Shown here: piece after piece, positions 1 to 33,786 of the stretch
Position numbering within the stretch: position 1 is the stretch's first letter
Layout: every line of letters starts with the position of its first letter
Translations under genes and position numbers: made by a program
Assembly (NCBI GenBank): GCA_017938215.1
Contig: JAGBBZ010000008.1
Span: 1 to 33,786, forward strand
Direction: 5' to 3'
From: Eubacterium sp.
GTDB lineage: Bacteria > Bacillota > Clostridia > Lachnospirales > Lachnospiraceae
DNA length: 33,786 bases
Notes under the pieces: model-generated
What the model saw: only the letters and a program-made list of their open reading frames with translations
The model's database searches: none
What the model was told of the DNA's origin: nothing

Positions 1-1
1 A

Positions 2-148
2 ATTGCCGCTATTGGTGATGGTGGTAATATTATATATGTTGATAGAAAAAATCAAATTGTAGTAGCCATAACTGCACATTTTAAGCCTATGGTTTTTGAC
101 AGAGTAGAATATATTGAAAAAAACATTGTTGAAGCATTAAAAGAGTGA
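2..148 (+). CDS. Serine hydrolase (beta-lactamase/PBP-like), C-terminal fragment
   Basis: The reading frame is open from the left edge and stops with TGA at 146-148, giving 48 residues of a protein whose start lies outside the window. The fragment has a glycine-rich turn followed by an aromatic/hydrophobic strand (GDGGNIIYVDRKNQIVVA), then an Arg-Val-Glu-rich final helix. This is the usual C-terminal end of class C beta-lactamase-fold serine hydrolases, where a G-x-G-G-(Q/N) segment follows the catalytic KTG region. The active-site SxxK and YxN motifs are outside the window, so neither activity nor localisation can be judged. The assignment rests on the C-terminal pattern only. Confidence 0.6.
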   Translation: MAAIGDGGNIIYVDRKNQIVVAITAHFKPMVFDRVEYIEKNIVEALKE

Positions 149-201
149 TAAATTTCCGTTTTCCTAACAGATATGTTTGATGTAAAAACACATTGCCACA
201 A

Positions 202-230
202 TTGATAAAATCCCCTTTTTGTTTTATAAT
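202..230 (+). promoter_or_regulatory. Sigma-A-type promoter for the polyphosphate kinase gene
   Basis: TTGATA (202-207) and a consensus TATAAT (225-230) are separated by 17 bp, placing a transcription start near 237. The untranslated leader contains a short hairpin, GAAGTC and GACTTC at about 251-269 with a 7-nt loop, just before the ribosome binding site. No T-run follows this hairpin, so it is not an obvious attenuator. Confidence 0.7.
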
Positions 231-298
231 AATAGTATAGATTGCGGAGTGAAGTCTGCGTAGGACTTCGTAAAATGAACAAGAAGGGAGCGATTGTT

Positions 299-1768
299 AT
301 GTTAGGGCAGATTGATGTAAAGAAAACCATGGAAAAAAGCGAGTACGATCAGGCGATGGAAAAACTGGAAGTGCGCTTTGGGGAATTGCAAAGAGCATGC
401 AAAGAAAAGAAAATTCCTATTATGGTGGTGATGGAAGGACTGGATGCGGCGGGAAAAGGTACGCTTATTAACCGTATGATCCAGTCTTTGGATCCTCGCG
501 GGTTCAAAGTATTTACGGTGGGAAAAGAAAAAGAAGAGGAAGCAATGCGTCCATATTTTTGGCGATTTTTTACGAAGACGCCGGAACGTGGGCGCATGCA
601 TATTTTTGATCAAAGTTGGTACAAGGGGTTGTACGAAAAATCAATTTCCGAAAAGGAAGTATTGGATTTTGAGGAAATGCTGACAGAAGATGGAACTTTG
701 ATCATAAAATTCTTCCTTGTGATTTCCAAAGAAGAACAGAAAAAGCGTATCGAAAAGTTGGAGAAGAATCAAGAGACAAAGTGGCGAGTGACAGAGAAGG
801 ACAAAGAGAATAATAAGAATTACGACAAGTGTCTGAAAAAGTATGATACGATGTTGGTTCATACTGACACTGCAAATGCGAGCTGGACGGTGGTGGAAGC
901 CACAGACAAACTGTATGCTACGTGCAAGATTATAACTACAATGGTAGAACGCATGGAGCGAGCAGTAAAGGAAGTGGAGAAACGAACGGAGTTACAGGCT
1001 AAGACTGGGGCAAAAAAAGAAATCAAGGAAGACAGTAACACGGACCGATTCCGCAATGGAGTGTTGCAGGGGGTAGATCTTTCCAAAGAGATGGATCGAG
1101 AGACATACAAAAAGAAGAAAAAGGAATTGCAAAAGCGACTGAACTCCTTGCATAACAAAATGTACCTGAAGCGAGTGCCGGTGATTCTTGCTTTTGAAGG
1201 ATGGGATGCCGGGGGAAAAGGTGGCGCCATCAAGCGATTGACCCAGGCATTGGATCCTCGTGGTTACGAAGTGGTTCCGGTAGCAGGTCCAAACGATATT
1301 GAGAAGGCGCATCATTACTTGTGGCGTTTCTGGGAGAAAATACCGAAAGCAGGGCACATGACTATTTTTGATCGTACTTGGTATGGGCGTGTTTTGGTGG
1401 AGCGTATCGAAGGATTTGCACGAGAAGACGAGTGGAAACGTGCTTACAATGAAATCAATAATATGGAAGAGCAGTTCACCAATGCCGGGTGCATTGTGTT
1501 GAAATTCTGGCTTCATATCGATAAGGATGAACAAGAACGACGATTCCATGAACGGGAAGTAACACCAGAGAAACAGTGGAAAATCACGGATGAGGATTGG
1601 CGCAATCGGGCAAAGTGGGATGAGTACGAAAAAGCAGTGGATGAAATGATCGTGCGCACCTCCACCGAAGACGCACCATGGATTGTGGTGGAGGCGAACT
1701 CGAAGTATTATGCCAGAATCAAAGTGCTGGAGACCGTCGTAGAGGCGCTGGAAAAACGGTTCAAATAA
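299..1768 (+). CDS. pap: Polyphosphate:AMP phosphotransferase, tandem PPK2 domains
   Basis: Predicted to transfer phosphate from inorganic polyphosphate to AMP (or another nucleotide), making ADP in the cytoplasm. The 489-aa product holds two PPK2 domains in tandem. Domain 1 has a Walker A loop GLDAAGKG at residues 47-54 and an IFDQSWY segment. Domain 2 has GWDAGGKG at 301-308 and IFDRTWYGRVLVER. The second copy keeps the canonical D-R-x-W-Y motif while the first has Gln in place of Arg, so the C-terminal half is the better candidate for the active site (inference). A lysine-rich linker joins the halves. The start at 299 is chosen because GAAGGGAG (283-290) sits 8 nt upstream; earlier in-frame ATGs at 242 and 275 lack a ribosome binding site. 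It converges on the AraC gene with a 9-bp gap and no obvious terminator between. Confidence 0.9.
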   Translation: MLGQIDVKKTMEKSEYDQAMEKLEVRFGELQRACKEKKIPIMVVMEGLDAAGKGTLINRMIQSLDPRGFKVFTVGKEKEEEAMRPYFWRFFTKTPERGRMHIFDQSWYKGLYEKSISEKEVLDFEEMLTEDGTLIIKFFLVISKEEQKKRIEKLEKNQETKWRVTEKDKENNKNYDKCLKKYDTMLVHTDTANASWTVVEATDKLYATCKIITTMVERMERAVKEVEKRTELQAKTGAKKEIKEDSNTDRFRNGVLQGVDLSKEMDRETYKKKKKELQKRLNSLHNKMYLKRVPVILAFEGWDAGGKGGAIKRLTQALDPRGYEVVPVAGPNDIEKAHHYLWRFWEKIPKAGHMTIFDRTWYGRVLVERIEGFAREDEWKRAYNEINNMEEQFTNAGCIVLKFWLHIDKDEQERRFHEREVTPEKQWKITDEDWRNRAKWDEYEKAVDEMIVRTSTEDAPWIVVEANSKYYARIKVLETVVEALEKRFK

Positions 1769-1777
1769 TCCAGCCGA

Positions 1778-2656
1778 CTATTCATGATCTGTCTGCATGG
1801 CAAAGGTGGCAAAATCTTTTGGAGACATTTTTTCCAGTTTTTGAAATGCTCGATAAAACGTGGAATAATCATTGAATCCAACATCCAAATATACGGCAGA
1901 GGGATGAATGCCCTCTGTCATTTTTTGTTTTGCCATGCTGATGCGTTTCATCAAAATGTAATTATGCAACGTAAGGGCAGTTTGTTCTTTGAATAATTTG
2001 GTTAATGTAAATTTGTTAATATAAAAATGATTGGCAATATCGTCTAAGGTAAGAGACTCCATGTAATGTTCGTTAATGAACGCTAAAACTTGATCCACTA
2101 TCGGGTTGGCATGGGTGGTTTTTCGAGGCGCCATATCCAGTAATATATGTTTGTTGATCAAGGTCATAATTTCAAGGATACGAGAGCGATTTAACATTTC
2201 TTTTCCATAGTAATCTTCCTTGTTACTGCGATGCATGAGATACATCGCCTGAAAAATACGTTCAAAATCAGCAGAATCCGATATTGTAAAATGATAGCGC
2301 TTTGCCTTTATCGCCATTTCAATGGGCTGTAGAAGGGAGTGCTCATTGAATTGAAAGGAAGCAAGGCAGGCATCTGTGATGTACATATAAATACGATCAT
2401 AGGGCATATTTAAGTCGCCGATGGGAAGAAGCTGGTGAATTGTGTAAGGCGGAATTACCAAAACATCCCCTTTTTTAATCATATATATCTTGTCCTCAAC
2501 AAACAATTTCACCGAACCACTTAAGAAAAAGTAGATTTCATAAAAATCATGAGTGTGAGCAAACAATTTTGGGAAATGGTCGTTAGTTGTTTTTGTGCAT
2601 TGGTAAAAATAATCCGTGGAAATCGGATGCTCCGATTCGTGCAATATATATCTCAT
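1778..2656 (-). CDS. AraC-family transcriptional regulator with N-terminal cupin
   Basis: A 292-aa regulator. The N-terminal half (about residues 5-160) is a cupin-like sensor with His/Glu-containing strands (HTHDFYEIYFFLSG) and the GDVLVIPPYTIHQL turn typical of AraC-type sugar sensors. The C-terminal ~100 residues form the double helix-turn-helix, beginning near VDQVLAFINEHYMESLTLDD and ending with the signature segment VGFNDYSTFYRAFQKLEKMSPKDF. The start at 2656 is preferred over an ATG at 2665 because the AGAAAGG ribosome site lies about 9 nt before 2656 but touches the upstream ATG. It is divergent from the GH115 glucuronidase gene, and four TGCAAT-like sites in the shared gap suggest it controls that gene. 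The inducer is probably a xylan-derived oligosaccharide (inference). Confidence 0.9.
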   Translation of the reverse strand: MRYILHESEHPISTDYFYQCTKTTNDHFPKLFAHTHDFYEIYFFLSGSVKLFVEDKIYMIKKGDVLVIPPYTIHQLLPIGDLNMPYDRIYMYITDACLASFQFNEHSLLQPIEMAIKAKRYHFTISDSADFERIFQAMYLMHRSNKEDYYGKEMLNRSRILEIMTLINKHILLDMAPRKTTHANPIVDQVLAFINEHYMESLTLDDIANHFYINKFTLTKLFKEQTALTLHNYILMKRISMAKQKMTEGIHPSAVYLDVGFNDYSTFYRAFQKLEKMSPKDFATFAMQTDHE

Positions 2657-2773
2657 AAATAACATCCTTTCTCATCAGCAAAACTTATGTTCCAATTGGT
2701 TGTTCCCATTATATGTCAGAAGAGAGAGGGAGTCAATAGGAGTTTGCAAAAAAATAGTGACAGAAAGACAAAA

Positions 2774-2866
2774 TTTGCGATATTTTAGTAAAAAAATGCA
2801 ATATATGGGTAAAGGAATTGAAAAGTAGTCAATTTATGCAATGTCAAGGCAAAGAAGTGCAATGGA
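2774..2866 (+). promoter_or_regulatory. Candidate AraC operator: four TGCRAT half-sites with 21-bp spacing
   Basis: TGCGAT at 2776-2781 and TGCAAT at 2797-2802, 2837-2842 and 2858-2863 are all in the same orientation. Start-to-start distances are 21, 40 and 21 bp, so they form two tandem pairs each spaced by two helical turns, the arrangement expected for AraC-family half-sites. The last site ends 7 bp before a possible -35 element TTGAAC (2871-2876), a position suited to activation of the GH115 gene. A matching -10 is weak (AAGTAT at 2894-2899 after 17 bp), as expected for an activator-dependent promoter. Confidence 0.5.
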
Positions 2867-2919
2867 ACATTTGAACCAGATAAGGCACAATAGAAGTATC
2901 ATTTAAAGAAAAGGAGAGG

Positions 2920-5900
2920 ATGAATGTGAGACATCACAAATTCATGTTACAAAGAATCATTGCTGGGGTAATGGCAGTGGCGTTGGTAACCACTTCCGGT
3001 TTGCCGACGGAGGATGTGTCAGCGGCGAAAAAAAGTATAAAAACGTTGAACATTTCCAAACCGATTGTTAGCACACTTGCGCTAAAGCAGGGAGAGAGCT
3101 TTTCGTTGAAAGTAAAAGTTTCCCCAAAAGCGCTGGCGAAAAAATTGAAATATTCGTCTAACAAAAAGAAGGTGGCTTCGGTTTCTAGCAAAGGAAAAAT
3201 TAAAGCAAAAAAAACGGGAAAGGCGACCATTACCGTTTCTAGTAAAACGAAACCGAAAAAGAGTGTAAAAGTAAAAGTGACGGTTTACAAAAAGTTTTTG
3301 AAAGCGAAAAAAGTCACAATAAATGCGCAGAACACAACGTTAAATATTGGGGAAACGATGGCGCTAACGGCAAATGTGACCCCAAAGAAGGCAACGATTA
3401 AGAACGTTACTTATGTAAGTGAAGATAAAAGCGTTGCTACAGTGAATTCAAAAGGTGTAGTAATAGCGAAAAAAGAAGGAACCTCAAAAATTACTGCATA
3501 TGCTTCGGATGGACGGGGAGCAAAGGCAACATGTACCATCACAGTAAAGAAAAGCGAAGCGAATGTACCTGAGGAAACAGCAACAGTAGCACAGACAGTA
3601 ACGCCGTCGACGACTGCACCGGTAAAAACTGCGGAACCAATCCAGTTCCCACCAAATGCAGATCATTTTACATTGGCGACGGGAGACAAGGCTGCATCTG
3701 TTTATGTGGATGAAAAAGCAGCAGATTACGATGGCTTGAGCTTGGTGGCGGACTCCTTTGCGGAGGACATTTCTCTTGTAACTACTGAGAGCGTTAAGCC
3801 TGAAGTTGTGACGAAAGCATCTGAATTAAAGGGTTCTGCCATTATCGTTGGTTCCATCGGCAACAATGACGTCATCGATTCGTTGATTGCAGAAGGGCGT
3901 TTGGATGTGTCCGAAATCAAAGGAAAATGGGAAACCTACAAGATTCAGATCATGGACAACCCCGTGGAAGGCGTAGAAAATTCAGTTGTTGTAGTGGGAA
4001 GCGATAAGCGTGGTGCCATCTATGGTTTATATCATATTTCTGAATTGATGGGTGTGTCTCCGTGGGTATATTGGGCAGATACCGTACCGGAGAAGAAGGA
4101 TACCATTGATTTGAAGGAAAATGAACTGAACACCACATCCAAGGAACCATCCGTAAAATATCGTGGTATTTTCCTCAACGATGAGGCCCCATCCCTAACT
4201 GGTTGGGTGAAGGAAAAATTTGATAACTACAATGAACTGTTCTATGAACATGTGTATGAATTGATCCTTCGTTGTAAGGGAAATTATTTGTGGCCAGCGA
4301 TGTGGTCCAACACCTTCAGTGAGGATGGAGAAGAGTCGAACATTGCCAATGCAGAGTTGGCAGATAAATACGGTATTGTTATGGGAACTTCTCATCATGA
4401 ACCAATGTGTCGTGCCGGTGTGGAATGGGGAAGATTATACGAAAACTATACCGACGATAAACTTTGGGATTTTAATGAAAATGGAGAAGCCATTACAAAG
4501 TTTTGGGAAGATGGTATCAAGCGAAATATGCCATATGAAAATGTATATACCCTTGGCATGCGAGGCGAATCCGACTCTGCGCTGGAAGGTGGGGTGAAGG
4601 AAAACATTGAACTTTTGAAAAATGTAATTACCACGCAGAAGAAAATCCTTTCAGATCACAAATTAAGTGATGCACCACAGGTACTTACCGTGTATAAAGA
4701 GGTGGAGCAGTATTGGCATGGCACCGACCAGGTAGAAGGATTGAAAAAATGGAACGTGTTGGATGACGTGACCATTATGCTGTGTGATGATAACTTTGGT
4801 AATATGAGAACATTGCCGGATGAAGAATTGCGCGATCGCAAAGGCGGCTGGGGGATGTATTATCACTTTGACTATCATGGTGGACCAACTTCTTATGAAT
4901 GGGTAAACACAGTCGAGTTAAACAAAGTCTGGGAGCAGATGACCATGGCGTATGAACATGGCATCGATGATATTTGGATTGTGAATGTGGGCGATCTGAA
5001 ACCAATGGAAATGAATATTTCTTATTTCTTAGATATGGCGTATGATTATGAGACTTGGGGTGAAAATGGACGCAACAAGACCGAAGATTACATGAAACAG
5101 TGGGTAAGTGAGCAGTTTGGTACAGCACTTGATGAGGAGCAGGTTGAGGATGTGACATCCTTGTTCCAAGAGTACACATGGCTCAATACTTCTTGTAAAC
5201 CGGAATCTTTGAATTCGGCTACTTACAGTGCAACCAACTACAATGAGGCACAAGAAATTTTGAATCGTGCAGAGAACATGATTGCCAAAGCAGATGAGTA
5301 CAAGGCGATTGTTCCGGAGGAACTGCAGGCAACATACTATCAGTTGGTATATTATCCGGTGGTGGCATCCGCCAATGTGGCAAAGATGCAACTTTATAGT
5401 GGGTTGAACAAACATTATTATGAATTAGGAAGTGTTAATGCTAATTTGTATGCTACGTTAATTGAAGAATGCATTCAGTTGGATAAAGACCTTCAAGATA
5501 CATATAACAATGACATGCCGGGTGTTGGCGATAAGTGGAAAAAAATGATGAGTTCACCGCACGTAGGTTTCATTACATGGAATTCTGACGGATGGGCATA
5601 TCCGGAAGCAAAATGGGTATCCGCGGAAAATGAATCTACACTTTCACTTACGTTAGAAAATCAGTCAGCGGCAGTTACAGAAGGAAACTGTTCTTTTGAT
5701 ACATTTACAAACATCGGTAAAGAAATGTATACCGTAACGCTTGCAAATATGGGTGGAGAAGCATTGGAGTATTCATTGACGCCGTCAGCGGATTGGATCC
5801 AGGTAAGTAAAAATAAAGGAACTATAAAAGCACAAGATACCTTTGATGTGTCTGTGGATTGGAGTAAAAATCCGACAGAAGATGGGAATATCGTTGTTAT

Positions 5901-8064
5901 GAGTGGTGGGCAGAGCATTACCATTCAGGTACCTGTAAAAACCTATGATACGTCGGCATTGGCAAATAATACATACGTGTATGCCAATGGATATGCGTCC
6001 ATGATGCCGGGACAATATGTGGCAACTGGGGCAGGAACCAATGGCACAGAGATTCAGGTGATTGACAACTATGGTAAGACAGGACAATCGTTGAAATCCT
6101 TCCCATCCAATCATGCACGTCTGGATAAGCCGGAAGACGGTGCGTATGTGGAATATGAAGTATCGGTAGAAAAAGCAGGAACGTACAAATTGACCACATT
6201 TACTGCACCATCCAATAATTTGGATCGTGACAATGTAGGGATCTATTATGGTGTTTCCGTCAATGGTGGAACCGCTGAGAAAATCAACACCGTAGATCCG
6301 TCTACTTTCCTTGCCGGAGAATATAGTGGTTCTTGGTGCAACGACGTAAAGGCGAGCGGAAGAAAGACAGAAAGTGAGATTGAACTGAAAGCAGGTGTGA
6401 ATACTCTCCGCATCTATGCTATGGATCCAGCATTTGTTTTGCAGAAATTGGTAGTATCCGAGAAATCTATGGCGTATTCTCACATTGGACCAGCGGAAAG
6501 TTATTATGTGGGAAAAGAAGAAACAACGTCAGTAAAGGACGCAACCATTGTGGATTGCTACAATTTGCCTGGAAAATTGGTGGAAGAAATGGAGGCAAAA
6601 GAAGGCGAAGAATATACATACGATGCCATTGTAACAAAAGAAGAGAAATATAGCTTTGTTGTAACAGGTACTTCCGCAAATGGCGCTACGGCTAAATTGT
6701 ACTGGAAGGATACGGAGATCGGAAGCGTGGAGTTTGGCGAAGAAGTAAGAGAGTATGCAGTAAAAGGCACTGTCTCTCTGGAACCGGGGATGGGAAAACT
6801 TCGTTTGGTTATGGAATCGGGAGAAGCTACCATTCAGAGTGTTCAAGCGATATTGCCAACATATTTGTATGCACCCGGTTCCATTCAGGCAACCCAATAT
6901 ACGGATAGCAAAGAAGATGGTGATACCGTGACGATACAAGAAGGCACAAGTTATGCTTATGGTGTTCGAGTGCCGGAAGCAAACAAATTCGAGATTTCAC
7001 TTCGTGGAACTGCGGCTACCGGAGCAACCGTAAAAGTGTATTGGAACGAAGAAGAAATGGGAACGGTTGAATTTAGTGAAGCCAATAAGAAATACACCCT
7101 TGCAGAGCCGGTGGAAATGGAAGCCGGAGACGGCGTTCTTCGTGTCGAGGGAATCACGGGAGAAGGATTGCTTCAAAACATCGTATTGACAACGGTAGAG
7201 TTAGGTGAGAAGCAAGAAATCGATGTAATGGCATCCAGTAGTGCCGACGGATATGTAGCAAACCAAGCGTATGACCGCGATGATAGTACATCATGGAAAC
7301 CGGATGCTACGGATGGGGAAAAAACCCTTACCTTTGACTTTGGAGCAAACTATCAGTTTGACCGATATGCGATTACAGAAAAAGGTGATGTAAGCAGCTA
7401 CAAGGTAGAAATCTATGATGGATCCCAGTGGAAAGAAATTCATCAAGCGGATTCCATCGACAATGGTGCATTTGTATTTGTTCAAGGAAAAGAAGTGGTG
7501 GAAGGAAGTCAGGTTCGATTTACTTTTGTTGGCGAAAATGTGGACATTGCAGAAATTAAGCTGACACCATACGTGAACTGGGCTTGGAAGGATCAAGGAG
7601 TTTCTTTTGAGGCGAAAAGCAAAGAAGGAAAAGCAATCAATGTTCCAGAAGGTGTGATTACCGATGGTGACCGCATCACTGTTGGTATGCAGGAGGGAGT
7701 TGGTACAAGTAATGATTCCTCTCGTCATAGCGTGACGATGAATTTCTCGGAAGCGCATACCATCGATACCGTTCGTCTGTTTACGTTACAAGAAGGAAAC
7801 GGCGTAGTACCGAATCTTGATATGACCTCGGAGAAGGCGCAGTATTCATACAAGTTCTCCTATTTGGATGGAACCGAATGGAAGGAAATCGGAGCTACGG
7901 TTCGTCCGGATCAAGGTACAAATCCGAAAGTTATGAGTGAATTTGCGTTGAAAGAACAGGTAGAAACCACGGCAATTAAAGTAGAAATCTACACAAGTCA
8001 TTGGATTCGCATTAACGAGTGGGAAGCGGTGGAATCCCAATGTTTTGTGCCAATAGAATCCTGA
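2920..8064 (+). CDS. Secreted multimodular GH115 xylan alpha-1,2-glucuronidase
   Basis: A 1714-aa exported enzyme predicted to remove glucuronic or 4-O-methylglucuronic acid side chains from glucuronoxylan. Residues 1-36 are a signal peptide (Lys/Arg start, hydrophobic core, cleavage near VSAA). Two Lys-rich bacterial Ig-like (Big_2) domains follow at roughly 42-128 and 131-212, then a Thr/Pro linker. The GH115 N-terminal and catalytic regions start near 245 and 408; key segments are YRGIFLNDEAPSL, CKGNYLWPAMWSNTF and GTSHHEPM. Downstream lie the GH115 C-terminal region, two tandem carbohydrate-binding-like repeats (around 1215-1425, each with an (L/V)YW(K/N) strand), a discoidin F5/8-like domain with AYDRDDSTSWKP near 1450, and one more beta-rich module. 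No LPXTG or transmembrane anchor is seen at the C-terminus. AAGGAG at 2911-2916 is only 3 nt from this ATG, so GTG at 2926 is an equally good start. Confidence 0.9.
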   Translation: MNVRHHKFMLQRIIAGVMAVALVTTSGLPTEDVSAAKKSIKTLNISKPIVSTLALKQGESFSLKVKVSPKALAKKLKYSSNKKKVASVSSKGKIKAKKTGKATITVSSKTKPKKSVKVKVTVYKKFLKAKKVTINAQNTTLNIGETMALTANVTPKKATIKNVTYVSEDKSVATVNSKGVVIAKKEGTSKITAYASDGRGAKATCTITVKKSEANVPEETATVAQTVTPSTTAPVKTAEPIQFPPNADHFTLATGDKAASVYVDEKAADYDGLSLVADSFAEDISLVTTESVKPEVVTKASELKGSAIIVGSIGNNDVIDSLIAEGRLDVSEIKGKWETYKIQIMDNPVEGVENSVVVVGSDKRGAIYGLYHISELMGVSPWVYWADTVPEKKDTIDLKENELNTTSKEPSVKYRGIFLNDEAPSLTGWVKEKFDNYNELFYEHVYELILRCKGNYLWPAMWSNTFSEDGEESNIANAELADKYGIVMGTSHHEPMCRAGVEWGRLYENYTDDKLWDFNENGEAITKFWEDGIKRNMPYENVYTLGMRGESDSALEGGVKENIELLKNVITTQKKILSDHKLSDAPQVLTVYKEVEQYWHGTDQVEGLKKWNVLDDVTIMLCDDNFGNMRTLPDEELRDRKGGWGMYYHFDYHGGPTSYEWVNTVELNKVWEQMTMAYEHGIDDIWIVNVGDLKPMEMNISYFLDMAYDYETWGENGRNKTEDYMKQWVSEQFGTALDEEQVEDVTSLFQEYTWLNTSCKPESLNSATYSATNYNEAQEILNRAENMIAKADEYKAIVPEELQATYYQLVYYPVVASANVAKMQLYSGLNKHYYELGSVNANLYATLIEECIQLDKDLQDTYNNDMPGVGDKWKKMMSSPHVGFITWNSDGWAYPEAKWVSAENESTLSLTLENQSAAVTEGNCSFDTFTNIGKEMYTVTLANMGGEALEYSLTPSADWIQVSKNKGTIKAQDTFDVSVDWSKNPTEDGNIVVMSGGQSITIQVPVKTYDTSALANNTYVYANGYASMMPGQYVATGAGTNGTEIQVIDNYGKTGQSLKSFPSNHARLDKPEDGAYVEYEVSVEKAGTYKLTTFTAPSNNLDRDNVGIYYGVSVNGGTAEKINTVDPSTFLAGEYSGSWCNDVKASGRKTESEIELKAGVNTLRIYAMDPAFVLQKLVVSEKSMAYSHIGPAESYYVGKEETTSVKDATIVDCYNLPGKLVEEMEAKEGEEYTYDAIVTKEEKYSFVVTGTSANGATAKLYWKDTEIGSVEFGEEVREYAVKGTVSLEPGMGKLRLVMESGEATIQSVQAILPTYLYAPGSIQATQYTDSKEDGDTVTIQEGTSYAYGVRVPEANKFEISLRGTAATGATVKVYWNEEEMGTVEFSEANKKYTLAEPVEMEAGDGVLRVEGITGEGLLQNIVLTTVELGEKQEIDVMASSSADGYVANQAYDRDDSTSWKPDATDGEKTLTFDFGANYQFDRYAITEKGDVSSYKVEIYDGSQWKEIHQADSIDNGAFVFVQGKEVVEGSQVRFTFVGENVDIAEIKLTPYVNWAWKDQGVSFEAKSKEGKAINVPEGVITDGDRITVGMQEGVGTSNDSSRHSVTMNFSEAHTIDTVRLFTLQEGNGVVPNLDMTSEKAQYSYKFSYLDGTEWKEIGATVRPDQGTNPKVMSEFALKEQVETTAIKVEIYTSHWIRINEWEAVESQCFVPIES

Positions 8065-8101
8065 TTGTGTAAAAAAAATGTAAAAGGTAAGTAAATTTTT
8101 C

Positions 8102-8130
8102 TTGTTAATTCATCTCATTTATTATATGAT
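8102..8130 (+). promoter_or_regulatory. Promoter for the Na/phosphate symporter gene
   Basis: TTGTTA (8102-8107) and TATGAT (8125-8130) are separated by exactly 17 bp, giving a start site near 8137. That start would fall inside the inverted repeat at 8129-8169, so the repeat could double as an operator. Confidence 0.5.
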
Positions 8131-8169
8131 AGTGATTAGGGGCTTGGTCATAAAGTTCCTAATCACTAT
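8129..8169 (+). terminator. Perfect 12-bp inverted repeat after the GH115 gene; terminator or operator
   Basis: ATAGTGATTAGG (8129-8140) and CCTAATCACTAT (8158-8169) are perfect complements separated by 17 nt and followed by TTTATATT. It lies 65 bp after the GH115 stop, in the place of a terminator, but the stem is AT-rich and the U-tract broken. Because it overlaps the -10 and start of the next gene's predicted promoter, a repressor-binding palindrome is an alternative. Confidence 0.45.
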
Positions 8170-8205
8170 TTTATATTACTTATGATAGTAGAGGAGAAAA
8201 TTACA

Positions 8206-10005
8206 ATGAATGCAGTGATTACAGCGGTTAAGCTATTGGGTGGACTGGCGATGTTTCTGTATGGAATGGAGATCATGGGAGATGGTCTGAAGCAAGGTTC
8301 CGGAGAGACATTGAAGAAAGTGTTGGGAAAATTGACACACAATGTATTTTTTGGTTTGTTGACAGGTACACTTGTTACGGCAATTGTCCAAAGTTCCACA
8401 GCTACCATCGTATTGACGGTTGGTTTGATTGGTGCCGGAATTTTGAATTTGCGTCAGGCGGTAAGTATCGTGCTTGGAGCGAACATTGGTACAACAGTTA
8501 CCGCGCAGATTATTCGTTTGATGGACATTGATTCCTCTGGTGGAAGTATCTTAGCATTTTTCAAGCCGGATTTCTTGGCACCGATGGCGTTGATCATTGG
8601 TATTATCTTGATTATGTTTGTGAAAAAAGAGTCCAGCAAAAATGTTGGCTTGATTGCCTTGGGATTTGGTATCCTGTTTATGGGATTGCTTGGTATGACG
8701 GATGCGGTGGAACCGTTGTCGGAGTCACCGGCGTTCGCTAATATCTTATCCTACTTTAGTGACATGCCGATTATTGGTATATTTACAGGATTGATTTTGA
8801 CAGTTATTGTGCAGAGTTCTTCTGCTATGGTTGGTATTTTACAGGCATTGTCATCCACAGGAGTAATGACATTTGAGTTAGTGTATCCGATTATCATGGG
8901 TATTAACTTAGGTACTTGTGTAACAACTGCATTGGTTTGTTCCATCGGTTCTTCCAAGGATGCGAAGCGAACCGGTATTGTACATATTGTGTTTAATACC
9001 ATTGGTACAATTTTGTTTATGATTGTAATGTCCATCATACGTGCAATGGGTGGATTCCCGAATTTGTGGGAGAGCATCGTAGACAGTGGTGTCATTGCGA
9101 ATTTCCAGACGTTATTTAATTTGCTTACCGCCGTTGCACTTCTTCCATTTACCAACGTGCTTGTGAAGATTGCATGTGCCTTTGTAAAAGATGACAAGGC
9201 AGAGGATGAGCAGTATGCAGAGTTGGCAGCGTTGGATGATAAATTGATGATTGCGCCAACGGTTGCATTAGGAAAAGTGACAGAGGTTGCCATTTCCATG
9301 GCAGTGGCAGCGGAGGAAAATATCGCTCGAAGCTTGGAGCAGTTCAATGAATACGATGAGAAGCGTGCAGAAGAAATCGCGATTGCTGAGGATCGAATTG
9401 ATTGCTTTACAGACCGTGCAGATAACTATTTGATCCGATTGTCAGAAAATGTGGAAAAAGAGACAGATAAACGTCAGTTAAATATGTTAATGCAATGCAT
9501 TCGTGATGTGGAGCGTATCGGTGATTATGCGTCAGATTTTGAAGAGCGTGCGAAGAAATTGTATGACAATGAATTGAGTTTTTCCGATAGTGCAAAGAAA
9601 GAATTGGAAATCTTGGCAGATGCTGTGCAGGAGATTCTGCGACTTACGTTGGAGGCATTGGAGAAAGATAACGATTATATTACCTGTCGAATCGAGCCTC
9701 TGGAAGAAGTCATCGATGATATGGTATTGTTATTGAAAAATCGACACACCGAGCGACTTTGCCAAGGTGTATGTTCCATTGACTCCGGTTTGATCTTCAT
9801 GGATATATTGACTTACTTTGAGCGTACAGCCGATCAGTGTTCCAGTATCGCTATGTTGATTTTAGGAAAACGAAACGAAGAGATTATGAAAAATCACCAT
9901 AGCTACTTGCAGGAATTGCATGAATCCGGTGACAAATCTTACGTGGCAGAACACGAAAATCGAAGAAATCAGTACCTTGTTCCATTGGAGAAAAATGAGT
10001 ATTAA
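8206..10005 (+). CDS. Na+/phosphate cotransporter family protein with PhoU domain
   Basis: A 599-aa membrane protein of the NptA/YjbB-like Na/Pi cotransporter family, predicted to move phosphate (or a related anion) coupled to sodium. The N-terminal ~320 residues carry about eight to nine hydrophobic segments and the two inverted Na_Pi_cotrans repeats, marked by the paired Q-S-S motifs AIVQSSTATIVLTV and VIVQSSSAMVGILQ. The C-terminal part (about 345-545) is a helical PhoU-like domain with repeated Arg/Glu heptads and the segment DVERIGDYASDFEERAK, typical of PhoU. The start at 8206 is chosen because GAGGAG (8191-8196) is 9 nt upstream; an ATG at 8182 has no such site. Monocistronic by context: its own promoter precedes it and a strong hairpin follows. 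PhoU domains in this family are thought to regulate transport. Confidence 0.9.
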   Translation: MNAVITAVKLLGGLAMFLYGMEIMGDGLKQGSGETLKKVLGKLTHNVFFGLLTGTLVTAIVQSSTATIVLTVGLIGAGILNLRQAVSIVLGANIGTTVTAQIIRLMDIDSSGGSILAFFKPDFLAPMALIIGIILIMFVKKESSKNVGLIALGFGILFMGLLGMTDAVEPLSESPAFANILSYFSDMPIIGIFTGLILTVIVQSSSAMVGILQALSSTGVMTFELVYPIIMGINLGTCVTTALVCSIGSSKDAKRTGIVHIVFNTIGTILFMIVMSIIRAMGGFPNLWESIVDSGVIANFQTLFNLLTAVALLPFTNVLVKIACAFVKDDKAEDEQYAELAALDDKLMIAPTVALGKVTEVAISMAVAAEENIARSLEQFNEYDEKRAEEIAIAEDRIDCFTDRADNYLIRLSENVEKETDKRQLNMLMQCIRDVERIGDYASDFEERAKKLYDNELSFSDSAKKELEILADAVQEILRLTLEALEKDNDYITCRIEPLEEVIDDMVLLLKNRHTERLCQGVCSIDSGLIFMDILTYFERTADQCSSIAMLILGKRNEEIMKNHHSYLQELHESGDKSYVAEHENRRNQYLVPLEKNEY

Positions 10006-10026
10006 AAGAATTTGAATAATACAAGG

Positions 10027-10058
10027 AAAGGACTTTTCGCAACTGCGAAAAGTCCTTT
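10027..10058 (+). terminator. Strong hairpin terminator after the Na/Pi symporter gene
   Basis: AAAGGACTTTTCGCA (10027-10041) and TGCGAAAAGTCCTTT (10044-10058) form a perfect 15-bp stem. The right arm ends in TTT followed by GTGTATT. It lies 22 bp after the symporter stop. The stem is symmetric, so it may also stop transcription from the convergent DUF4317 gene. Confidence 0.75.
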
Positions 10059-10070
10059 GTGTATTAAGAT

Positions 10071-10159
10071 GGATTCGCCACGCGCCAGAACACGTGGCTT
10101 CGTGATGCAAAAGAATCGCTATGCGATTCTTTAGATGGGATTCGCCACGCGAATCCCAT
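10071..10159. repeat. Cluster of short palindromes with a 14-nt direct repeat at the convergent 3' ends
   Basis: Three further hairpins are packed here: GCCACG/CGTGGC (10077-10082 with 10093-10098), AAAGAATCGC/GCGATTCTTT (10110-10119 with 10123-10132, 3-nt loop), and ATGGGATTCGC/GCGAATCCCAT (10135-10145 with 10149-10159, 3-nt loop). The word GGATTCGCCACGCG occurs at both 10071-10084 and 10138-10151, each just after AGAT(G). The last palindrome lies inside the final codons of the DUF4317 gene, so the end of that gene seems to have been partly duplicated downstream. None has a clear T-run. Confidence 0.6.
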
Positions 10160-11261
10160 TGACTTCCACTTCATCGTTGCATTCAATAACGATGCAAGGA
10201 ACACCGTCGATGACTTTTGTGTCGATGAGGTCGGTGCGGTCCGGATTTACCTGAATGGTTACGTTTGGCGTTTTCAATTCGAATTTACGAACATTGGCAA
10301 TGTTGTCTGCCACAAGTTTCTGGCTTTCGCCGACGCTTTCTGTAAATTTCTCTTCGAAGACTTCGATTTTTTCTTCGGGAACGCCACTGTTTGTCAAAAG
10401 TTTTTTTACATCTTCTTTGTCCAGTTCCAGCGGTTCCGGATTTTCTTTGTTTTCTGTAATCATTTCGTTCAGATTTTCATGAATGTTTTTTACCACTTCA
10501 TAGTCACACGTATTTCCCAAAGATTCTTCTACGATGGCAGTGAAGGTTTCTTTTTGCTCTTTTGCTGGGAGTGGTAACGTGCAGCCAAGCAAATCATAGG
10601 AAAAATCAATGTCATTGTCGTTTGCATTTTTAGCATAGTACAAAAGACTATGTATATCGGTATTACGATCGTTGAACGCCGGGAATAAGAAGCCATTTTC
10701 CGGTGGTTGTACCAACCAGTCGCGGATGCAGTCTTCGATGTTGTTTTTCTCCGGATTGTAGCAAAGTCCTGCCTTGGAAAGTTTCACCGGACAGATACAG
10801 CACAAGATGAAGTCATATACATAATCCGACGAGTCAAAGTTTTCGATGCCATCGGAAGTAATGGCAGGAATGTCATAGGCATCGTGGATCAAAATGATAT
10901 AATAATTTCCAGTGTAATCGTAAGTTTTAATTACCATATCGTAAAAACGATCCAAGAGGTCATTATCCTCAAGCTTGCTCTTTAAAATTTCCATTAAAAA
11001 TTTTTGCTTTCCGTCTTCGTTGGTTTCTTCTTCCGTTGGAAATTCCATATTCATAAGATTTTTCCCTAATGTACCGGAAAGGGATTTACGGAAAATCTCT
11101 ACATACTTAAACATTTCTTCTTCCGGGAGAGAGTAGAATGCTTCTTTCAGTTCCAAACGTTTATTTTTTTCGGCATCCACATAGCAACCGCAGATGCGGG
11201 TGATACCATTGTCATCTTTTTTGAATAATTTTTTGATTTCTGCAATTTCGGTTTTGTTCAT
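10131..11261 (-). CDS. DUF4317 domain-containing protein
   Basis: A 376-aa soluble protein matching from memory the DUF4317 family, which is common in Clostridia and has no established function. Recognisable family features are the start MNKTEIAEIKKLFKK, the segment ITRICGCYVDAEKNK, an FYSLPEEE stretch and a central GNYYIILIHDAYDIP strand. The region around residues 170-220 contains a Cys pair in the segment FILCCICPVKLSKAGLCY. No signal peptide or transmembrane helix is visible. The start at 11261 follows a perfect GGAGGGG ribosome site 6 nt upstream, and an upstream in-frame ATG at 11306 is rejected. The C-terminal residues NGIRVANPI are encoded by an 11-bp palindrome. The gene is divergent from the two-component operon, with a 163-bp gap between start codons. 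Confidence 0.85.
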   Translation of the reverse strand: MNKTEIAEIKKLFKKDDNGITRICGCYVDAEKNKRLELKEAFYSLPEEEMFKYVEIFRKSLSGTLGKNLMNMEFPTEEETNEDGKQKFLMEILKSKLEDNDLLDRFYDMVIKTYDYTGNYYIILIHDAYDIPAITSDGIENFDSSDYVYDFILCCICPVKLSKAGLCYNPEKNNIEDCIRDWLVQPPENGFLFPAFNDRNTDIHSLLYYAKNANDNDIDFSYDLLGCTLPLPAKEQKETFTAIVEESLGNTCDYEVVKNIHENLNEMITENKENPEPLELDKEDVKKLLTNSGVPEEKIEVFEEKFTESVGESQKLVADNIANVRKFELKTPNVTIQVNPDRTDLIDTKVIDGVPCIVIECNDEVEVNGIRVANPI

Positions 11262-11317
11262 GATTTCCCCTCCAAAATGTAATCTAGCTTTTACAGTATA
11301 ACACAAAAACAGAAAAT

Positions 11318-11345
11318 TTGACAGATAAAAAAACAGTAGTATAAT
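11318..11345 (+). promoter_or_regulatory. Consensus sigma-A promoter of the two-component/ABC operon
   Basis: A perfect TTGACA (11318-11323) and perfect TATAAT (11340-11345) are separated by 16 bp. This is the best promoter in the window and lies 80 bp before the response regulator start. A possible divergent -10 for the DUF4317 gene, TATACT on the - strand, lies near 11294-11299. Confidence 0.8.
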
Positions 11346-11424
11346 TGTAAATATTCAGGCGGGAAAAGTCCGGAATGGTTACGAATATTTAGAATTATTC
11401 TTAGTAAGGGGAGGCAGTGAAGCG

Positions 11425-12117
11425 GTGCAGAAACGAAATATATTAATCATTGATGACGATGAGGATTTGTCCTTTATCATAAGTGAAATGTTAGAAAATT
11501 ACGGATATGAGGTTAGTTGTGCGGCAAGCATTGAAGAAGGATTTGAATGTTTGGGAAAAATGACCTATCATTTGATTTTGTTGGATATTAATCTGCCGGA
11601 TGGAACCGGATTTGAACTCTGTCAAGAATTACGTAAAGTATCCACGGTTCCAGTGTTATTTGCCAGTGCAAGAACCGATGAGAACGATCGGATTTCAGGC
11701 TTTGAGATGGGGGGAGATGACTATTTGCCAAAACCATATTCCATGAAGGAATTGCTGGTTCGAATTCAAGCGTTGATGCGACGCACTTATGGATTTGCTG
11801 ACGAAGAGGAGAAAGTTTCCTTTGGCAAAGTAAAAGTAAACATAGCATCTCGAGAAGTGACGAAGGAAGGGAAAAAGGTATCCTTGTCCTTGCGGGAATT
11901 TGACCTGCTGGCATATCTTTGCAAACATGTGGATGTGGCGGTGTCAAAAGAAACCCTTTTAGCAGAAGTGTGGGGTGCCTTTTCGGAAGTAGAACCATCT
12001 ACCTTGACAGTACACATTCGATGGTTGCGGGAAAAGTTGGAAGATGACCCGGCGAAACCGGAATACATTAAGACGGTTTGGGGCGTGGGATACAAATTGG
12101 AAGTGAGGAAATCATGA
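11425..12117 (+). CDS. OmpR/PhoB-type response regulator
   Basis: A 230-aa DNA-binding response regulator. The receiver domain (about 1-118) has the acidic cluster D10-D11-D12, phosphoacceptor D54 in LILLDINLPDG, the switch Ser in FASARTD and the conserved Lys in LPKPYS. The C-terminal winged helix (about 130-228) contains LSLREFDLLAYLCKH and ends in the typical IKTVWGVGYKL. Translation starts at GTG with a GGGGAGG ribosome site about 11 nt upstream. Its stop overlaps the kinase start by ATGA, so the two are translationally coupled. It probably controls the ABC transporter genes just downstream, as in BceRS/VraSR-like antimicrobial peptide modules (inference). Confidence 0.93.
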   Translation: MQKRNILIIDDDEDLSFIISEMLENYGYEVSCAASIEEGFECLGKMTYHLILLDINLPDGTGFELCQELRKVSTVPVLFASARTDENDRISGFEMGGDDYLPKPYSMKELLVRIQALMRRTYGFADEEEKVSFGKVKVNIASREVTKEGKKVSLSLREFDLLAYLCKHVDVAVSKETLLAEVWGAFSEVEPSTLTVHIRWLREKLEDDPAKPEYIKTVWGVGYKLEVRKS

Positions 12118-13247
12118 AGAAAAAATATATAACGATGATGACGCTGGTGATGGGGGTTTTTGCACTTTTCTACATAGGAATGTCTCTGTTCCAGAATTCA
12201 ATGGATTCGCAACAACAAAAGGGACAACGGATTGTGGCATTAAATGAGGTGCAACAATTGATTCAAAGAGGGGACACGAATCTTGCGCAGGAAAAGTTGG
12301 AACAACTGAAGCGGTTGGAATCCCAACAGGAAGTTGTGGAGGAAAAAAATAAGGGAACCGGAGTTGTGCCCATTGTCAGTATGGGACTGATGTTGGGGGT
12401 TTTTCTATACCTTTGGATTGCGATTTTGCGTCCTTTTGACCGGATGAAGCAATATACCGAACAGTTGGCACAAGGGAATTTTGATATTCCGCTGGAGTAT
12501 GAGCGTGCCAACTATTTTGGTGAGTTTACGTGGGCATTTGACCATATGAGAAAAGAAATTGTCCAGGCACGAGCTGGCGAGAAAGAGGCCATTGAAAACA
12601 ATAAAACGGTTATTGCCACCTTGTCTCATGACATCAAGACGCCATTGGCATCCATCCGGGCATACGCGGAAGGCCTAGAGGCAAATCTGGATGGGAGTTT
12701 GGAAAAACGGGCGCGATACATGAGTGTTATTATGCGAAAATGTGACGAAGTAGCGGCGTTGACCAACGATTTGTTTCTTCATTCCATGACCAATCTGGAC
12801 AAATTGAAGGTGGGAAAAGAAGAGGTGGAAGTGTGTTCCTTTTTGCAAGAGGTGTTGAACGAGTTGTCTGTGGAGCAGCACGACATTCGTTATCGAAAAC
12901 CGGCATTTTCAGCGGAGGTTTTAATCGATAAAAAACGTTTCACTCAGTTGATGGAAAATCTAATCAACAATGCCAGAAAGTATGCGAAATCAGACATTTA
13001 TGTTGAGGTAGAAAAGAAGGAAGAGATGGTGGAACTTTATATCCGGGACCAGGGACCGGGAATCCCGGATGAAGATATACCATTTATCTTCGATAAATTT
13101 TATCGAGGAAAAAATTGTGGAGAGGAGCAGGGATCCGGCTTGGGGCTTTATATTGTGAAGTACATTGTAGAGAAAATGAATGGTGACATACAGATACGGA
13201 ATTATGAGCTTGGATTGGAAGTGGTAATTTCCTTAAGGATTTCTTAA
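12114..13247 (+). CDS. Sensor histidine kinase
   Basis: A 377-aa membrane kinase partnered with the upstream response regulator. It has transmembrane segments at about 6-25 and 85-107, enclosing a short (~55-residue) Gln/Glu-rich external coil, then a HAMP-like region. The HisKA H-box has phosphoacceptor H172 in ATLSHDIKTPLASIRAYAEGL. The ATPase domain has the N-box NNARKYAK, the G1 box RDQGPGIPDEDI, the F-box FDKFYRG and the G2 box GSGLGLYIVK. The start at 12114 overlaps the regulator stop (ATGA) and follows GAGGA; an earlier in-frame ATG at 12078 lies inside the regulator gene and is not favoured. The small sensor region suggests it may sense through the transporter instead of binding a ligand itself (inference). 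Confidence 0.93.
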   Translation: MKKKYITMMTLVMGVFALFYIGMSLFQNSMDSQQQKGQRIVALNEVQQLIQRGDTNLAQEKLEQLKRLESQQEVVEEKNKGTGVVPIVSMGLMLGVFLYLWIAILRPFDRMKQYTEQLAQGNFDIPLEYERANYFGEFTWAFDHMRKEIVQARAGEKEAIENNKTVIATLSHDIKTPLASIRAYAEGLEANLDGSLEKRARYMSVIMRKCDEVAALTNDLFLHSMTNLDKLKVGKEEVEVCSFLQEVLNELSVEQHDIRYRKPAFSAEVLIDKKRFTQLMENLINNARKYAKSDIYVEVEKKEEMVELYIRDQGPGIPDEDIPFIFDKFYRGKNCGEEQGSGLGLYIVKYIVEKMNGDIQIRNYELGLEVVISLRIS

Positions 13248-13298
13248 TATGTTTTGCGTTACAATAAATCCATCGTTGAAAGAAAGGAAATGAAAAGC

Positions 13299-14063
13299 AT
13301 GAAACAAGCAATATTATCCGCACAAAATGTATGTAAAAGTTTTGCTCACAATGGTGGTCAACTTCACGTATTATCTGGTGTCAATCTGGATATATATGAA
13401 GGGGATTTTACGGTGATTATGGGAGCTTCCGGCTCAGGAAAGTCCACTCTTTTATACGCCATAAGTGGCATGGACCAAGCCACCGCAGGCCGAGTTATGT
13501 ATCGCAATCGAGGAGACTTGGTTGCCATGAAAGAAAAAGAACTGGCAAAGTTACGTTATGAAGACTTTGGGTTTATCTTTCAGCAGATGCATCTTGTCAG
13601 CAATCTTTCCTTGGAAGAAAATATAGCAGTCAGTGGGTATCTGGATAAGAGAAAATCGAAGGAAGACGTTGCAAAGCGAGTGGAAGAATTGCTGGAGAGG
13701 ATGGGGCTTACCGAAGTAAAGAAACATTTGCCGGCACAGGTGTCCGGTGGTGAGCAACAACGTTGTGCCATCGCACGTGCCGTTGTAAATACGCCACGAC
13801 TTCTCTTTGCCGATGAACCGACGGGAGCGTTGAATCGAAAGAATACAAAAGAAGTATTGAACCTTTTGAGTCAGCTGAATCAAGAGGGACAGAGTATCGT
13901 TATGGTAACCCATGATGTACGAGCAGCGTTGCGAGCAACACGGATTGTGTATATCGAAGATGGAAATGTCATCGGTGATTTGACGTTGCCACCATACAAA
14001 AAGGAAGAAGAGAAGAGCCGAGAAGCACAGGTAAATGCATGGCTTTCTTCGTTGGAATGGTAG
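13299..14063 (+). CDS. ABC transporter ATP-binding protein (MacB/LolD/BceA type)
   Basis: A 254-aa ATPase that would power the FtsX-type permease encoded next. It has Walker [10 protein letters not shown] at residues 42-50, a Q-loop in [11 protein letters not shown], the signature [14 protein letters not shown] and Walker [13 protein letters not shown], followed by the switch His in VTHD. The LNRKN D-loop and AIARA context place it in the MacB/LolD/BceA group, which serve peptide efflux, lipoprotein release or bacitracin-type resistance. The start at 13299 is preferred over ATGs at 13254 and 13290 because AAAGGA (13283-13288) lies 10 nt upstream. A 51-bp gap after the kinase gene holds no strong promoter, so cotranscription is likely. 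Confidence 0.92.
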
Positions 14064-14072
14064 GTGATAAGC

Positions 14073-16397
14073 ATGGAAATCTGGACATTATTAAAAGCGA
14101 ATATTCGATATAAAAAGGGAGCCTTTTTTGCCATTGCTACCATGATGTTTATCATTGCTCTGGCGGTGACTTCCATTATAAGTTCGGGAGACAACTGCAA
14201 GCGAAGTGTTCAGCAGGAGTTTGAACAATTGGATAATGGGGAGTTGTGTGCCTTTTTGAAAGAAGAAAATTATACAGAAGACTTAGAACAATCCCTTAAG
14301 GAACATAAATATGTGGAAGAGGTAACGACGTATCCAAGCATTGTAACGAAAATGATTAGGACAGGGACCTATGAAACTAAGACAAGCTGGTTTATGCAAA
14401 AGCTTCGTTCGGAATATCATCTTTATGCGGAGGACGAGACGGCGGAGACCCGCGAAGTGCCGGAGCTGAAGGAAGGGGAAATCTATGTTCCGTTGGGGGT
14501 ATGTACCAATGCCGGTTGCCATATCGGGGATACCATTGAAATTACGGTTGGAGAAGAGGTGCATAATTTTACCATTAAAGGAATTATCGTGGAGCCTTAC
14601 AATGGATGTTCGCAAATCGGTTTTAAACAAGTGTTTATCAGTGATTCCGATTTTGATAAGCTATACAAAAAGGAGGTAGCATTTTCCGTTGTTTATGTGA
14701 AGAAAAAGGATTCGTGTTCGCTGTCCGATGGTAAGTTTAAACGGGAATTAAACCTTGCATGTGGGATTACAGATCAGGCGGAAGGGTCGTTGGCAAGGGA
14801 AGCGAGTATTCATTATACTTGTCTGTTCCCGGACATGATATCTTCGATTCTTATGGTGTTTATGGGGATGCTATTCGTGGTGGTATTGATTGTCATGGGA
14901 CATAATATCTCTTCTGGAATCGAGATGGAGTATACGAAGATTGGAGTATTGAAATCCCAAGGATTTACACAGGGAAAGATACGGGGAATCTATATATTAC
15001 AGTACATATTGGCAGAGGGAATCGGGATTTTTCTCGGTATGGTAGGAGCGATTCCTCTGACAAGAGTGTTAGACAATGTCTTTGAACCAATTACGGCAAC
15101 GTCGATTCAAAGTGAGATTTCCATTTTGAAATGTAGCGTCATGATGTTGGCGACATTGGTATTTTCGGTATTATTTATCGTCCTTTGTACTAGAAAAATC
15201 AAAGCGATATCGCCAGTGAAAGCGTTGAATGGAGGACATGAGGAAATTTACTTTGACAGTCGTTTGAAAGCACCGATTGGAAGAACAGCCTTGTCTCTGG
15301 GTCTGGCATTTCGCCAACTCATCACCAATAAGCGTCAGTATGTGGGGATACTGGGAATTGCAGCACTTCTTACCTTTTTTGTAATTGCTATTACGGGACT
15401 TGGAAATGTGGTGAGCTCCGAATCGGCACTGGAAAGCATGGGCGTGATTTGTAGCGATGTGGATTTGACATTTTCTGGTGAGGCAGAAGATGTGGATCGG
15501 TTACAAAAAGAGGTGGAGTCCACGGTGGAAGAGATCACAGGGATTTCGGAGAAATATTACCTTGTGTCCCAATATATTAGCCTCAATGGGGAAGAGATTT
15601 ATTGCATGGGCTATCAAGACATCCGTTCCATAAAAGGCATTTTAGAAGGACGGGCTCCTTTGTATGAGAATGAAATCATGATCACAGAAACGGTGGCAGA
15701 AAGTTTTGATCTTCATATCGGAGACGAAGTACAACTTGGGTGTAAAGAGAAGAAAGAATCCTATCTCATATCCGGATATAATCAATCCTTGAACGATGTG
15801 GGGATGTGTGTGACCATGTCGTTGGCGGCGGCAAAACGAATCGGTATCTTGGAGGCAAGGATGGGAAATTATTGTCTGACAGATGCAACCAAGAAGGAGG
15901 AAGTTGCGAAAGCAATCAATGAAAAATATGAAGGTGAGGTGTCCGCGACTGCCATTGATATGGAGGATTTTATGGGGACAATATTGGTTGCATTGCAGGC
16001 AATGAAGGCAATTATTTACATATTCACGGCAGTATTTGTGTTTGTGGTGGTGTATATGGTGTGTTCTCGAAGCTTTTTACGAGAAAAGACCGATATCGGT
16101 ATTTACAAATCCCTTGGATTTACCTCAAATAATTTGCGAATGATGTTTGCGATGCGTTTTCTCTTGATTGCTCTTCTTGGATCCGGCATTGGGATGGGGT
16201 TCAGTATTCTTTGCTCTGAGAAATTGCTGACACTTCTTTTAAAGGGGATTGGCGTGACGAATTTACAAATGGAGTTCGGACCTGTGGTCATTGCATTACC
16301 GATTGCCATGCTTTGTACATTATTTTTCCTATTTGCTTATGTAGTATCTCGTAAAGTTCGCAAAGTGTCCGTTCGAGAACTGGTTGCAGAAACATAG
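14073..16397 (+). CDS. FtsX-type ABC transporter permease
   Basis: A 774-aa permease pairing with the preceding ATPase. It starts with one transmembrane helix (about 15-37), then a large extracytoplasmic region to about 245. A three-helix FtsX block spans about 255-380. A second half begins with a transmembrane helix near 425-445, followed by another external region and a C-terminal FtsX block (about 645-770) with DIGIYKSLGFTSNNLRMMFAMRF, parallel to KIGVLKSQGFTQGKIRGIYILQY in the first half. This duplicated layout (two FtsX domains in one chain) fits Firmicute permeases near two-component systems. The ATG at 14073 follows AGGTGAT, complementary to the 16S rRNA tail; GTG at 14064 is an alternative start. 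Substrate unknown; antimicrobial peptide sensing or export is a reasonable guess. Confidence 0.88.
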   Translation: MEIWTLLKANIRYKKGAFFAIATMMFIIALAVTSIISSGDNCKRSVQQEFEQLDNGELCAFLKEENYTEDLEQSLKEHKYVEEVTTYPSIVTKMIRTGTYETKTSWFMQKLRSEYHLYAEDETAETREVPELKEGEIYVPLGVCTNAGCHIGDTIEITVGEEVHNFTIKGIIVEPYNGCSQIGFKQVFISDSDFDKLYKKEVAFSVVYVKKKDSCSLSDGKFKRELNLACGITDQAEGSLAREASIHYTCLFPDMISSILMVFMGMLFVVVLIVMGHNISSGIEMEYTKIGVLKSQGFTQGKIRGIYILQYILAEGIGIFLGMVGAIPLTRVLDNVFEPITATSIQSEISILKCSVMMLATLVFSVLFIVLCTRKIKAISPVKALNGGHEEIYFDSRLKAPIGRTALSLGLAFRQLITNKRQYVGILGIAALLTFFVIAITGLGNVVSSESALESMGVICSDVDLTFSGEAEDVDRLQKEVESTVEEITGISEKYYLVSQYISLNGEEIYCMGYQDIRSIKGILEGRAPLYENEIMITETVAESFDLHIGDEVQLGCKEKKESYLISGYNQSLNDVGMCVTMSLAAAKRIGILEARMGNYCLTDATKKEEVAKAINEKYEGEVSATAIDMEDFMGTILVALQAMKAIIYIFTAVFVFVVVYMVCSRSFLREKTDIGIYKSLGFTSNNLRMMFAMRFLLIALLGSGIGMGFSILCSEKLLTLLLKGIGVTNLQMEFGPVVIALPIAMLCTLFFLFAYVVSRKVRKVSVRELVAET

Positions 16398-16412
16398 AAA
16401 AAACGATATAAT
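16384..16412 (+). promoter_or_regulatory. Possible promoter for hydF and the kinase genes
   Basis: A consensus TATAAT (16407-16412) lies 17 bp after TTGCAG (16384-16389), which matches only three of six -35 positions and overlaps the end of the permease gene. The start site would be about 37 bp before hydF. Confidence 0.4.
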
Positions 16413-16455
16413 AAGTTCCATGGATGAGAGAATATTTGAATAGGAGAAAAGGAAC

Positions 16456-17667
16456 ATGGGATTGAATGATACACCTTCAGCAAATCGACTTCATATCGGA
16501 TTTTTCGGCTGCCGCAATGCGGGAAAATCCAGTGTGGTAAATGCCATTACTGGGCAGGAATTGGCGGTGGTTTCGGATACATTGGGAACTACAACGGATC
16601 CGGTGATGAAAGCCATGGAACTGTTGCCTTTGGGGCCGGTTATGATCATCGATACCCCGGGCTTTGACGATGAAGGGGAGCTGGGAGAACTTCGTGTAAA
16701 GAAAACGAAAGATATTTTGAATCGCACCGACATTGCGCTTTTGGTAGTGGATGCTACAGCGGGCATGAAGGAGACAGACCAGCAGTTGGTGGATATCTTT
16801 GATGAAAAGAAGATTCCGTATCTTGTGGTGAAGAACAAAGTGGATTTGTTGTCCGAAGAGGTTACGTCGGGAATGGCGAAAAAAGAAAATGAAATCTTCG
16901 TCAGCGCGTTAACCGGGGAAGGAATTCAGGCGTGCAAAGAACGAATCGGAAAAATGGTGGCTGTGGAGGATATGAAACTGCAGATCGTGGGAGATCTGAT
17001 TCAGCCGTCGGATTTTGTGGTGCTGGTGGTTCCCATCGATGAAGCGGCGCCAAAGGGACGGTTGATCTTGCCACAGCAACAGACCATTCGCGATATATTG
17101 GAAGCAGGAGCGACCGCCATCGTGGTGAAAGATACCGAGCTTGAGGAGACATTGAAAAATCCTGGAAAGAAACCGGCGATGGTCATTACAGACAGTCAGG
17201 TGTTTGGTAGCGTGTCGCCGATGGTTCCGGTGGAAATCCCACTCACGTCGTTTTCTATCTTGATGGCGCGCTACAAAGGCTATTTGGAAACGGCAGTAAA
17301 GGGTGTTACTGCGGTGGAGACGTTGAAAGACGGAGACCGGGTATTGATTTCCGAAGGCTGTAGTCATCATAGACAATGTGGCGATATCGGAAGTGTAAAA
17401 ATCCCGGCGTGGTTGAAAAAGTATACGGGAAAAGAGCTGGAGATTGAATTAAGTTCCGGCAGGGATTTCCCAGAGGATTTATCCCCGTATGCCCTTGTAA
17501 TTCATTGTGGCGGTTGTATGCTGAATGAGCGAGAAGTGAAATATCGCATGAAATCTGCCATGGATCAGGGAGTGCCATTTACGAATTATGGTATTACCAT
17601 TGCGTATATGAAGGGAATACTGAAGCGGAGCGTGGAAGTGATTCCGGGCGTGAGAGAGATGGTGTAG
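16456..17667 (+). CDS. hydF: [FeFe]-hydrogenase H-cluster maturation GTPase HydF
   Basis: HydF is the scaffold that assembles the 2Fe subcluster of [FeFe]-hydrogenase with the radical SAM enzymes HydE and HydG and hands it to the hydrogenase. The 403-aa product has an N-terminal GTPase domain with P-loop GCRNAGKS (18-25), DTPG (66-69) and NKVD (127-130). A dimerisation region follows (about 175-270), then a cluster-binding domain. The iron-sulfur ligands are visible as C302-S-H304 and H350-C351-G-G-C354, matching the CxH...HCxxC pattern, with C302 at the position I recall for Thermotoga HydF. AGGAG at 16442 supports the start. HydE, HydG and the hydrogenase itself are not in the window. The next gene begins 19 nt after the stop, suggesting cotranscription with unrelated-looking genes. 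Confidence 0.95.
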   Translation: MGLNDTPSANRLHIGFFGCRNAGKSSVVNAITGQELAVVSDTLGTTTDPVMKAMELLPLGPVMIIDTPGFDDEGELGELRVKKTKDILNRTDIALLVVDATAGMKETDQQLVDIFDEKKIPYLVVKNKVDLLSEEVTSGMAKKENEIFVSALTGEGIQACKERIGKMVAVEDMKLQIVGDLIQPSDFVVLVVPIDEAAPKGRLILPQQQTIRDILEAGATAIVVKDTELEETLKNPGKKPAMVITDSQVFGSVSPMVPVEIPLTSFSILMARYKGYLETAVKGVTAVETLKDGDRVLISEGCSHHRQCGDIGSVKIPAWLKKYTGKELEIELSSGRDFPEDLSPYALVIHCGGCMLNEREVKYRMKSAMDQGVPFTNYGITIAYMKGILKRSVEVIPGVREMV

Positions 17668-17686
17668 GGAGAGACAGGAGAACACA

Positions 17687-18913
17687 ATGGGAAAATACAC
17701 CAATTTCATGACAGAAAAGACATATGAGATTTTGTCAAAGGATGACTATATCGAGGAATTGCGGAATATCCGGAACAGATTTCGGATGTTTGATAAAGCT
17801 TTGGATCAGTTCATATTGGACCACGGATATTCAGGTGATTTGAACCAAGTGGAAGAAAAGGTGGCATACATTTCTGATAAATGTCGGCAAGCAGGAGTGC
17901 CGATTCCACGAAATGTAAAAAAATGGTACACAGAGAAAAAAGGGCTGAATCGGACATCGGATGTGGCGTTTCAGCTCTGTTTTGCTTTTTCATTAAATGT
18001 GGAGGAATCCAATGATTTTTTGCGAAGAATATGCATGTTTCGCGGCTTTGATTGTCATTCCATAAAAGAGGTTGTGTATTACTTTGCGCTGAAACATGGA
18101 CTTCGGTATGCAGAGGCACTAGAGATTTTAAAAAAAGTTCCAACTGTAAAACCAGGCAAATTACCTGCCACCGATATCGTGTATACGGATTTTATCATCG
18201 AAGAGGTGGAAGAAATGGAAACGGTGGGAGAACTGGTCTGTTTTTTGAATGAAAATGCCAATCGGTTCGGGTACAACAACGTAACGGCATGCGAGGTGAT
18301 ACACCATCTGTGGGAGCGGATTTCAGACAAGGAAAACGGATTGGCACTGAGGGAAAGGGAGTTGCTCTATTGTTCCTTTGATAAGGATGAGGAGGTACAG
18401 GAGCAAGAACAAAAAAGAAAAGATAAATGCCACTTGGCACATTCGATGGAAGAAATCTATATGCAGATTCTTGGGCTGGCAGGGAGTTATACCACGGAGA
18501 TACATCGGGAACGTGGGATAAAATCTCTCCTCGTGGACAATGAATTGATACATCCGGTGGCGGAGGATTCCTTTCCGGATCGGAATGGTCTGACGAAGAT
18601 TTTGCAAGGGTACCATGTCTCTCATGAGACGGTACGCAAAAATATGATCCTGCTTTCATTTTACCACTTCTGGAGCCAGCGGGCGATTCAGAGGATGAAT
18701 TATCTGGTGGAGGAAGAAGATTCCTGCCGATGTGAACGAAGTATAGACAGTCAGTTGGAAGAAGCGGGATATCCAGCACTATATGCTGGGAATCCGTATG
18801 ATTTCGTGTTTTTGGTAGCCATGCATTCCGACCAACCGTTAATGACCTTTCGGGATTATATGAGAGAAATCTTTTTTGCAAAACAGGATATGGATAAAGG
18901 AATGGAGTTATGA
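17687..18913 (+). CDS. Uncharacterised helical protein paired with the kinase-STAND gene
   Basis: I do not recognise a named family for this 408-aa protein. It is predicted to be soluble and mostly helical, without signal peptide or membrane segment. Residues ~25-140 contain an ordered block (IPRNVKKWYTEKKGLNRTSDVAFQLCFAF, then a Cys-rich stretch around FLRRICMFRGFDCHSIKEVVYYFAL) that reads like a helix-turn-helix-type or adaptor domain. A Glu/Lys-rich hinge near 240-255 leads to a second helical half. ACAGGAG 8 nt upstream supports the start. The stop overlaps the start of the kinase-STAND gene (ATGA), so the two are made together and probably work together, this one perhaps as substrate, adaptor or regulator (inference). 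Its function is otherwise open. Confidence 0.75.
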   Translation: MGKYTNFMTEKTYEILSKDDYIEELRNIRNRFRMFDKALDQFILDHGYSGDLNQVEEKVAYISDKCRQAGVPIPRNVKKWYTEKKGLNRTSDVAFQLCFAFSLNVEESNDFLRRICMFRGFDCHSIKEVVYYFALKHGLRYAEALEILKKVPTVKPGKLPATDIVYTDFIIEEVEEMETVGELVCFLNENANRFGYNNVTACEVIHHLWERISDKENGLALRERELLYCSFDKDEEVQEQEQKRKDKCHLAHSMEEIYMQILGLAGSYTTEIHRERGIKSLLVDNELIHPVAEDSFPDRNGLTKILQGYHVSHETVRKNMILLSFYHFWSQRAIQRMNYLVEEEDSCRCERSIDSQLEEAGYPALYAGNPYDFVFLVAMHSDQPLMTFRDYMREIFFAKQDMDKGMEL

Positions 18914-21684
18914 GAGAACGAATCCCTTTAAAAGAAAATACAGAGTTACGATTTACAAATCCCGAAGGTGGTGACATGGTATTTGTGATTACGGATGTGG
19001 TCGGGGATGGTGGAAGCTGCCTTGTATATGATGGGTATTACAGAAACCATGGTGGTGGAAGAAACACGGTTCGAATTAAGGAATGTTATCCATATTCGTT
19101 GCACTTGAAACGGAAAGAAGATGGAACACTTTTCGTGGAAGATCGAGAACGTGAGGTTTTTGAAGAGTACAAATCGCGAATGCGAGATTCCTTTGACGTC
19201 ACCAACGAACTTCATGAGGCTAGTGGATTAACGAATCTCACATCTGGAGTATATGATCGATATGAAGGAAACGAAACCGTTTATGTAGTGACATCCTATG
19301 TAGAAGGAACGGCATTGTCCGATGTGACATTAGATTCACTCCAACAAGCGGTAAAAACGGTAATTAGTGTAGCAAAAAGTATTGAGAAAATCCATAGCCG
19401 TGGATATTTGTATCTGGATATCAAGCCGGAAAATATTTTGATTTATCCGGAAACGACAGAGTTAGTACAACTTTTTGACTTCGATTCTATGCTACGGTGG
19501 GACGAAGAAGATCACGTTTCGACCAGTCGGATAGCGTATTCTCAAGGGTTCGCACCATTGGAACAGAGAACAAGAAATCGAAGCGAAATCGGGAAGCACA
19601 CGGATGTATATAGTCTTGGTGCGTTATTGTTTTACTTGGTTTTTGGCAGAACGCCGAGGACGTTGGATTGTGGTGCGGAATATGATTATTCTGAAATGCA
19701 CTATGACCAGCTGTGTCAAAATCAAGTATATAAGGAGTTGACCACATTTTTTCATCACACATTACAGGTCTATGTGAAAGATCGTTATCCGGATATGCAT
19801 GAAGCAATTGAGCAATTGGAAAAGATTGCAACATGTGCAGCATTACCAGAGGTGCACGTTTGTTCTACCTATATTCCGGAACCCCAAAATGTGATTGGAC
19901 GTGAAGAGGAATGTAAAGCACTTTGGAATTGGCTTCAAAGTGGAGAAAAGGTGCTATTTGTCAGTGGAATGGGCGGGATTGGAAAGAGTACTATTGTTCG
20001 TAAATTTCTGCGGGATTATGAGGATGTATTTGATTCCATCGTGTATTTGCAATATAAGCATTCTGTAGTGGAAACCATAATCGATGATGGGGGATTTGTC
20101 ATCCGTGGTTGCGAAAAAGAGAAGGAAGAGAGCGCAGAAGAATATTTTGCTCGTAAGAAAAAAGTTGCAAAACGGTTGACGGAAAACTCGAAATCCCTAC
20201 TTATTATCGATAACTACGAAGGGATTCCGGATGAATTCTTTATGGAAATTTTGGATGTGAATTGGCGTGTGATTGTGATTACTCGGCAGGATATGAAAAA
20301 CATCGGGTATCCTTGGTACAGAGTTCAAGAATTGTCTAAGAAGAATGAATTGCGGACATTATTCGAAGCATATGCGGGAGCGCGAATCGGTGGAGAAGAC
20401 TTGCTACAATTTGAGAAAATGGTTGAAATGGTGGCAGGACATACGCTAACACTGGTGCTGATTGCAAGACAAATGGCAAAGAGTTATCTGACATTATCTG
20501 AGGCAGTACAATTGGTTCGAGAACATGGGATTGGAGCAATGGCACCGGAGAAGGTGGAGTACGTTCGAGATGGTGTGTTTGTATACGAAAAGATTTCTTC
20601 GATCATTCGAAGGATTTTTGACGTGTCGCAATTGTCTTCAGAAAAGAGAAAGTGCTTGAAACTCTTGTCTATATTTGCGCCATATGGAATTGATATTAAG
20701 GTGTTTCGGGATTTGATGGAATATGAGTCCTTTGACGATATGAATGAATTGGCGACTTTGGGGTGGCTGGAAATCCAAGATCAAATGGTGCAAATGCATC
20801 CGCTTATACAAGAGATCGTCCGACAATTGGAATGGACGGAGGAAGAGCGAAGAGTTATTCTCCGGGAGTTGGAGCATTTGCCTAAAGATCAGGAAAGCTT
20901 TCTCATCGAAAATGCGGAGCCGTTGATTGGTGCTTCGGATGATGTGGAACCGGAGAAGCGGATGGAAGTATACGATTATGTTGTGTATCTGCTCTGTCAG
21001 AAGGAAGATTATGACATGGCGAATCAATACTTAAGTCGCGCTCTGGATTTTGCTAAGAAATGGAAAAGGCATTATATCTATGGTCTCTACTACGATATGC
21101 TGGGTGATTATTATGATGCGATACTGAATGGGGCGTATGATCCTGAGGAACCAGAGGAGCGAAGATGGAGACGTGCATTGTGGAAGGCGGGACAGAAAGC
21201 AAGCTGGCATATGAAGCGGTCAAAGCATCCGAAAGCCGAGAAGCTTTGGGTGAAGTATCGTTTGAGTCATACGTTACTACTGATTCGAGGAATGCTTGGG
21301 AAACCCCGACAGATAAAGCGGTTGCTTGTGAGTGTGACAAGTAAGATTGCTCAAGATGATTGGAAACTTCTCTTTATCCTCAATATGGCATGGGCGTGGT
21401 ATTATGCCTTGTATGAAGAAAAGGAAAATGAGGTTTTTGAGTATTTATATCAGGCATACGAAATCAATGAACATCGTTTCGTAACAGATTTGGACTGGGT
21501 GGATGACTATTATATTCCGGCGGCGAATATGATGTTTGAAATAGGGGATACGGAGCAGTCGTTACAATTTTTGAAAACGGCGTATGATATTTGTTCCACT
21601 CATGAGGAAGTTGTTCCCTATGTTCGTAAGATGCAAGATCTAATATTATATCAACAAGAGGTTCAGAAGGAATCTGGTGTATAA
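18910..21684 (+). CDS. Protein kinase fused to a STAND (NB-ARC-like) NTPase with helical repeats
   Basis: A 924-aa cytoplasmic signalling protein. Residues 1-310 form a Hanks-type kinase: glycine loop G32-x-G-G-S-C-L-V, ATP lysine K57 in VRIKE, catalytic loop Y-L-D170-I-K-P-E-N175 (Tyr replaces the usual His of HRD), D190-F-D192 in place of DFG, and a KHTDVYSLGALLFYL helix. Near 331 begins an NB-ARC-type STAND ATPase with IGREEE, Walker A GMGGIGKS (353-360), Walker B SLLIID434 and a VIVITRQD sensor, followed by winged-helix and helical TPR-like repeats to the end (roughly 640-920). STAND proteins are ligand-triggered oligomeric switches whose N-terminal domain is the output, so here phosphorylation would be the output (inference). 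A terminator follows directly. No signal peptide or membrane helix is seen. Confidence 0.85.
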   Translation: MRERIPLKENTELRFTNPEGGDMVFVITDVVGDGGSCLVYDGYYRNHGGGRNTVRIKECYPYSLHLKRKEDGTLFVEDREREVFEEYKSRMRDSFDVTNELHEASGLTNLTSGVYDRYEGNETVYVVTSYVEGTALSDVTLDSLQQAVKTVISVAKSIEKIHSRGYLYLDIKPENILIYPETTELVQLFDFDSMLRWDEEDHVSTSRIAYSQGFAPLEQRTRNRSEIGKHTDVYSLGALLFYLVFGRTPRTLDCGAEYDYSEMHYDQLCQNQVYKELTTFFHHTLQVYVKDRYPDMHEAIEQLEKIATCAALPEVHVCSTYIPEPQNVIGREEECKALWNWLQSGEKVLFVSGMGGIGKSTIVRKFLRDYEDVFDSIVYLQYKHSVVETIIDDGGFVIRGCEKEKEESAEEYFARKKKVAKRLTENSKSLLIIDNYEGIPDEFFMEILDVNWRVIVITRQDMKNIGYPWYRVQELSKKNELRTLFEAYAGARIGGEDLLQFEKMVEMVAGHTLTLVLIARQMAKSYLTLSEAVQLVREHGIGAMAPEKVEYVRDGVFVYEKISSIIRRIFDVSQLSSEKRKCLKLLSIFAPYGIDIKVFRDLMEYESFDDMNELATLGWLEIQDQMVQMHPLIQEIVRQLEWTEEERRVILRELEHLPKDQESFLIENAEPLIGASDDVEPEKRMEVYDYVVYLLCQKEDYDMANQYLSRALDFAKKWKRHYIYGLYYDMLGDYYDAILNGAYDPEEPEERRWRRALWKAGQKASWHMKRSKHPKAEKLWVKYRLSHTLLLIRGMLGKPRQIKRLLVSVTSKIAQDDWKLLFILNMAWAWYYALYEEKENEVFEYLYQAYEINEHRFVTDLDWVDDYYIPAANMMFEIGDTEQSLQFLKTAYDICSTHEEVVPYVRKMQDLILYQQEVQKESGV

Positions 21685-21699
21685 GCCAGGTTCCTTTTT
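21667..21699 (+). terminator. Intrinsic terminator of the hydF/kinase-STAND operon
   Basis: AAGGAATCTGG (21667-21677) pairs with CCAGGTTCCTT (21686-21696) with one G-U pair and an 8-nt loop, and a run of five T follows. The stop codon TAA lies in the loop, so the hairpin overlaps the end of the coding region. Confidence 0.85.
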
Positions 21700-22034
21700 G
21701 CAGTCACAAAACCATATTTTATTTTTGTGTGTTATATTCAGTGCATGAAAGGCAGGATTCGCGATACATGCATTTTCATAAATATACAGAGATCGTCCCC
21801 CACATTCGCATTTTCGCACTCTTTACGAGTGCTCACTCGCTTTTTCAAAGCTCAAATGCTCATTTTTGGGGGAGGAACTCGATTCGAGTTCCTTTATGAT
21901 GTAACATACATATTCTTACGCATAAATGCGACGAATCTGTCTCTTACATCATAAGAGCTCTGAATCGTTACAATCTAGCATAAAAAGTCCTTGCCTGCAC
22001 GTGACGTGCAGGTTTAGGATTTAGTTGGAGATGG
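21700..22034. other. Gene-free, hairpin-rich intergenic stretch
   Basis: No convincing gene is present; a 75-codon open frame at 21727-21954 has no ribosome site and an implausible composition. Instead there are four nested or successive inverted repeats: TCCCCCA/TGGGGGA (21796-21802 with 21867-21873) enclosing GCACTC/GAGTGC (21816-21821 with 21827-21832); AGGAACTCGA/TCGAGTTCCT around 21873-21893; TTATGATGTAA/TTACATCATAA (21894-21904 with 21944-21954) enclosing CGCA/TGCG; and CCTGCACGT/ACGTGCAGG (21994-22002 with 22004-22012). A possible -10 (TACAAT, 21969-21974) precedes the MerR gene. It could be a structured RNA or a decayed miniature mobile element. Confidence 0.5.
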
Positions 22035-22379
22035 ATGAAGATGATGACTTTAAGAGAATTGTGCGGACATGTTAATGTTTCGCGAAGGAGCATCCAATGC
22101 TACGAAAAAGCGGGTTTGATGCAGCCTACAGCAAAAAATAAATATGGTCATTTGCTTTATGATGAAAGCATGCTGCGTCGAGCTCGTTGGATACGATTTC
22201 TTCAACAGTTGGGATTTAAGTTGAAGGAAATAGAAGGAATCATCGATGCTCCAGAAACAGAAATTCGCGAAGCACTTATGGTGCAAATTGGTCATCTGAA
22301 ACATGAAAAAGAACGCTTGGAAGAAATTATTCAAGAGGCAAACGAGTATATAGAAAAGGGGAGAAGTGAGTACATATGA
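22035..22379 (+). CDS. MerR-family transcriptional regulator
   Basis: A 114-aa regulator with a single MerR-type winged helix-turn-helix at residues 4-75 (TLRELCGHVNVSRRSIQCYEKAGL, then a wing around GHLLYDESMLRRARWIRFLQQLGFKLKEIEGII) and a C-terminal coiled coil for dimerisation. There is no effector domain and no Cys ligand cluster, so it is not a metal sensor of the classical type. GGAG at 22027-22030 sits close to the ATG at 22035; in-frame ATGs at 22041 and 22044 are possible alternatives with better spacing. The stop overlaps the next start by ATGA. By position it probably controls its own operon, which encodes a zinc-ribbon membrane protein and perhaps the small secreted protein. Confidence 0.85.
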   Translation: MKMMTLRELCGHVNVSRRSIQCYEKAGLMQPTAKNKYGHLLYDESMLRRARWIRFLQQLGFKLKEIEGIIDAPETEIREALMVQIGHLKHEKERLEEIIQEANEYIEKGRSEYI

Positions 22380-23311
22380 GTAAATTATCCATAAAATGTG
22401 AAAATTGCAACGGGCAGTTTGATGTGGAAGAACTTAATGAAACCGTCAAGTGTCCATATTGCGATACGGTCCATTCGGTATCGAATCTGTTGGGCGAAAG
22501 TGATGAGGTGCGGTTGGAACGGATGAAAACAAAAATGCTCCGAGAAGAAGCGGAGAAACGTCGTCAAGAAGAATTGGCGGAAAAGGAGCGGAGTGAAAGA
22601 GAAAAAGAGATCAATGAATTTAAGAAAAGTAAGACAAAAATTGTAATCATTGTTTGTACGATTCTCGCTGGAATGGTAACCATTACATGTTTCCAAGATG
22701 ATAGGATTTTGGCAGGATTGGTTGGTATTATAGACTTTTGTATATTAGTGGCTGCCTATATGCTGGGAACACAAGTGATAAAGGAAAAATTCGCTGGTAT
22801 GCGTATCATTATGACAATTGGTGGAATTGCACTTTTGTTTGTGGTGTTCACGTTATATTCCGAGACAGCTCCGGATTATACGAGTGAAGACGTGGATTGG
22901 GAGGAAGTGACGCAGGAAATCAGGGAAGATTCGGAAAAAGATGCAGATGCTATCTCAGAACCATCAAGCGAACCAGAGGAGACGAAAGAACCTGAGACTA
23001 GCGAGGTGAAAGAAGAAACGAAATCCGAGCAACCATCGAAGAAAAAGAAAGAAAAAGTTTCATCCGATTTCAAGAAAATGATGGATACATACGAAGAGTT
23101 CTTTGATGAGTACATCAAATTCATTGAGAAGTACAGCAAGTCAGATAATCCAGTGGATATGATGGCGGATTATGCAGAGTACATGGAAAAATATGCGGAG
23201 TACATCGAGAAGTTGGATCAGGTGGACGAAGATTCGCTCTCTGTGGCAGATGCCGCATATTATACCAAAGTTCAGAGTCGGATTTTAAAAAAGCTTTCGG
23301 AAATCGAATGA
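22376..23311 (+). CDS. Zinc-ribbon membrane protein with C-terminal helical (DUF6591-like) domain
   Basis: A 311-aa protein with an N-terminal zinc ribbon (C8-x2-C11 and C26-P-Y-C29), then a Glu/Arg-rich coiled coil to about residue 80. Three transmembrane helices follow at about 87-105, 111-131 and 141-161, then an acidic Ser/Glu/Pro linker and a C-terminal helical domain (about 230-311) with the pattern FKKMMDTYEEFFDEYIKF and ADYAEYMEKYAEY. That domain resembles what I remember as DUF6591 and is shared with the next gene. The zinc ribbon should be cytoplasmic, and the acidic tail external if three helices are right. Function unknown. The start is coupled to the MerR gene by an ATGA overlap. 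Confidence 0.75.
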   Translation: MSKLSIKCENCNGQFDVEELNETVKCPYCDTVHSVSNLLGESDEVRLERMKTKMLREEAEKRRQEELAEKERSEREKEINEFKKSKTKIVIIVCTILAGMVTITCFQDDRILAGLVGIIDFCILVAAYMLGTQVIKEKFAGMRIIMTIGGIALLFVVFTLYSETAPDYTSEDVDWEEVTQEIREDSEKDADAISEPSSEPEETKEPETSEVKEETKSEQPSKKKKEKVSSDFKKMMDTYEEFFDEYIKFIEKYSKSDNPVDMMADYAEYMEKYAEYIEKLDQVDEDSLSVADAAYYTKVQSRILKKLSEIE

Positions 23312-23361
23312 TATTTCTCTTACCTAGAGAAAATCAAATAAAGTAAAAGGAGAATGAGGGT

Positions 23362-23748
23362 ATGAAGAGAATTTTAAAAAACTGTTTTATCGTTGCGTTA
23401 TGCCTTATGTTGGCAGGAGGTGTGGGGATTCCTAGTATTCATGTGGGAAACACTACCGTCGAATCCACCGTTGAAATGGTCCATGCGAAGCCGAAAATGA
23501 GAAAGAAATTTAAGAAGGCAATGGATGAGTATTTGAAGTTTTACAAGAAATACTGTAAATTCATAAAGAAGTATGAGAAGGGTGGTAATTCGTTGTCAAT
23601 GTTGGCAGATTATGCTAAGTTGATGAAACAGCAGCAAAAAATGGATAAGAGTTTTAGAAAGTGGAAAGGAAAAAATCTGAATTCTGCCGAGTTAGCGTAC
23701 TATACTAAGATAAATAGTAAAGTATTGAAGATGACATCTAAGCTGTAA
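23362..23748 (+). CDS. Small secreted protein sharing the helical domain of the preceding gene
   Basis: A 128-aa protein with a typical Gram-positive signal peptide (Lys/Arg start, then IVALCLMLAGGVGIPS) followed by a Lys-rich mature region. Residues ~48-128 align with the C-terminal domain of the upstream membrane protein: FKK-MDEY-KF-Y, KFIKKYEK, the block MLADYAKLMK, and AYYTK near the end. The upstream copy is acidic and this one strongly basic (many Lys), so the two could interact (inference). AAAGGAG 9 nt upstream supports the start. It lies 50 bp after the previous gene with a small hairpin between (TTTCTC/GAGAAA at 23314-23332), so it may be expressed with it or partly separately. A terminator follows. 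Function not recognised. Confidence 0.7.
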   Translation: MKRILKNCFIVALCLMLAGGVGIPSIHVGNTTVESTVEMVHAKPKMRKKFKKAMDEYLKFYKKYCKFIKKYEKGGNSLSMLADYAKLMKQQQKMDKSFRKWKGKNLNSAELAYYTKINSKVLKMTSKL

Positions 23749-23773
23749 CAATAAGTCAGAGGAAAACTAGAAT

Positions 23774-23808
23774 AAGCGACTATGTATCAAAGCGATATGT
23801 GGTCGCTT
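23774..23808 (+). terminator. Terminator hairpin, first copy of a 39-nt repeat
   Basis: Bases 23774-23788 and 23794-23808 form a 15-bp stem around the loop AAAGC; three pairs are G-U on the + strand, showing that the + strand transcript is the one selected to fold. Only a weak T-rich tail follows (GTTTACTTTA). The 39 bases 23770-23808 recur exactly at 33515-33553. Confidence 0.75.
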
Positions 23809-23831
23809 GTTTACTTTATAGGTTTAATTAT

Positions 23832-23860
23832 TTGACAAGATGAGGAAGTTATGGGAAAAT
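23832..23860 (+). promoter_or_regulatory. Possible promoter of the lipid/phosphonate cluster
   Basis: A perfect TTGACA (23832-23837) is followed after 17 bp by GAAAAT (23855-23860), a four-of-six -10. A start near 23867 would lie after the ATG at 23851, supporting translation from the later ATG at 23923. Confidence 0.4.
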
Positions 23861-23922
23861 TAAAAGCGAATTATTTTTTTAAAAGGGATTCGTTTATTAT
23901 CGGAAAAGGAGACGGTAAAATA

Positions 23923-24714
23923 ATGTACAAAACAAAAATCGCTGTTATCACAGGAGCAGCCAGCGGGATTGGACGGGCTTTGGCGTTGGAGATGGCGAAA
24001 AAAAATTGTAATCTGATTCTCGTTGATATATTTGAAAAAGGTCTGGATAAAACGATTAAAATAATTGAGAATCAGGATATTTTTGTGGAAAAACACATTG
24101 TGGATTTAAGTGAGAAAGAGCAGATACACACTTTTTCAGCGAAAATCATAGAAAAATATTCACAGATAGATTTTTTGTTCAATATCGCAGGGATTGCAGC
24201 TGGTGGTACTTTTGAGGAAATGAAAGAAGAAACTTTTGAGAGACTGATTGGTGTTAATCTTATGAGTCAAGTATATTTGATGAAAGATTTTATACCACGA
24301 ATGAAAAAAGAAGAAACAACCTACATTGTCAATATGTCTAGCTTAAATGGAAAGGCGGCATTTGCAGAGCAGAGTGCTTATTCTGCAAGTAAGTTTGCGG
24401 TGCGTGGAGTATCCAATGCCATTGCGTATGAAATTTCGGACAGCAATATTCAGATGTCCGTTCTTTATCCAGGAGCTGTCCGTACCAACATTGTACGAAA
24501 TGCCATTCCGGCTAGTGCACGGGATATTTCTGCGAAACATACAACGATAGCAAAAGGAATGGATGCCACAAGAGCGGCCCGGATCATCCTGAAGGGAATA
24601 AAAAAAGGCAAACGTGATATCGTGGTAGGAAGAGATGCTCATTTGGTATTGTTCTTAAAACATTTTTTCCCTATTAGGTATTGGGATATGATTAAGAGAA
24701 ACATACATTTGTAA
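23923..24714 (+). CDS. Short-chain dehydrogenase/reductase (SDR)
   Basis: A 263-aa classical SDR, an NAD(P)-dependent oxidoreductase of hydroxyl/keto groups. The cofactor loop T-G-A-A-S-G-I-G lies at residues 10-17, NIAG follows in the fourth strand, and the catalytic residues are Ser in NMSSLNG, Y153 and K157 in YSASK. The substrate-loop segment LYPGAVRTNIVR is typical. The acidic VDIF at the end of strand 2 suggests NAD preference (inference). The start at 23923 is chosen because the Rossmann fold begins right after it and AAAAGGAGA lies upstream; an in-frame ATG at 23851 with GAGGAAG would add 24 residues. As first gene of the cluster it could reduce a keto-lipid intermediate, such as an acyl-dihydroxyacetone or 3-keto species, but this is unproven. 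Confidence 0.88.
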   Translation: MYKTKIAVITGAASGIGRALALEMAKKNCNLILVDIFEKGLDKTIKIIENQDIFVEKHIVDLSEKEQIHTFSAKIIEKYSQIDFLFNIAGIAAGGTFEEMKEETFERLIGVNLMSQVYLMKDFIPRMKKEETTYIVNMSSLNGKAAFAEQSAYSASKFAVRGVSNAIAYEISDSNIQMSVLYPGAVRTNIVRNAIPASARDISAKHTTIAKGMDATRAARIILKGIKKGKRDIVVGRDAHLVLFLKHFFPIRYWDMIKRNIHL

Positions 24715-24771
24715 TTTGCCAGAAACTTGCAAATATTGCTAAGATATAATAAAATACTTAAAAATAGAAAC

Positions 24772-25434
24772 ATGGTGATATCATTGAAAAAACAGAGTAC
24801 ATTTTTGTATCGATTTGTGCGTTTTACATGCAAACCGCTTCTTATCTTACTTTTTCGTCCTAAAATCATCGGACGGGAGTATATTCCAACCAGCGGTAAT
24901 GCAGTGATTGCAGGGAATCATAAACATGCATTGGATCCGCTACTTGTGGATATTAGCACGAACAGGATTGTGCGCACCCTTGCCAAAAAGGAGCTACATG
25001 ATGGGATATTTGGCTTTGCTTTCCGAGGTGTCGGATCCATTCCGGTTGATCTGCATAGTAAGGAAAACAAGGAAGCATTGGCTGCAGCAGTAGAGGTCTT
25101 GCGAGAGGGAAATGTGATTAATGTTTCGCCGGAAGCGAAGCGCAATTACACCGATGAGCTATTATTACCCTTTAAGTATGGGGCGGTGTCCATGGCAAAG
25201 AAGACAGGGGCTCCCATTATCCCCTATGCCATTACTGGAGATTATAAATGCTGTGCCGGCAATCTGACCATACGTTTTGGAGAACCGATTTATGTCGGCG
25301 ATAGGGACTTATATGATGCAAATAAGGAACTGTATCATACGATTCTGGAACTTATGATTTCCATTACGGACAAGTCGATTTTGGATGCAAAGCACATTAC
25401 AACTTTTGAAGAATGGAGTAAAAAACATGAATAA
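24772..25434 (+). CDS. PlsC-like 1-acylglycerol-3-phosphate O-acyltransferase family protein
   Basis: A 220-aa acyltransferase of the PlsC/LPLAT superfamily, which transfers fatty acyl groups to glycerol-phosphate-type hydroxyls at the membrane. The catalytic HxxxxD motif is H50-K-H-A-L-D55. Block II is present around RGVGSIPVDL. Block III, normally P-E-G-T-R, reads P120-E-A-K-R124, so the Gly-Thr is replaced; the PYAITG block IV is conserved. A hydrophobic segment near the N-terminus could anchor it. The start is uncertain: ATG 24772 has no good ribosome site, while TTG 24784 follows GGTGAT. A consensus -10 (TATAAT, 24745-24750) lies in the 57-bp gap after the SDR gene. Its stop overlaps the next start by 8 nt. 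It probably acylates the lipid precursor used downstream. Confidence 0.88.
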   Translation: MVISLKKQSTFLYRFVRFTCKPLLILLFRPKIIGREYIPTSGNAVIAGNHKHALDPLLVDISTNRIVRTLAKKELHDGIFGFAFRGVGSIPVDLHSKENKEALAAAVEVLREGNVINVSPEAKRNYTDELLLPFKYGAVSMAKKTGAPIIPYAITGDYKCCAGNLTIRFGEPIYVGDRDLYDANKELYHTILELMISITDKSILDAKHITTFEEWSKKHE

Positions 25435-27079
25435 ACCTAGACATTTAGAATATCCGGATTGTTCTATATACGAATTTCTGGAAGAGAATGCAAAGAGTTA
25501 TCCAACGCTTTGTGCCTTGAACTATTATTCAAGGGAAATGACATATCGTGAATTGCTGAAAGAGATTGATCAAGCAGCGAAGGCGTTTGTGGCGATGGGA
25601 ATTGAAAAAGGGGATGCAGTTACCATCTGCTTACCGAATGTTCCCCAGGCTGTGATTTCCTTTTATGCCATTAACAAAATTGGAGCTATCGCGAACATGA
25701 TTCATCCCATGTCGGCAGAAAAAGAAATCATTCATTATCTTTCTATTTCCAAGAGTAAGGTAATAATTGCACTGGATATGGTTTGGAAAAAACTGGAAGG
25801 GGTTCTTGGAAAAACAGAAGTTCAGCATACCATTCTTGTGTCCGTGAAAGAATATATGCCATTTTCAATGAAGCTGGTGTATACACTTGCGAGGGAGAAG
25901 AAGGTAACGGTTCCAGATGCTATTTATAATTGGCGTAGTTTCAACGAGCTTGCGAAGAAGGTGGACAAGGATGTTCATGTTGCGGGGAAGAGTAATGAGT
26001 GTGCGGTGATTCTTTACAGCGGTGGTACTACAGGAAAACCCAAAGGAATTATGCTCTCAAACTTGAATTTTAACGCTCTTGCGATGCAGGGAATCGATGG
26101 TTGCTCGGATTGTTTGTATGAAGGAGCAAGAGTATTATCTGTAATGCCGGTATTTCATGGATTCGGACTTGGAGTGTGCATTCATACCGTATTAAACTTT
26201 GGTGGTATGGCGATTATCTTGCCACAGTTTAATGCTGCGGAATACGATAAATTATTGATAAAGTACAAGCCAAATGTCATTGCAGGTGTACCTGCTATCT
26301 ATGAAAGTCTCATTCGAAGTACATACATTGCCGGAAAGGATCTTTCTTTCTTGACATGTGTCATATCCGGTGGGGATTCCATGGCGGTGAATACAAAGAA
26401 AAAGTTAAATGAACTTTTGGCAAATCAAGGTTCCAAGACTACGGTGAAGGAAGGTTATGGACTGACAGAGTGTGTAACTGGAACTTGTTCCATGCCGGCA
26501 GGTTCAAAAAATCTGGAAAGTATCGGTTTGCCTTATGCAGATATGTTTTATATGATTGCAGATCCGGAAAGTGGCGAAGAACTTCCATACGGTGAAGAGG
26601 GAGAAATTGTCATGCGAGGTCCTACCGTGATGCTTGGATATTTAAATGAGCCGGAAGAGACAGCGAACACATTGCGAGTGCATAAAGATGGACACACATG
26701 GTTACATACAGGGGATCTTGGATGTATGGACGAGGAAGGATATGTGTATTTTAAACAACGCTTGAAACGAATGATCGTGTCAGGGGGATACAATATTTAT
26801 CCGCAGCTTCTTGAAGATGTTATATGTTCTCACGAACAAGTGGTGACTTGTGCAGTGGTTGGCGTTCCGGATGAAATCATGGGACAAAAAGTAAAAGCAT
26901 ATGTGGTTCTAAAAAAAGGAGTTACCGAACAAGAACAGGTGAAGGAAGAGCTCACAGAACGTTTAAAACAAGATATTGCAAAGTACGCGCTTCCGCGTGA
27001 AATTGTGTTTATGGAGTCTCTGCCCAAAACCTTGGTCGGGAAGATTGCATACGATGAGTTGATTAAGGGGGAGGAGTAG
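25427..27079 (+). CDS. Long-chain fatty acyl-CoA/acyl-AMP ligase (AMP-binding family)
   Basis: A 550-aa class I adenylate-forming enzyme, activating a carboxylic acid with ATP to acyl-AMP and then probably acyl-CoA. Motifs in order: P-loop SGGTTGKPKG from residue 198, GYGLTEC, HTGDLG, the hinge KQRLKRMIVSGGYNIYP, and catalytic K539 in PKTLVGKIAYDEL. The N-terminal part (LCALNYYSREMTYREL and ITICLPNVPQAVISFYAINKIGA) resembles FadD-type fatty acid ligases. No fused carrier or thioesterase domain is present and no acyl carrier protein gene is nearby, so CoA is the likely acceptor. The ATG at 25427 has GGAG about 8 nt upstream and overlaps the acyltransferase gene. In the cluster it would supply activated fatty acid to the acyltransferases (inference). 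Confidence 0.9.
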   Translation: MNKPRHLEYPDCSIYEFLEENAKSYPTLCALNYYSREMTYRELLKEIDQAAKAFVAMGIEKGDAVTICLPNVPQAVISFYAINKIGAIANMIHPMSAEKEIIHYLSISKSKVIIALDMVWKKLEGVLGKTEVQHTILVSVKEYMPFSMKLVYTLAREKKVTVPDAIYNWRSFNELAKKVDKDVHVAGKSNECAVILYSGGTTGKPKGIMLSNLNFNALAMQGIDGCSDCLYEGARVLSVMPVFHGFGLGVCIHTVLNFGGMAIILPQFNAAEYDKLLIKYKPNVIAGVPAIYESLIRSTYIAGKDLSFLTCVISGGDSMAVNTKKKLNELLANQGSKTTVKEGYGLTECVTGTCSMPAGSKNLESIGLPYADMFYMIADPESGEELPYGEEGEIVMRGPTVMLGYLNEPEETANTLRVHKDGHTWLHTGDLGCMDEEGYVYFKQRLKRMIVSGGYNIYPQLLEDVICSHEQVVTCAVVGVPDEIMGQKVKAYVVLKKGVTEQEQVKEELTERLKQDIAKYALPREIVFMESLPKTLVGKIAYDELIKGEE

Positions 27080-27084
27080 AACCA

Positions 27085-28425
27085 ATGGATACCAAGAAGA
27101 GGTTTCTGCTGGTTCATCCGGAGATTTCCCGTACAAAATACAATTTTGCCGGGGTAATTGACAATGAGCCACTGGAACTTGAGTACATCGTGGCGATGCT
27201 GAAAGAGGCGGGATATGAAGTGGCAATCTGGGATGGCCAGGTGGAAACGATACCTCTTACCGAAAAAGTGGCAAGTTATCGTCCGGATTTTGTATATGTA
27301 TGCGGGCGGACTCGTCAGGAAAATTTTATGAAGGAATACTGTAAGGCGGCCAAGGAGATGTGTGGCAGTATCACAATGATTGGTGGACTTCATTCACAAC
27401 ATAATTACGAGAGATTTTATGAGGACTATATCGATTATGTCCTCATAACCTTTGATGTCTACAAAATTCTGGATGTTGTGCAGGGAGCGATACTTGCGGA
27501 CATGGATGGTATTTGCTACAAGCTGGAGAATGAGTGGGTAAAAAATGAACCCGTTGCCTTTGATATCGAGAAGTTGCCAAAACCAGACCGGACCTATTTC
27601 TATGAACATTTGGAGCGATACCGTTATCTGGAACTGCTGCCCTGTGCACATGTTCGAACGGCATATAGTTGTCCTTATCGATGCAAGTTTTGCTATCGTA
27701 ACCGCTTGAATTGTGGTGTTTATACATCGCGAAGTATTGTCTCTGTCGTGGAGGAAATTAAAGAAATTCAGTGCGAAAATATTTATATCATCGACGATGA
27801 TTTTCTTGTGGATGTAGAGCGAATTCGAGAATTTATCCGGTTGATCAAAGAGCAAAATATTCACAAGAAATATGTATGTTATGGTAGGGCGGATTTTATT
27901 TCCCAGTACCCCGATTTGATAATGGAACTTAAGGACATTGGGTTTTACTATATTCTTGTGGGGCTGGAAGCCATTGATGATCGGTATCTTTCAGAATATA
28001 ATAAGCATTCGGATATGTCATGCAACACAAACGCTGTTCGGATTTTAAATGAAGTCGGCATAAATATTATGGGAATGTTTATCGTAGATTTGGACTTCAC
28101 AGCGCGAGATTTTTCACGACTATACAAGTGGATCAAGGCGCATAGGTTAAAGCATACAGCGATTTCCATCTTTACTCCGGAAATGTCGTCAGAGCTTATG
28201 ATACAATATGAGAGTCGATTGATTACGGACAACCCGGAGGCATGGGATTATCTTCATGTGGTGGCGAAGCCGACGAAAATGAGTGTGGGTAGATTTTATT
28301 TTCATTATCATATTCTTGGGATAAAACTATTCATCAAAGGGTGGAGTGAAGGAATCTATGACTTTTTGGACTATGGATATTATATAAAATCTTTCCTAAA
28401 GAACTTATTCCGATTTGGTGGATGA
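27085..28425 (+). CDS. Radical SAM enzyme with B12-binding-type N-terminal domain
   Basis: A 446-aa protein of the group with an N-terminal cobalamin-binding-type fold (about 1-135: LLVHPEISRTKYNF, LEYIVAMLKEAGYEVAIWDG, then YVCGRT and MIGGLHSQ) and a radical SAM barrel. The 4Fe-4S ligands are C196, C200 and C203 in SCPYRCKFCYR. Later barrel strands include IIDDDFLVD and ILVGLEAIDD. The architecture is shared with hopanoid and lipid-modifying enzymes, phosphonate methylases and others; bound cobalamin is not certain because the classical DxHxxG motif is not evident. It could act on the lipid tail or on the phosphonate carbon. The start has GGAGGAG upstream, and the gene follows the ligase gene by 5 nt. 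The last ~60 residues are hydrophobic/aromatic, consistent with a membrane-bound substrate. Confidence 0.85.
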   Translation: MDTKKRFLLVHPEISRTKYNFAGVIDNEPLELEYIVAMLKEAGYEVAIWDGQVETIPLTEKVASYRPDFVYVCGRTRQENFMKEYCKAAKEMCGSITMIGGLHSQHNYERFYEDYIDYVLITFDVYKILDVVQGAILADMDGICYKLENEWVKNEPVAFDIEKLPKPDRTYFYEHLERYRYLELLPCAHVRTAYSCPYRCKFCYRNRLNCGVYTSRSIVSVVEEIKEIQCENIYIIDDDFLVDVERIREFIRLIKEQNIHKKYVCYGRADFISQYPDLIMELKDIGFYYILVGLEAIDDRYLSEYNKHSDMSCNTNAVRILNEVGINIMGMFIVDLDFTARDFSRLYKWIKAHRLKHTAISIFTPEMSSELMIQYESRLITDNPEAWDYLHVVAKPTKMSVGRFYFHYHILGIKLFIKGWSEGIYDFLDYGYYIKSFLKNLFRFGG

Positions 28426-28454
28426 TTTTATCCTAAGGGAGAGGACGAAGACAA

Positions 28455-29126
28455 ATGAGTACAACAAAAACAAATTCCGTGAAGAAAATAATTCCGAGTA
28501 AATTGGAAACAGGGTTTCAGCAGTTTTTATATAAACATGTTGGGAAATACATCCCAGCGTCTATGACACCGAATCAGGTAACAATGATTGGTGCGTTGGG
28601 TGGACTTTTTGCCATTATATGCACACTTCTTACTCATATTTCATTCTGGTTTTTTATCGGTACTATAGTAGGAATTCTGGTGCATCTGATTGCAGATGAT
28701 TTGGATGGCTATGTGGCACGTAGTCGAAATATGTCCTCACAAGCAGGAGCGTATTTTGATCTTATTACAGATGTGTTATTTTCTACATTTTTTCTTGTTG
28801 CATTTGGTTTGTCTCCTTATGCCAGTATCGAGCTTGTGGCATTTGCGGCACCGGTATATGGGATAATCAATGTGACAGCCATGAACTACATCATATATTG
28901 CAATGAATTTTTGTTTCCTCGAATCGGTCCCATTGAAGCGCATATGATGTATGTGGCAGTGGCGATTCTAAGCATGATCTTTCATACAGGGCCGATATTT
29001 ATCTTGTTTGGATTTGAGATCATGATTGCGGATGTTATCGTGATTGTTGGATTGATTCCTACATATTATGAGATGATTCGCTTGGAAGTACAGTTGTTTC
29101 GAAGATTGAAGGAAAAGGAAAAATGA
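28455..29126 (+). CDS. CDP-alcohol phosphatidyltransferase
   Basis: A 223-aa integral membrane enzyme of the CDP-alcohol phosphotransferase family, joining a CMP-activated group to an alcohol with release of CMP. The full signature DxxDGxxAR-x8-GxxxDxxxD is intact: D81, D84, G85, A88-R89, G98, D102 and D106, the residues that bind metal and nucleotide. About six transmembrane segments are visible. The conserved MTPNQVTMIGALGG entry helix is present. In this cluster the activated partner is probably CMP-phosphonate made by the last gene, and the acceptor a diacylglycerol-like lipid, by analogy with choline/ethanolamine phosphotransferases (inference); CDP-diacylglycerol as donor is the alternative. 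AGGGAGAGGA lies upstream, and the stop overlaps the next start (ATGA). Confidence 0.92.
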   Translation: MSTTKTNSVKKIIPSKLETGFQQFLYKHVGKYIPASMTPNQVTMIGALGGLFAIICTLLTHISFWFFIGTIVGILVHLIADDLDGYVARSRNMSSQAGAYFDLITDVLFSTFFLVAFGLSPYASIELVAFAAPVYGIINVTAMNYIIYCNEFLFPRIGPIEAHMMYVAVAILSMIFHTGPIFILFGFEIMIADVIVIVGLIPTYYEMIRLEVQLFRRLKEKEK

Positions 29127-29770
29127 AACATATTTACATTGTTCTGATTAAGGCGCATACCGGATTGGGGAAATTTGCAAGAATGTTTTCGAAGTATGAT
29201 TATACACATATCGCAGTGAGTCTCGATTCAAGTCTTACGGATTTTGTTACCTATTCTCGAAGAAGGCATTATCTTCCCTTGGATGCTGGTTTCATGCACG
29301 AATACCGGGACTATTATGCATTTGGAAGGCATTCGAAGGTAAAGGTGAAGGTGTTTGACCTTCCGGTGGAAGAGCATTGTTATGAAGATGTTCTACGATT
29401 TATCTCTTCCTGTGAAGGGGATGAAGAGCAGAAGTTTAATTTGTTTTCTATGGTGACAATGTCCATTTTTCACGGCTTTCGAATTTATAAAGCCCATAAC
29501 TGTATGTCGTTTTGCGGAAGGGTAATACAACTTACAGGTGTAATAAGTATGGAAAAACCATACTACAAATATTCCATTCAAGAGATGGATGCACTTTTGG
29601 AAAAAAATTTTTATTTCGAAGGGATGCTAAAGCGAAAAAGTTCTCCCGACTATGATAACTACATGAAAAGGGGATCTATTTGGGAACTTATTCGGACAGG
29701 AAGCAATACGATATTTACATTGATTAAGCGGATGATCTTTGATCGAAGCAGAATAGAGGATGAAGGATGA
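29123..29770 (+). CDS. Permuted NlpC/P60 (LRAT/YiiX-like) thiol enzyme, putative lipid acyltransferase or hydrolase
   Basis: A 215-aa protein that reads as a circularly permuted papain-fold enzyme: a histidine comes first, H29 in DYTHIAVSLD, and the nucleophile later, N126-C127-M-S-F-C in AHNCMSFCGRVIQLTG. This His-then-NC order is that of the LRAT/YaeF/YiiX branch, whose characterised members (LRAT, HRASLS) act on acyl groups of lipids. No signal peptide is seen. The C-terminus has a short hydrophobic segment near NTIFTLIKRMIF that may attach to the membrane. Starts and stops overlap both neighbours by ATGA. The likely role is transacylation or deacylation of the lipid product (inference); peptidase or amidase activity cannot be excluded. 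The family assignment is from motif order only. Confidence 0.65.
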   Translation: MKHIYIVLIKAHTGLGKFARMFSKYDYTHIAVSLDSSLTDFVTYSRRRHYLPLDAGFMHEYRDYYAFGRHSKVKVKVFDLPVEEHCYEDVLRFISSCEGDEEQKFNLFSMVTMSIFHGFRIYKAHNCMSFCGRVIQLTGVISMEKPYYKYSIQEMDALLEKNFYFEGMLKRKSSPDYDNYMKRGSIWELIRTGSNTIFTLIKRMIFDRSRIEDEG

Positions 29771-30666
29771 GGAAAAAAATTTCTACAGAGGCCAGACGTG
29801 GTTGGCTTCGACGATTATTGGCGGAGAAAGAGTATCTTCGCGTGATCGAGACGGTTAGTGGGTTGGAAGGTTTGATTGCAGAGTCTGTTTCTACCTGTGA
29901 TGAAGAGGGAAGGGAAATGGGATTTGATGCACTTTGGCTCAGTGGCTTGTGTCATGCGGCATTGAAAGGGAAACCGGATAACGAACTTGTGGATATGTCA
30001 GAAAAATATGTGACCATCAACGAAATTTTTGATGTAACGACAAAGCCTTTGATTGTGGATTGCGACACCGGAGGATTGTTGGAACATTTCTGTCATCATG
30101 TTTCTACACTTGAACGTCTAGGGGTATCGGCGGTGGTTGTGGAAGACAAAAAAGGACGAAAGCGAAATTCCCTATATGGATGTGAACAGATACATGAGAT
30201 GGAGGACGTCGATGTTTTTGCGGAGAAAATACGATGTGCAAAAAATGTTCTTTGCACGGTGGATTTTATGATTTTCGCCCGGATTGAAAGTCTGATTGCC
30301 GGAGAAGATGTATGTGTGGCATTGGAACGTGCAGGACAGTATGTCGCGGCAGGTGCAGATGGAATTGTGATTCATAGTGCCTCGGCAGATGGAAATGAAA
30401 TATTTGAATTTGCGGAGGTATTTAAGAATCAATACCCAGATGTTCCTCTTGTTTTTATCCCCACGACATATCATCACTTTACTGCTACTAAGTTGCACGA
30501 AAAAGGGGCAGACATAATTATTTATGCGAATCAATTGATGCGAAGTGCGTATTTTGCTATGGAGCAGACAGCAATGTCTATTTTAAGTGAGGGAAAAAGT
30601 GAGTATGCGGATAAGCATTATTGTGCCCCGGTAAAAACAATTCTTAATCTGATTGATGGTGAATGA
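29767..30666 (+). CDS. pepM: Phosphoenolpyruvate mutase
   Basis: Predicted to rearrange phosphoenolpyruvate to phosphonopyruvate, forming the C-P bond; this is the entry step of nearly all phosphonate biosynthesis. The 299-aa product is a TIM-barrel of the isocitrate lyase/PEP mutase superfamily. The diagnostic PEP mutase motif EDKxGxKxNS is complete at E126-D-K-K-G-R-K-R-N134-S135. Metal-binding D98-x-D100 in VDCDTGG and D71 in the KPDNE loop sit where I recall D85/D87 and D58 in the mussel enzyme. The segment GFDALWLSG (52-60) matches the family's G-F/x-x-W-x-SG. The motif separates it from carboxyphosphonoenolpyruvate mutase and phosphonopyruvate hydrolase. Start and stop overlap both neighbours by ATGA. 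Confidence 0.92.
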   Translation: MRKKISTEARRGWLRRLLAEKEYLRVIETVSGLEGLIAESVSTCDEEGREMGFDALWLSGLCHAALKGKPDNELVDMSEKYVTINEIFDVTTKPLIVDCDTGGLLEHFCHHVSTLERLGVSAVVVEDKKGRKRNSLYGCEQIHEMEDVDVFAEKIRCAKNVLCTVDFMIFARIESLIAGEDVCVALERAGQYVAAGADGIVIHSASADGNEIFEFAEVFKNQYPDVPLVFIPTTYHHFTATKLHEKGADIIIYANQLMRSAYFAMEQTAMSILSEGKSEYADKHYCAPVKTILNLIDGE

Positions 30667-31778
30667 ATATGATAAATACAAAACAATTTGTAGATTATTT
30701 ACTTGGAAATGGACTTGAGTTTTTTGCAGGAGTTCCTGATTCGTTACTGAAAAATCTGTGTGCATGTGTGCAGGATGTCTGTGATTCTAAGCACAATATC
30801 ACAGCAGCCAATGAAGGAAATGCGGTGGGACTCGCTTGTGGATATCATCTTGCCACAGGAAAATATGGTGTTGTGTATATGCAGAATTCAGGGATTGGAA
30901 ATGTGGTGAATCCCTTGGTCTCTCTCGCAGATGAAGAGGTATACAAAATTCCGATGCTTCTTCTTGTGGGGTGGCGGGGAGAACCCGGAGTGCCGGATGA
31001 ACCCCAGCATAAAAAGCAAGGAAAAATCACGTGGGAACTCTTTGAAACTATGGGAATCAAAACAATTCTCTTAGAGGATGATTATGAACACATTATCCGA
31101 GATGCTGTAGAATATATGACGCGACATGGAAAGCCGGTAGCGTTGATTGTTCGAAAAAGCACGTTCAGTGAATATCAATATTCTAAAGAGTCGGTGGAAT
31201 ATTCCATGACGCGCGAGCGAGCGTTAGAGGTAATTGTGAATCATGTTAATGGTGACGATATCCTTGTATCTACGACAGGGAAAACGTCTCGTGAGCTTTT
31301 CGAGTTGCGAGAACGACAGGGAATGGGACATGCCAATGATTTTCTGACGGTTGGCTCGATGGGACATACTTCGTCCATTGCATTGGGGGTTAGCTTGTTT
31401 TCGGACAGACGAGTCTATTGTATTGACGGAGATGGCTCTTTTTTGATGCATATGGGGGCTTGTGCTGTCAATGCAAATGCCATGGGTGACAACTTCCGTT
31501 ATATTATTATTAACAATGGTGCTCACGAGTCTGTAGGTGGTCAACCAACCGTTGGATTTCATGTCCGTATGCAAGAGATATTAAAAGATTGCGGATTTGA
31601 ACGTGTATACACTGCGCGAGAAGAAGAAGAGGTGGAAGAGGGGATGCGATACTTGGCTACCCATACAAAATCAGCGATGGTGGTATGTGTGCGACAAGGC
31701 TCCCGTGAGAATTTGGGAAGACCAACCTTGTCACCACAGGAGAATAAACGGCGATTAATGGAGAATTTGTTAAAATGA
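30663..31778 (+). CDS. ppd: Phosphonopyruvate decarboxylase (thiamine diphosphate enzyme)
   Basis: Converts phosphonopyruvate to phosphonoacetaldehyde and CO2, the irreversible step that pulls the unfavourable PEP mutase reaction forward. The 371-aa product has the compact layout of this family: an N-terminal pyrimidine-binding domain with E51 in AANEGNAVG, the segment MQNSGIGNVVNPLVSL, and a C-terminal diphosphate-binding domain with GDGS (256-259) and the NNG metal motif in IIINNGAHESVGGQP. The middle domain of larger thiamine enzymes such as acetolactate synthase is absent, as expected. The start has an ATGA overlap with pepM; a second ATG at 30669 is two codons in. Position directly after pepM is the usual order in phosphonate clusters. 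Confidence 0.93.
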   Translation: MNMINTKQFVDYLLGNGLEFFAGVPDSLLKNLCACVQDVCDSKHNITAANEGNAVGLACGYHLATGKYGVVYMQNSGIGNVVNPLVSLADEEVYKIPMLLLVGWRGEPGVPDEPQHKKQGKITWELFETMGIKTILLEDDYEHIIRDAVEYMTRHGKPVALIVRKSTFSEYQYSKESVEYSMTRERALEVIVNHVNGDDILVSTTGKTSRELFELRERQGMGHANDFLTVGSMGHTSSIALGVSLFSDRRVYCIDGDGSFLMHMGACAVNANAMGDNFRYIIINNGAHESVGGQPTVGFHVRMQEILKDCGFERVYTAREEEEVEEGMRYLATHTKSAMVVCVRQGSRENLGRPTLSPQENKRRLMENLLK

Positions 31779-33520
31779 AAGCACTGATTTTTAATTCCGG
31801 CACGGGAAGTCGGATGGGGAGTATGACAGAGCATGGTCCGAAATGCCTGTTACAACTGAAAACTGGTGAGAGTATATTTGCCCGCCAGTTGCGAATACTT
31901 GCGGAGTGTGGAATTACGGAAGTGATTGTCACCACAGGAGAATACGAACAGGACTTGCAAGAGGAAAGCAAGAAGGTACAGAATATCACGGTTATGTATG
32001 TAAATAACCCAGAGTATGCAACAACAAATTATATTTATTCGATGTATCTTGCCAGCGAATATCTGGATGATGATATTTTAATGCTGCATGGAGATCTGGT
32101 TTTTAATAAAGAGTTGGTACAGGAGATACAATCGGATAAAAACTCTTCCGTCTGTCTGATCAACAAGAATATCAGTCAGCCACCAAAGGATTTTAAAGGC
32201 AGGATTTCAGAAGAGGGATATCTTCGTGAGGTTTCCGTGAATATATTTGATGAAGATTGTTATGCCCTTCAACCATTATACAAGTTGTCGAAGCATTGTG
32301 TGACAAGCTGGCTTGATGAAATTCGAAGATTTGTGGAACAAGGCATAACGAATGTGTATGCAGAGAACGCACTGAATCTCATTTCGGACAAGTTAAATAT
32401 CTGTGCAATGTCGTACGAGAAGCACTATATTAACGAAATTGATACACCTGAGGATTTTGTGCGCGTGAGTCGAGAAATATCACTGGTTGAGAGTGGTGTC
32501 TATTTTTCTATATGTGCAATGAACCAGTTATGGGAGCGATACAAGGCAAAACGTCCTTTTGTCGTTATGGGAAGGCATCTTGCAGGTAGTGAGCTGGATC
32601 TTTGGTTGGATTCTTTGGAAATAAAGGTGTATAAATATTTTGGAGTGATGGAAAATCCTGAGTATGAATGTGTTATGTCTGCCAGACAAGCGTTTGAGGA
32701 GCATGATGGTGACATGTTGATTTCCGTCGGTGGAGGAAGTGCCATCGATATTGCAAAAGGAATCAAGTATTATCTGATGCAAAAAGAGGAATCATGGAAG
32801 GGGCTTGTGCATATCGCCATACCAACCACGGCTGGCTCGGGAAGTGAAGCGACGCATTTTGCTGTGATGTATCGGGACGGAATCAAGGATTCACTTGCAA
32901 ATGAAGCACTGTTGCCACAGCATGCAATTCTTGATGTTCGAATGCTATACAGTCTTAGTGAAGAACAGCGAAAAATTTCTTTGCTTGATGCATTTTGTCA
33001 TAGTATCGAAAGTATACTGTCACGCAATGCTACAGACGAAAGTAGAAGATATGCAGTATGTGCAATTAACATCATATCACAAAAATACCAAGCGTTCTGT
33101 GACGGAGAAACAGAAGTATTCCAAGACATATTTGTTGCGACACATCTGGCAGGGAAGGCGATTGATATATCAAAAACGACAGTGGGACATGCCATGAGTT
33201 ATGTATTGACATCACTGTATGGGATCAAGCATGGACAAGCGGTGGCGATGTGCTTGATTCAAGCGCTAAAGTATATGGAAGAGAACAATCCAGATACGAC
33301 GGAACTGGCGCATTTGCGAGAGTTGCTGTCAGTAAAGGAAGAAAGTATTGCCCAGTATCTGATGTCGATGTATCGGACAATGGATCTTCCCCAACCGGAT
33401 TTAGAACGTGCAGATGCGGTGCTATTAGCGAAAGAAGTGAACGTGGAACGGCTGAGTAATTCTGTTGTGAGTTTTTCGGAGAAGGATTTGCAGGAGATAT
33501 ATCAGAAGGTGAAGGAATAA
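31775..33520 (+). CDS. Nucleotidyltransferase fused to iron-type alcohol dehydrogenase (phosphonate reduction and CTP activation)
   Basis: A 581-aa two-domain protein. Residues ~1-235 form a sugar-nucleotidyltransferase-like domain similar to choline-phosphate and aminoethylphosphonate cytidylyltransferases (PntC): FNSGTGSRMG nucleotide loop, PKCL lysine, metal Asp in LHGDLVF and NEIDTPEDF. Residues ~245-581 are a group III iron-type alcohol dehydrogenase: GGGS from 319, IPTTAGSGSEAT, and ligands D405, H409, H472 and H486, with exactly the spacing of E. coli FucO (+4, +63, +14). Next to pepM and ppd the dehydrogenase half should reduce phosphonoacetaldehyde to 2-hydroxyethylphosphonate, and the transferase half should activate it with CTP. 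The fused form would channel the product to the CDP-alcohol transferase. The ATG overlaps the ppd stop. The stop codon lies inside the 39-nt repeat and the terminator stem starts 1 nt into it. Confidence 0.85.
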   Translation: MKALIFNSGTGSRMGSMTEHGPKCLLQLKTGESIFARQLRILAECGITEVIVTTGEYEQDLQEESKKVQNITVMYVNNPEYATTNYIYSMYLASEYLDDDILMLHGDLVFNKELVQEIQSDKNSSVCLINKNISQPPKDFKGRISEEGYLREVSVNIFDEDCYALQPLYKLSKHCVTSWLDEIRRFVEQGITNVYAENALNLISDKLNICAMSYEKHYINEIDTPEDFVRVSREISLVESGVYFSICAMNQLWERYKAKRPFVVMGRHLAGSELDLWLDSLEIKVYKYFGVMENPEYECVMSARQAFEEHDGDMLISVGGGSAIDIAKGIKYYLMQKEESWKGLVHIAIPTTAGSGSEATHFAVMYRDGIKDSLANEALLPQHAILDVRMLYSLSEEQRKISLLDAFCHSIESILSRNATDESRRYAVCAINIISQKYQAFCDGETEVFQDIFVATHLAGKAIDISKTTVGHAMSYVLTSLYGIKHGQAVAMCLIQALKYMEENNPDTTELAHLRELLSVKEESIAQYLMSMYRTMDLPQPDLERADAVLLAKEVNVERLSNSVVSFSEKDLQEIYQKVKE

Positions 33521-33557
33521 GCGACTATGTATCAAAGCGATATGTGGTCGCTTTTTG
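33519..33557 (+). terminator. Terminator of the phosphonate cluster, second copy of the 39-nt repeat
   Basis: The same 15-bp stem as at 23774-23808, here at 33519-33553, followed by five T including the last stem bases, so it is the better terminator of the two. It overlaps the last two bases of the stop codon TAA. Confidence 0.85.
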
Positions 33558-33648
33558 ATCTTTTGCCAAGGGTAAAAAAGCTCGAAAAAACGTACGGTTC
33601 GGCTTTGGTATAACGAAAGATTTATGGCGAGTATAGGGAAAAACTAAT

Positions 33649-33676
33649 TTGACAAAACCACAATGTTATGTAAAAA
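33649..33676 (+). promoter_or_regulatory. Possible promoter for a gene beyond the right edge
   Basis: A perfect TTGACA (33649-33654) is followed after 16 bp by TAAAAA (33671-33676), a weak -10. AAGGAG at 33738-33743 is a ribosome binding site, and several possible starts follow (TTG 33747, CTG 33756, ATG 33771), but the open frame runs out of the window before a protein can be identified. The 33558-33786 stretch otherwise holds only a short imperfect hairpin near 33577-33606 without a T-run. Confidence 0.35.
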
Positions 33677-33786
33677 TTACAATTGGGTTATTTTTTGTTT
33701 AAATATTTCATGAAAAATTTATCTGCTCAAAAACCAGAAGGAGAAATTGGAATTTTCTGAGACGGAAAAATATGCTAATTTCACAT

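What the first reader, a model, noticed from the sequence alone, without database searches (positions are those of the whole stretch)
23923..33520. Nine-gene cluster predicted to make a membrane phosphonolipid
PEP mutase, phosphonopyruvate decarboxylase, an alcohol dehydrogenase, a nucleotidyltransferase and a CDP-alcohol phosphatidyltransferase sit together with an acyl ligase, two acyltransferase-like enzymes, an SDR and a radical SAM enzyme. The known precedent is the CMP-aminoethylphosphonate route to phosphonolipids in protists such as Tetrahymena, using a CDP-alcohol-type transferase. A dedicated bacterial cluster that couples phosphonate headgroup synthesis to lipid assembly genes is, as far as I know, not characterised. 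Most bacterial phosphonates with a cytidylyltransferase are thought to be attached to glycans through LicD-like transferases, and no such gene is here.
Basis: partly seen in the sequence, partly recalled or inferred. Interest (0 to 1): 0.92.

Follow-up and report, generated by a model that had tools for sequence, protein, structure and literature searches.

The report
Clostridial gene cassette for phosphonate lipids
An eight-gene set, kept in the same order in several families of Clostridia, looks built to make a rare phosphorus-carbon headgroup and join it to a membrane lipid; the genes and their order are solid, but the product is a prediction and related (different) clusters have been predicted before.

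Summary
The genes are real and at the stated place. Eight of the nine (PlsC, acyl ligase, B12-radical SAM, CDP-alcohol transferase, an unnamed Cys-His protein, PEP mutase, phosphonopyruvate decarboxylase, fused cytidylyltransferase-iron alcohol dehydrogenase) recur in the same order in five other Clostridia genomes; the SDR does not. Three further genomes carry the lipid half with differently built PEP-mutase genes, or with PEP mutase on another contig. So the cluster is two modules: headgroup and lipid. The headgroup is predicted to be 2-hydroxyethylphosphonate (HEP), not aminoethylphosphonate: an alcohol dehydrogenase replaces the transaminase, and a cytidylyltransferase pocket residue is His in all 23 readable dehydrogenase-linked loci, Glu in the only 2 readable transaminase-linked ones. 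Among solved structures the transferase ranks nearest to choline/ethanolamine phosphotransferases; curated bacterial models instead rank inositol-phosphate enzymes first, all far below cut-off. Best reading: CMP-HEP plus a diacylglycerol-type acceptor gives a HEP phosphonolipid, with acyl remodelling and a B12-radical step of unknown target. New here: HEP chemistry, the extra lipid genes, the Clostridia, the modularity. No chemistry is shown.

The parts
23770..23811 (+). left copy of a 42-nt repeat that folds as a terminator-like hairpin
   Evidence: 98% identical to 33515-33556; only 2 copies in the 68% complete genome held, up to 3 mismatches in a 39-base pattern; folding z-score -7.3
23832..23860 (+). 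promoter-like TTGACA-17-GAAAAT with extended TG, ahead of the cluster
   Evidence: consensus scan only, 10 of 12; 39 sites found in the region against 30.7 in shuffles
23923..24714 (+). A: short-chain dehydrogenase/reductase, inside the repeats but not conserved with the cluster
   Evidence: PF00106 162.5 bits; no match in 8 related loci
24727..25434 (+). B: PlsC-like acyltransferase, HX4D intact
   Evidence: PF01553 83.8 bits; only PDB match 1-acyl-glycerol-3-phosphate acyltransferase 5kym; in 8 of 8 related loci
25427..27079 (+). C: long-chain fatty-acid-CoA-ligase-like AMP-binding enzyme
   Evidence: PF00501 259.6 bits; best PDB match FadD-1 3g7s; in 7 of 8 related loci
27085..28425 (+). 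D: B12-binding radical SAM enzyme, CxxxCxxC intact; target unknown (acyl chain, lipid or CMP-HEP)
   Evidence: PF04055, PF02310; best NCBIfam match HpnR 130.9 bits, below its 650 cut-off; weak PDB matches OxsB, AprD4; in 8 of 8 related loci
28455..29126 (+). E: CDP-alcohol phosphatidyltransferase, predicted CMP-phosphonate:diacylglycerol phosphonotransferase
   Evidence: PF01066 46.7 bits; full motif; PDB profile matches CHPT1/CEPT1 best, NCBIfam ranks inositol-phosphate synthases first but far below cut-off; in 8 of 8 related loci
29123..29770 (+). F: unnamed Cys-His protein, possibly a permuted papain-like (YiiX/LRAT-type) acyl hydrolase or transferase
   Evidence: no Pfam/NCBIfam match; H29, R46, E60, N106, C127, F130 invariant in 28 aligned members; fold link only weak; in 8 of 8 related loci
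29767..30666 (+). G: phosphoenolpyruvate mutase (PepM/Ppm)
   Evidence: TIGR02320 just over cut-off; EDKKGRKRNS
30663..31778 (+). H: phosphonopyruvate decarboxylase (Ppd)
   Evidence: TIGR03297 455.7 bits, over cut-off
31775..33520 (+). I: fusion of PntC/LicC-type cytidylyltransferase (N-terminal, about 1-235) and iron-containing alcohol dehydrogenase (C-terminal), predicted to make HEP and then CMP-HEP
   Evidence: PF12804, PF00465, PF25137; profile matches PntC-AEPT 6pd1 5e-17 and LicC 1jyk 2e-13, and iron alcohol dehydrogenases; His105
33515..33556 (+). right copy of the 42-nt repeat, terminator-like, overlapping the end of gene I
   Evidence: folding z-score -5.3

Best explanation
The cluster is a two-module cassette for a HEP-type phosphonolipid. 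Headgroup module: PepM makes phosphonopyruvate from PEP, Ppd makes phosphonoacetaldehyde, the dehydrogenase domain reduces it to 2-hydroxyethylphosphonate (HEP), and the fused PntC domain makes CMP-HEP. Lipid module: the CDP-alcohol transferase moves HEP from CMP-HEP to a diacylglycerol-type acceptor. PlsC, the acyl-CoA ligase and the Cys-His protein F are read as acyl supply or remodelling (F releases an acyl chain, C activates it, B puts it back). The B12-radical SAM enzyme modifies the lipid or the headgroup. Shown: gene families, intact motifs, conserved order, recurrence of the lipid module with different phosphonate genes. Inferred from family knowledge: the reactions of PepM, Ppd, dehydrogenase and PntC. 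Inference: HEP as headgroup, diacylglycerol as acceptor, every role given to B, C, D and F.
For: Order B-C-D-E-F-PepM-Ppd-PntC/ADH kept in L011, L013, L014, L029, L035 at 37-75% identity. The lipid module recurs with other phosphonate genes: L149 (G644) has B-D-E-F, a membrane-protein-like gene (LysE-like by eye), then a PntC-cytidylyltransferase-PepM fusion, ADH and Ppd; L123 (G292) has B-C-D-E-F then a cytidylyltransferase-PepM fusion. E was found in 3 of 391 class genomes, all three with PepM. Close D (E below 1e-200) was found in 4 of 295 order genomes, all four with PepM, against 28 of 295 with PepM overall (hypergeometric 6.6e-5, or 7e-4 without the query genome). PDB profile of E: CHPT1 1.2e-6 and CEPT1 1.6e-6 over nearly the whole domain, PssA 0.004 and PgsA 0.17. 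HEP rather than AEP: no transaminase among the nine proteins; PntC residue 105, which I place at Glu104 of Tde-PntC, a residue positioned to bind the AEP amine (PMC6697681, passages), is His in 23 of 23 distinct loci that have an ADH match and a readable PntC, and Glu in the 2 transaminase-linked loci where it can be read.
Against: NCBIfam ranks E nearest to archaetidylinositol phosphate synthase (42.2 bits, cut-off 180) and phosphatidylinositol phosphate synthase (37.6, cut-off 170), which by general knowledge use CDP-lipid donors; pgsA 25.5 and pssA 24.7 follow lower down. In PDB the CDP-inositol enzyme 4mnd is close behind (1.7e-5). In G185 the lipid module B-F stands alone; the genome's PepM lies on another contig, beside genes that look glycan-related, with no ADH match in the 19 kb seen, so the module may accept another headgroup. 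The His105 test is confounded by ancestry: the ADH-linked PntCs are one related group, the Glu loci match PntC only weakly (42 and 66 bits), 16 of 19 transaminase loci have no PntC match at all, L031 falls in a gap, and L034 has Glu with no transaminase found. Three of the four PepM co-occurrences are the linkage itself. No chemical data exist.
Confidence: 0.55

Rival explanations
1. Fosfomycin-like variant (a sub-reading of the phosphonolipid model): D is a Fom3-like methylase that turns CMP-HEP into CMP-2-hydroxypropylphosphonate, and E then transfers the methylated phosphonate to the lipid. The product is a hydroxypropylphosphonate lipid.
For: The early gene set (PepM, Ppd, Fe-ADH, cytidylyltransferase, B12-radical SAM) is that of the fosfomycin route: Fom1, Fom2 and FomC to 2-HEP-CMP, then methylation by Fom3 (PMC8158854, passages; which Fom enzyme is the dehydrogenase is recalled). 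D has B12-binding and radical SAM domains and weak matches to methylases HpnR and PhpK.
Against: Close D homologues follow E and F, not the CMP-HEP genes: of 80 decarboxylase loci, the 5 with close D are the 5 with E and F, while other PepM-Ppd-PntC-ADH loci lack it within the stretches fetched. More distant D homologues occur in 8 order genomes, none among the 28 with PepM. Fom3 itself could not be compared (no sequence at hand).
Confidence: 0.2
2. Acyl-chain reading of D (also compatible with the phosphonolipid model): a HpnR-like methylase or chain-modifying radical SAM enzyme acting on the fatty acyl part, so that both headgroup and tail are unusual.
For: Best NCBIfam match of D is the hopanoid methylase HpnR (130.9 bits); D stays with the lipid module where phosphonate genes differ or are absent. 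A distant D set (L126) has an acyl ligase nearby.
Against: All scores are far below the curated cut-offs; superfamily membership does not fix a substrate.
Confidence: 0.4
3. E transfers the phosphonate to a non-lipid or other acceptor (glycan precursor, inositol phosphate), giving a phosphonoglycan or small molecule; the acyl genes serve another lipid.
For: E also matches CDP-inositol:inositol-phosphate transferase 4mnd. Phosphonoglycans are one of the two products predicted for most bacterial phosphonate clusters, the other being phosphonolipids (PMC6697681, passages). The same genome has a second PepM locus in a glycan-like setting (by eye).
Against: PlsC and F stay with E in 8 of 8 related loci, the ligase in 7 of 8; no glycosyltransferase or LicD was recognised among the nine proteins.
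Confidence: 0.2
4. Two separate pathways that happen to be neighbours: E makes an ordinary phospholipid from a CDP-lipid such as CDP-diacylglycerol.
For: The NCBIfam models nearest to E are inositol-phosphate synthases of the CDP-lipid-using kind, below cut-off. E was the only PF01066 match found in this 68% complete genome; the module stands alone in G185.
Against: Repeated association with three phosphonate gene arrangements; weak PDB matches to PssA and PgsA.
Confidence: 0.15

Closest known systems
Predicted phosphonolipid clusters of lichen Nostoc and Burkholderia (PMC5987646, passages, adapted there from Yu et al. 2013, which is not held)
   Same: pepM, ppd, an NTP transferase and a CDP-alcohol phosphatidyltransferase together; read as phosphonolipid synthesis
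   Different: the legend seen also lists an AEP aminotransferase, a 2-oxoglutarate oxidase and hpnL; here an iron alcohol dehydrogenase fused to the cytidylyltransferase, and PlsC, acyl ligase, B12-radical SAM and protein F instead
Pantoea ananatis pgb phosphonate cluster (PMC9933511, passages)
   Same: phosphonate cluster with a CDP-alcohol phosphatidyltransferase
   Different: carries an AEP transaminase, asnB, glyA and others; no acyl or radical SAM genes in the listing seen
Fosfomycin pathway of Streptomyces, Fom1, Fom2, FomC, Fom3 (PMC8158854, passages)
   Same: route to 2-HEP-CMP and a B12-radical SAM enzyme
   Different: no FomD or Fom4 recognised here; a CDP-alcohol transferase instead; product predicted lipid-bound
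PntC-AEPT of Treponema denticola (PMC6697681, passages; PDB 6pd1/6pd2)
   Same: LicC-type cytidylyltransferase fused to an enzyme of phosphonoacetaldehyde
   Different: partner is an iron alcohol dehydrogenase, not a transaminase; His at the Glu104 position
Eukaryotic choline/ethanolamine phosphotransferases CHPT1/CEPT1
   Same: family motif and best PDB profile match
   Different: E is about half as long; donor predicted CMP-phosphonate; remote similarity only
Bacteriovorax stolpii sphingophosphonolipids (named in PMC5648825, passage)
   Same: a phosphonolipid reported from a bacterium
   Different: sphingolipid; no link to this gene set was tested

Membership tests
bacterial PepM + CDP-alcohol-transferase (predicted phosphonolipid) clusters | PEP mutase with EDKxxxxxNS | tested here: met
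bacterial PepM + CDP-alcohol-transferase (predicted phosphonolipid) clusters | phosphonopyruvate decarboxylase and nucleotidyltransferase in the cluster | tested here: met
bacterial PepM + CDP-alcohol-transferase (predicted phosphonolipid) clusters | CDP-alcohol phosphatidyltransferase with complete motif, linked to pepM in other genomes too | tested here: met
bacterial PepM + CDP-alcohol-transferase (predicted phosphonolipid) clusters | AEP transaminase (AEP headgroup), as listed for the Nostoc/Burkholderia type | tested here: not met
   no aminotransferase among the nine proteins; tblastn with a Rhizobium AEPT gave no match of 60 bits or more near the window's pepM
bacterial PepM + CDP-alcohol-transferase (predicted phosphonolipid) clusters | phosphonate found in the lipid fraction | not testable with these tools
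   needs 31P NMR or lipidomics
fosfomycin-type HEP-CMP methylation | PepM, Ppd, Fe-ADH, cytidylyltransferase and B12-radical SAM together | tested here: met
fosfomycin-type HEP-CMP methylation | radical SAM enzyme orthologous to Fom3 | not tested
   no Fom3 sequence was available; no model named for Fom3 among the NCBIfam matches of D
fosfomycin-type HEP-CMP methylation | FomD hydrolase and Fom4 epoxidase | tested here: not met
   nothing of the kind recognised among the nine proteins
CHPT/CEPT-type, diacylglycerol-accepting transferases | ranks above CDP-diacylglycerol-using enzymes in comparison by profile | tested here: inconclusive
   PDB: 1.2e-6 and 1.6e-6 against PssA 0.004 and PgsA 0.17; but NCBIfam ranks inositol-phosphate synthases first, below cut-off, and no eukaryotic CHPT/CEPT model appeared there
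CHPT/CEPT-type, diacylglycerol-accepting transferases | clearly separated from CDP-inositol:inositol-phosphate enzymes | tested here: inconclusive
   4mnd at 1.7e-5, 28.1 bits against 32.0
PntC AEP cytidylyltransferases | LicC/PntC-type nucleotidyltransferase | tested here: met
   profile 6pd1 5e-17, 1jyk 2e-13; single sequence 1jyk 2e-9, 6pd1 1e-6 after two sugar nucleotidyltransferases
PntC AEP cytidylyltransferases | acidic residue at the Tde Glu104 position, which contacts the amine of AEP | tested here: not met
   His105; register read by me from the alignments and the numbering
YiiX/C92 or LRAT-like permuted papain fold (protein F) | conserved His before conserved Cys (order recalled) | tested here: met
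   H29 and C127 invariant in 28 of 28 aligned members
YiiX/C92 or LRAT-like permuted papain fold (protein F) | profile or fold match | tested here: inconclusive
   no sensible Pfam match in 6 members; hhalign probability 0.3-11%, E 0.0026-0.18 to C92 proteins against E 0.065-0.81 for six controls
LicD-type phosphonoglycan clusters | LicD or glycosyltransferase with the cluster | tested here: not met
   none recognised among the nine proteins

The most novel reading that the evidence does not exclude
A portable clostridial cassette in which a B12-radical SAM enzyme methylates CMP-HEP, or the lipid, before or after a Kennedy-type transferase loads it on diacylglycerol: a doubly modified hydroxyalkyl-phosphonolipid with its own acyl-remodelling enzymes, its lipid half swapped between genomes with different phosphonate-making genes.
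Probability: 0.27. Interest if true: 0.82.

Novelty: new variant of a known kind. Interest (0 to 1): 0.6.

Why it matters
Gene clusters for bacterial phosphonolipids have been predicted; in the passages I saw, none was shown by experiment to make the lipid. This cassette is compact, repeated in several lineages and carries an acyltransferase-ligase-transferase set with intact motifs, so it makes the question testable in one heterologous host. If true, some Clostridia (two of the five full relatives are, by record title, from animal gut) carry membrane lipids whose headgroup is held by a carbon-phosphorus bond, which resists cleavage of the phospholipase D type (general knowledge; PMC5987646 says regular phospholipases do not cleave phosphonolipids). 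The His/Glu position in PntC could also become a sequence rule for telling HEP from AEP pathways.

Tried and rejected
SDR as part of the unit: rejected, no match in the fetched stretches of the 8 related loci. Recent foreign island judged by base composition: not supported, G+C 40.8% inside the repeats against 41.8% before them (that script crashed after printing these values). Mobility: the 42-nt repeat brackets the genes exactly and occurs only twice in the genome held, but it folds as a terminator; no integrase was recognised among the 17 window proteins run against Pfam (not all ORFs of the window); and no empty site was found: 2 of 38 other genus genomes matched the flank, only over the small DUF6591 gene, with no cluster in the short stretches fetched. 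Insertion is possible, not shown. Protein F as a recognised acyltransferase: not confirmed. Plasmid search for a comparable PepM + transferase cluster: four regions opened, none had both annotated. A first radical-SAM motif scan had a faulty filter and was redone. Literature: searches returned nothing relevant in the rows listed; 83 and 18 pointed to the fosfomycin papers; others gave the other papers cited. No search found this gene set described, but the library lacks most subscription journals.

On checking the draft I added a result against my reading that it left out (NCBIfam ranking of E) and the transaminase loci without a PntC match; for the first I lowered the best explanation from 0.60 to 0.55, raised the ordinary-phospholipid rival from 0.10 to 0.15, lowered the novel case from 0.30 to 0.27 and the interest from 0.62 to 0.60.

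Rows dropped: the first look at L011-L090 covers the best 80 of 127 relatives. In some searches, 91 sequences were examined; 8 without a PepM match were skipped; of 34 with an ADH match 10 had no PntC match, and L121, a second fetch of the L035 cluster, was not counted; of 19 with a transaminase match 16 had no PntC match. Of the 8 genomes with only distant D, 5 were fetched. The order searches used the same request and gave 295 genomes each; I did not check the two lists genome by genome.

Full report
What is there. The window is a whole contig (C1, 33,786 bases) of a 68% complete genome. That genome shares its family with G261, whose contig of 295,811 bases has the same length and cluster as a Faecalimonas contig (L035); Faecalimonas is in the Lachnospiraceae, so the host most likely is too. 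Nine ORFs, 23923-33520, all on the plus strand and almost gapless, give SDR, PlsC, acyl ligase, B12-radical SAM, CDP-alcohol transferase, an unnamed protein F, PEP mutase, phosphonopyruvate decarboxylase and a cytidylyltransferase-iron alcohol dehydrogenase fusion. PEP mutase (narrowly) and decarboxylase pass NCBI's curated cut-offs. Motifs are intact.

Is it a unit? Of 80 loci kept from a genome scan with the decarboxylase, 5 (L011, L013, L014, L029, L035) carry B to I in the same order at 37-75% identity. By record title they come from Oscillospiraceae (two), Ruminococcus, Lachnospiraceae and Faecalimonas genomes; two titles name a gut site. Three more came from whole-genome searches: L122 (G185) has B-F alone, L123 (G292) B-F plus a cytidylyltransferase-PepM fusion, L149 (G644) B-D-E-F, a membrane-protein-like gene, a PntC-cytidylyltransferase-PepM fusion, ADH and Ppd. 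In L149 B, D, E and F keep 48-68% identity while PepM keeps 46% and is built differently. The simplest reading is two modules that have been joined more than once. The SDR was matched in none of the 8.

How rare and how linked? Transferase E: 3 of 391 class genomes and 1 of 188 genomes in the order of G644, that one being G644 itself; all three class genomes have PepM. Close D: 4 of 295 order genomes, all with PepM, while PepM is in 28 of 295. Eight further genomes have only distant D homologues (three matches each in 7, one in G237), and none of the eight is among the 28 with PepM. None of the 36 same-genus genomes searched has an F match at E 0.001 or better.

Headgroup. No transaminase is in the cluster; the dehydrogenase fused to PntC should make HEP (family knowledge). 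The PntC structure paper places Glu104 and Glu196 near the amine of AEP (PMC6697681, passages). By the alignments (my own reading of the register, because the LicC alignment ends at this point and a second alignment fixes it) Glu104 corresponds to His105 here and Glu196 to Glu197. His105 holds in 23 of 23 distinct loci with an ADH match near PepM and a readable PntC; 10 more ADH loci have no PntC match. Among 19 transaminase loci only 3 have a PntC match: two have Glu (L041, L064, both weak matches) and one (L031) falls in a gap. L034 has Glu with no transaminase detected; 18 loci with neither enzyme, all Nitrospira or Nitrospiraceae by title and weak matches, have Tyr. This supports HEP but is not independent of ancestry.

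Transfer to lipid. Among solved structures the profile of E matches CHPT1 and CEPT1 best (1.2e-6, 1.6e-6), then a CDP-inositol enzyme (1.7e-5), and the CDP-diacylglycerol users PssA and PgsA poorly (0.004, 0.17). Against this, the curated NCBIfam models rank archaetidylinositol phosphate synthase (42.2 bits) and phosphatidylinositol phosphate synthase (37.6 bits) first, both far below their cut-offs, and pgsA and pssA at about 25 bits. So E belongs to none of the named bacterial families, and its donor is not settled by sequence. The acceptor is inferred mainly from the neighbours: PlsC in 8 of 8 and acyl ligase in 7 of 8 loci. E is the only PF01066 protein found in this incomplete genome.

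F and D. F has an invariant His29 and Cys127 in 28 aligned members, with Arg46, Glu60, Asn106 and Phe130. A link to the C92/YiiX fold is suggested by the order His then Cys, but profile comparison is weak and one of its values overlaps the controls. In L151 an F-like gene lies directly before a ligase 46% identical to C, in a genome (G404) without a PepM match. This is the basis for the remodelling idea: F releases an acyl chain, C activates it, B re-attaches it. D is a B12-radical SAM enzyme whose best curated match, HpnR, is far below cut-off; the nearest solved structures, OxsB and AprD4, are remote. The early gene set is that of the fosfomycin route to 2-HEP-CMP, which Fom3 methylates (PMC8158854, passages), so a methylated headgroup is a live rival. 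But D follows the lipid module, not the CMP-HEP genes, which leans towards a lipid target.

Prior work. A paper on Nostoc describes clusters with pepM, ppd, an NTP transferase and a CDP-alcohol phosphatidyltransferase, with a homologous Burkholderia cluster, as synthesis of phosphonate lipids, and calls such clusters well studied (PMC5987646, passages, citing Yu et al. 2013, which is not held). PMC6697681 states that most putative bacterial clusters were predicted to encode phosphonoglycans and phosphonolipids (passages). A Pantoea cluster also has the transferase (PMC9933511, passages). A paper on actinomycetes speaks of 2-hydroxy-phosphonoacetate as a possible alternative phosphonolipid headgroup in Burkholderia (PMC12723261, passages). 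A sphingophosphonolipid of Bacteriovorax stolpii is named in PMC5648825 (passage). So the kind is known as a prediction; the HEP chemistry, the added lipid genes, the Clostridia and the modularity are what I found no description of in searches.

Surroundings. A 42-nt hairpin repeat brackets the nine genes exactly (23770-23811 and 33515-33556, 98% identical, 2 copies in the genome held). It may be a duplicated terminator left by insertion, but base composition does not differ and no empty site was found. The genome has a second PEP-mutase locus (C14, L094) with ADH and Ppd next to a glycosyltransferase-like and a flippase-like gene (labels by eye), so it may make both a phosphonoglycan and a phosphonolipid.

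Verdict. Confidence in a HEP-type phosphonolipid: 0.55.

Noticed in passing
23770-23811 and 33515-33556: Exact bracketing of the cluster by a 42-nt terminator-like repeat found only twice in the genome held; possible trace of insertion.
   Followed up: partly
L094:8116-12407 (G000:C14): Second PEP-mutase locus in the same genome: PntC-cytidylyltransferase-PepM fusion, ADH and Ppd in a setting that looks glycan-related.
   Followed up: partly
L124, L125, L126, L127, L128: Sets of three to four tandem D-like B12-radical SAM genes with a methyltransferase-like gene (label by eye); in L126, where Pfam was run, also an acyl ligase and one GNAT over its cut-off plus one below. None of these genomes is among those with PepM. 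Function unknown.
   Followed up: partly
L151:7408-9832: F-like gene directly before a C-like acyl ligase in a genome without a PepM match: a two-gene pair outside the phosphonate setting.
   Followed up: no
L172:9142-15314 (G185:C17): PepM locus with an epimerase, a DUF6564 protein (a family that gene I of the window also matches, below cut-off), a dehydrogenase-like protein and Ppd; possibly another phosphonate route.
   Followed up: partly
242-1768 and 8182-10005: Same contig carries a PPK2-type polyphosphate kinase with two domains and a Na+/Pi cotransporter with PhoU domains.
   Followed up: no
17687-21684: A 408-aa protein without Pfam match (at 1e-5) next to a 924-aa kinase-like protein that resembles PD-T4-6 defence kinases, probably through its kinase domain.
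   Followed up: no
L029 and L035, dehydrogenase domain: The presumed iron-ligand His after DAxC (role recalled) is Gln in these two clusters (DALCQ), by eye.
   Followed up: no
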